Source: a virus
Virus record (IMG/VR): IMGVR_UViG_3300027608_000082
Location: 1-37,100 of that record
Strand: one strand, 5' to 3'
Length of the DNA stretch: 37,100 nt
The notes under the pieces are model-generated. The model was not told the origin of the DNA. It saw nothing but the letters and a program-made list of their open reading frames with translations, and ran no database searches. Position numbers and translations under genes: made by a program. Every line of letters begins with the position of its first letter. Position 1 is the first letter of the stretch. Below, one piece after another: positions 1 through 37,100 of the stretch.

Positions 1-1
1 A

Positions 2-121
2 CCAGAACCCAAGGACGACACCCCGCTCGAATCGTGGGAGGACATCGAATTCGGTATCGACAAGATGATTGCTCACATATCTCAGCAACGCAAGGTAAAG
101 TCGGAACGGAATTCTGAATAA
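2..121 (+). CDS. C-terminal fragment of an unidentified protein
   Basis: An open frame runs in from the window edge and stops with TAA at 119-121. The 39 visible residues end in a basic, hydrophilic tail (QQRKVKSERNSE). The composition is ordinary coding sequence in the same direction as the next genes, but the fragment carries no recognisable motif. The following 180 bases contain a strong promoter, so this gene belongs to an upstream transcription unit. Function unknown. Confidence 0.6.
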   Translation, partial: PEPKDDTPLESWEDIEFGIDKMIAHISQQRKVKSERNSE

Positions 122-155
122 CGGGAACTATGGGTCTATAAACACGAACTGGGTA

Positions 156-184
156 TTGACAAATGACTTAATTTGTGTTACAAT
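156..184 (+). promoter_or_regulatory. Sigma-70 promoter P1
   Basis: The -35 box TTGACA is at 156-161 and the -10 box TACAAT at 179-184, separated by exactly 17 bp. Transcription would start near 191 and give a leader of about 110 nt before the first start codon at 304. That leader contains palindrome copy 1. The -35 region (TTGACAAA) resembles the promoters at 8625 and 17226. Confidence 0.8.
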
Positions 185-240
185 ATATCTTTAGATAGAT
201 TGGTGAGTGATGACAACAGCACCGCTTCTAAATGCCCGTC

Positions 241-273
241 CGGACATACCAACAACCCTGTTGGTTTGTTCGG
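241..273 (-). repeat. Dispersed palindrome copy 1 (inverted orientation)
   Basis: On the - strand this reads GAACAAACCAACA, a 4-nt centre GGGT, then TGTTGGTATGTCC. It is the reverse orientation of the other five copies. Orientation can be told because the element is asymmetric: its left arm has A where a perfect palindrome would need T, and here that appears as a T-T mismatch on the + strand. It lies in the untranslated leader of unit 1, 30 bp before the start codon at 304. Confidence 0.8.
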
Positions 274-303
274 GTTCTTTCAGTCCTTTATTGGAGATGC
301 TTC

Positions 304-501
304 ATGCGTACAACAGACACCAAGTGGGATGCCTTACAGCACTCACACTACCTTGCAACCAACACCGTCGATCCAGACATGGATCTCGACGGGTCTCGTG
401 AGTTCTTCGACCATGACGACGAACACTACGGTTTGACCATCGTCGAGTTTGCCCAAGACCTCGAGCAGATGCGATACCTCAAAGGCTACAACATCCTGTG
501 A
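304..501 (+). CDS. Small acidic hypothetical phage protein (65 aa)
   Basis: First gene of unit 1. ATG 304 is chosen because GGAGA at 293-297 sits 6 nt upstream; in-frame codons back to 232 would run through the palindrome at 241-273. The product is acidic (many Asp and Glu, with a DHDDEH run around residues 37-42) with a probable C-terminal helix. I see no known domain, signal peptide or membrane segment. The stop overlaps the next start (GTGA). Small acidic first-operon proteins in phages are sometimes DNA mimics or host inhibitors, but nothing here proves that. Confidence 0.65.
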   Translation: MRTTDTKWDALQHSHYLATNTVDPDMDLDGSREFFDHDDEHYGLTIVEFAQDLEQMRYLKGYNIL

Positions 502-776
502 CTACATATTCTACAGAATTGAATGACGATCACGGCAGCCACGTCGATGATCGTTTCGACTGGAAGTCATGCACCCTATGCGGGGATGACGTCCATGCAG
601 AGCGCTGGGCCATCGGCTACAGACTCTGCCTACACTGCGGGCAAGAAGCCGCAGTCGCTGATCGCGCATCTTGGTGCGTGGTGCAGACGTACGGCAAGGG
701 GCCGTACATGCTCGTAACTCCCGAAGCTGCCCCGCAGGTTCTGTTGGATACGAATCAGAAGAACCCCCGAGGGTAG
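498..776 (+). CDS. Small zinc-ribbon phage protein (92 aa)
   Basis: GTG start at 498 overlaps the preceding stop, which points to translational coupling; no strong Shine-Dalgarno is adjacent. Two CxxC knuckles, CTLC (about residues 26-29) and CLHC (about 44-47), form a likely zinc ribbon. The C-terminal part has the motif YGKGPYMLVTP and ends in DTNQKNPRG, a pattern I recall from small phage proteins of unknown role. Zinc binding is a reasonable inference; a nucleic-acid or protein target is not shown. Confidence 0.65.
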   Translation: MTTYSTELNDDHGSHVDDRFDWKSCTLCGDDVHAERWAIGYRLCLHCGQEAAVADRASWCVVQTYGKGPYMLVTPEAAPQVLLDTNQKNPRG

Positions 777-777
777 G

Positions 778-796
778 GGTGTGCGCTTCGCACACC
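778..796 (+). other. Strong hairpin without U-tract
   Basis: GGTGTGCG (778-785) pairs perfectly with CGCACACC (789-796) around a 3-nt loop, or as 7 bp around GCTTC. The next bases are AATCTCG, so it is not a standard rho-independent terminator. Palindrome copy 2 begins 7 bp later. It could be an mRNA stability or processing element between the zinc-ribbon gene and the AAA+ gene. Confidence 0.55.
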
Positions 797-802
797 AATC
801 TC

Positions 803-832
803 GAACTAACCAACACCCCTGTTGGTATGTTC
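803..832 (+). repeat. Dispersed palindrome copy 2
   Basis: GAACTAACCAACA (803-815), centre CCCC, TGTTGGTATGTTC (820-832). It has the same arms as the other copies, with one change in the left arm. It lies in the gap between the zinc-ribbon gene and the MoxR-like gene, 30 bp upstream of the latter's start, the same distance as copy 1 from its gene. Confidence 0.85.
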
Positions 833-862
833 TTATAAATCTTTCTTATCAAGGAAACCAAA

Positions 863-1942
863 ATGTCAAGAGAAATATCATTTGTCCGTCGGCTCAACTT
901 CACAGAGACCGTCGACCTCATCCTCAATGCGGGCGAGAACGCAGTGCACCTTACTGGAGAACCCGGAGTTGGTAAGACTGCCATGCACAAAGAGATCATC
1001 AAGCGCACCGGATTCAAGGGCATCTACATCGACGGCCCCAACACCGATGTCGGCCAGTCCGGTATGCCAATCCCCAACCATACGACTCGTACCTTGGATT
1101 TTTATCCCGCAGCGCGTTATGGTTTGCACACAGGCGAACCCCTTGTCATCATGATCGACGAGTGGACAAAGACTGATGACTATGTGCGCAACACCCTGCA
1201 CCCGCTACTGCATGAGCGCAGACAAGGCGACTATGAGTTGCACCCCGAGACCCTTGTCTTCACGACGGGCAACTTGGGTTCGGACAATGTCGGTGACCAT
1301 GTCAAGGCTCATACCCGTAGCCGCGAGACGTGGATCAACTACATGAAACCGACTGCGGCTGAGTGGTTGGTCTGGGCGGGCAACAACGGCGTAGCGCCCG
1401 AGATGCAAGCGTGGGTTAAGGAATACCCGCATTGCATGGCTTCGTACTTGGATGGCGGGCAGAAAGAGAATACGTACATCTATCAGCCGACTGACTCATC
1501 GCAGGAAGCGTTCTTCTGTCCCCGTACTGCGTACAAGGCATCGCATTGGATCAATGTACGTCGCAACATATCAGAGAATTCGTTGATCGCGGCACTCGAC
1601 GGCACGATCGGTAGGCCCGCATCGCGGGACTTGCAGGCGTACATCTCCCTGTCCGATCAGTTACCCATGACTGAAACGATCCTCTCCAGTCCTGATACGA
1701 CTCCTATACCGACAAGCCCAGCGGCTCAATGCATCTTGGCGTTCAAGGCCGTGGCTGTCTCTACCCGCGAGACGTTCGCAACATGGATGCGCTACCTCAA
1801 GCGTATGCCCAAAGAAACACAGGCTGTCTTTATCAACCAGATCCTCGAGATCCCTGTTAAGAAAGCATGGGTTATGTCTCACCCCTCGTTCGTTACATGG
1901 GCGCGTGAGAACCAGTACATGTTTGCCGGATTGAAAGGTTGA
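863..1942 (+). CDS. MoxR-type AAA+ ATPase
   Basis: A 359-aa ATPase of the MoxR/CobS-like AAA+ group. Motifs in order: Walker A GEPGVGKT (32-39), Walker B VIMIDE (95-100), sensor 1 TTGN (134-137), and a candidate arginine-finger segment HTRSR (150-154). The remainder is a helical C-terminal region. ATG 863 follows AAGGAAACC in the leader. MoxR-type ATPases usually work with a VWA-domain partner to remodel proteins or insert metals; a HExxH-VWA protein is encoded at 3560-4861 and a DUF3150-like protein at 6780-7652. Some phage and integrative-element versions are annotated CobS-like, but no cobalt-chelation genes are visible here, so that name would be misleading. The substrate is unknown. Confidence 0.85.
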   Translation: MSREISFVRRLNFTETVDLILNAGENAVHLTGEPGVGKTAMHKEIIKRTGFKGIYIDGPNTDVGQSGMPIPNHTTRTLDFYPAARYGLHTGEPLVIMIDEWTKTDDYVRNTLHPLLHERRQGDYELHPETLVFTTGNLGSDNVGDHVKAHTRSRETWINYMKPTAAEWLVWAGNNGVAPEMQAWVKEYPHCMASYLDGGQKENTYIYQPTDSSQEAFFCPRTAYKASHWINVRRNISENSLIAALDGTIGRPASRDLQAYISLSDQLPMTETILSSPDTTPIPTSPAAQCILAFKAVAVSTRETFATWMRYLKRMPKETQAVFINQILEIPVKKAWVMSHPSFVTWARENQYMFAGLKG

Positions 1943-1944
1943 TC

Positions 1945-2220
1945 ATGAACGATATCGAAATCACAGATGAACAGCGGGCTGATATTAACGAAGTGCGCAA
2001 GCGAATCATGGCCGAGGGCAAGGAAGCATTTCTTTCGCAACACAAGGGCAAGATCAAGGAAGGGTCAGAGGACGGAGAGATGGCCCTCTTTCTGATTAAC
2101 TTCTTTTCCGATGCCTTTTGGCAGGGGTATCTGTTTGCAACAGTTGAACGAGTAAAACAGGAGGTGGATGATGAAATCCTGTTGGCCGAAACTATCTTGA
2201 CTACGGAGAAACAAACATGA
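1945..2220 (+). CDS. Hypothetical helical protein (91 aa)
   Basis: ATG 1945 is preferred over an upstream in-frame TTG at 1939 because AAAGG ends 6 nt before it. The product is charged and probably mostly helical, with an aromatic stretch (LINFFSDAFWQGYLFATVERV) in the middle that could be an amphipathic helix. No known domain. It lies 2 nt after the AAA+ ATPase stop, so it is co-translated with it and could be a small partner, which is inference from position only. Confidence 0.65.
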   Translation: MNDIEITDEQRADINEVRKRIMAEGKEAFLSQHKGKIKEGSEDGEMALFLINFFSDAFWQGYLFATVERVKQEVDDEILLAETILTTEKQT

Positions 2221-2396
2221 ACACAGACGCAATAGTTGCATGGATGTATGTAATCGAGTGCCTTGTCATTTTTAGGAAAGAGGTGCAGAACGATTACGCT
2301 TTTGTCAGGTTGATGGTTGACATGAGAAACGCGTATCCCGACGAATACGAAATGGTATTGGGGTTTTGGGGGTCATCCATAAAGGAAACAAAATGA
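2217..2396 (+). CDS. Hypothetical small protein (59 aa)
   Basis: ATGA overlap with the preceding gene at 2217-2220 and with the next at 2393-2396. The N-terminal half has a moderately hydrophobic stretch (about residues 5-20, IVAWMYVIECLVIFRK) that is short and interrupted by Glu. The C-terminal half includes YPDEYEMVLGFWG. No recognised family. Its reality rests on perfect overlaps at both ends and consistent frame use. Confidence 0.55.
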   Translation: MNTDAIVAWMYVIECLVIFRKEVQNDYAFVRLMVDMRNAYPDEYEMVLGFWGSSIKETK

Positions 2397-2566
2397 ACGA
2401 ACGAAATGCAATACACGAAGCGATGTTGTTCTATTGGGGCGAGCGATGCCCCACGCATGATGCCGAGTGTCATGGGTGTCAGGCATGGGATCAGTATGAC
2501 GCAGTGGTTGCAACCGCACCCGAGGGTGTGTTGCGCATGATTGAAATCAAGGAGGATGAGGTATGA
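2393..2566 (+). CDS. Hypothetical Cys/His-containing small protein (57 aa)
   Basis: ATG 2393 overlaps the previous stop and is preceded by AAAGGAAAC. The sequence CPTHDAECHGC (about residues 19-29) holds three Cys and two His in eleven residues, suggesting a compact metal site. The C-terminus is acidic. No known family. The stop overlaps the next start. Confidence 0.55.
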   Translation: MNERNAIHEAMLFYWGERCPTHDAECHGCQAWDQYDAVVATAPEGVLRMIEIKEDEV

Positions 2567-2721
2567 CACCATCAGAACTTTACGATGCGTTAGACAGAGC
2601 GGGCGCGATCTACGAGATTGTCGAGATCTTTGAAGGCGTTCGCATCATTAGTGTGGTAGTAAACGAGGAACAAACCAACACGGTGTTGGAATGTTCATCA
2701 ACAACAGGAGAGAAATCATGA
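2563..2721 (+). CDS. Hypothetical small protein whose C-terminus is encoded by palindrome copy 3 (52 aa)
   Basis: ATG 2563 overlaps the preceding TGA, with AAGGAGGATGAG just upstream as ribosome binding site. The first 35 residues look like an ordinary small folded protein (LYDALDRAGAIYEIVEIFEG). From about residue 36 the reading frame runs through the palindrome at 2668-2696, giving EEQTNTVLECS, and then through the next gene's Shine-Dalgarno before stopping at 2719-2721. The tail may therefore have been acquired when the repeat arrived. Function unknown. Confidence 0.6.
   Translation: MTPSELYDALDRAGAIYEIVEIFEGVRIISVVVNEEQTNTVLECSSTTGEKS
2668..2696 (+). repeat. Dispersed palindrome copy 3 (inside a coding sequence)
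   Basis: GAACAAACCAACA (2668-2680), centre CGG, TGTTGGAATGTTC (2684-2696). The left arm is identical to the consensus; the right arm has one change. It lies in the last third of the gene at 2563-2721 and ends 22 bp before the next start at 2718, so it is both coding and close to a translation start. Confidence 0.85.
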
Positions 2722-2960
2722 TGACATTGGAAGAATCAAAATTGGCATGGCGTGGCATGGTTGCAACGTACAAGCGTATGCAGGATCATGTCCACAATTT
2801 GTGCTACCGCAAAAATTCAACAACGGGCCAGATACTCGAGGCTCGCGGTCTGGTATTGCAAGCCACTGCAACTATGACTCGCATGGCCAAGCAGTTGGAA
2901 CAGCAGTTTCCTGCCTACGAGTTTGACTTGGAAGGTAAATTTATCAGGAGAGCAAAATGA
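2718..2960 (+). CDS. Hypothetical helical protein (80 aa)
   Basis: ATG 2718 is chosen because AGGAG at 2706-2710 lies 7 nt upstream; the longer frame from 2691 would begin inside the palindrome. The product is basic, Met-rich and probably all helical (LAWRGMVATYKRMQDHVHNL, then MTRMAKQLEQQF). No recognised family. ATGA overlap with the next gene. Confidence 0.6.
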   Translation: MMTLEESKLAWRGMVATYKRMQDHVHNLCYRKNSTTGQILEARGLVLQATATMTRMAKQLEQQFPAYEFDLEGKFIRRAK

Positions 2961-3211
2961 GTATTGAAAAAGTTAGACGAGCTGATGACATTGAAGAAGC
3001 GCGTATACGTGCGGTGCAGAAAGCCATTGGGGCACTATTCAATGCCTCGGAGTTGACTAAAGCTATGGTCTGGAACGTACTTGTCAATATGCTCTGCGGC
3101 ATGACCATTGAGTTTGATATAGACAAGGATGATTTGATGGATACCGTTTCTAACGTGTACGACATGCAAGCGTTGCACATGGTCGAGCTTGACACCGATA
3201 AACCCAACTAG
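2957..3211 (+). CDS. Hypothetical protein (84 aa)
   Basis: ATGA overlap with the upstream gene; AGGAGAGC precedes the start. The N-terminal part is charged and helical (EKVRRADDIEEARIRAVQKAI). The second half is more hydrophobic with acidic ends (FDIDKDDLMDTVSNVYDM). No motif that I recognise. Cytoplasmic by appearance. Confidence 0.6.
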   Translation: MSIEKVRRADDIEEARIRAVQKAIGALFNASELTKAMVWNVLVNMLCGMTIEFDIDKDDLMDTVSNVYDMQALHMVELDTDKPN

Positions 3212-3220
3212 GGAGAGACC

Positions 3221-3385
3221 ATGACGATACCAGAGACCACCCGAGAACAGACCGTCGAGAAGGTCTATCAAACCGGCATGCAGCTTGCTCAACACTTGCG
3301 CATGCTTGACTTAAACGAGGAAGCCCATCTCTTGGAGATGTGGATTCTTGATGTCAAAGAAACAGGAGGACACCCAAATGATTGA
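3221..3385 (+). CDS. Hypothetical small helical protein (54 aa)
   Basis: ATG 3221 follows GGGAGAG. The product is an acidic, probably single long-helix peptide (EQTVEKVYQTGMQLAQHLRM, LNEEAHLLEMWILDV). The frame ends at 3385, overlapping the next start by 8 nt, so the Shine-Dalgarno AGGAGG of the next gene is coding here. Function unknown. Confidence 0.5.
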   Translation: MTIPETTREQTVEKVYQTGMQLAQHLRMLDLNEEAHLLEMWILDVKETGGHPND

Positions 3386-3563
3386 AGTATCAATCACAGA
3401 AATCGTATTGTTTGCGTGGGCGATCATAGCTACGGGCTATGCGCTCAAGTACAAACAGATCAAGCACCAATCGGATGTGTTTATCCACACACTGCTTGAA
3501 AACAAAGAACTGCGCGACGAACTTGTGGCAGATTATGAACAATTCCAGAGAGGACAATCATGA
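3378..3563 (+). CDS. Small single-pass membrane protein (61 aa)
   Basis: ATG 3378 is preceded by AGGAGG at 3364-3369. Residues about 6-22 (ITEIVLFAWAIIATGYA) form a convincing transmembrane helix, followed by basic residues KYKQIKHQ and then a charged helical tail. Positive charge after the helix suggests an N-out, C-in topology. The stop overlaps the start of the VWA gene, so it may help place that module at the membrane, although that is inference. Confidence 0.65.
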   Translation: MIEVSITEIVLFAWAIIATGYALKYKQIKHQSDVFIHTLLENKELRDELVADYEQFQRGQS

Positions 3564-4861
3564 GTACAGTAATTGTGAAGAGTAAGTTATCAGCCGAGAA
3601 ACGAATCGAGTTGGTACATGTGAGCTTGATGAGGAACCAGAAGTTTGCGTTCTTCGCGGGCTTGTTTATGGTCGGGTCTACGACGATAGATGAACGACCT
3701 GTAACAGCGTACACGAACGGTCGTGACGCAGGGTATGGCAGAGCATTCGCTGACTCATTGACCGACAAAGAGTTGGCGTTTCTTGTCATGCACGAGAACA
3801 TGCACAAGTGCTATCGACACCTGACAACGTGGAAAGCGTTGAAAGAGATCAACCACAAGGTAGCGGGCGCGGCGTGCGACTACGTGATCAACATCCAGTT
3901 GGTAGACATGGATCCCGATGAGGAATTCATCGCGTTTCCCCGTTCTAAAGAAACAGGTGAGCTTGATGGTTTACTCGACCCTGCTTATCGTGGCATGGAC
4001 ACCAAGCAAGTCTTCGACATTCTCATGAAGAAGTGCAAGGGTGGCAAGGGTGGTAAAGGTGGCGAGGAAGGCAACGGCAATCCTATCGACGGGTCAGGCA
4101 AAGGCAACGCCAAGGACGGAACAAACCAACCAAGTGTTGGTAAGTTCGGTGACAAGGAAGGCTTCGATGCCCATGACTGGGACGGTGCGCAAGAGATGTC
4201 CGAGGAAGAGAAGAAGCAACTCACTCAAGAGATCGAGCAAGCCATACGCCAAGGCGGTATCTATGCGGGCAAGTTTGGCGGCAAGACACCACGCGAGATC
4301 GGCGAGCTTCTCAACCCCAAGGTTGACTGGCGAGAGGTGCTGAAAAGATTCACCCGGAACAACATCAAGGACAGGGACTCTATCTCATGGCGCAGGGCGC
4401 ACAAGAACTTCTTGTGGCAAGACATCATCCTGCCGAGCATCCTTGGCAAGCGCATGAAGTATCTGTTGCTGGGTATGGACACATCCGGTTCTGTAGAAGG
4501 GCAGTTGCTGACGGACTTTCTCTCCGAGATGAATGGCTTGGTCAAGTCAGTTGGCATCGACCGCATCGACATCGTGTACTGGGACGCAGAGGTACAGGCG
4601 CATGAGATCTTTACAGGTTCTACCAAAGACATTGTGCACCGCACCAATCCCAAAGGCGGTGGTGGTACGAACCCTGACGTTGTGGTTGATCTGATTCTTG
4701 AGAAGCAGTTGAAGCCCGACGCGATCATCATGCTGAGTGATGGTTACATGCACACCAACAAGGGTAAGTGGTCTGCGATCACACAACCTACTCTGTGGTG
4801 CATCATCGGTAACGACAACTACGAGGTTCCAAATGGACAAAAGCTCGTCATTACTAACTGA
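3560..4861 (+). CDS. HExxH metallopeptidase-like plus VWA-domain protein (DUF2201-like)
   Basis: A 433-aa two-domain protein. The N-terminal domain carries HENMH (78-82), the HExxH zinc-binding motif typical of the putative metallopeptidase domain that precedes VWA-like domains in this family. A Gly/Lys-rich linker (about 155-200) follows. The C-terminal domain is VWA-like with the MIDAS motif DTSGS (307-311), a GGGGTNP segment and LSDGY near residue 394. Partner proteins of this type act with MoxR-type AAA+ ATPases, and one is encoded at 863-1942. ATG 3560 overlaps the preceding stop. Palindrome copy 4 sits in the linker. Whether the HExxH site cleaves anything is unknown; in some family members it may be structural. 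Confidence 0.8.
   Translation: MSTVIVKSKLSAEKRIELVHVSLMRNQKFAFFAGLFMVGSTTIDERPVTAYTNGRDAGYGRAFADSLTDKELAFLVMHENMHKCYRHLTTWKALKEINHKVAGAACDYVINIQLVDMDPDEEFIAFPRSKETGELDGLLDPAYRGMDTKQVFDILMKKCKGGKGGKGGEEGNGNPIDGSGKGNAKDGTNQPSVGKFGDKEGFDAHDWDGAQEMSEEEKKQLTQEIEQAIRQGGIYAGKFGGKTPREIGELLNPKVDWREVLKRFTRNNIKDRDSISWRRAHKNFLWQDIILPSILGKRMKYLLLGMDTSGSVEGQLLTDFLSEMNGLVKSVGIDRIDIVYWDAEVQAHEIFTGSTKDIVHRTNPKGGGGTNPDVVVDLILEKQLKPDAIIMLSDGYMHTNKGKWSAITQPTLWCIIGNDNYEVPNGQKLVITN
4119..4149 (+). repeat. Dispersed palindrome copy 4 (inside the VWA gene)
   Basis: GAACAAACCAACC (4119-4131), centre AAG, TGTTGGTAAGTTCGG (4135-4149). It is read here as GTNQPSVGKFG, a different frame from copy 3. It lies in the disordered Gly-rich linker between the HExxH and VWA domains, the place where a small insertion would do least harm. 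Confidence 0.8.
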
Positions 4862-5270
4862 TGCTGACCCACTGATCGTATGTGAGAAGTGGCATCGCTC
4901 TGTCGGAGTGAACATTGACCGCACATGGTTGGAGGTACGCTTGAACCCAGCGGGCATGAGACTTATCCAAGGGGTCGACGCAGATGTCGAATTCGTGGAA
5001 GGTTTCGGCCACCATGTTGAGGTGATGGGCGCGATGCACAACGCTGGAGTTACTCCGCTTGACTTGAAGAACCCTGATGGTCTGGAGAAACTTCATCGTT
5101 GGATGGTGAAGGAATCAAGTGAGTTGGATGGAGACCCGATCACTAGGTTTCTGATGCCCGATCTGTTACTGCACTTACTGGAAGAAGGTTTCCCGTACGC
5201 AGTGAAATGTAAAAACGATAGCCCCTTATTGGGTTGGTTTGTAGTTCTTGGAGGAAAACAGTATGGATGA
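4833..5270 (+). CDS. Hypothetical protein (145 aa)
   Basis: ATG 4833 overlaps the last 29 nt of the VWA gene and has GAGG at about 4823; the longer frame from 4737 would overlap the VWA gene by 125 nt. It looks like a globular cytoplasmic protein with acidic patches (GVDADVEFVEGFGHHVEVMG) and a helical C-terminal half (MPDLLLHLLEEGFPYAV). No family recognised. Translational coupling to the VWA gene suggests a role in the same module. Confidence 0.65.
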   Translation: MDKSSSLLTDADPLIVCEKWHRSVGVNIDRTWLEVRLNPAGMRLIQGVDADVEFVEGFGHHVEVMGAMHNAGVTPLDLKNPDGLEKLHRWMVKESSELDGDPITRFLMPDLLLHLLEEGFPYAVKCKNDSPLLGWFVVLGGKQYG

Positions 5271-5520
5271 AAATCAAGTGATTCTTTTTATTGGGGATCA
5301 AAAGTTTTTGTTGAGCATGGAAGAGGCTATGGATATCTCGCGGGTCTTGTGTGGTGCGTCACGCATTACTACATCATGGCTTGGTCAGGGGCACGAAAAC
5401 AGAAGCAACACAGTCATAGCCGAGCCTGACCCGAAGGCGGCAACCATTGCGCCAATGACTGGGATTATGCAGTTGGATATTGATACCAACATGAAGATTC
5501 TTGCGGAGAAGAAACGATGA
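5263..5520 (+). CDS. Hypothetical protein (85 aa)
   Basis: ATG 5263 has GAGGAAAA just upstream and overlaps the previous stop by 8 nt. Residues 4-33 look like beta-beta-helix (VILFIGDQKFLLSMEEAMDI). The C-terminal half is polar and probably flexible. No known domain. Confidence 0.6.
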   Translation: MDENQVILFIGDQKFLLSMEEAMDISRVLCGASRITTSWLGQGHENRSNTVIAEPDPKAATIAPMTGIMQLDIDTNMKILAEKKR

Positions 5521-5678
5521 CCAATTCAAAAACGGGGTACTCGGTTGCCCTTAACAAAGAAACCTTTGATCTCTTGCAGACCGTAAGAGAACAACTGGTA
5601 GGACTGATGGGCTTTGAGCCTACAAACGGACAGGTGGTTCGCCACTTAATTTCCCTCTTTATTGAAAGGAAGATGTGA
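5517..5678 (+). CDS. Small possible ribbon-helix-helix protein (53 aa)
   Basis: ATGA overlap with the gene before it. The layout of a short strand (YSVALNK) followed by two helices (ETFDLLQTVREQLVGLMGF and TNGQVVRHLISLFIERK) is what ribbon-helix-helix DNA-binding proteins show. Length and pattern fit, but there is no diagnostic motif. If correct it could be a local repressor, and the palindromes in this unit would be candidate operators; both points are inference. Confidence 0.5.
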   Translation: MTNSKTGYSVALNKETFDLLQTVREQLVGLMGFEPTNGQVVRHLISLFIERKM

Positions 5679-6724
5679 TGGGATACGGATACAGCGGATA
5701 CAACACAGCAAACGTGCCGTGCCTTGAATCATTCGAGGCTGCGGTACAGAAATTCAAATCAACTACGCCTATTCGCAGTAAGCAAGCGAAGGGCGCTGTC
5801 CCACTTGGTGAGCGCAAGAAGCACCACATGGCGAGCATCGCTATGCCTGACGACGACACAGTTCAACTGATCTACTACGGTAAGCCGTTGGTGGTATGGA
5901 AATCGGACGACACATTCGAAGTGTTCTCCCCGCATTACCACTCGCCGTACGTGGTCGGGAACATTCAGAACTACGTACCCAGTAGCGTAGGTTTTCACTG
6001 GGACAGAGGGCGCATGTGCTTGATTGTCAAAGAACAGAGGTTCCTGTTACCCCAAGACAAGAGCTTTAAGTTTAGGAACACACCCCATTCTGTAGAACTG
6101 CTTGATATTCCGATGGAGTACGCGATCAGAAAGAAGCGTGGCGTGGAGAAGAAGTATCTCAAAGACTGCGAGCCGTTCCTCGAATGGATGGAGTTGGTGC
6201 AGTCGATCGACAACGTCCCGAAAGATCCTGTCGACGAGATGGATGCCGCGATGGATGCTTTGTACAAAGAGCTTGGTCTCATGTCCATCAAAGGGTTTGA
6301 GAAGTGGTCGGCTGACTGGGCTTTGAGACCCGCAGAAGCAAACACCCCTGACCGATGGCAGATCAACCGTAACCGCGATTACTTACCGCATGGCGGGAAA
6401 GGCCAATACAAAGGTGCAAAACATGGCTTCCATACGAAAGGCTGCGAGTTGCTTATGGACTGGGTCACAGGCCCACTCAGTGAGAACTGGGTGACTGCGT
6501 ACTACGTACTCATGCAACAGCAAGGCGAGCGTGGGTATAAACACACCACCGGTGGCCGCGAGTGGTCTGTTTGGCTTGATCGCAAATCTGCCACTGAGTA
6601 CCTCAAGGAAATCATCTTGCATCTGCACTTTGACGAGTGCTTTGTCAAGGAACCGCTTGCGCAGGGCGAAATCCCAACCAAGCAGAACTCCGAGTACATC
6701 CATGTATTCACGGAGTTACTTTGA
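5678..6724 (+). CDS. Unknown phage protein (348 aa)
   Basis: ATG 5678 overlaps the previous stop (TGATG) and has AAAGGA 7 nt upstream; GTG 5675 is the less likely alternative. The protein starts MGYGYSGYN, has a mixed alpha/beta first half, a charged helical middle (DPVDEMDAAMDALYKELG) and an aromatic C-terminal part (HTTGGREWSVWLDRKSATEYL). I recognise no catalytic motif, signal peptide or membrane span. It sits between the VWA gene and the DUF3150-like gene and is a good candidate for a further component. Palindrome copy 5 begins at its stop codon. Confidence 0.7.
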   Translation: MGYGYSGYNTANVPCLESFEAAVQKFKSTTPIRSKQAKGAVPLGERKKHHMASIAMPDDDTVQLIYYGKPLVVWKSDDTFEVFSPHYHSPYVVGNIQNYVPSSVGFHWDRGRMCLIVKEQRFLLPQDKSFKFRNTPHSVELLDIPMEYAIRKKRGVEKKYLKDCEPFLEWMELVQSIDNVPKDPVDEMDAAMDALYKELGLMSIKGFEKWSADWALRPAEANTPDRWQINRNRDYLPHGGKGQYKGAKHGFHTKGCELLMDWVTGPLSENWVTAYYVLMQQQGERGYKHTTGGREWSVWLDRKSATEYLKEIILHLHFDECFVKEPLAQGEIPTKQNSEYIHVFTELL

Positions 6725-6752
6725 ACAAACCAACATTTCGTTGGTATGTTCG
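6723..6752 (+). repeat. Dispersed palindrome copy 5
   Basis: GAACAAACCAAC (6723-6734), centre ATTTC, GTTGGTATGTTC (6740-6751). Both arms match the consensus exactly. The element starts within the stop codon of the 348-aa gene and ends 28 bp before the next start at 6780, again about 30 bp upstream of a gene. Confidence 0.9.
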
Positions 6753-6779
6753 TGTCAATCAACCTATATTGGAAACCAA

Positions 6780-7652
6780 ATGCAAACTTTTGAATCTCCC
6801 CCAATCTCGCTGGCCTCAATGGCTATGCTTGTCGAACTCCGTATCAGTACGTGGACTGCGCGTAAGCGTGACAAAGAAACCACTGCTGACCTGAACACAG
6901 CCAAAGAAGCTGACCAAGACGCAAGCTCTGTGTACAAGTACCTCATGGCGGGCAGTGATCATCTCAACAAGATAGAGAAGTACGCGGCTAAGTGTCGTGC
7001 GTGGAATGGTACGCAGACCCTGCCGTGGATGAAGGGTATCGGCTTACTCCCGATGGAGAACTTCTTCAGCTATCGTGAACAGCTCGGTACTATGGAATCC
7101 AACTTCAACTCGCTAGTCAATGACTTCATACTAGCTTACCCGACGTTGGTTAGTGCGCAGGCGTTCAAGCTCGGTAAGTACTTCGATGCGTCAGAGTTTC
7201 CCGATGCCGCATCTTTGCCCCGTCGCTTCAAGTTTGAGTTCAACTTTCTCCCCGTCCCAGAGAAGGGTGACTTCCGCATCCAATGCGAGGAACGTGTACG
7301 TCAGGACTTGGCTGAGCAGTACGACAAGATGTTCAACAACAAAATGATCGAGGCTATGCGTGATCCGTGGGACAGACTGCACAAGATGTTGGCACGGATG
7401 AGTGAGACCCTGACTGACAAGGAAGATGGCAAACGCAATATCTTTCGCGATAGTCTGGTCAACAACGCTCTAGAGTTATGTGGTCTGTTGTCCGTACTCA
7501 ACGTGATGAAAGACCCAGCGCTTGAAGAAGCTCGACGTATGCTAGAGAAAGCAATCAATGGCATCGACGCGGAAGACCTACGCAAGATACCTAGCGCACG
7601 CGCTGAGTTGAAGCACAGCGTAGACGATATCCTCAACAAATTCCAATGGTGA
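6780..7652 (+). CDS. DUF3150-like protein of the AAA+/VWA module
   Basis: ATG 6780 is preceded by GGAAACC, as at the AAA+ gene; longer in-frame starts would run through the palindrome. The 290-aa protein is largely helical. The N-terminal VELRISTWTARKRD, the middle LGKYFDASEFPDAASLPRRF and the overall length resemble my recollection of DUF3150, a family of unknown activity found beside MoxR/CobS-like ATPases and VWA/CobT-like proteins in mobile elements. Finding it in the same unit as both partners supports this. No catalytic residues are evident; a scaffold or adaptor role is a guess. A profile search against DUF3150 would settle the family. Confidence 0.55.
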   Translation: MQTFESPPISLASMAMLVELRISTWTARKRDKETTADLNTAKEADQDASSVYKYLMAGSDHLNKIEKYAAKCRAWNGTQTLPWMKGIGLLPMENFFSYREQLGTMESNFNSLVNDFILAYPTLVSAQAFKLGKYFDASEFPDAASLPRRFKFEFNFLPVPEKGDFRIQCEERVRQDLAEQYDKMFNNKMIEAMRDPWDRLHKMLARMSETLTDKEDGKRNIFRDSLVNNALELCGLLSVLNVMKDPALEEARRMLEKAINGIDAEDLRKIPSARAELKHSVDDILNKFQW

Positions 7653-7656
7653 ACAC

Positions 7657-8514
7657 ATGAGTAACTTTGCAAACATAAGACTACCAGCAGACAAGCTGAT
7701 CGACCCGTTCCTCAAGGTACTGGTGGACAAGCTCGCGCTCAACAATCCGAAGTGGGCTTTCTCAACCAACAAGGATTCTCAGAGCATGGCGATAGGCTTC
7801 AAGTATGATGACTCCACAGGTAAAGCACCGGATGGGTTTACCTACACGCGCACTATCTTTGTGCGAGAGGAAGGCGAGATGCTCGGGCAGATATCTGTTG
7901 ACAGTGGGTACAGACGTAATTCATACAAGCCGTTGTACGAGATCAAGTCGTGGCGCATCGCGACTGTCCGTGGCGGGCAGAACATAACCAGAACAGAGAA
8001 GCTGGACATTGCCGCCCGTAAGGTGAAGAAGTCGTTCGTCCGCATGGATCACAGCGAGTTCTTGAAGAAGGCCGTTGACACAGTCACATCCAATGTGACT
8101 CAGTGTACGCAAGCCTTGCGAAGACCTATTGCAGACAGGAGGCTTATCAAAGACAGCGTGTACCTACAGAAGTGGGCATACTGTGTTGCCCGCGACATAC
8201 CCATCCCCGATGAGATCAACAACCACATGAGGGAGATCCTTAAGTCTGATGCGTATGCGCAAGCTATGGGTGAGTACGAACTAGCGACTGACTTTGAGAT
8301 GTTGCGCGGCAACGATAAAACAACCGTCATCGCTGAGAAGGACGGGCAGTACATCTTCAGAGATGAGCATGATGTCATCATGGCGCTTGAGTACGCAAGT
8401 CTACCCCAGTCGTGGCAAGAGCGTATCGCAGTGCTACAGCTAATGCAAGACGACGAACTTGTGCGTGACGTAGGTTACAGGTACAATGATAAACACTTCA
8501 TGATTCTTACGTAA
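7657..8514 (+). CDS. Unknown phage protein (285 aa)
   Basis: ATG 7657 lies 4 nt after the DUF3150-like stop, with a weak ribosome binding site. The first half is beta-rich and polar (FSTNKDSQSMAIGFKYDDST, then FVREEGEMLGQISVDSGYRR); the second half is helical and charged. No recognised motif. It is the last gene before the terminator at 8533, so it completes the AAA+/VWA unit. Confidence 0.7.
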   Translation: MSNFANIRLPADKLIDPFLKVLVDKLALNNPKWAFSTNKDSQSMAIGFKYDDSTGKAPDGFTYTRTIFVREEGEMLGQISVDSGYRRNSYKPLYEIKSWRIATVRGGQNITRTEKLDIAARKVKKSFVRMDHSEFLKKAVDTVTSNVTQCTQALRRPIADRRLIKDSVYLQKWAYCVARDIPIPDEINNHMREILKSDAYAQAMGEYELATDFEMLRGNDKTTVIAEKDGQYIFRDEHDVIMALEYASLPQSWQERIAVLQLMQDDELVRDVGYRYNDKHFMILT

Positions 8515-8532
8515 CCTTTGATTGCTCCCTTT

Positions 8533-8560
8533 GACCCGCCTATGTGCGGGTCTTTTTTTT
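8533..8560 (+). terminator. Rho-independent terminator T1
   Basis: A 7-bp stem GACCCGC/GCGGGTC (8533-8539 and 8546-8552) around a 6-nt loop is followed by eight T residues (8553-8560). It lies 18 bp after the stop at 8514 and should end unit 1. Confidence 0.92.
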
Positions 8561-8564
8561 GCCT

Positions 8565-8595
8565 GAACAAACCAACACCGCGTTGGTATGTTCGG
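8565..8595 (+). repeat. Dispersed palindrome copy 6
   Basis: GAACAAACCAAC (8565-8576), centre ACCGC, GTTGGTATGTTC (8582-8593), then GG. Both arms match the consensus exactly. It begins 5 bp after the T-tract of terminator T1 and ends 30 bp before the -35 box of promoter P2. It is therefore probably not in the main transcript, which argues for a DNA-level role for at least this copy. Confidence 0.9.
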
Positions 8596-8624
8596 TGTAT
8601 AGTAGATACCCCTATTAAAAAGAC

Positions 8625-8653
8625 TTGACAAAGTCTAAAGTTACCCATATATT
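8625..8653 (+). promoter_or_regulatory. Sigma-70 promoter P2 with embedded inverted repeat
   Basis: TTGACA at 8625-8630, a 17-bp spacer, TATATT at 8648-8653. The -35 box is centred in the inverted repeat AGACTT-GACA-AAGTCT (8621-8636), a plausible operator. Transcription would begin near 8660, leaving a short leader before GTG 8676. The first 15 bases around the -35 box (ACTTGACAAAGTCTA) are identical at promoter P3. Confidence 0.85.
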
Positions 8654-8675
8654 AGAGGCTTCACAGGAGATAAGT

Positions 8676-9017
8676 GTGGCCGTAACCCCCGAAAGAAAAG
8701 TAAAGAACCAATGCGTCGATATGCTCAAAGAGCATGGAGCATACTACTTTTTCCCCGCAGCCAACGGCTTAGGCCGTGCGGGCATTCCCGACATCATAGT
8801 CTGCTTGCATGGTTACTTCTTAGCCATCGAATGCAAAGCTGGTAAGGGAAAGACCACCGCCTTACAAGACCGCGAACTGCAACGCATCCGCAACGCTGGA
8901 GGCGTAGCCCTTGTGATAAACGAAAACAACATGGACGAGTTGAAAGATGTGTTGATTGGTGTTGATAGCTATAACACAAGTGATCTGTTGAGAAACCTTG
9001 TAAAGGAAAAGAAATGA
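8676..9017 (+). CDS. VRR-NUC domain nuclease
   Basis: A 113-aa stand-alone VRR-NUC nuclease of the PD-(D/E)XK fold. Likely catalytic residues: D39 in GIPDI, E52 and K54 in the ECK motif; E6 near the N-terminus and the downstream Q-rich helix fit the family. Phage versions cut branched or otherwise structured DNA, possibly Holliday-junction-like intermediates. I choose GTG 8676 because AGGAGA at 8665-8670 lies 5 nt upstream, and because a longer TTG start at 8625 would place promoter P2 inside the gene. It is first in the replication unit and overlaps the next gene by ATGA. Confidence 0.88.
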   Translation: MAVTPERKVKNQCVDMLKEHGAYYFFPAANGLGRAGIPDIIVCLHGYFLAIECKAGKGKTTALQDRELQRIRNAGGVALVINENNMDELKDVLIGVDSYNTSDLLRNLVKEKK

Positions 9018-9442
9018 AACTTACCGAGAAGATACTTCGCGCCCCACTGCCCGACCAACTAAAAGCTTTGCTTGAAAAGTTTGATGTTGAGTTTGATGCC
9101 AGTCACCTAAGAATGTTGCGTAACTTGGCCGACGAATCAAGCCTTACGCGATACGAACGGTTTATGCTCAAACGCACTCACCACAAAGCGCAAATGGAAC
9201 TTAACCGCGCTGAGACTTTAGATGCGGCTATGAATATTGTGTTGAACAGGGGTGACAGAAGCGACGACAGTATGTTTGACGCGCAGAGATACATGATGGT
9301 GAGTGCTGGCGGAACTGGGGTGACGGTTTCGCACGGGGCTTGGGGCGTGGGGGCAATGGGTTTGCATACGGCCACGAATGTAGCGAACAACAGGGCGGGT
9401 CAAGCGTCTCAATATGCGCAGGCCGTGAGGAATCACTCTTGA
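9014..9442 (+). CDS. Hypothetical phage protein (142 aa)
   Basis: ATGA overlap with the VRR-NUC gene; AAAGGAAAAG provides the ribosome binding site. Residues 1-85 look helical and charged (LPDQLKALLEKFDVEFDASH, then YERFMLKRTHHKAQMELNRA). The C-terminal third is Gly/Ala/Val-rich and probably flexible (AGGTGVTVSHGAWGVGAMG). No recognised family. Its position between a nuclease and the polymerase suggests a DNA-metabolism role, by context only. Confidence 0.65.
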   Translation: MKLTEKILRAPLPDQLKALLEKFDVEFDASHLRMLRNLADESSLTRYERFMLKRTHHKAQMELNRAETLDAAMNIVLNRGDRSDDSMFDAQRYMMVSAGGTGVTVSHGAWGVGAMGLHTATNVANNRAGQASQYAQAVRNHS

Positions 9443-11265
9443 TCACTATCGACTTCGAAACTTACTACGCCTCAGACTACAGCCTCACCAAGGTGACGAC
9501 TGAGGAGTATGTACGTGACTCACGCTTCCAAGTTATCGGGGTATCGGTCAAGGTGAACAACAACCCCGCTGAATGGTTCACGGGCGATATGGAGGAGACC
9601 GCTGAGTGGCTGGCGGGCTTCGATTGGGAGAATCACTTCGCTCTAGCCCACAACTCTATGTTTGACGCGGCCATCCTGACATGGGTGTTTGGGCAGAAGC
9701 CCAAGGCATGGCTTGATACGTTGTCTATGGCTAGAGCAATACTGGGTACACAGGTGGGCGGTAGTTTGGCCAAGCTGGTTGAACACTTTGGATTGGGTGT
9801 CAAAGGCACTGAAGTGGTAGATGCCAAGGGATTGCGCCTAGAGGACTTTGGCGCGGAGCAGTTGGCAAAATACGGAGAGTATTGCAAGAACGATGTGGAG
9901 TTGACGTACAAGCTTTACAACGAACTCAACGCAACATTCCCCGTGCGGGAGAAGCGGCTTATCGACATCACGATCAGGATGTTTAGCGATCCACTGTTGG
10001 AGTTGGATACGCAGAAATTGGAAGAACATCTGAGCGCAGTGCGTGAGCGCAAGGCCAAGTTGTTTACTGATGCTGGGATAACGAAAGAGATATTGAACAG
10101 CTCAGCCAAGTTCGCTGAATTGTTGGGGCAGTATGTGCGACCGCCCATGAAACCCAGTCCGGCAAACCCAGAGAAGTTTATCTATGCGTTTGCGAAGAGC
10201 GATGAGCATTTTGTGGCGTTGCTTGGCCATCATAACGAAGCTGTGCAAGCTATTGTTGCGGCTAGGCTTGGCGCGAAATCTACGCTGGAGGAGACAAGAA
10301 CAGAACGGTTTATCAACATCTCACGCAGGGGGCACATTGGTGGCTCGCTTAATCGTCTACCTATTCCTTTGAAATACTACGCCGCGCATACTGGGCGGTG
10401 GGGCGGGGCTGACAAGATTAATTTACAGAACTTGCCAAGTCGTGGGTCAGAGGGCGGCAAGCTCAAGCGGTGCATCGTTGCACCTCGTGGGCATGTGATC
10501 ATTGACTGTGACTCATCGCAGATCGAAGCAAGGGTGCTGGCTTGGTTGGCGGGCGAGACGTATCTGTTGGAGTTGTTCCGGCAGAAAGCTGATGTGTACA
10601 AGCACATGGCATCGTCTATATACAGTACACCGGAGGACGATATCACCGCAGATCAGCGGTTCATTGGTAAGACTACTGTGCTTGGTGCGGGATACGGCAT
10701 GGGGGCGATTAAGTTTCAAACTCAGTTGGGCAACATGGGTAAGAACTTGGCCTTTGATGACTGCCAGTACATCATCAAGCAGTACCGCGCTGTGAACCGA
10801 CGGATCGCAAATTGGTGGAATCATCTGAATATGATTCTTCAGTTTATGTTGGCCAACAAGCCAGCCCAAGTGGACGCTGTGGGTTTGCTGGAGAGTTCTC
10901 CATTCACAGGAATACAACTACCCAACGGTCTGTTTCTCAACTACCCCGGACTTCTCAAGGATTCTGCGGGTCAATTTGTTTACGAGACACGTAGCGGGCT
11001 GAACAAGATATACGGGGGCAAGGTTGCTGAGAACTTGTGCCAAGCCGTTGCACGTTGTGTCATCGGTGAACAGATCATCCAGATTGAAAAACGCTACAGG
11101 GTTGTGCTGACCGTGCATGACGCTGTGGCTTGCGTAGTACCAGAGGACGAGGCAGACGAAGCTCGGGCCTACATCGAAGAATGTATGCGTACACCACCCC
11201 CTTGGGCTTTAGACCTGCCGCTTAACTGCGAGTCTGGAATGGCGAGGAACTATGGCGACTGCTAG
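9439..11265 (+). CDS. Family A DNA polymerase with 3'-5' exonuclease domain
   Basis: Start TTG 9439 overlaps the preceding stop (TTGA), with GAGGAA 6 nt upstream; the product is 608 aa. Exonuclease motif I is IDFET (D5, E7). The polymerase domain shows motif A DSSQIE (358-363), the O-helix R407xxxK411 of motif B followed by GAGYG, and motif C VHDAV (559-563). The usual motif C Glu after HD is Ala here, as I recall for some phage polymerases. There is no 5'-3' exonuclease domain, as expected for a replicative phage enzyme. It should copy the phage genome together with the primase-helicase at 18912-21749. Confidence 0.93.
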   Translation: MITIDFETYYASDYSLTKVTTEEYVRDSRFQVIGVSVKVNNNPAEWFTGDMEETAEWLAGFDWENHFALAHNSMFDAAILTWVFGQKPKAWLDTLSMARAILGTQVGGSLAKLVEHFGLGVKGTEVVDAKGLRLEDFGAEQLAKYGEYCKNDVELTYKLYNELNATFPVREKRLIDITIRMFSDPLLELDTQKLEEHLSAVRERKAKLFTDAGITKEILNSSAKFAELLGQYVRPPMKPSPANPEKFIYAFAKSDEHFVALLGHHNEAVQAIVAARLGAKSTLEETRTERFINISRRGHIGGSLNRLPIPLKYYAAHTGRWGGADKINLQNLPSRGSEGGKLKRCIVAPRGHVIIDCDSSQIEARVLAWLAGETYLLELFRQKADVYKHMASSIYSTPEDDITADQRFIGKTTVLGAGYGMGAIKFQTQLGNMGKNLAFDDCQYIIKQYRAVNRRIANWWNHLNMILQFMLANKPAQVDAVGLLESSPFTGIQLPNGLFLNYPGLLKDSAGQFVYETRSGLNKIYGGKVAENLCQAVARCVIGEQIIQIEKRYRVVLTVHDAVACVVPEDEADEARAYIEECMRTPPPWALDLPLNCESGMARNYGDC

Positions 11266-11530
11266 AGAGTCACACATGCGAAGGATAAAGCGCCTCATGG
11301 AGATTGGCAACATGCGCAAAGCTGGCGTATCAGTTGACGAAATTTCTAAGCGTTACGGTATTACTACTTCGTGGGTTTACATGCTACTGCGGGAGTTTGA
11401 TTTCATCACTTCAGTAGAGCAGTTTAGGTACAGCAGGAATCAGTTTTCTCGTTACATGAAGAAAGAAGAATCGAAAGAACTTATGCACATCAAAGATTGG
11501 CTTGAATTTTTAACAGAGGAAACTAAATGA
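11252..11530 (+). CDS. Small HTH protein (92 aa)
   Basis: ATG 11252 has GAGGAA just upstream and overlaps the polymerase gene by 14 nt; ATG 11276 is an alternative. Residues about 24-47 (AGVSVDEISKRYGITTSWVYML) form a clear helix-turn-helix of the resolvase/MarR-like or sigma-region-4-like kind. The rest is helical and charged. Probably a DNA-binding regulator or replication accessory; the target is unknown. ATGA overlap with the Cas4-like gene. Confidence 0.7.
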   Translation: MATARESHMRRIKRLMEIGNMRKAGVSVDEISKRYGITTSWVYMLLREFDFITSVEQFRYSRNQFSRYMKKEESKELMHIKDWLEFLTEETK

Positions 11531-12198
11531 CAAAACCTATTACTTGGTCGTACAGCAGCTTAGCGTTGTACCAGCAGTGCCCCAAGAAGTATTACCACCT
11601 CAAAGTGGCGAAGGATATCAAAGAGCCGTTGGGCGAAGCTATTATTTTTGGTAACGAGATTCATAAGATAGCCGAAGAATACGTTGGTAAGGGTCGTCCT
11701 ATTCCTGAGAAATACAGTCACATAGAGCCAGCGCTGAAGGTGTTGAAAGATATGCCCGGGGAGAAACTTTGCGAGAACAAACTCGGCCTGACTGCTGAGT
11801 TGAAGCCGTGCGGGTTCTTCGACAAGAACGTGTGGTGGCGTGGCGTGGCCGACCTCATCATCCTGCAAGGGGATACCGCCTTGACTGTGGACTACAAGAC
11901 GGGCAAGTCGAGCAAGTTTGCTGAACTCAAGCAGCTTGAGATTGTGTCCCTTGCAATATTTAAACACTTCCCAGAAGTAAAGAAGGTCAAAGCGGGCTTG
12001 ATGTTCCTGTTCGCTGACGACTTTATAAAGACTGCTTACTTGGCTGACTCACAAGATGAACTGTGGGGTAGCTGGGTATCAGATGTTGGGCAACTTCAGG
12101 CTTCCGTAGAGAGCAACATGTGGAATCCGAAACCCAACTTTACGTGTCGTGGCTGGTGTCCAGTCACGTCTTGTGATCACAACCAAGGAGAGAAATGA
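11527..12198 (+). CDS. Cas4/RecB-like PD-(D/E)XK exonuclease with probable Fe-S cluster
   Basis: A 223-aa nuclease. Motifs: H46 in GNEIHK, D109 in GVADL, and D122-Y-K124 in TVDYKTGK, the set expected for RecB-type nucleases. One N-terminal cysteine (C18) and three near the C-terminus (C207, C211, C216) have the spacing of the 4Fe-4S cluster that clamps Cas4 and AddB-type nucleases. Phage Cas4-like enzymes resect DNA ends for recombination or packaging. No CRISPR array or other Cas gene is present, so this is a replication/recombination enzyme here. ATGA overlap with the HTH gene. Confidence 0.88.
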   Translation: MTKPITWSYSSLALYQQCPKKYYHLKVAKDIKEPLGEAIIFGNEIHKIAEEYVGKGRPIPEKYSHIEPALKVLKDMPGEKLCENKLGLTAELKPCGFFDKNVWWRGVADLIILQGDTALTVDYKTGKSSKFAELKQLEIVSLAIFKHFPEVKKVKAGLMFLFADDFIKTAYLADSQDELWGSWVSDVGQLQASVESNMWNPKPNFTCRGWCPVTSCDHNQGEK

Positions 12199-12755
12199 TG
12201 TTAAAAAAATTAAGCAGAGCAGAGAAGATTCGTCGTTACATTACAGCGCACCCAAGCGTATCAGTGACAGAGGTTGCGAAAAAGTTTGATACGACGTATC
12301 AGATCGTGTACATGATAAAGACAAAGATGTCCAAAAATATTGTGCTTCTTGCGGCAGAAGTAGAGGTAGCCAATAAATTGGGTGTCAACGCAAAAGAGTA
12401 CGCCAAACAAAAAGCCATACTGTTGAAGCAGAAAAAAACGCCGCCGCCTTTAACCACGCCAGAAAACGGGGATGGGTATATCTATAGTTGGATAAACACC
12501 AACGCGTTGAGTGAAGATGCTAAAGACGCGTTGGCTTCTAAGTTAGCGACTGGGCCAGCGCCTGATCCAGTGAATCACCCCTACCATTACAAGGTGGGTG
12601 GCATTGAAACGATTGACTTCATTGAGGCCAAGGAACTCAACTACAACATGGGTAACGCTGTGAAGTACATCAGCCGTGCTGAACACAAGGGTGACAAGAA
12701 GCAAGACCTTGAGAAAGCTATTTGGTATCTCAACCGTGAAATAGGAAAGCTCTGA
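12195..12755 (+). CDS. HTH-DUF3310 fusion protein
   Basis: 186 aa. The N-terminal 40 residues carry a helix-turn-helix (VSVTEVAKKFDTTYQIVYMI). A basic and Pro-rich linker (about 70-95) follows. The last 60 residues match DUF3310: VNHPYHYKVGGIETIDFI, then NAVKYISRAEHKG and KAIWYLNREI. DUF3310 proteins are common in phages, often called SaV-like or nucleotide-kinase-like, with no proven activity that I know of. AAGGAG at 12185-12190 precedes ATG 12195, which overlaps the previous stop. The fusion to a DNA-binding domain is unusual in my recollection. Confidence 0.82.
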   Translation: MMLKKLSRAEKIRRYITAHPSVSVTEVAKKFDTTYQIVYMIKTKMSKNIVLLAAEVEVANKLGVNAKEYAKQKAILLKQKKTPPPLTTPENGDGYIYSWINTNALSEDAKDALASKLATGPAPDPVNHPYHYKVGGIETIDFIEAKELNYNMGNAVKYISRAEHKGDKKQDLEKAIWYLNREIGKL

Positions 12756-12756
12756 T

Positions 12757-12876
12757 ATGTGGGACGTACTGGTGACGGTGATATTGATGGGCTTTGGCGC
12801 ACTGATGGTTATTGTCATCGGTGCAGTCTTTTCATGGGCGATATTCTGGATGCAGAACGGAGGGCGTGATGACTGA
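12757..12876 (+). CDS. Very small membrane protein (39 aa)
   Basis: ATG 12757 follows AGGAAAG. Residues about 3-33 are almost entirely hydrophobic (VLVTVILMGFGALMVIVIG, then AVFSWAIFWM), making one long transmembrane helix, and the C-terminus is polar (QNGGRDD). It overlaps the next gene by 8 nt. Too short for domain assignment; it could modify the membrane, act in superinfection exclusion, or be a small toxin-like peptide. None of these is shown. Confidence 0.6.
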   Translation: MWDVLVTVILMGFGALMVIVIGAVFSWAIFWMQNGGRDD

Positions 12877-13084
12877 AAGGTATTTGGTCTATGTAAGAAA
12901 AAACACGCCAACAGAGGCCTTTGCTATGCGGGAACGCACATGGGGAACGATGGTGCAGATGCACAAAGACCGATATGGCGAAGCATGGGAAGAACCTCTC
13001 AAGCCATACGAGGTCGTGGCGCAAGGACTGAGCGAGAAAGTTGCAGAAGGATTGGTCGAATTGATTTTCAAGGAGGGGGTATGA
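12869..13084 (+). CDS. Hypothetical protein (71 aa)
   Basis: ATG 12869 has GGAGGG at 12859-12864. The product is basic then acidic, with a likely strand-helix-strand-helix pattern (RYLVYVRKNTPTEAFAM, then KVAEGLVELIFKEG). No recognised family. ATGA overlap downstream. Confidence 0.6.
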   Translation: MTERYLVYVRKNTPTEAFAMRERTWGTMVQMHKDRYGEAWEEPLKPYEVVAQGLSEKVAEGLVELIFKEGV

Positions 13085-13305
13085 CTGACGAGCAGTATGA
13101 GCAGTTAAGTTCCCCACAACCAACTGTTGTTGTTCGGTCGTTGGCAAATGACCCCGACTACGTCAAGTGTCCACGGTGTTGGCACTACACACATGAGGGG
13201 CTGCACAACTACGATGGTCTGTGCGACAGATGTTGCCGAGTGTTGATTGACCATTACCCAAGCCATGAAAGCGTTGCACATATTTTAGAAAGGAGACAAG
13301 CATGA
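13081..13305 (+). CDS. IleRS-type zinc-finger small protein (74 aa)
   Basis: ATG 13081 overlaps the previous stop and is preceded by AAGGAGGGGG. Residues 30-34 are CPRCW followed by HYTHEG, and a second pair LCDRCC lies around 48-53. This CxRCWxH...LCxRC pattern is that of the C-terminal zinc finger of isoleucyl-tRNA synthetase and Fpg/Nei glycosylases (zf-FPG_IleRS type). Here it stands almost alone, so nucleic-acid binding is the likeliest role. The N-terminal segment contains a stretch (13116-13137) that loosely resembles a decayed palindrome. Confidence 0.65.
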   Translation: MTDEQYEQLSSPQPTVVVRSLANDPDYVKCPRCWHYTHEGLHNYDGLCDRCCRVLIDHYPSHESVAHILERRQA

Positions 13306-13556
13306 CTGAGTTCAACAAACCAACGCAAGAGAAAGACTGGGATGCGCTTGCTGAGGAGCAATTGGCATCAATTAAAAGAGACATGAAAATAATCGTTGAA
13401 GCCGCAGCGGTTCGCGCTGCGCATAAGGTCATGGCTGAATTTGAAACCCGCAACGCAGCCATCGAAGAAGTGGCACAGCACATTGAGAAGCTGCAAGGCT
13501 TTGGCAAAGACACTGTGGATTCGCTGGCAATCTATATCAGGGGGATGAAGAAATGA
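13302..13556 (+). CDS. Hypothetical coiled-coil protein (84 aa)
   Basis: ATGA overlap upstream, AAAGGAGA as ribosome binding site. Nearly the whole chain is predicted helical by eye, with heptad-like spacing of Ala/Leu/Ile (LAEEQLASIKRDMKIIVEAA, then IEEVAQHIEKLQGF). Probably an oligomerising small protein. No family recognised. Confidence 0.6.
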   Translation: MTEFNKPTQEKDWDALAEEQLASIKRDMKIIVEAAAVRAAHKVMAEFETRNAAIEEVAQHIEKLQGFGKDTVDSLAIYIRGMKK

Positions 13557-13756
13557 ACAACCCACCAGCATATCCAACAAACAACTGGACGCAGATAGCA
13601 CCGTACTCTAGCGGTTACAGCGAGGGCATGACCTTGCGTGACTACTTTGCGGCAAAGGCTATGCAAGCGTTAATTGACAACGATGGTTTATTTTCAGAGA
13701 TACCAACACAGGCTTACGCAATAGCAGACGCAATGCTGAAAGCGAGGGAAGCATGA
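13553..13756 (+). CDS. Conserved small phage protein (67 aa)
   Basis: ATGA overlap upstream. The core GMTLRDYFAAKAMQALI and the ending AYAIADAMLKARE are a pattern I have seen repeatedly in small proteins of proteobacterial phages, function unknown. The N-terminal 25 residues are Pro/Tyr/Ser-rich and probably flexible. ATGA overlap with the next gene. Confidence 0.7.
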   Translation: MNNPPAYPTNNWTQIAPYSSGYSEGMTLRDYFAAKAMQALIDNDGLFSEIPTQAYAIADAMLKAREA

Positions 13757-14124
13757 AGCGCCACCCCACCAGCGGCAAGCCGATACTTAACGATCCGGAT
13801 GCAGACGGGCTTTACACCTGCCAGTACACGGGACTAAAGGTGTCGCGTGAAGAGGCCATCTTCTTGGGGCCATGCGTACCACAGGTCAACGGTACATACG
13901 TGTGCCACCCGACTGCACTGCCATTCTTTAAAAAGTCCAAGCGCCTGTTTGACGAGAGTGAGGCTAACTGCAATACCTGCAAGCACCTTGTCCGTGTAAA
14001 GCATGAACCGAGGAAGAGTGGCATGTTGGAGGGGGCGTGCCACACAAATCCCAAGCTGCTGTTCCACCCCGATGACTTCATGGGAATGAATTGCTACGAA
14101 CAAAGACAGGAGAAGAACACATGA
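13753..14124 (+). CDS. Cysteine-rich hypothetical protein (123 aa)
   Basis: Eight cysteines are spread along the chain (in YTCQYTG, GPCVP, VCHP, NCNTCKH, GACHT and NCYEQ), consistent with one or two zinc sites. CNTCKH and GACHTNP resemble small phage zinc-binding proteins. It is the first of four consecutive genes whose products end in EKNT; here the ending is QEKNT, encoded by junction copy 1. No function known. Confidence 0.65.
   Translation: MKRHPTSGKPILNDPDADGLYTCQYTGLKVSREEAIFLGPCVPQVNGTYVCHPTALPFFKKSKRLFDESEANCNTCKHLVRVKHEPRKSGMLEGACHTNPKLLFHPDDFMGMNCYEQRQEKNT
14108..14124 (+). repeat. EKNT junction repeat, copy 1
   Basis: AGGAGAAGAACACATGA. It encodes the C-terminal EKNT of the gene ending here, supplies AGGAG as the next gene's ribosome binding site, and contains the overlapping start (ATG 14121) and stop (TGA). 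Confidence 0.85.
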
Positions 14125-14300
14125 CATTCCAAGAATGGGTCAAAGCATTGCCCGAAAAAGAGCGATACAAGTTTTTTGCGGCAATGATCGCAGTGAGTGA
14201 AGCTGGGCGTAAGGCGGGCGTATCTCCTCAAGAATGGGCACGGACGTACGTTGATGTTCACAATGAAGTACACCAACAGCTCAAGGAGAAGAACACATGA
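14121..14300 (+). CDS. Small EKNT-tailed protein (59 aa)
   Basis: Starts and ends at identical junction sequences. The chain is helical and charged (FQEWVKALPEKERYKFFAAM, then AGVSPQEWARTYVDVH) and ends in KEKNT. No recognised domain. Being bounded by the same 17 bp on both sides, it has the form of an exchangeable cassette. Confidence 0.6.
   Translation: MTFQEWVKALPEKERYKFFAAMIAVSEAGRKAGVSPQEWARTYVDVHNEVHQQLKEKNT
14284..14300 (+). repeat. EKNT junction repeat, copy 2
   Basis: AGGAGAAGAACACATGA, identical to copy 1. The identity with copy 4 extends 4 nt further upstream (CTCA), giving 21 matching bases. It contains the start ATG 14297. Confidence 0.85.
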
Positions 14301-14482
14301 CACCAATTGAATTTGTTATTTTTGAGGGCGACAGTACGCCTAACCAACCTGTGTATCAAATAGCAGAAGCTATGCAAAAGACGATAAAAATCTTTGGTGG
14401 CAACAAAGAGTGGGAAGTTATCGGTTACTACTACGGTGACGAGGGTCACATGGTGTTGGACATCAGGGAGAAGAACACATGA
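14297..14482 (+). CDS. Small EKNT-tailed protein (61 aa)
   Basis: ATGA overlaps on both sides within junction repeats. The product looks like a small alpha/beta protein (IEFVIFEGDS, then VYQIAEAMQKTIKIF and EWEVIGYYYGDEGHMVLDI) ending in REKNT. No family recognised. Confidence 0.6.
   Translation: MTPIEFVIFEGDSTPNQPVYQIAEAMQKTIKIFGGNKEWEVIGYYYGDEGHMVLDIREKNT
14466..14482 (+). repeat. EKNT junction repeat, copy 3
   Basis: GGGAGAAGAACACATGA, one base different from the others at its first position. It contains the start ATG 14479. Confidence 0.82.
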
Positions 14483-15117
14483 TTGATAAGGAAACGCTAT
14501 GGGCGGGTTCTCCCGTACCTGTAAACGACCATGATTGGCGTTGCAAGTGTGAGGACTGCATCATCATCCGGTGGTTAAAAGCCGAGAAAGAAGTTGTTGC
14601 CCTACACAAAATACTTGAAGGTCAAAGGCAAAAGTGGGTAACGATGGTAATGGTTGAGGGTATTTCTCGAAGTAGATGGGAAACAGATGAAGGAATTGAA
14701 TTAGTCAAATCAACTTGGAAAAGAAGCCAAATACCTGACTCACACCTTGAAGACCCCAACGACATCTTTCCTAAGTTGCAAAGATATACGCGACTAATTG
14801 ATGATGGCCTAAGAGAGTTAAATTGGACTGCATTTGTTTTTGGAAACCGCTTTGAAGAACACGCTGATTTATTACCACCGAAGGAGAAAAAAATACCAAT
14901 CATTAAAGACGATTACGAGCGCGGAGTTATTGACGGAATGCAAAAGCAAGCGCAATCTAGTGTGGACAAAGCAGTCAACGCAATGGCACAGCGCACATGG
15001 GTGGGGCTAACGGCGGAGGAAATCTTAGACTCGTTTGACTCAAACAATGTTTACGGGAGTAAATGGGTAGAGTTTGCCCGATACATTGAAGCCAAACTCA
15101 AGGAGAAGAACACATGA
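14479..15117 (+). CDS. EKNT-tailed phage protein with AT-rich core (212 aa)
   Basis: Bounded by junction copies 3 and 4. An N-terminal CKCEDC (about residues 22-27) suggests a metal site, and the ending IEAKLKEKNT with the preceding LTAEEILDSFD resembles a C-terminal motif I recall in many small phage proteins. The middle of the gene, about 14640-14900, is visibly richer in A and T than its neighbours, as if the core came from another source while the ends were kept. Charged, mostly helical, cytoplasmic. Function unknown. Confidence 0.65.
   Translation: MIDKETLWAGSPVPVNDHDWRCKCEDCIIIRWLKAEKEVVALHKILEGQRQKWVTMVMVEGISRSRWETDEGIELVKSTWKRSQIPDSHLEDPNDIFPKLQRYTRLIDDGLRELNWTAFVFGNRFEEHADLLPPKEKKIPIIKDDYERGVIDGMQKQAQSSVDKAVNAMAQRTWVGLTAEEILDSFDSNNVYGSKWVEFARYIEAKLKEKNT
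15101..15117 (+). repeat. EKNT junction repeat, copy 4
   Basis: AGGAGAAGAACACATGA, identical to copies 1 and 2. It contains the start ATG 15114. A related but changed junction (AAGGAGAAGTTTAATGC) follows at 15270-15286. Confidence 0.85.
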
Positions 15118-15290
15118 AATCGTTTGAAGAAATTGCCAAAGAAGCAAAGATAGAGTTGACACCTGAGCTACGTCACTTTGCTTGGCTTGTGAACCATTAC
15201 GCCCTGCTTGATTTTTGGACATCGGCAAAAAGGCAGTTGGAGTTCCAACAAGAAGTTTTAATCAAAGCCAAGGAGAAGTTTAATGCTTGA
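15114..15290 (+). CDS. Hypothetical small protein (58 aa)
   Basis: ATG 15114 overlaps the preceding stop inside junction copy 4. The chain is helical (FEEIAKEAKIELTPELRHFAW, then LEFQQEVLIKAKEK) and ends KAKEKFNA, which looks like a mutated form of the EKNT ending, since the underlying DNA keeps AAGGAGAAG. No family recognised. Confidence 0.55.
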   Translation: MKSFEEIAKEAKIELTPELRHFAWLVNHYALLDFWTSAKRQLEFQQEVLIKAKEKFNA

Positions 15291-15450
15291 AGCAATCAGA
15301 ACATTCTTTGGCAAGCTACGTGGTGAGCGTGGCGAGCGCAGGACTGTCATCGCAGAAGGAACGCTGTACAGGTGTACGCGCTGCCATTTAATTTTTACAA
15401 CCAGATCAGCAGGAGCACAACACCCATGCCAAGACCCAAGAGTGAACTGA
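15283..15450 (+). CDS. Small possible zinc-finger protein (55 aa)
   Basis: ATG 15283 follows AAGGAGAAG and overlaps the previous gene by 8 nt. A basic N-terminal helix (LRGERGERR) leads to CTRCH (about residues 34-38) and a later HPC (about 48-50), which could bind one zinc. The last 25 nt overlap the next gene. Function unknown; low conservation signal visible. Confidence 0.45.
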   Translation: MLEAIRTFFGKLRGERGERRTVIAEGTLYRCTRCHLIFTTRSAGAQHPCQDPRVN

Positions 15451-15635
15451 CGCGATCAGGTAGAGCAGTAGGCATTCGTTTAACAGAATGGGAGTATCAA
15501 GAATGGAAAAAGCTTGGCGGCACAAAGTGGCTAAGAGGAATGCTAAAAAATCAAAGAATGGCTATGATAAACATTTACAAGGAGAATCAAGATGCCGTAC
15601 GTAAACAAACCCAGACCATACAAGAAAGAATATGA
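15426..15635 (+). CDS. Small basic possible ribbon-helix-helix protein (69 aa)
   Basis: ATG 15426 with AGGAG at 15411-15415. MPRPKSELTRSGRAVGIRLT followed by EWEYQEWKKLGG and a basic helix (WLRGMLKNQR) fits a short DNA-binding protein with an N-terminal strand, ribbon-helix-helix style. The C-terminal 20 residues overlap the HNH-like gene. Assignment rests on pattern only. Confidence 0.5.
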   Translation: MPRPKSELTRSGRAVGIRLTEWEYQEWKKLGGTKWLRGMLKNQRMAMINIYKENQDAVRKQTQTIQERI

Positions 15636-15846
15636 ACAACAAAAAGACAGGAGTGAGTTGCCTGACCGAATGGAACGCCAACGAGCCAGACGAAAACTTG
15701 ATGCCAAAGGCGTTGATCGGGGTGGAAAAGATGTTGCACACGTCAAGGCTTTATCTAAAGGTGGATCAAACAAAGATGGGGTCAAACTTGAATCCCCCAG
15801 CAAAAACCGATCCTTTAAACGTAACCCCGACTCATCAATGAAGTAA
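15592..15846 (+). CDS. Mini HNH-type endonuclease-like protein (84 aa)
   Basis: ATG 15592 follows AAGGAGAATCAAG. A basic N-terminal half (YKKEYEQQKDRSELPDRMER, then RRKLDAKG) leads into GGKDVAHVKALSKGGSN and a later KNRSFKRNP. This matches small phage HNH-like proteins I recall with the pattern DVxHxxPLSKGGSN...NRSFKR. The first His is in DVAH; the final Asn/His positions are filled by Asn. It may nick DNA during replication or exclude competing phages, or be an inactive DNA binder. Confidence 0.68.
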   Translation: MPYVNKPRPYKKEYEQQKDRSELPDRMERQRARRKLDAKGVDRGGKDVAHVKALSKGGSNKDGVKLESPSKNRSFKRNPDSSMK

Positions 15847-15849
15847 CCC

Positions 15850-17229
15850 ATGCAGACTTACACATGGCCGCGCCCTATGGGGTTTGAGCCTTTTGATCAT
15901 CAAAAAGTAACGTCATCATTTCTTGTGGCCAACCCTCGGGCGTTCTGCTTTAACGAGCAAGGTACTGGAAAGACTGCATCAGTAATATGGGCTGCTGATC
16001 AGCTCATGAATGCGGGCATAGTCAAGCGCGTCTTGGTTGTGTGCCCGTTGTCCATCATGCAGTCCGCATGGCAAGCTGACCTGTTTAAGTTTGCGGTGCA
16101 CCGGTCTGTAGACGTAGCATACGGAGACCCCAAGAAGCGGGCGAAGATTGTCACAGGCACTGCTCAATTCGTAATCATCAACTACGACGGTCTGGCCACA
16201 ATCGCGGACGAGTTGCTGAACTACGGCAGATTTGATTTGATCGTCATTGATGAGGCCAACGCCTACAAGAACGTCCAAACCAAACGCTGGAAGCTGATGA
16301 ATAGGATGCTCACGCCAAGCACACGGTTGTGGCTGCTGACCGGAACACCTGCTTCGCAGTCTCCGCTTGATGCGTATGGACTGGGCCGTCTGTGTGCGCC
16401 TAATAAAGCACCGCGTTTCTTTGGCGACTACCGCGAGTCTGTCATGCAGCAATTAAGTATGTATCGCTGGATACCACGCCCCAACGCAGAGCAGATTGTG
16501 TTTGATATGCTCCAGCCAGCGATTCGGTTTACCAAGGAGGAATGCCTTGATCTACCAGAAGTGATGCACATCAGTAGGTTTGCGGCGCTTACTCCATCGC
16601 AGTCCAAGTACTACAAGATGCTCAAAGACCAACTGCTTATTGAGGCGGCGGGCGAGGAGGTCAGTTCGGTCAATGCGGCGGCAAAGATGAATAAGTTGCT
16701 TCAGATTTCTTGCGGCTCGGTGTACACAGACACTGGAGCGGTAATAGAGTTTGATGTGTCTAATCGTTTGAACGTCATCAAAGAAGTGATTGACGAGGCC
16801 AGCCATAAAGTATTGATCTTCGTACCGTTCAAACACACGATATCAATGCTCAGTGAATACCTTGTTAAAGAAGGTATTACTTGTGAAGTCATCAATGGAG
16901 ATGTGCCTGTTTACGCACGCACAAGGATATTTAAAAACTTTCAAGAAACAAAAGACCCAAAAGTACTGGTGATACAACCCCAAGCAGCAGCACACGGGGT
17001 AACCCTGACCGCTGCCAATGTTGTCATCTGGTACGCTCCGGTTACGTCCACAGAGACGTATCTGCAAGCCAACGCCCGCATCAACAGGCCGGGCCAGCGC
17101 AATAACATGACCATAGTGCACATCGAAGGAAGCCCCATCGAGCGTAAGCTGTACGCCATGTTGCAGAGCAACATAACAAACCACGAAAAAGTGGTTGATC
17201 TTTACAAAAAAGAATTGGCAGATACTTGA
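15850..17229 (+). CDS. SNF2-type superfamily 2 helicase
   Basis: 459 aa, the compact phage form. Motif I GTGKT (38-42), motif II DEAN (134-137, in place of DEAH), motif III LLTGTP followed by ASQSP, and motif VI QANARINRPGQ (406-416) are all present in order, so both RecA-like lobes are complete. Such enzymes translocate on double-stranded DNA and in phages are thought to help replication, recombination or removal of bound proteins. ATG 15850 lies 3 nt after the HNH-like stop with only a weak ribosome binding site. It is the last gene before promoter P3. Confidence 0.93.
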   Translation: MQTYTWPRPMGFEPFDHQKVTSSFLVANPRAFCFNEQGTGKTASVIWAADQLMNAGIVKRVLVVCPLSIMQSAWQADLFKFAVHRSVDVAYGDPKKRAKIVTGTAQFVIINYDGLATIADELLNYGRFDLIVIDEANAYKNVQTKRWKLMNRMLTPSTRLWLLTGTPASQSPLDAYGLGRLCAPNKAPRFFGDYRESVMQQLSMYRWIPRPNAEQIVFDMLQPAIRFTKEECLDLPEVMHISRFAALTPSQSKYYKMLKDQLLIEAAGEEVSSVNAAAKMNKLLQISCGSVYTDTGAVIEFDVSNRLNVIKEVIDEASHKVLIFVPFKHTISMLSEYLVKEGITCEVINGDVPVYARTRIFKNFQETKDPKVLVIQPQAAAHGVTLTAANVVIWYAPVTSTETYLQANARINRPGQRNNMTIVHIEGSPIERKLYAMLQSNITNHEKVVDLYKKELADT

Positions 17230-17254
17230 CAAAGTCTAGTACAAGCCATATAAT
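17226..17254 (+). promoter_or_regulatory. Sigma-70 promoter P3 (perfect consensus)
   Basis: TTGACA at 17226-17231, a 17-bp spacer and TATAAT at 17249-17254, matching both consensus boxes at all twelve positions. The -35 box overlaps the stop of the helicase gene's tail (TGA at 17227-17229). ACTTGACAAAGTCTA is shared with promoter P2. Transcription would begin near 17261 and serve genes from 17282. Confidence 0.93.
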
Positions 17255-17281
17255 AACTCTCACAACAACTAAAGGAACTTC

Positions 17282-17701
17282 ATGGAAGAGAGCGCAGCCA
17301 CCTCTGAAACAGTAGACGACCTGTCTACGGAGTACATCAGAATCCGAACGGAGCGAGAAGTACTTAAGGAAAAGTTTGAAGGTGAAGACAAAGTCTTTGC
17401 CGAACAGCTTGCTGAAATTGAGCACAAACTTGTCCAGATCATGCTTGCTGATAACACCACAAGCATGTCAACTGCAAGAACCATCATCATTAAACGAGTG
17501 ATGAAACGCTACAACCCAACCAACTGGGAAGCAGTGTACCGTTTGGTAGACAAGCACAAAGCGTTTGGTTTACTGCACAAACGCATTCACGATACCAACA
17601 TGAAAGATTTTCTGGACGAACATCCAGACGAGTACCCCGAGGGTCTCAACGTCGACAGCCGTTACGCTGTCACTGTCAAACGCAAACCAGCATCAATCTA
17701 A
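17282..17701 (+). CDS. Conserved phage protein, coiled-coil N-terminus (139 aa)
   Basis: ATG 17282 with AAAGGA 7 nt upstream. Residues 17-55 form a charged helix (YIRIRTEREVLKEKFEGEDK). The middle has VMKRYNPTNWEAVYRLV and the end HKRIHDTNMKDFLDEHP, PEGLNVDSRYAVTVKR. This order matches a phage family I recall next to ssDNA-binding protein genes, with endings like PPGVNVS...VNVRR; its function is unknown. Its place before the ssDNA-binding gene under a perfect promoter suggests high expression and a replication or recombination role. Confidence 0.72.
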   Translation: MEESAATSETVDDLSTEYIRIRTEREVLKEKFEGEDKVFAEQLAEIEHKLVQIMLADNTTSMSTARTIIIKRVMKRYNPTNWEAVYRLVDKHKAFGLLHKRIHDTNMKDFLDEHPDEYPEGLNVDSRYAVTVKRKPASI

Positions 17702-17711
17702 GGAGAGAAAA

Positions 17712-18602
17712 TTGAGCAACGTAACTACATACCGTGAGAACCTTCCCGCCCACTTGCAGAACGTGGCGCTGGATGACTTTACAAAAACCTTCACCTCATC
17801 CGGTGGTAGCGTCAAGCGCATCACACTGCGCGGGCGTGTCTTCCGTCTGGTCGATGGCGGCAAGGAGATTGCCAAGAACGTTGAGCCACACATGGACGTT
17901 GTGATCGTCAGTGGTAGCAAGACTGTGCAGAAGTCGTATTACGCATCTGAGTACAACGCCGAAGAGACTTCAATCCCTGATTGCTGGTCGAGCGATGGTG
18001 AGCGCCCCGATGCGGATGTTGAAGGCCCGCAAGCATCTACCTGCAAGGACTGCCCGCAAGCTATCAAAGGTGCAGGTGGCCCCGGTCGTGCGGCTTGCCG
18101 TTACTCATGGCGTTTGGGTGTTACCTTGCGCAACAACGTGGGCGGCGACATCTTCCAACTGATCCTGCCACAAAAGAGTATCTTCGGTACTGCCGACGTT
18201 GACCACATGCCGTTCTTGCAATACGCCAAGTACGTTGCCAGTTCAGGCTACAACTTAAACATGTTGGCCACTCGCCTGACGTTTGACACCGACAGCGATT
18301 TTCCCAAGCTGGTGTTCAGCAACGCGGAGTTCCTTGATAAGGACACCTACCAAGTCGCTGTAGCCCAAGGGCAGACGCAGGTCGCTGTCAATGCGGGCAA
18401 GATGAACTTCACCAAGAAGCAGGAAACTCCTGTGATTCCCAAGTTGGTTGCACCGGCTGGGTCTGCCGCCGCCGAAATTAAAGCAGAGGAAGAAGTGCCG
18501 GAACCCACAGTACGGCCAGAGAAGAAGAAAGCTACGCCTGAAGTCAAGCCCAAGCAGAACCTGTCTGCGTTGGTCGATGAGTGGGGCGACGACGACAAAT
18601 GA
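17712..18602 (+). CDS. Putative ssDNA-binding protein
   Basis: TTG start at 17712, directly after AGGAGAG at 17701-17707; no closer ATG gives the same spacing. The 296-aa product has a beta-rich core (ITLRGRVFRLVDGGKE), a CKDCPQ...ACRYS cysteine group (about residues 114-135) that may bind zinc, and a long Lys/Glu/Pro linker ending in the acidic tail DEWGDDDK. An acidic C-terminal tip is the usual docking peptide of phage and bacterial single-strand-binding proteins. The position between the conserved replication-linked gene and the primase-helicase agrees. Not proven by any catalytic motif. Confidence 0.65.
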   Translation: MSNVTTYRENLPAHLQNVALDDFTKTFTSSGGSVKRITLRGRVFRLVDGGKEIAKNVEPHMDVVIVSGSKTVQKSYYASEYNAEETSIPDCWSSDGERPDADVEGPQASTCKDCPQAIKGAGGPGRAACRYSWRLGVTLRNNVGGDIFQLILPQKSIFGTADVDHMPFLQYAKYVASSGYNLNMLATRLTFDTDSDFPKLVFSNAEFLDKDTYQVAVAQGQTQVAVNAGKMNFTKKQETPVIPKLVAPAGSAAAEIKAEEEVPEPTVRPEKKKATPEVKPKQNLSALVDEWGDDDK

Positions 18603-18820
18603 TTGGATACAGCCAGAAAGTTGCGCGGCTCAATAAAGCGGCTGACATAAAGAACTTGGGTGTTCGTCTGGGGAGGTTTTGCATCTCCAACGACATCCCT
18701 GTTGCCTATGTCATGGAGTCCTTTGGTGTGACTAAGCAGACTGTGTACAACTGGTTCTTTGGAACCCACGTACCCAGCGCAAATCACCAGAAAGACATTG
18801 CAACTTTTTTGGGTCGCTAG
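18599..18820 (+). CDS. Small Cro-like HTH protein (73 aa)
   Basis: ATG 18599 overlaps the preceding stop (ATGA); a longer frame from 18581 would lack a ribosome binding site. Residues about 34-55 (VAYVMESFGVTKQTVYNWFFG) make a clear helix-turn-helix of the XRE/Cro kind with a recognition-helix-like TKQTVYNWF. Probably a DNA-binding regulator acting on nearby promoters; P3 and P2 are obvious candidates, by inference. It ends 7 bp before a structured leader. Confidence 0.72.
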   Translation: MIGYSQKVARLNKAADIKNLGVRLGRFCISNDIPVAYVMESFGVTKQTVYNWFFGTHVPSANHQKDIATFLGR

Positions 18821-18827
18821 TTTTTCC

Positions 18828-18884
18828 GGGGGGTGACTAGCTCGACGGAGCGAACGGGGTAACCGTCAGCCTCTGTCGCCCCCC
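18828..18884 (+). ncRNA. Structured leader or small RNA upstream of the primase-helicase gene
   Basis: A 10-bp outer stem pairs GGGGGGTGAC (18828-18837) with GTCGCCCCCC (18875-18884), with one G-U pair. Inside are two 4-bp hairpins, GCTC/GAGC (18840-18851) and ACGG/CCGT (18854-18866), giving a three-way junction. The base composition is far from the surrounding coding sequence. It is followed by ATTCTCTTTGACG rather than a T-tract, so it is not a plain terminator. It ends 27 nt before the ATG at 18912 and could control that gene's translation, or be a free small RNA. I match it to no known riboswitch or ribozyme. Confidence 0.45.
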
Positions 18885-18911
18885 ATTCTCTTTGACGTGC
18901 TTGGACACAAT

Positions 18912-21749
18912 ATGGCGGATGTTCGTTTGCTTGAAGCAGTAGTCCCTTCAGAGGAAGGGTTCTATTGTGTACTGGGGTTGAAGAATGGCGCACACCATTC
19001 ACAGACTCACCATAAAACAATACAAGAGGTAGAAGCCGAAGCTGACCATTTGGTGGCCAACGGCGTAGATGTATTCTTTGGCTGCGGGAAGTTCATCACT
19101 GACGAGAACCGAGACGCATCCAACTGCGGGTCGCTGAAGTCGTTCTTCTTGGACATTGACTGCGGCGAGGATAAGGCCAAGCCCGACAAACGTGGGCGTA
19201 TCAGAGGGTATGTGGATCAGGCCACAGGGTTGCAAGCACTTAAAGAACTGTGCAAAATCATGAACTTGCCCCGGCCAACGGTTGTAAATTCTGGCCGTGG
19301 CTGGCATGTCTACTGGCCGCTGACCGAATCCGTGGCCAAGGATAAGTGGTTACCCGTAGCTGAGACTTTCAAGGCCAAGTGCCTCGAACACAAGTTCATT
19401 ATTGATCCCGCTGTACCAGCAGATGCGGCGCGGGTGCTGCGGATTCCGGGGACAAAGAACTTCAAGGACACTCCACCGCACGATGTTGTCTTGATGCATC
19501 TGTCTCAGCCCATGACGTTTGAAGACTTTGCCGAACGCATGGGGCCGCTGGTAGATGTGAAGAAGCCTTATGCCCCCAAGGAATTAGACGACTTCACAAA
19601 AGCCGTTATTGGTAATAAGCAATCGCGGTTTCGCACCATCCTGAAGAAGACCGCAAACGGGTCTGGCTGCGAGCAGTTGCGTATGGTGGTCGAGGATCAG
19701 GAGAATATTGAGGAACCTCTATGGCGGGCGGGGCTGTCAATCGCCCAGCATTGCGTAGACCGTGACAAAGCGATTCACCTGATATCCAAGAACCACCCGA
19801 AGTACGACGCATCATCAACAGAACGCAAGGCCAGCCAGATCAAAGGCCCCTACACCTGCGACACATTTGATTCTTTCGCACCGGGCATCTGCGACAAGTG
19901 CGACCACCGGGGGAAGATTAAATCGCCCATCGTGCTTGGCCATGAGATCGCCAAATCCGAAGTTGGGGAAGTAATCGAGTACCAGTCCACAAGCAACGAC
20001 GTAGCGCCCGCTGAATTTGTAGTACCTAAGTTGCCAGATCGGTATTTTCGCGGTAAAAGCGGTGGTATATACAAACACTTGAAGGAAGACAACGATGATG
20101 GTGACGGCCCCTCAGTTGCTCTTGTTTATGAGTACGACCTGTTCGTCACCAAGCGGATGTACGACCCCGCGTTGGGCGAAACGATCCTGATTCGGCGGGT
20201 ACTCCCGAGGGATGGAGCCAAAGAATTTTCTGTGCCGTTGGTAGATGCACTGAGTAAGGACGAATTGAGGAAGACCGTTTCTTTTCACGGTGTCATTGCT
20301 GGCGTGAACCAGATGGCTTTGATTCTAGATTACCTGATGCAATGTGCAAAAGAACTACAAATAACACAAGAGGTGGAGATGATGAGGCTGCAATTTGGTT
20401 GGGCTGATGATGACGAGAAGTTTATTCTTGGAAACCGAGAGATCGGGGCGAGCTATGTTAAGTACAGCCCACCCTCCAAGGCGACACGGGATATTGCCCA
20501 CGCCCTACGACCTACGGGATCGCTGGACGAGTGGAAAGAGATTATCAATGTCTACGATATGCCGGGTTTTGAGCCACACGCCTTCGCAGTATTCTCCGCA
20601 TTTGGCGCACCGCTTATTAAATTTATGGGTATCAAGGGCGGCATCATCAACCTTATAAATAATAAATCTGGAACAGGCAAGTCAACAATACTTCAGGTTA
20701 TGAACAGCGTGTGGGGTCACCCCGACGAACTGATGCTGCAATGGAAAGATACCCTGAACGTCAAGCTTCACCGTATGGCAGTCATGTGCAATCTACCCTT
20801 GGGTGTGGATGAGATTACAAAGATGAGTGGCGATGATTTCTCTGATCTAGCCTACAGTGTGACGCAGGGCGCACCGCGCCGCCGAATGAAAGCATCTTCC
20901 AATGAGGAGCGAGAGTCTCAAGGATTCTGGGCAACCATGATGGTGGCCACGTCCAACTCCAGTATGACGGACAAGCTGGAGTCCTTGAAGTCAACCTCAG
21001 AAGGCGAGCTGATGCGCTTGATGCAGTACAAGATTGACCCGACCAACAACCTCGACAAGGCTTCGGCCAAGCAAGTATTTGGTCGGCTGCACAGCAACTA
21101 CGGTTTGGCTGGCTTGCCATACGCCCAGTACCTTGTGCAGAATCTAGAAGAGATCGTTGATCTTGCGCTGAAGGTGCAGGTCAGATTTGACAAAGCCGTA
21201 AACATAGACACCCGAGAACGATTTTGGTCAGGGATGGCAGCAGCAAATCTGACGGGCGGGATGATCGCTCACAAGCTGGGGCTGCACAGCATCAACCACA
21301 AACGGGTTTTTGACTGGGCGGTAGCAGAGATTTCTGATATGCAGTCAACCACCCGACTGTCGTTCAATGACTACGCCACCATCGTCGGCGAGTTCCTGCT
21401 GAAGCACAACTTGAACATTCTGGTGGTCAACAAGTACAGCAGTTCCAAGTCAGGGATTGCCGCTGCCCCGCTGCTCTTACCCCGTGGTGCGCTGGTTGTT
21501 CGGTACGAGCCGGATACACGCCGTATATACATCATCCGCCAATCGCTCAAGGACTTCTGCGTACTTAAACAGATCACATTCACCGACCTGCTGACCGCTT
21601 TGAACAAGACGGGCGCATTCATTGCCGAGGTTCGTACCCGGCTGGACATTGGCACAGACATCAGCGCCCCACCGGTGGTGGCCTTGGAGTTTGACTCTGA
21701 TTTGTTGGGGGTTGCACCCAGTATTGACCTGCAAGGCGATGCGGATTGA
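18912..21749 (+). CDS. Primase-helicase (AEP-type primase plus DUF927-like helicase)
   Basis: ATG 18912 (945 aa); GTG 18897 in the same frame is possible and neither has a strong ribosome binding site. The N-terminal archaeo-eukaryotic-primase-like domain shows DID (D81, D83) in FFLDID and the SGRGWH motif (127-132). A cysteine group CDTFDSF...CDKC (near 315-330) may bind zinc. The C-terminal domain is a helicase of the DUF927/D5-related type with Walker A GTGKST (587-592) and downstream GVDEIT and VATSN segments. Together they would unwind and prime the fork for the polymerase at 9439-11265. It overlaps the next gene by 11 nt. Confidence 0.88.
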   Translation: MADVRLLEAVVPSEEGFYCVLGLKNGAHHSQTHHKTIQEVEAEADHLVANGVDVFFGCGKFITDENRDASNCGSLKSFFLDIDCGEDKAKPDKRGRIRGYVDQATGLQALKELCKIMNLPRPTVVNSGRGWHVYWPLTESVAKDKWLPVAETFKAKCLEHKFIIDPAVPADAARVLRIPGTKNFKDTPPHDVVLMHLSQPMTFEDFAERMGPLVDVKKPYAPKELDDFTKAVIGNKQSRFRTILKKTANGSGCEQLRMVVEDQENIEEPLWRAGLSIAQHCVDRDKAIHLISKNHPKYDASSTERKASQIKGPYTCDTFDSFAPGICDKCDHRGKIKSPIVLGHEIAKSEVGEVIEYQSTSNDVAPAEFVVPKLPDRYFRGKSGGIYKHLKEDNDDGDGPSVALVYEYDLFVTKRMYDPALGETILIRRVLPRDGAKEFSVPLVDALSKDELRKTVSFHGVIAGVNQMALILDYLMQCAKELQITQEVEMMRLQFGWADDDEKFILGNREIGASYVKYSPPSKATRDIAHALRPTGSLDEWKEIINVYDMPGFEPHAFAVFSAFGAPLIKFMGIKGGIINLINNKSGTGKSTILQVMNSVWGHPDELMLQWKDTLNVKLHRMAVMCNLPLGVDEITKMSGDDFSDLAYSVTQGAPRRRMKASSNEERESQGFWATMMVATSNSSMTDKLESLKSTSEGELMRLMQYKIDPTNNLDKASAKQVFGRLHSNYGLAGLPYAQYLVQNLEEIVDLALKVQVRFDKAVNIDTRERFWSGMAAANLTGGMIAHKLGLHSINHKRVFDWAVAEISDMQSTTRLSFNDYATIVGEFLLKHNLNILVVNKYSSSKSGIAAAPLLLPRGALVVRYEPDTRRIYIIRQSLKDFCVLKQITFTDLLTALNKTGAFIAEVRTRLDIGTDISAPPVVALEFDSDLLGVAPSIDLQGDAD

Positions 21750-21975
21750 GGGCGTAACGTACCAACTTAACTGGGGAGAATTTACAGTTGGTAGCTCTTT
21801 TTTTGTGCCGTGTCTTGATGACGTAGCAGCACGCGATCGCATAGAACGTAAGCTGCGGCGTCTTGGCTACGCAACAATCATTAAGCTGGTAATAGAAGAT
21901 GGGGTCAGGGGCTTGCGTGTTTGGCGGGTTAAGCGCGTACAATACAAAGGCAACTTGCAGTTGCGCTCTCCTTAA
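21739..21975 (+). CDS. Hypothetical small basic protein (78 aa)
   Basis: ATG 21739, with AAGG just upstream, overlaps the primase-helicase end. The product has a beta-rich start (VTYQLNWGEFTVGSSFFVPC) and a basic C-terminal half (RIERKLRRLGYATIIKLVIE, RVWRVKRVQYKG), consistent with nucleic-acid binding. Last gene of the rightward arm. No family recognised. Confidence 0.62.
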   Translation: MRIEGVTYQLNWGEFTVGSSFFVPCLDDVAARDRIERKLRRLGYATIIKLVIEDGVRGLRVWRVKRVQYKGNLQLRSP

Positions 21976-21978
21976 TTT

Positions 21979-22007
21979 GCCCCGCCGTAAAAAGCGGGGC
22001 GTTTTTT
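21979..22007 (+). terminator. Rho-independent terminator T2 at the point of convergence
   Basis: A 7-bp stem GCCCCGC/GCGGGGC (21979-21985 and 21994-22000) with loop CGTAAAAA is followed by G and six T residues. On the - strand the stem is followed by AAATTAAG, so it works mainly for the rightward units. It ends inside the stop codon of the leftward gene. Confidence 0.9.
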
Positions 22008-25000
22008 ATTGCGCGTCCCTTCCAAACGGATTTTCTCCGGCTGGTGTACTTTCCTCCACGGGGGCTGGCTTGTTCTCCTCCTCCGTTATCTTCCGTATGT
22101 ACGTGTCTTTGAACAAGTAACGCAGTTTGGGGTTGACGTACAGACCATGATCTGATTCCGCTTGTTTCTCAAGCTTACCCCGTACAGAACTCAGCAGGGT
22201 ATCTACATCCACCGCAATCGTTGGGTACTTGGCGCTAAACTTAATCAGGTCTGCAATTGCTTTTTGCGTGCCCTTTTCATCGTTGGTCATTATGGTCAGA
22301 CCAAAGATGTTCAGTAAGTTTTCGCGGTTCTTAAGGATTGCTTCACTTTGGCCTTTAACTTTTATGTTGCGGAATTGAATTTCTGCAAGCTCAGAAGAAC
22401 GTATACCTAGAGACTGCATCATCAATTCAAAGGGTGTAAAATCTTTTTTCATGATGTCACCCTGCAAAGTCCGCGCACCTTTAGTTGCGTACCTATCGGC
22501 AATAAACGGCTGTTTTGCAAACCCGGGGAGCAGGGCTTCAGCGGCGCGATCTCCATGACCTTTGTTGTAAAGGTCGTATGCACGTGCAAAGTTAACGCCT
22601 AAGTTTGGAAGTGGGCCAAGTGCGGCTATATACATTTGTTTAAGCGAGGCTTCTGCGTCTAAGTTATTACGCCCGTCTCTAAACCACATATCATCCAGTT
22701 TCAAACGGCTGTTTAAATCTATACCAGCGGCGTTGCCAACACCACGTGACACCATAGTGCCCATGTTCTTACCAAACGTATTGACCGCCCAGTTTGCAAA
22801 CTCAAGCTCAAAGTCAAACGGTTCGTCATCATCGTCACCAAAAGCCGCACAAGCTTCAACAATAGCCGCCACAGTCGAAAAGCCCCAGAGACCAGTGACT
22901 CCAGTCATGATGGCAGTCGTACCCATTATGCCGACAAACCTAGCGCGGGCTTCGCGCTTATCCGCTTCTGGCAATTTACCAGATGAATTCCAAGCGTTGC
23001 GGGCCAAGAACCAAGTCATTTGGTGCGGAAATTGTTTAAACTGAAAAATAATCCTTGCCGGTGCGCTTTGCAACCAACGGGGTTTGTTGACACCCGAGTA
23101 ATCAAACATAGCCCGGTGCGTCAAATCTTTTGCGTCGGCTATTGACTCGGTAAACGTATTCCTGCGCATACCACTCAGTTCACGCCGCAGAAGAACCTCG
23201 GCCTTGGAATTACCGGATTGAACGGCAGTATTAAGGTTATTTACCAAATCTTTGTATCTCTTTGACGCTTCCATGTCAGCAACGCGTTTCTCATAAGCTG
23301 CCCTAAAAGAAGTCATAGCCATAACTTCGCGGTTGAACCGCTCTGCATGGTGAAAAGAATAAGCAATAACCTGCATTGCTTTGTTTGAGAAACCAGAATA
23401 ATCAGTGGTTGCGTTTGATGCTAGACCCGATTGATCATAAGTTGCCGTTATATCAATTAGTTGATCAGCAACAAAACGGTTATATGCCGCCCTGTCTATA
23501 GCGGACAAAGATTTTGATCTATCCAGCGATGGCGACAAAAGCCTTGACTCCATAAAGCTCCCACCACCTTCAATATCAAACCCCGTGGCAAAAATCTGAG
23601 CTGCTGTTTTTGATGCGCTGTACAGCACTCGACCCGTTGCTTCTGTGTACCCCATATTAGGATACATGCGGACTAGCTGGCCAACCATTGTCGGTATTCC
23701 AATTACTGCACCGCCCAGCACGTTGATTGCCGCAGTACCAAGAGAACTCAAATAGTAAATGAACCCAAGGTTTGAAAGCCCCGCTACCCATGCACCCACG
23801 TCAACTGGGTCTAATATTGCCTTTAGGCGCTTGTCAAGTTCGGTTACATAGCCGGTTAGTTCATCATTTTCCGCAGTTACTACCGGGTCGTATCTTGCCC
23901 CGGGTGTAAACCTACCCTTAATCTGCGCTCGTGCCGCCGACAACTGAGAGAACATCTCGGGGGAGTATTCCAAACGAGCCATTTGATACGCCATACTGTA
24001 AGACGACGACGAAAAAACGCGGAGGGCGTCTTCAGAGTATCCCGCAACACTGTTGCGGTGAATAAAAGCATTACGCATACTACGCTCTGGCTGGTTAACC
24101 AAATACGTCTGGTACAAGTTGTCTTTCATTTCGGCTTTTCGATCTGCTGCGTCAATTAGCGAAAGACCTGTTATGTTCATGCTGTCTATGGCAGCAAAAG
24201 CTTCTTTTAAAAAATTAGATTGACTGGCGTGCAAATCCATTTGCTGTTTATACTCACTGCCTATATTTGGGCCGATGGAGTCTTCTAACGCAATGCGGGC
24301 GGCTTGGTTAGGTGCTTGCTCCAATCGCTCTTGCAAGTGCGCTTCCCGCGCAGCTTGTGACTCAAACATGTAGTACTCGCGCTTTGCCCCCTTACCAATC
24401 TGATACCAGAATTGGCCAAAGCGCATAAGTGGAAAGTAAACCCCTTTTCTCTTTCCTTTTTCGAACTCAGCACGAATTTCTATGATGGTTTTTGCGTCCG
24501 CGCCGCCAGACGCAAGATCACTTTGTACTTTCTTGGTAAACCCAGAGCGCAGCAAAGTATTTAGCGTGTCCTCAGAAGGACTGTAATTTTCAATACGAGC
24601 CAAAACATTTTCCGGCACGCCTTCAATGTGCGCCAGCATTTTAGAAATTTGATAGTTAGACGGGCCAAGTCCGCGCATGTTGTTTATGCGTTGTCTCATT
24701 AACCGTTTATATTGGTTGTACTGACGTTCGTAGAAATCACGTACCGCGCGGTAGATGTTTCGGGCTTCAGGAGTAAGTTTGTTCCAGTCGGCCATTAACT
24801 GGGGGTTATTTATTTGTTGGGCGCGTGTGGCTTTGTCTGGGTCGATTTCCAAAATTGTTGCGCTGTGCATGACAACACCGATTTGGCGCGACATAGCAAA
24901 ATTATTAGCCTGCAACCGAACCCATCTACGAGATATGTCCCCTGACTCTTTCAGCGTGTTTGCTGTGCGGGATAGGAATTTATCTGCCTCCTTGATAAAG

Positions 25001-28000
25001 TTATCAATTTGCGGGATACGCTTGGCAACCAAATCATTTATCTGGCGCAAGGTTAGCCCGCCAAGATATTCTTTGCGTCTCTCGTGGGCAAAACTGCGAA
25101 TTTCTCGCATCTTCCCCTTTGTCCATGTGTTAGCCGTCAGCAATCGTCTAATAGTAGACGGCTGGTTGGGCATGCCTTGTGGCACAGTTCTTGGTGGCCT
25201 TTGAGTGGCCATCGCTCTTGGCGCAGGTGGCCCCGGAATAGTCCCGCCCACTTCATTCATACCTTGCAGAGACATCGTACCGGCCATCATTGCATCAGCA
25301 GCAAACATGACTTCGGCCATGACGTTGCTTGGCTCGCCGGGCTTCACTTTAAACATCTTGCTTATAGAATCAGTAAAGCGATTCCAAAGAGAGAACGGAG
25401 AAGCCTTGTACCGGTAAGAGCGCAACACGGCTTGCAGTTTGGGGTTTGTCAACGCCTCGGCCACAAACTCATGTAAGTCTTGTAAACCGTAGAAGGGGTT
25501 GTCTGTTACCCCCTGTTGGTTCATCATATCTTTGGAGTACTTAAACAACTCTTCAAGGCGCTCGTAACCTTGACGCTGTATGCCAACCAGTTTGTCAGCG
25601 TTGTCGATTAAATACGATGAAGCCGCGTGAACAGTTTCATGCAGCAACAAGTGATTGGTGAGTTTGCTATCGCCCTGACGCATGACAATGGTGTCACTTG
25701 CAGGATCGTACTTACCATCCCACGCAAACTCCTTGTTTACTAAGTCCGTCACACTGTCAAGAAGTTGCTGATTTGACTCAGTACCGTTATTGCTACTTAA
25801 CGTATCTTCAATCGTATCCAACGCAAATATTAAATTACGTAACTTACCCGACTTCAGATCTTTTATGATTGCTGCTTGTTGCTCTTGAGGGTACAGCGTA
25901 ACGATCAGATCACGCAAAGCATCCAAACGCTCGTTGAGCGACTCTGTAATTTGTGGATTATTCGACAAAGACTCCAGCACATCCGCTTCTATCAAACGAG
26001 TTTTTGCTGTGAACCCGGTATCTAGCAGGCGCTGCGCAAGTTCGGCGTAATACTTGCTGTTCTTTGTTTGCGCAAGAAGCTCAAGCGCTTTACGGGTATT
26101 GCCCTTTTCCAGTTCCCTAACAATAGCCGGATGCACGTCATACAGCATCTCAAGGGAAGGTATATTTTCCAGATTTATTTCTCTGGTTGGACTGAGAGTT
26201 TCTTCTCCTTCACCCGCTTCCGTTTCCATCTCTGTCAACATTTTCTTGGAGATGCGCTCTCTTTTTCTTTTTGGGGCTTTCGGTAGCTTTGCCCCATTCT
26301 TCTCTGCTCTGTCGCCTTCTTCTTCAACTCGAGCTTTGAGCTGCTTGTTGTACTCAGCCTTGGCTTTTCTATATTCTTTCTTTGCCTCAGCGTTCTGTTT
26401 GTTCTCGGCAACCAACTCATCTAGCAACTCCAATGTAGATGGGTCTAGGTTAGCCGCAATCCACGCACGGAAGTCTTTTGCGTACTCGCCACCTTCTCTA
26501 TAAAAGGTTGAACCAGCGCCATAGTGTTTACGGTTTACCTCAAAATAGGCAAGATCAAACGCCAAATCTCTGAGGGCATCTCCAAATGTAGTCCGGTTCA
26601 AATTGGTCAAGTACGTGATGGCAGCTTGGGCTTGTGCAGAAACCTTGCCGCCGATCATTTGCTTAAGTATCAAAGCTGCTGGGCGCAGTTTGTTATCGTT
26701 TATGTCACGAACTACATCACGTATTGCTTGGCTTGGCTCGCGGGGTTTGCCGCCTTTTGGTGTTGCGTAGGCGCTGGTTACCATTGCACCAGTAGTTATT
26801 GTTTCTTGGTACGGTATTTTTGTGCCAGTAACTTTTGACGGGCGCATCTTACTCGTTCTTATATTAAACAGCGGGCCTTCCCCTGTACCCATCATCTGGT
26901 CTACATATTCCTGCACCTGTGAACTGAACTCATCCATACCACGGCGTGCGGTCAGGTCTGGCAGTCCAGCTTTTTTTAGTAAGTCTGATTGCGTCTCTGG
27001 GTCTGCGTTTTGTAGCGCGTCTAGTAATTGGTTTAATTTTTCTTGGCCACCAACACGACGGGCAAGATAGTCGAGCATCTGCTGTGCGCCAGCGCTGGTC
27101 GTCTCGCCCGGCTGAGCAATATCGAACTCCAGCATGGTGTTAGCGGCAGTGTTTCTAGAATTGCCGTGACGCTCTTGTTCCGCCGGAGAATTAGAAACAG
27201 ACTGGATGGAATCAAAGAAACCTTTGATTTTGCCGCCTTCTTCTGTTTGCGGAACATGTTCCGTATCTACTTTTGGCGCACGGATAGGATTGCCTTTTTG
27301 GTCGTACCTTACTTCTTCTTTATCTTCGTCTTCGTATAAGTCTTCTTCAACTTGTTCTTTTTGTGGTTTGGGTTGGGGTTTATTCCCGGGCGCTTCCGCC
27401 CCCTCAAATAACTTACCCTGCATCGCACGGGGTTGGCCAGTATCTTTTTGCAACATGTCGATCGCGTGGTCGATCTCAGCGTTCGATGTCTGCAAGTAAT
27501 TCTGGACAATCGAGTCTCTGTTCTTGAGTGCTTGGCCCGACGACATATTGGCGGGCCGCATGCTAATAATCATTGCGTCGGTATATCCGCCGGAATCAAC
27601 CTTCTCTTGGATGCGGGCGCGGTTGTCCTCTAACTCCGCGATCGCTCCGTCTACGCTTTGCCCGGCCAACGCCATCGCGTTCTTCATGCGGCGGGCAGCG
27701 CCTTTATAAAGACCAATCAAACTACCCTGCATTGCGCGGGGCTGACCAGAACTCGGTTCAAGTTTGGCCAAAGCTTTTTCCCCATTAAACATAGGGTTCT
27801 TAAGTTGAGCGGCCAACCCTCTGTTGCGGATAAGCCCCATGTTGGCATCTACTATCGCTGCCAAGTCTTTCAGAATTAGCCCACGCTGGTTCATGCCCGC
27901 TTGATCTATCTGGCCCATAGGTAAAGAGTTGTATTCATCTCTTAAGTCGGTGTACTGCCGTACAAAATCCCTGTAGGCCTCAACGGACTGTGTAGGGGCA

Positions 28001-29448
28001 GCGGCAGGAGCGGCGGCAGGAACACCGGGTGCGCTGGAAGTTGTTGCGGCAGCAGCGCCGGTATCTACGTCTTCGAATAAATTAGCGGGTTCATTTGATG
28101 GCGGCAGGGTTTGATCTGCATCACCGTATTTTGCGGATAAAGTAGAACCTCTTGTTGACCCCAACGCATCCGCAGCCCGTTGTGCATAAAGATTAACTTG
28201 AGATTCTTGGCCGGGCTGTCCAGCAGGTTCACCACCTTCTTGATCTGCGAACAGACCAGCGGGTTCTTGCATGCCTTGGGTAAGCGTATCCAGAATTGTT
28301 TGACGCTCTTGATCAGTAGTGTTTGGGTCTTTGAATTTTTCAGTCAAAGCACCTTTTAACCCACCGACGCCGCCCACTGGAGCGCCACCCAATGCGCCAA
28401 GGATAAGGTTGGCAGCGGAGTCTTCACCAATTTCTTTGTTCTTAGCTACGTTTTGAATCGCAATATCAGCAGCTAACCCTTCAGCAGTTTCTTGTACACC
28501 CTGTTCTACCCCACCAATTACTGTGCCTGCGGCAGTTTTACCAAGAACGGATTTACCCGCTGCTTTTTTAAGCATATCATCTAACGCGCCCGTAGCCAGC
28601 TTAGCGGTAAAACGATCTCCAAATGTAGCAATCAATCCCTGCATAATTGCGCCGGATTCTGCCGCCTTACGGGTAGCCAAATCTTTTGCCTCTGCTTGGC
28701 CCACACCTTGTTTTATTAGTGAAGCGTAGAACGGGCTGTTCTTCATCAAGTCTTCATGGCTCATCTTGCCAATAAACTCTTCCGCAGTTGTAGCGGCTTC
28801 ATCAGCCGCCATAGCTCCACCCACAACGCCGCCAGCAGTAGGGCTTTTTGTAGCTACAGTAGTAATAAGAGTAGGGGCAAATGTACCAAGCACGCTTGCC
28901 AATTGCATGGCATAACCGCGCACGGTTGGGTTTTTACCAAAATCTACTTCACCCTTAAAGATGTTTCCAGTTATTTGAGATTCTTGTACGGCTTTTTTAG
29001 ATTGCTCTGATGCACTATCGTCAATAGTTTTTTGAACTTGTTTACCAAGGTCTCGCAAATACGTAGAGCCGGGGATCTCCGGTATTTTGGCAAGTGTGCG
29101 TTCTACCGCTACAGCATCTTTATCTTGCTGTTCTTTACCGCGCAGTAGCTCATCAACTTTTCTAGCAAGAAGTTTTCCGGCGAGCAGGGGCATTGGCTCC
29201 TGTACATTAACTTCGCCTGTTGCAGCTTTACGTACCGCGCCTTTTGCGGCTTCTTGGGTGCCTTTAGGAAAAGCAGCAAACCCAGCAACAGAAGACCCTA
29301 GAAGCCTTTTAGTGAAATCAGCAGCATCAGTCCAAATGCTGTTTGGCTCTTCTGGCTTTTGTACAGGCTCTTCTTGTGGTTGAGCAAACTTGCCAAACGG
29401 GTTTTGCTCTACCTCTGGTTGAGCAAACTTACCAAACGGGTTTGCCAT
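22006..29448 (-). CDS. Giant virion-associated protein with PLxRFG motif and HETVH protease-like site
   Basis: 2480 aa, read leftward. ATG 29448 is preceded on the - strand by GGGGA 7 nt away. It opens with NPFGKFAQP twice (3-11 and 16-24) and ends with NPFGRDAQ (2473-2480). Alanine-rich hydrophobic stretches lie near 190-240 and 340-360. Short repeated motifs GQPRAMQG and LFADQ/LFEDV occur in a Pro/Gln-rich region before about 800. HETVH (1270-1274) fits a zinc metallopeptidase; PLMRFG (1673-1678) defines the PLxRFG family. Two further hydrophobic segments are near 1886-1923 and 2168-2201. Giant proteins of this class are thought to travel in the virion and enter the host with the DNA. A tape-measure role is the alternative. 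Confidence 0.78.
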   Translation of the reverse strand: MANPFGKFAQPEVEQNPFGKFAQPQEEPVQKPEEPNSIWTDAADFTKRLLGSSVAGFAAFPKGTQEAAKGAVRKAATGEVNVQEPMPLLAGKLLARKVDELLRGKEQQDKDAVAVERTLAKIPEIPGSTYLRDLGKQVQKTIDDSASEQSKKAVQESQITGNIFKGEVDFGKNPTVRGYAMQLASVLGTFAPTLITTVATKSPTAGGVVGGAMAADEAATTAEEFIGKMSHEDLMKNSPFYASLIKQGVGQAEAKDLATRKAAESGAIMQGLIATFGDRFTAKLATGALDDMLKKAAGKSVLGKTAAGTVIGGVEQGVQETAEGLAADIAIQNVAKNKEIGEDSAANLILGALGGAPVGGVGGLKGALTEKFKDPNTTDQERQTILDTLTQGMQEPAGLFADQEGGEPAGQPGQESQVNLYAQRAADALGSTRGSTLSAKYGDADQTLPPSNEPANLFEDVDTGAAAATTSSAPGVPAAAPAAAPTQSVEAYRDFVRQYTDLRDEYNSLPMGQIDQAGMNQRGLILKDLAAIVDANMGLIRNRGLAAQLKNPMFNGEKALAKLEPSSGQPRAMQGSLIGLYKGAARRMKNAMALAGQSVDGAIAELEDNRARIQEKVDSGGYTDAMIISMRPANMSSGQALKNRDSIVQNYLQTSNAEIDHAIDMLQKDTGQPRAMQGKLFEGAEAPGNKPQPKPQKEQVEEDLYEDEDKEEVRYDQKGNPIRAPKVDTEHVPQTEEGGKIKGFFDSIQSVSNSPAEQERHGNSRNTAANTMLEFDIAQPGETTSAGAQQMLDYLARRVGGQEKLNQLLDALQNADPETQSDLLKKAGLPDLTARRGMDEFSSQVQEYVDQMMGTGEGPLFNIRTSKMRPSKVTGTKIPYQETITTGAMVTSAYATPKGGKPREPSQAIRDVVRDINDNKLRPAALILKQMIGGKVSAQAQAAITYLTNLNRTTFGDALRDLAFDLAYFEVNRKHYGAGSTFYREGGEYAKDFRAWIAANLDPSTLELLDELVAENKQNAEAKKEYRKAKAEYNKQLKARVEEEGDRAEKNGAKLPKAPKRKRERISKKMLTEMETEAGEGEETLSPTREINLENIPSLEMLYDVHPAIVRELEKGNTRKALELLAQTKNSKYYAELAQRLLDTGFTAKTRLIEADVLESLSNNPQITESLNERLDALRDLIVTLYPQEQQAAIIKDLKSGKLRNLIFALDTIEDTLSSNNGTESNQQLLDSVTDLVNKEFAWDGKYDPASDTIVMRQGDSKLTNHLLLHETVHAASSYLIDNADKLVGIQRQGYERLEELFKYSKDMMNQQGVTDNPFYGLQDLHEFVAEALTNPKLQAVLRSYRYKASPFSLWNRFTDSISKMFKVKPGEPSNVMAEVMFAADAMMAGTMSLQGMNEVGGTIPGPPAPRAMATQRPPRTVPQGMPNQPSTIRRLLTANTWTKGKMREIRSFAHERRKEYLGGLTLRQINDLVAKRIPQIDNFIKEADKFLSRTANTLKESGDISRRWVRLQANNFAMSRQIGVVMHSATILEIDPDKATRAQQINNPQLMADWNKLTPEARNIYRAVRDFYERQYNQYKRLMRQRINNMRGLGPSNYQISKMLAHIEGVPENVLARIENYSPSEDTLNTLLRSGFTKKVQSDLASGGADAKTIIEIRAEFEKGKRKGVYFPLMRFGQFWYQIGKGAKREYYMFESQAAREAHLQERLEQAPNQAARIALEDSIGPNIGSEYKQQMDLHASQSNFLKEAFAAIDSMNITGLSLIDAADRKAEMKDNLYQTYLVNQPERSMRNAFIHRNSVAGYSEDALRVFSSSSYSMAYQMARLEYSPEMFSQLSAARAQIKGRFTPGARYDPVVTAENDELTGYVTELDKRLKAILDPVDVGAWVAGLSNLGFIYYLSSLGTAAINVLGGAVIGIPTMVGQLVRMYPNMGYTEATGRVLYSASKTAAQIFATGFDIEGGGSFMESRLLSPSLDRSKSLSAIDRAAYNRFVADQLIDITATYDQSGLASNATTDYSGFSNKAMQVIAYSFHHAERFNREVMAMTSFRAAYEKRVADMEASKRYKDLVNNLNTAVQSGNSKAEVLLRRELSGMRRNTFTESIADAKDLTHRAMFDYSGVNKPRWLQSAPARIIFQFKQFPHQMTWFLARNAWNSSGKLPEADKREARARFVGIMGTTAIMTGVTGLWGFSTVAAIVEACAAFGDDDDEPFDFELEFANWAVNTFGKNMGTMVSRGVGNAAGIDLNSRLKLDDMWFRDGRNNLDAEASLKQMYIAALGPLPNLGVNFARAYDLYNKGHGDRAAEALLPGFAKQPFIADRYATKGARTLQGDIMKKDFTPFELMMQSLGIRSSELAEIQFRNIKVKGQSEAILKNRENLLNIFGLTIMTNDEKGTQKAIADLIKFSAKYPTIAVDVDTLLSSVRGKLEKQAESDHGLYVNPKLRYLFKDTYIRKITEEENKPAPVEESTPAGENPFGRDAQ
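29378..29443 (-). repeat. 27-bp direct repeat at the start of the giant gene
   Basis: Two copies, 29378-29404 and 29417-29443, differ at one base. They encode the two N-terminal NPFGKFAQP motifs of the 2480-aa protein. The near identity at DNA level suggests a recent duplication. A diverged third motif, NPFGRDAQ, ends the same protein. Confidence 0.85.
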
Positions 29449-29450
29449 GC

Positions 29451-32306
29451 TCAGTTCCCCAATATTTTGGCTGCGGCTCCCGGGCCATATGTCTCATCAA
29501 AATACGCCCTGTTTTGCGCCGAAGGAGCTGATTTCAACATGCTTACATCGCCCGAGGACGGGGGTTGGCCAACAAGTGAAACATTTCTGCCTGATCTACT
29601 AGGTGTGGCTGTCCCACCCGGTACATTACCGGTGCGTGCTTCACGTTTTTTCGCCTCTGCTCTTGCTGCTTGGTCTATGATTTCTTGCTCGGCTGCCCGC
29701 AAAGCACGGTTGTAGTTATCTTCCGCTGTCTTTATCTTGACGGGGTCTCCGCTTTGCCGCGCTTGCAATAGCGGCATTTCCAAAGCCTTAACAGTTGCGG
29801 CCTCCATAGCTTTGTCTGTAATAGCTGTGGCTTGTTCTACTGATTTATCTGCCCCAGTGTATTTTGAACCATACATAGCCGCACCTGTTTCTCGCATAGT
29901 GTCTATGTATGCTTTAGCGCCGTCTTCGCCAGTTTTGCCGTTATACGATTTCTTGCCCGTACGAATTAAATCAGCTTCCGCCATCATGCGTTCCATCTGG
30001 CTTGGCTTATTAGCCACGTCACGGTGAGCAGCGGCGGTGATCCCCGCAACCCTCAGCGCATTCTCGCCTTGCATTTCTTGTTGCGCTAAACCGCTTGTAA
30101 GCTGGGCAACTTTTCCTTGCAGCTCAATCTTAGTTTTAAACGCATCTTTCTTCAAATCTTGTGCACGGGTTTCTTCAGCATCTGCTTTGTTAATCAAGCC
30201 TTCCTTACGAGATTGTTGAGCGGTAGCCAACAAAATTTCAGATTGACGTAGTTTGTCATCAAACTCGCGGTTTTCTTTCTTAAGTCGACCAACTTCACCA
30301 ATAAACGCTTCGCCCGCTTCACCCAACCCAGAAATAAATTGCGTCTTTTGGTTTTCACCCGGTTTTTTATTACGGCTCAATAACTTTAAGCTTGACATAG
30401 CAAAAGCAAGCCCTTTGTCTTTCTCCATTTGATCCGCCAGCCCGGCCCGTTTGGTTTTAGTTTCTTCCAAATATGGTTTAGTAATGTCAGGGCCATAGCG
30501 TTTTTCCAGCAGTGGGATACGAGCAGAAATATCTTCATCTCTTTGTTCGGGGGTTGGCTCTGCTGGTGCTTGATTAGCCATTGCTTTTAAATCGGTCAAA
30601 CTTTGTTCAAACCTGTTTCCATAGGTGTCTTTACTTTTCGCAGCTCCGCCCGGAGCAAACGCAACCATGCCGCCACCAGCCATCATTTGTTCTTGCTGCT
30701 CTACGGGGATTTGATTGAACGCGCCGCCCAGACCACCACGGATCGAAGCCCGCTCTGCCATTTCTGCGTCAATCATCTGAACTTCTTCCAAATCGCGGCG
30801 GTTTAACGCCGTTTCTTTGGCTTGCGCCAACTGTTGGTCGCTTAGTTTGGTAAGGATACTTTCTACGTTTTGGTCGCTTGTTACCCCGCCGTCGGCATAC
30901 GACTCCATCAGGCCACCTTCTTTGTTCGATTTACCCCCCGAACTAGGTGAGCCGCCAAACATACCGGAGTTACCAAAACCATAAGCAGCGCCACCAAGAC
31001 CGGCTAGGGTCTGTATTGCACTGGGGCCTTGGCTATAAATAGACGCGGTAGATTGCTGACCAAGAGGCAGTCCGCGAACCATGTCAGACATGAAGCCCAA
31101 TTGCTTGTACGGATAGTTTTGTTGATTCAAGAAATCTTGATACCCCGTGTCTAGACCGCGTTGTGCTTGTTGCTGTTGCTGTGCACCATACTGATTTTGC
31201 AATGCATTGATGCCCATCTCTTGACCATACTGAGTCTGACCAAGTTGCCCCAGAGTGCTTGCGGCTTGCAAACCAGTTGAAAGACCTTTCATGCCAAGAT
31301 CAGCGCCATACTGACGTGACTGTTCTTCTAACTGTTGAGCAGATTGCCCATACTGAGCGCCGAGACCCGCAGCTTGTAAGCCTTGACCAGCGCCGTATTG
31401 ACGAGATTGTTCTGCGGCGGTCTGTGCTTGTTGGTACGCTTGTTGATTAGCCAACTGCGCCTGCATGTTTTGACCCGCGCCAAGCTGCTGAACACCAAGA
31501 TTCGCCGAGAGATTTTGCCCACCGACAGTAAGACCCGCTTGTTGGTTAGCTTGTTGGGCTTGCATACGGCGGGTTTGGTCGGCGTTAAATTGCTGTTGAG
31601 CATTTTGATACGCTTGTTGTTGCCCAGTAGCTTCAATACCTTGTAGTTGAGAGCTTAAATTACGTTGTGCTTCAGCATCCACAATTGCAGAGCGGCTACC
31701 GCCAAACGCACCTTGCTGTACAGCCTGAGCATTACGGCCCGGTTGTGCAACTTGAAAGTCTCGTATTGCTTGAGACTTCTGGTAGTCCACCACATTCTGT
31801 GTGTACGGACTCATATACTGCTGAGCAGATGGGCTATCAAAATTTCGAGAACGCACTCTTTCGGCTGGCCCCATTTGATAGTTTTGTAAGTTTTGGCCTT
31901 GGGCTTCCAACATTGAAAATTGACCGGGCTGATATTGGCCGGGATTTTGAAACTGATTGCTGAACTGTCCTGCCTGATAGCCTGTACCCAAAGCGCCCAT
32001 GCCCGCTGCACCAGCTATACCTGAGCCAAGACCAACCTGCTGAGAAGGCTGCATATTTGCAGCGTTTTGGAAGGACTGCTGCTGCATAGGGTCAAACCCA
32101 GCAATGCGTTGCCCGCCGTACTCTTGATAGGGGTTTTGGTTAATGTCAGTTAACGCAGAAGCTTTTGCCAACGTGTCTTTGGCGTATCCCCGCGCCCACT
32201 CGGGCAACTCCTGCGTCTGGGTTGTTTTATCTGGAGTCGAGTCGCCGCTGTCAAAATAAAATTTGGGGCCTAAGAAAAAATCAAGTATCCATGAAATCTT
32301 AAACAT
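29451..32306 (-). CDS. Gln-rich virion-associated protein (951 aa)
   Basis: ATG 32306 has AAGGAGC upstream on the - strand. Residues about 30-75 (LPEWARGYAKDTLAKASAL, then PYQEYGGQRIAGFDPMQQQ) match an N-terminal pattern I recall from internal or tail-associated proteins of podophages. About 80-390 is dominated by Gln, Ala and Gly with QSRQYGA-like repeats. A Gly-rich stretch and a charged, helical second half (KKENREFDDKLRQSEILLAT) follow. The composition suits an elongated, refoldable protein that can pass a narrow channel during DNA ejection. It overlaps the 148-aa gene by 8 nt and is followed by the giant gene. No enzyme motif seen. Confidence 0.68.
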   Translation of the reverse strand: MFKISWILDFFLGPKFYFDSGDSTPDKTTQTQELPEWARGYAKDTLAKASALTDINQNPYQEYGGQRIAGFDPMQQQSFQNAANMQPSQQVGLGSGIAGAAGMGALGTGYQAGQFSNQFQNPGQYQPGQFSMLEAQGQNLQNYQMGPAERVRSRNFDSPSAQQYMSPYTQNVVDYQKSQAIRDFQVAQPGRNAQAVQQGAFGGSRSAIVDAEAQRNLSSQLQGIEATGQQQAYQNAQQQFNADQTRRMQAQQANQQAGLTVGGQNLSANLGVQQLGAGQNMQAQLANQQAYQQAQTAAEQSRQYGAGQGLQAAGLGAQYGQSAQQLEEQSRQYGADLGMKGLSTGLQAASTLGQLGQTQYGQEMGINALQNQYGAQQQQQAQRGLDTGYQDFLNQQNYPYKQLGFMSDMVRGLPLGQQSTASIYSQGPSAIQTLAGLGGAAYGFGNSGMFGGSPSSGGKSNKEGGLMESYADGGVTSDQNVESILTKLSDQQLAQAKETALNRRDLEEVQMIDAEMAERASIRGGLGGAFNQIPVEQQEQMMAGGGMVAFAPGGAAKSKDTYGNRFEQSLTDLKAMANQAPAEPTPEQRDEDISARIPLLEKRYGPDITKPYLEETKTKRAGLADQMEKDKGLAFAMSSLKLLSRNKKPGENQKTQFISGLGEAGEAFIGEVGRLKKENREFDDKLRQSEILLATAQQSRKEGLINKADAEETRAQDLKKDAFKTKIELQGKVAQLTSGLAQQEMQGENALRVAGITAAAHRDVANKPSQMERMMAEADLIRTGKKSYNGKTGEDGAKAYIDTMRETGAAMYGSKYTGADKSVEQATAITDKAMEAATVKALEMPLLQARQSGDPVKIKTAEDNYNRALRAAEQEIIDQAARAEAKKREARTGNVPGGTATPSRSGRNVSLVGQPPSSGDVSMLKSAPSAQNRAYFDETYGPGAAAKILGN

Positions 32307-32745
32307 CTAAGTGCTCCTTGCGGTACTCGTCAAACCGCTCGTAAAAAATTGTTTTCCACATATCAGGCAAAAATTCTTTTGCTTTTTCGGGGCCAACACA
32401 CGCATGAACCGCATACGCCATGATGTTGCCAGACGCATACCGCAATCCGTGGGCAATCTCAATCCCGTGCTGGTCTTTGTTTGCTTCAAAAAAGTTTGCA
32501 GTTTCATACGCAGAAACCACTGTGAGCCACATGGGAAGCACTTGGTCTTGAATACTGCGGTAAAACGGATTTGCCGGTAGATACACCAAGCAGGTCAAAA
32601 ATGCTCGGTTAATCAAGTCGGCGGGGACAGGCTTGTCTTTGTCAATTAGATCATCCCATATATGAGCCAAATCAGCAAATGCATGGTACATGTTTAGGGC
32701 ATCTTGATTGCCGCCAAACCATTCTAATTTTCCGCGACTGTTCAT
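32299..32745 (-). CDS. Conserved hypothetical virion-region protein (148 aa)
   Basis: ATG 32745 overlaps the preceding stop (ATGA). The product is all helical and soluble, with conserved-looking aromatic segments (MYHAFADLAHIWDDLIDKDK, VYLPANPFYRSIQDQVLP, ETANFFEANKD). I do not recognise a domain. Its fixed place between two virion-associated genes suggests a chaperone or assembly role, by position only. Confidence 0.65.
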   Translation of the reverse strand: MNSRGKLEWFGGNQDALNMYHAFADLAHIWDDLIDKDKPVPADLINRAFLTCLVYLPANPFYRSIQDQVLPMWLTVVSAYETANFFEANKDQHGIEIAHGLRYASGNIMAYAVHACVGPEKAKEFLPDMWKTIFYERFDEYRKEHLDV

Positions 32746-34061
32746 GCCGGTAAGTATTTCTCTGCCCGACTGTTCTTGGCTACCTTACCCTTACCCACGG
32801 TTTTACCGCGAGCTTTCTGGATTCTGTCCATCATGGCGTACAGCTTACGTGCGCCAGCTTCAGTCGAGCCATTGCCCAACTCAGACACAATGCGTGCAGG
32901 TACGACAAACTCACCATCAGCCAAGCGTGCTGGTTGCTTTTTGCCTATTACAGCAGGGATAGAGTCGGACACACCGTCACCGGGGCCACGAAGCAGTCGG
33001 CCACCGTCTGAATATCCGCCAAGGTTATAAGCAGCATCGGATATTCCGCCTGTAGCCAGCTTTGTATATTGTTGGGTATCAGCATCGTATGAGTAGCCTG
33101 CGGGTACTCCGCCTTGACCACCGCCAGCTTCCCCTATTCGTTCCAATATACCTTTCGTAAAGCCGCCTTCAGCGGCCCGCGCTACATATTGCTGGTTGAA
33201 ATACTTTTTTTCCCGCCCAAATGGATCGGTATCGGGGGTTGGAATTGTTGCATTAGCTTCATACGTGTACTGCTGGCCGGGGTCAGAATCCCCCGGTTCA
33301 GGTTTGTTTTCTTCTTGTTGCTCTTGATACATATCGTAGGCTGCTGGCGTCGCTGCTGCGGCAAGCGTAGTTTTAGCACCGTATGTGTTTTCTACGTTTC
33401 CAAGATTTTCATAAAATCTAGTAGGGCCACCTTCAGTAGCCAAACTTTTAACCCCTTCTCCCATATATTTAGCGTTACCCGCTGCGGTATCCGCCATAGA
33501 CATGGGTTTTGCCGGACTCCCGTCTAATGAAACAGCCTTGGTAGTATCCACAGGCGTAACAGGAGCAGGAGCAGGTGTTGCAACAGGAGCAGGTGTTGCA
33601 ACAGGAGCAGGTGCTGCCGCCGCAACTTCAACCGGCGCTGCTGCTGCTGGCGCTGCCGTCGCTGCTTCTACTGGTAATGGTACTGCATTAGATGCCACTG
33701 CCTGCGCCCCAGACTGTTGTAGAGCACTGCCAAGACCCGCACCGCCATAAGCGCCCAAGCCAGCCATAAGTCCTTGTTTTATATCCCCTGTTGCTACTGC
33801 TGTCCCGCCGCCAACAATCAATCCCGCCACAGGAGCGCCAACACCGGTAGCCGCCAAAGCAGCGCCAGCAATCATTGGAAGCATCTTTCGCAAGAAGCCA
33901 GCCTCGGGTAAACCCGTATGGGGGTTGATGGTTAAATAACCACCGTGGGCCATAGCCAAGTCATTGAGGCTCTTTACCTCCCCTTTGGACATGTGGACGA
34001 GCATGGTATCGCCATTGCGCCCATGTTTTTCAAGATGTTTTGCAGCGTGTTGCAGGCTCAT
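32742..34061 (-). CDS. Virion-associated protein with conserved C-terminal GDGxSDxIPA/ADGEFVVPA motif (439 aa)
   Basis: I choose ATG 34061 because GAGG lies about 6 nt upstream on the - strand and homologues I recall begin MSLQHAA; a TTG at 34118 would extend it by 19 residues without a ribosome binding site. Domains: N-terminal HLEKHGRNGDTMLVHMSKGE, then a Gly/Ala hydrophobic stretch (about 45-110), an Ala/Pro linker with 18-bp tandem repeats, and a C-terminal module GPGDGVSDSIPAVI...ARLADGEFVVPA...GARKLYAMMDRI. That module recurs in podophage proteins near internal virion genes. Exact virion position unknown. Confidence 0.68.
   Translation of the reverse strand: MSLQHAAKHLEKHGRNGDTMLVHMSKGEVKSLNDLAMAHGGYLTINPHTGLPEAGFLRKMLPMIAGAALAATGVGAPVAGLIVGGGTAVATGDIKQGLMAGLGAYGGAGLGSALQQSGAQAVASNAVPLPVEAATAAPAAAAPVEVAAAAPAPVATPAPVATPAPAPVTPVDTTKAVSLDGSPAKPMSMADTAAGNAKYMGEGVKSLATEGGPTRFYENLGNVENTYGAKTTLAAAATPAAYDMYQEQQEENKPEPGDSDPGQQYTYEANATIPTPDTDPFGREKKYFNQQYVARAAEGGFTKGILERIGEAGGGQGGVPAGYSYDADTQQYTKLATGGISDAAYNLGGYSDGGRLLRGPGDGVSDSIPAVIGKKQPARLADGEFVVPARIVSELGNGSTEAGARKLYAMMDRIQKARGKTVGKGKVAKNSRAEKYLPA
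33558..33617 (-). repeat. Tandem repeat in a Pro/Ala linker
   Basis: Three near-perfect units based on AACAGGAGCAGGTGTTGC (33558-33581 with 6 extra bases, 33582-33599, 33600-33617) encode repeated PAPVAT in the linker of the 439-aa protein. Such repeats vary in number by slippage and lengthen or shorten the linker. Confidence 0.85.
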
Positions 34062-34118
34062 TTTTGCCTCGTAAATAGGGGGTTGGTTGATAGTATCATG
34101 TTGGGCGTAGTCAAACAA

Positions 34119-34433
34119 CTAGACTTTAATCTTTAGAACATTTGCAGCAGTGGTGTCGTAGTAGATGTCCCCAGCGCGAAGATTGGCAAGATCGGCTTGA
34201 GTTGGCAGACTAACTTGGGATGCGCCGGGTGTAGTTGGATTGGGTTGCGCAAAAGACATGGCGGTAACCACATCTGTAGTACCCACATTTTGTGAAGCAA
34301 ATATAGCTGGTGCTGCGCTGTTTAAAAAGTTGAAATACAAACGCAATACGTTGGTCAACTGCTCCATGTACTGGGCATCATATTCAGCCGGAGCAACCGG
34401 TAGTCGTGGCGGGGTGTTACCTTTTAATCCCAT
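34119..34433 (-). CDS. Hypothetical virion-region protein (104 aa)
   Basis: ATG 34433 has AGGAGA upstream. The first part is helical (YDAQYMEQLTNVLRLYFNFL) and the end is polar with LRAGDIYYDTTAANVLKIKV, a pattern common in short tail or fibre-associated phage proteins. A 57-bp gap separates it from the next gene when the ATG at 34061 is used. I see no confident promoter in that gap. Confidence 0.65.
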   Translation of the reverse strand: MGLKGNTPPRLPVAPAEYDAQYMEQLTNVLRLYFNFLNSAAPAIFASQNVGTTDVVTAMSFAQPNPTTPGASQVSLPTQADLANLRAGDIYYDTTAANVLKIKV

Positions 34434-34435
34434 GC

Positions 34436-36688
34436 TTATCTCCTGCCGTCCGGCCTAATGTCAATTCGCGGAATGCCCAACTGCCACTGCACCCCTAGCG
34501 TGTCAGAGCTAACTTGGAACGCCATCTGACGCCCACGAATCCTGACATACACCTGCTGTGTAAACTGCTGAATAGCATAGGTTCTCTGGTTCTGATAGTT
34601 CTGCGTACTGATGACAGCCGGGTCATTAGATGGGCCGTAGGCTGCACCGGGGGAAGTGCGCGGCAATACAGTGAAGCTGGCCTGCGGCAGGTTTACGCTT
34701 GATCCATCAAAGGTCAGGTCAGGTATTAACCTCCAGACAAAACCAAAGTTATGCCCGTCCCCAATGTCAAAGTCAGAAGAGGTTAATGTTGCAGAGATAG
34801 GGACTGAAGGGTTTACTGTGCCATCATCTACGCCGTTCTCATGGTAGACCAGCAGGGTATTTGTAGTTCCACCCGCCGTGCCGTAGGTTGCTCCTATCGG
34901 ATATTCTCTAAGTGCGCTGTCTAGCCATGCTGTACGTCCTTGATTGTTTCCTAAATAGTTGTCCCAGTCGCCGTAGTACCAAATATTATCAAGGTGATTA
35001 TAGATTACATACCGGTCAATTACGGTTGAGTTAGCAGAACAATACTGCCACCAGACCTCGTTGTAGCCCTCGTTTGTTCCGGCCATAAACTGATATGACT
35101 GAGTAAGGTTGATGTCGTTGTAGACGTACTGGCGCAAAGTGGACGGCAAAGTCTGCACCCGGCCTGAGTACATGTAGAACTTGTCCGTACCCATCCAGTA
35201 GGTGATGTTGTTAGCGGTTGCTATTGCATTTGGCCCTGCAATCGAAATGTTGTCGCCCATGATCTGAAAGCCCCAGACATACGGTGGGCCAAGGTATTGC
35301 ATGGAATAAATAGCTGAATCAGTCAGCACCAAAATCTCTTGACGGGTCTGAATGGCAGTCACAATCTGTGAACCGTGGCTCAATCGGTAGCTACCCGCTT
35401 GGTTTGTAACAGCCGGATACCACACCGCAAAGCTTTCTTGGTTCGACCAGTAAATTAACAGCGGGTCTTGGACTGTGCTGCTGGCTACAGAGTCGTTGCA
35501 CCCAAACGCAATAACAAAGCGCGAGGCATCGGACACCATAACAAAGTTGGCTACTGTCGGGCAGTAAGCATCCGTCGTGACTGTTCCTGCTTTGGTAACT
35601 ATAGAGGCGCTTGGGCCAAGTAACTGACCCCGGTTAAATGTGCTGGCAGAAGCTGCGTTTGCCCAGTAGTACAGCGCACCACCACGGGCGTTAAAGATTA
35701 AATCCTCGCCAAAGTTTGAGTGGCTCCATAAACGAAGCTGCACGCCAATGCCCACTGTGGCAGGCGAACCCCAGCCTGTAAACGTGGTGGACTGCGTTAC
35801 TATTGCATTGTCAGCATGAGAGGCGGCTGCGCCTGAGCCTGTGCCACTTAATCCACGGGTACAACCTGTGAATGTTTCGGCTGAAGGAAAAGTTGTTTTG
35901 CCCGTATAGGAAATGGTTTCTGAATCAATCAGGATGTTTCCCGTCGGTGTAAACGCACTTGTACTATCCACTGTGATTGTGGTGACAGAGTTGTTTATAG
36001 CTCCGTTGAGTTGGTTTGATCCTGTGCCAAAAACAATACCACCCCAAGTACCTGCGCCCCAACCAACGTTCTGAGAGTAAACATCTTGGCCTGTTGTAAT
36101 CTGGTATACCCCTACAACAGATGCGCCGCCAGCACCTGTATCGCTTGCGTTAGCTGCAACTGAAGAAGTTATGGTGTAAGAGTTACTTGATAGATAGGTA
36201 ATCTGAAACTCTGCGTTAAGTATGGTGGCTGTAATAACTCCGCCCAAGGAAACAGCGCCGCTGAAAGTCACAAAGTCGCCGGTCTGTGCGCCGTGGCCTA
36301 CATCGGTTACTGTGATTGTGGTGGAGCCGTTGGTTGCGGCAAAGGTAACTTCACCTGCGGTAGTAGTACTGCGTAAAGGTGTAACGTCGTAAAACGCGCC
36401 GTTTGTGCCGTTCTGTATGTAGTACTTGAGGTTTGTACCTATAGCCAGCAAGTTATAGCCAGCCAAGTTAAGCCAATTCAACATGCCTCGGGCAACGCCC
36501 CACAGCGTGCCGGTCGTTGGCTTTAACGTAGAGTTGTTTAAACCGGTGTCGGCTGTCCAGCCCCCAACTTTTTCTGGTTGCCCAGAACGAAAGCGGATTT
36601 TATTAGACGCATAGTACCCACCCTCATTGGCGTAAGTGGTGCTTTCTCTGTTTACACCGGGGCGAAGGGCAAGTTTCTGTAATGACAT
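34436..36688 (-). CDS. P22 gp10-like packaged-DNA stabilisation/tail hub protein (750 aa)
   Basis: Opens with LALRPGVNRESTTYANEGGY and IRFRSGQPEKVGGW, the signature start of phage proteins annotated as DNA-stabilisation (P22 gp10-like) or tail hub proteins. The rest is beta-rich, with Ser/Thr/Gly-rich blocks (about 100-300) and an aromatic C-terminal half with segments such as MQYLGPPYVWGF and YVRIRGRQMAFQV. In P22-type virions gp10 closes the portal channel after packaging. ATG 36688 follows the endolysin stop by 2 nt. No enzyme motif; a tail tubular function is the alternative. Confidence 0.7.
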   Translation of the reverse strand: MSLQKLALRPGVNRESTTYANEGGYYASNKIRFRSGQPEKVGGWTADTGLNNSTLKPTTGTLWGVARGMLNWLNLAGYNLLAIGTNLKYYIQNGTNGAFYDVTPLRSTTTAGEVTFAATNGSTTITVTDVGHGAQTGDFVTFSGAVSLGGVITATILNAEFQITYLSSNSYTITSSVAANASDTGAGGASVVGVYQITTGQDVYSQNVGWGAGTWGGIVFGTGSNQLNGAINNSVTTITVDSTSAFTPTGNILIDSETISYTGKTTFPSAETFTGCTRGLSGTGSGAAASHADNAIVTQSTTFTGWGSPATVGIGVQLRLWSHSNFGEDLIFNARGGALYYWANAASASTFNRGQLLGPSASIVTKAGTVTTDAYCPTVANFVMVSDASRFVIAFGCNDSVASSTVQDPLLIYWSNQESFAVWYPAVTNQAGSYRLSHGSQIVTAIQTRQEILVLTDSAIYSMQYLGPPYVWGFQIMGDNISIAGPNAIATANNITYWMGTDKFYMYSGRVQTLPSTLRQYVYNDINLTQSYQFMAGTNEGYNEVWWQYCSANSTVIDRYVIYNHLDNIWYYGDWDNYLGNNQGRTAWLDSALREYPIGATYGTAGGTTNTLLVYHENGVDDGTVNPSVPISATLTSSDFDIGDGHNFGFVWRLIPDLTFDGSSVNLPQASFTVLPRTSPGAAYGPSNDPAVISTQNYQNQRTYAIQQFTQQVYVRIRGRQMAFQVSSDTLGVQWQLGIPRIDIRPDGRR

Positions 36689-36690
36689 TT

Positions 36691-37032
36691 TTAACCCACG
36701 TTACGCTCAAAATGAGGGCAGTCCACAAGATTGGAAAAGTTCCCGCCCCAGCGGTTTTTGATGTTCAGTGACTCCCAGTATGCGCCCAGCGGAGCAATGG
36801 TCGCCTTGTCCCAGATTATCTTCCCATCCTTGAAGAAGTTCAAGTCTATGGCGCACCGCTTCAGGTGGATGGATTTCATCGTCTTTGAGCGGCCCGTCTT
36901 GAGGTAAATGGCTTGCTGCTCAGGTGTGCGGGCAAGCTCTCCGCCAGTAACTTTGAAGCCTTGTTCCGTGGCGTGGGTAATGAGTTTGCAGGCATCCAGT
37001 AGGAATGCGGCTTGTTCGTCAGATAAACTCAT
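36691..37032 (-). CDS. M15-family endolysin (L-alanyl-D-glutamate peptidase type)
   Basis: 113 aa, complete for this small class. The zinc-binding set of M15 peptidases is visible: SIHLKRCAIDLN (first His and Asp) and the second His in CPHFE near the C-terminus, with GGELARTPEQQ earlier in the position where the family has a conserved RTxxQQ. It would cut peptide cross-links of the host wall at lysis. No signal peptide, so a holin is needed; the gene fragment immediately upstream, overlapping by ATGA, may encode one. ATG 37032 has GGAG within the overlapping gene as ribosome binding site. Confidence 0.88.
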   Translation of the reverse strand: MSLSDEQAAFLLDACKLITHATEQGFKVTGGELARTPEQQAIYLKTGRSKTMKSIHLKRCAIDLNFFKDGKIIWDKATIAPLGAYWESLNIKNRWGGNFSNLVDCPHFERNVG

Positions 37033-37100
37033 TTTTGTTCTCCATCTGTTTCGCCGTGCGACAGTTTTACGCCAGCCAGCAAGCCAATAAAGCCGCCAAC
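37029..37100 (-). CDS. C-terminal fragment of a small holin-like protein
   Basis: The frame enters from the window's right edge and stops at 37029-37031, overlapping the endolysin start. The visible 23 residues begin with a hydrophobic Gly-rich stretch (VGGFIGLLAGVKL) and end in a charged tail (SHGETDGEQK), as at the end of a holin's last membrane helix. Position just before an endolysin supports this, but too little is visible to be sure. Confidence 0.5.
   Translation of the reverse strand, partial: VGGFIGLLAGVKLSHGETDGEQK

Follow-up and report, generated by a model that had tools for sequence, protein, structure and literature searches.

The window, a 37.1-kb IMG/VR record of a virus that was analysed over its whole length, contains six copies of a palindrome belonging to an array that is dispersed over the early transcription unit of a group of uncultured phages. 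The palindromes are very probably bound by n259, a helical protein of 215–259 aa encoded by the first gene of the unit, as judged from sequence comparison between relatives. We slightly favor the reading that they are double-stranded DNA sites through which n259, as an autoregulated sequence-specific binder, would brake the early unit.

A half-site model identified exactly six sites in the window and none in the reversed sequence; i.e., the six copies listed in a preliminary description of this DNA were all recovered, and the rest of the 37.1 kb was free of them, as had been claimed. Two copies match the arms exactly, compared with 0 expected in the shuffled sequences that the preliminary description had proposed as a control. 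Each copy consists of two 12-nt half-sites, GAACAWACCAAC, flanking 5 nt in copies 3–6 and 6 nt in copies 1 and 2, which corrects the center of 3–5 nt given earlier. The constant stem mismatch was located at half-site position 6 and is A/A, but T/T in copy 1; therefore, copy 1 is reversed. The element is thus directional, as had been suggested, and its direction inverts at one pivot across relatives. Copies 2–4 show one further mismatch.

All genes of the unit are on the plus strand. The window begins with the C-terminal 39 codons of a zinc/HNH-like 221-aa protein (2–121, plus strand), followed by a sigma-70 promoter (TTGACA-17-TACAAT, 156–184, plus strand) upstream of site 1 (242–271, minus strand, GGACATACCAAC-AACCCT-GTTGGTTTGTTC). 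This site has reversed polarity; the -10 box of the strong promoter is 57 nt upstream of it, and an ATG at 304 is 32 nt downstream. Site 2 (803–832, plus strand, GAACTAACCAAC-ACCCCT-GTTGGTATGTTC), the pivot site, is in the leader of the MoxR-type AAA+ ATPase gene (863–1942, plus strand), the ATG of which begins 30 nt downstream at 863, and was found in essentially all relatives. Sites 3 and 4 are within coding sequence. Site 3 (2668–2696, plus strand) is at the 3′ end of a 52-aa gene (2564–2719), shortly before the next start, and site 4 (4119–4147, plus strand) is in a Gly-rich linker (GTNQPSVGKF) of the DUF2201 metallopeptidase-VWA gene (3560–4861, plus strand), where its position is conserved in relatives despite a changed sequence class. 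Site 5 (6723–6751, plus strand) starts at the stop codon of a 349-aa gene, 28 nt before the ATG of the DUF3150 gene (6780–7652, plus strand), which, like the AAA+ and VWA genes, is within the array. The final site 6 (8565–8593, plus strand) is between an intrinsic terminator (GACCCGC..GCGGGTC-T8, 8533–8560, plus strand) and the following sigma-70 promoter (TTGACA-17-TATATT, 8625–8653, plus strand). Near-identical strong promoters (ACTTGACAAAGTCTA...CATATA) were observed at 8623–8654 and 17224–17255, the second without a palindrome, and a leader, GGAGAAGAACACATGA, is repeated four times at 14104–15128 as the start context of consecutive genes. PHROG 1314 labels the family of the gene at 3560–4861 as "HNH endonuclease"; this name looks wrong because Pfam assigns a DUF2201 metallopeptidase-VWA protein.

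Viral contigs scanned with a degenerate palindrome pattern gave matches in this phage group only. The sole genome match to the pattern, in Acinetobacter rudis, was dismissed as being at about chance level (0.3 expected by our own estimate), and Megablast of the first 20 kb of the window against phage records returned a 45-bp match only. A search with the AAA+ protein yielded 49 loci, and genome-specific half-site models identified 317 sites in about 40 uncultured phages or loci, 283 of which are 12-N5-12 inverted repeats. Each genome contained 5–11 sites, all within about 12 kb, compared with 0–1 in reversed controls, and long contigs (62–66 kb) showed none outside the array. Two out-of-array sites in one genome (G017) were the effect of a circularly permuted contig; both ends of this contig (L080–L083) fall within the array and point to circular permutation of the map. 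In the close relatives, the site count is exactly 8; the sites span approximately -3.5 to +7.8 kb relative to the AAA+ start, and the remainder of these contigs has none. Their first sites fall left of the window edge; i.e., the window cuts the array, and the 2–3 additional leftward sites in relatives account for the total of eight. Almost all of the more distant relatives carried an inverted repeat at approximately -58 of AAA+, albeit of different sequence. The preliminary description had named relatives devoid of palindromes as the outcome that would speak against it, and the relatives retained their sites. Site spacing was approximately 1.25 kb regardless of gene content, gene interiors included. 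In one relative, L016, we also noted an extended non-coding segment (approximately 7800–8600; -2.2 to -1.4 kb of AAA+) that contains a 31-bp inverted repeat as well as repeated GGTAGTAACGCGGTAG and is a candidate origin or regulatory region.

All sites of any one genome share a single half-site consensus, and this consensus switches in concert between lineages (GAACAWACCAAC, GAACAAWCCGAC, GAACAAATCGAA, GGAAWWACCCTK, GGAATNATCGAC and GGACNNATCGAC) at orthologous positions, including the interior of the VWA gene. Among the three options offered earlier, a site for a dimeric protein was supported, whereas a structured RNA and a recombinase core were both disfavored. Two observations favor hairpins that act as RNA, in processing, translation control or antitermination: stem covariation exceeded shuffles and slid controls in a pair count on 24 sites, and several sites are 21–38 nt ahead of start codons. 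However, covariation, which had been put forward as the test for RNA, is misleading in this case, since an identical signal is expected from a dimer site that co-evolves with its protein, and the covariation found is explained by the concerted half-site change across every site of a genome. An RNA stem would predict that the two arms of a site match each other better than they match arms taken from elsewhere in that genome; at positions 5–7, the arms matched worse than when shuffled within genomes (z -4.9, -7.0 and -5.4). Only 2 of 288 cells in the 24 sites were G-U, position 6 was unpaired in 19 of the 24, and the last site follows the terminator and precedes the next promoter in 30 of 30 genomes. 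An Rfam scan gave no match and a tRNA scan returned nothing. The anti-complementary mid-stem, the near absence of G-U intermediates and the last site past the terminator make an RNA function very unlikely.

It is extremely unlikely that the palindromes are core sites of a recombinase or hairpin promoters used by a virion RNA polymerase. The arm and spacer lengths resemble those of Xer/dif-type cores; however, the spacers differ between copies, and a search of seven long contigs, some of them possibly incomplete, revealed neither a tyrosine nor a serine recombinase. Recombinase cores are disfavored on these two grounds. A 2480-aa protein matches the N-terminus of the N4 virion RNA polymerase, whereas the four large window proteins showed no catalytic motifs, the 2480-aa protein had no PDB match, and start-adjacent sites at equal placement carry opposite polarity. 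The N4-type promoter was therefore rejected for lack of RNA polymerase motifs and of a PDB match. The 2480-aa protein (22006–29448, minus strand) combines an N4 vRNAP-like N-terminus, without polymerase motifs, with LPD39 and a DarB-like C-terminus.

The gene for n259 is off the left edge of the window and has a site in its own leader. We screened 12 neighboring proteins for co-variation with the motif, and n259 tracked it best (rho 0.61 with a Mantel p of 0.001; 0.54 as a partial correlation controlling for AAA+ distance). Between clearly different motifs, n259 identity was at most 48%, whereas most other proteins reached 62–97%. The comparison of L024 with L027 is an example: AAA+, VWA, PolA and DUF3150 are 82–97% identical (AAA+ 92%, DUF3150 97%), n259 is 39% identical, and the motifs differ. 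Conversely, L028 and L025 share the same motif despite an n259 identity of just 47%. The possibility that the binder is another neighboring protein, e.g., the zinc/HNH-like 221-aa protein, was also considered, since almost every relative encodes the latter within its array and the protein is fast-evolving. Its motif correlation, however, was 0.10–0.15, and the L031 copy is L026-like (62%) although the L031 motif is that of L027. The zinc/HNH-like protein was rejected as the binder on these two results, and any neighbor other than n259 is an improbable candidate. This 221-aa protein (8624–9286 in L016) carries a CVNPYHH motif and has apparently lost the usual catalytic His; it showed no match in Pfam or in cultured phages.

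Segment analysis indicated that n259 residues 145–187 track the outer bases of the half-site and residues of about 41–151 the inner bases. Three residues, chosen after inspection, paired with single bases in 33 of 33 genomes: M, V or I at 162 with A2 and K162 with G2; R166 with C4 and other residues with A4; and R143 with C12 and E or A with A or T. All four combinations of bases 2 and 4 were found, each with the expected n259 residues, and base 4 and residue 166 each changed 6 times, concordantly, on the AAA+ tree. Columns of n259 scored best of any protein for bases 4 and 12, whereas columns from other proteins equaled or beat n259 for bases 2, 8, 10 and 11; independent changes were scarce, numbering about 7 when traced on the n259 tree, and sign tests were underpowered. 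A new n259 search supplied a held-out set of 17 previously unused loci representing few independent lineages. The inverted repeat was 65–75 nt ahead of the n259 ATG in 17 of 17, and all three residue–base predictions were correct in 17 of 17, most of which repeat known combinations. Where R166 or R143 is present, the complementary strand of the site has G, which is what Arg–guanine contacts would require.

AlphaFold models of n259 (pLDDT 84–85, pTM about 0.5) were helical, with a 46-residue helix and with positions 139/143 and 162/166 on successive helices. n259 showed no Pfam, PHROGs or PDB relative and no recognizable DNA-binding fold, a Foldseek structure search with two n259 models found no relative, and none was found in cultured phages. 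Codon bias gave only moderate support for very high expression of n259. In the mechanism that we propose, an n259 dimer, which is probable, would bind each palindrome; helix 157–173 (positions 162 and 166) would read the outer GAAC/GGAA/GGAC part of the half-site, and the preceding helix 130–146 (positions 139 and 143) the inner CCAAC/TCGAC part. Accumulating n259 would then block its own promoter-proximal leader, and n259 on the remaining sites would obstruct RNA polymerase throughout the early unit. The array with its limits, the concerted switches, the residue–base concordance and the polarity are read directly from the sequences; from these we infer n259 binding, its dimerization, the transcriptional effect and the timing.

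The array opens at the promoter that drives the first plus-strand gene and closes in the gap between terminator and next promoter in 30 of 30 genomes, in agreement with the single transcription unit described earlier. In all 30, the intrinsic terminator directly precedes the last site, and a strong promoter follows approximately 32 nt after it. Sites occupy leaders shortly after promoters or before ribosome-binding sites, intragenic linkers and the position past the terminator. The leader sites end 38, 30 and 28 nt upstream of n259, AAA+ and DUF3150, respectively; the n259 site and the -600 site are each preceded by a promoter, and several other array sites have no nearby promoter. A brake on the early unit is proposed because the n259-leader site is located between the n259 promoter and the n259 ATG, further sites are downstream of promoters or upstream of ribosome-binding sites, and the array ends with the unit. 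The searches recovered neither a recombinase, in seven contigs of which some are possibly incomplete, nor ParA or ParB, which makes a lysogeny repressor or a partition site less likely.

The polarity of the sites speaks against a plain brake and suggests an architectural component. Upstream of the AAA+ leader site, position 6 is A in the right half in 82% and T in the left half in 49%, whereas downstream it is A in the left half in 79% and T in the right half in 60%. At positions 5–7, 199 sites point inward and 37 against (z 11.6, a value that overstates independence because the sites share descent), and the best polarity breakpoint adjoins the -60 site in 32 of 35 genomes. Polarity inverts although the unit is transcribed in one direction, for which a simple roadblock gives no explanation. 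n259 and its polar array may instead form an architectural complex that folds, bridges or loads the early region, such as a looped domain, a replication center or a segregation-like complex; we hold this reading tentatively, as possible but not probable. The inward polarity and its flip are consistent with it, as is the spacing, which is independent of gene content, and the 46-residue helix could serve bridging. However, the orthologous positions number only about 8, and by our estimate chance alone would produce two such blocks in roughly 5–10% of cases; moreover, the array limits coincide with a promoter and a terminator, and ParA and ParB were not found. A replication origin at the pivot, suggested by raw GC skew, was rejected because four-fold-site GC skew gave no signal. 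The fullest version of the architectural reading, in which a lytic phage uses polar sites aimed at one pivot, bound by a new protein family with at least 6–7 specificity classes, to fold or mark the early region, is rather unlikely.

We found no description of an identical system in the literature; leads came only through stoperators, SPBRE and ESAS. The stoperators of Cluster A mycobacteriophages (L5, TipsytheTRex repressor) are 13-bp asymmetric sites bound by a monomer; their orientation follows transcription, they halt transcription elongation, and the phages are temperate (PMC9283540, PMC6550527). Similarly, one phage protein, here putatively n259, would serve numerous sites scattered over promoter regions and short gaps, and motif and binding protein diverge together between phages. 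Here, however, the sites are 29–30-bp palindromes, orientation inverts within one unit, the protein is unrelated, and no integrase was found in the seven contigs, some possibly incomplete. SPBRE, a 15-bp motif in promoter regions of phage SPbeta, is bound by MrpR, a lysogeny-maintaining protein with the fold of a tyrosine recombinase (PMC10516654). The present array shares with it a repeated element at several loci and, presumably, one phage protein, whereas n259 showed no similarity to tyrosine recombinases in Pfam, PDB or Foldseek searches. ESAS elements of Cluster K mycobacteriophages are described as having 17-bp arms and 4–13 bp spacers beside a 13-bp SAS, with unknown function (PMC3203893). 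Both are imperfect inverted repeats whose spacer varies in length; both occur near translation starts of non-structural genes and are kept at orthologous genes, the ESAS consensus varying by subcluster. In contrast, SAS is not above chance here, intragenic and post-terminator sites occur here, and a binder is not known to have been proposed for ESAS. The idea of dispersed sites is thus common to all three systems, and each fails at least one defining feature that we tested. N15 centromere repeats and KorB operators also comprise several palindromes dispersed over kilobases. Unlike such partition operators, the present array was found without a ParA or ParB family protein.

Dispersed phage operators are a known kind; the family, the putative readable code and the polarity that inverts at the AAA+ leader site are new. 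The analysis adds, from some 300 sites and sequence alone, a putative DNA-binding protein family without a Pfam, PHROGs or PDB relative. Nature provides matched protein and site variants, and specificity can therefore be tested through simple swaps. The findings also raise the question of why an apparently lytic phage would diversify operator specificity, as temperate phages diversify immunity. If the architectural reading is true, the polar array would represent a phage system that organizes DNA directionally and whose protein–DNA recognition code can be read.

Follow-up and report, generated by a model that had tools for sequence, protein, structure and literature searches.

The palindrome at positions 8565-8593 of the analysed window, a 37.1-kb IMG/VR virus record, lies between an intrinsic terminator and a sigma70-type promoter, and this order of elements recurs among its viral relatives. 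It is the last of a series of split palindromes that occupy syntenic positions along one transcription unit, share one half-site word within each genome and carry different words in different lineages. The series is probably an array of operator-type sites in double-stranded DNA, read by a putative factor that co-evolves with them. The window itself probably represents only part of a longer genome, as the contigs of relatives attain 62-66 kb.

Terminator, palindrome and promoter at the unit boundary

An earlier note on this DNA, made from its letters, had reported the order terminator, palindrome, promoter at 8533-8653, and our analysis confirmed all three elements in these places. The intrinsic terminator (8533-8560, plus strand) consists of the stem GACCCGCctatgtGCGGGTC at 8533-8552 followed by a run of eight T residues to 8560, and it closes the unit that extends from the gene gX to the gene g7657. 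The palindrome, which is the sixth copy in the window and corresponds to site S9 of the family, is 29 bp long (GAACAAACCAAC-accgc-GTTGGTATGTTC, 8565-8593). Flanking bases allow the stem to be lengthened to 8563-8595, and the limits of 8565-8595 assigned previously contain the site together with some of these bases. The promoter (TTGACA-17-TATATT, 8625-8653, plus strand) matches the consensus at 11 of 12 positions and belongs to the VRR-NUC/DNA polymerase unit. The first gene after copy 6 encodes a VRR-NUC/Hjc-like nuclease (8676-9017, plus strand), its GTG start being assigned from the reading frame.

The same arrangement was observed throughout the family. A terminator was located directly upstream of the S9 palindrome at all 26 family sites, the window included, the two being 4-15 nt apart, and a recognisable promoter occurred downstream at 25 of the 26, the -35 element beginning 13-47 nt past the palindrome. 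The window also contains a perfect sigma70 promoter (12/12) at 17226-17254, which has no palindrome copy nearby and shares 78% identity across 32 nt with the promoter that follows copy 6.

Palindrome copies in the window

Six copies of GAACWWWCCAAC-N5/6-GTTGGWWWGTTC were found in the window, starting at positions 242, 803, 2668, 4119, 6723 and 8565. When the 29-bp pattern was searched with up to 3 mismatches, 4 matches were returned against 0.00 expected from dinucleotide shuffles of the window, a count that leaves out the two copies with a 6-bp spacer. Copy 1 (S3, 242-271) is located in the leader of a promoter TTGACA-17-TACAAT (156-184, plus strand) and begins 58 nt after its -10 element; its middle triplets show opposite polarity and one base deviates (GGAC). 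Copy 2 (S4, 803-832) lies just 5' of the start of the AAA/MoxR-like ATPase gene (863-1942, plus strand), a member of the site-bearing unit, and copy 3 (S5, 2668-2696) occupies the gene junction 3' of it. Copy 4 (S6, 4119-4147) falls within the coding sequence of a VWA/metallopeptidase-like DUF2201 protein (3560-4861, plus strand), in a variable linker. Copy 5 (S8, 6723-6751) overlaps the stop codon of the gene at 5675-6724 and precedes the DUF3150 protein gene (6780-7652, plus strand).

The exact motif was searched in 2.9 million viral contigs and was detected in only 7 others, all of them relatives, with 5-8 exact copies each.

On the minus strand, the window encodes a protein of 2480 aa (22006-29448) that matches DarB-like proteins and carries an LPD39 domain. 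A virion RNA polymerase using the palindromes as hairpin promoters was considered and discarded, as this protein lacks the polymerase motif patterns searched for.

Lineage-specific words at syntenic positions

A search with the AAA ATPase returned 49 related loci with 54-100% identity over the best segment. De novo palindrome clustering showed that nearly all of these loci carry sets of 12-5-12 palindromes, with 5-11 sites per locus in the 32 loci for which the sets were refined. The half-site word differs per lineage (e.g. GAACnnnCCAAC, GAACnnnCCGAC, GAACnnATCGAA, GGAAnnACCCTT and GGAAnnnTCGAC); from one lineage to another, all copies of a genome are respelled in concert, and the spacers vary in sequence. 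Each genome thus holds what is expected of an operator array, namely many non-random copies of a single word. Five contigs (G004, 64.9 kb; G005, 51.7 kb; G013, 62.5 kb; G008, 64.8 kb; G010, 63.6 kb) were searched over their full length with their own word, and every match fell inside one stretch of 9-11 kb. The relative L064 has no 12-5-12 architecture and carries instead the shorter palindrome CGGGTCAC-N-GTGACCCG, present in 6 copies with up to 3 mismatches at 2871-6524 against 0.10 expected. Four leader hairpins GCAGCCTGCCGTCTCAGGCTGC, or close to it, were also observed in L064 before ribosome-binding sites.

The sites were placed on genes by tblastn with the window proteins and assigned to classes S1-S9. 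Although the word differs per lineage, the sites are syntenic among the relatives within about 9-11 kb. S1 precedes gX and S2 is located upstream of an HNH-like gene, S3 lies in a promoter leader and S4 before the AAA gene, while S5 follows this gene and overlaps its stop codon in many lineages. S6 is inside the VWA coding sequence, and both S7 and S8 are at gene junctions. Where a strong leader promoter was detected, the S3 sites and the extra upstream (U) sites start 32-80 nt after the -10 element, mostly at 38 or 52-59 nt, and in lineages with two strong leader promoters each promoter has its own site. The sites are therefore found at promoters and in intergenic positions near start and stop codons, as operators would be.

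Two further small structures were noticed in the leaders. In many relatives the gX leader (e.g. L020, 6459-6494) contains a second small hairpin, such as GAGCGTTTTGCTC, between S1 and the gX start, followed by the conserved ribosome-binding stretch CTTTATTGGAG; this hairpin is a possible attenuator. In S3-type promoters of several relatives (e.g. L025, 7096-7162), the -10 element is immediately followed by a short palindrome, for example AATCTACTTTAGTAGATT.

Half-sites in double-stranded DNA

The variation among the copies was examined at the level of the single arms. Complementarity between the arms at positions 1-4 and 8-12 equals the expectation for half-sites drawn independently from the same genome, and arm mismatches are mostly uncompensated, with 161 single-arm deviations against 16 compensated ones. 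The middle triplet (positions 5-7) is usually unpaired and is paired less often than expected for independent half-sites. Compensatory changes within the copies of a genome, as an RNA hairpin would leave them, did not exceed the half-site expectation. Moreover, S6 occurs in two VWA reading frames among the lineages, with different peptides and the word kept, indicating that the nucleic acid is what is conserved. The half-site behaviour, the S6 frames and the position of S9 favour double-stranded DNA as the functional form, and the uncompensated mismatches, the S6 frames and the lineage words together point to half-sites recognised by a co-evolving trans-acting factor.

On the top strand, the middle triplets at S1-S3 are rich in T and those at S5-S6 are rich in A (A 0.30-0.33 and 0.72-0.76, respectively). 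This strand flip was not retained as a polarity signal; it is partly due to stop codons and to coding constraint at S5, S6 and S8.

Alternative explanations

The palindromes might mainly form RNA hairpins in leaders and junctions, with an RNA-binding phage protein acting through them on processing or translation. Most copies do occur in transcribed leaders or gene junctions shortly 5' of start codons, and the site S1 of L024 (6502-6531, GAATGAAGGGAC-attcct-GTCCCTTTGTTC) has both arms changed away from the word at the other sites of that genome, a compensated double change. G.T mismatches on the top strand also exceed A.C mismatches (35 vs 16, p=0.011, collapsed to cluster-site events), a mild RNA-like sign that could also derive from a transcription-linked mutation bias. 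However, arm complementarity is no higher than for independent half-sites, the middle triplet is usually unpaired, an Rfam search returned no family matching the palindromes and S9 stands between terminator and promoter throughout the family; on this balance we consider a mainly RNA-based function unlikely. The suggestion of the earlier note that an RNA-only role does not suit copy 6 is sustained by the conserved terminator/site/promoter order and by the independence of the half-sites, and it is confined to this copy, as the others may still have a role in RNA.

Within a DNA-based function, sites for partition, condensation or nucleoid-type organisation (parS/KorB-like) would also appear as dispersed palindromes with one word per genome, and could include one within a coding region. 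The sites do not, however, extend beyond a single transcription unit and are associated with its promoters, terminator and gene junctions, and a search of eight contigs of 58-66 kb, possibly incomplete, returned no match for ParB (PF02195); a partition-type role is quite improbable. Integrase (PF00589) and resolvase (PF00239) likewise gave no match in these contigs. A DNA-binding protein of the host, with the word following the host, would agree with the observation that the word also tracks a virion-linked protein, as expected if it tracks host range. The exact motif of the window group gave one lone match in 257 Gb of bacterial and archaeal genomes (84,980 genomes, among which the hosts may be absent), and this counts against a host reader because chromosomal sites are normally to be expected for a regulator of the host; we regard this explanation as very unlikely. 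Mobile repeats or recombination sites joining modules are brought to mind by the 12-5-12 architecture, which resembles tyrosine-recombinase core sites, and by the location of copy 6 at a module boundary, where the earlier note had listed a recombination point among the possible functions. Against this stand spacers that vary in sequence, a word common to all copies of a genome, fixed syntenic positions retained through word change and the lack of any integrase or resolvase match in the eight contigs; no clean empty site was noticed in the comparisons made. Mobile repeats or recombination sites appear extremely improbable.

Candidate reader proteins

For the operator-type array, the best candidate reader is gX, the first gene of the unit, which lies outside the window and carries S1 in its leader; we consider it less likely than not to be the actual reader. 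Among 14 region genes compared, gX was the one most strongly linked to the word once background divergence was taken into account (partial Mantel 0.53 between gX divergence and word, 0/5000 permutations), and a windowed scan, carried out on gX only, located the strongest signal in parts of the N-terminal half (0.51-0.56). When the comparison was extended genome-wide to 54 ortholog groups in 19 genomes, a 733-aa ejection-like protein scored 0.51, a 330-aa protein 0.49 and gX 0.46; gX is in the top word-tracking group, and not alone there. The protein has no recognisable DNA-binding domain. Its AlphaFold2 models are confident per residue (pLDDT 84-85) with a moderate pTM of 0.52, and their comparison with the PDB and viral libraries returned no significant fold match. 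An alignment of 26 gX sequences offered no conserved stretches for a search of distant relatives, and a 7-sequence subset recovered 14 loci, most of them in already known contigs.

Three small proteins of the window had previously been nominated as binders of the palindrome, and all of them look unlikely as readers. The frame at 18599-18820 belongs to a Cro-like HTH protein (18581-18820, plus strand) that was judged unlikely, as its recognition helix, V-S/T-K/R-Q-x-V/I-Y-x-W, is nearly the same across lineages with different words. The HTH_23-like protein at 11252-11530 is present in only 9 of 50 loci, and the product of 5517-5678 has no DNA-binding family match and co-varies weakly with the word.

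Proposed mechanism

Taken together, the data suggest that a phage control protein docks at these sites and so prevents transcription of the gene block. Of the functions listed in the earlier note for copy 6, that of operator is the best, while a binding site for a replication protein gains no support, as the sites span one transcription unit of ~9-11 kb and not an origin.

In the proposed mechanism, copy 6 would be the last double-stranded DNA operator of an array extending over the unit of gX, the HNH-like gene, AAA, VWA, DUF3150 and g7657. We infer a phage-encoded, probably dimeric DNA-binding protein that would read two 12-bp half-sites per site, each composed of an outer 4-bp box and an inner 5-bp box with 3 loosely constrained, mostly A/T bases between them. 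Along the unit, both start-up and elongation would be blocked wherever sites are occupied, in promoter leaders, between genes and within the VWA coding sequence. At copy 6, the protein would sit 4-15 nt behind the terminator as a backstop against read-through into the next unit; placed past the T-run, it would encounter the polymerase at the U-tract and might thereby strengthen termination, with a possible further effect on the promoter of the next unit. The full stoperator-like roadblock, with the array closed by copy 6 behind the terminator, is in our estimate somewhat better than an even prospect at most.

The presumed purpose would be either early-gene shut-off or immunity. With integrase, resolvase and ParB all undetected in the eight contigs, nothing indicates a lysogeny repressor, and early-gene shut-off is as likely as immunity. 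In its most complete and rather doubtful version, the proposal would have gX, with a new fold, and about nine lineage-specific 29-bp split palindromes shut one early unit by roadblock, the last site backing the terminator, with words and reader co-evolving as a specificity for early-gene shut-off or superinfection exclusion in phages where no integration genes were detected.

Some 30 genomes provide a natural series in which a whole operator array has been respelled in step, and site-reader co-evolution could be tested by word swaps. The array points to a possible new DNA-binding fold and, if the proposed mechanism is true, stoperator-like control extends beyond the temperate phages of mycobacteria and Bacillus to an uncultured family with no detectable integration genes.

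Comparison with known systems

A search of the open-access literature found no report of such an array, which is weak evidence of absence. Homologues of the AAA protein in cultured phages are distant, with 21-26% identity among the matches listed, and many of these phages are N4-like. In those parts of the KPP25, CRP-7 and VBP47 sequences that were read, dispersed palindromes were not above the shuffled level with 12-nt arms, and with 6-nt arms reached at most 2-3 copies. A similar replication gene set was found in the cultured Rhizobium phage RHph_TM3_14A (L185). This phage has 31 dispersed copies of GTTACC-N6-GGTAAC with at most 1 mismatch (3892-39693, against 0.07 expected), an 18-bp word that, unlike that of the window family, extends over most of the 41.9 kb read and not over one unit. 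This separate palindrome array offers a comparable system open to laboratory testing.

The early hairpin promoters of N4-like phages (Schitoviridae) have short stems and 3-nt loops and serve the virion RNA polymerase. The present family resembles them in having hairpin-capable repeats in the early region and differs in that the 2480-aa protein matches only the N-terminal part of the N4 virion RNA polymerase family. The KorB operators of plasmid RK2 are about a dozen dispersed palindromes of 13 bp, at varying promoter distance, read by a ParB-family protein and capable of repression at a distance; the sites described here are likewise dispersed palindromes, but no ParB was found.

In phage SPbeta, the repeated element SPBRE is located at various intergenic places and is read by the master repressor MrpR/YopR, which recognises a 15-bp motif and whose unusual fold is that of a tyrosine recombinase (PMC10516654). 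The two systems share one repeated word at promoters, leaders and gene junctions of a phage genome; unlike the case of MrpR, Pfam finds no protein with the tyrosine-recombinase fold here, and the gX model is without a match among known folds.

The stoperators of L5 and other Cluster A mycobacteriophages are many copies of one word read by one repressor in temperate phages; a monomer binds each of these asymmetric 13-bp sites, which have one main orientation to transcription and are located in short intergenic spaces and at promoters, the word drifting with the repressor between relatives (PMC9283540, PMC6550527). The present sites differ from them in that they are split palindromes of 29 bp limited to a single unit, for which no repressor was recognised. 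Instead of a single site orientation, only the middle triplets are strand-biased and this bias changes along the unit, and the integration or partition genes of a temperate phage were not detected in the eight contigs, which may be incomplete. Like the L5 stoperators, the sites use one word per genome, are placed at promoters and gene junctions, and drift in spelling between relatives.
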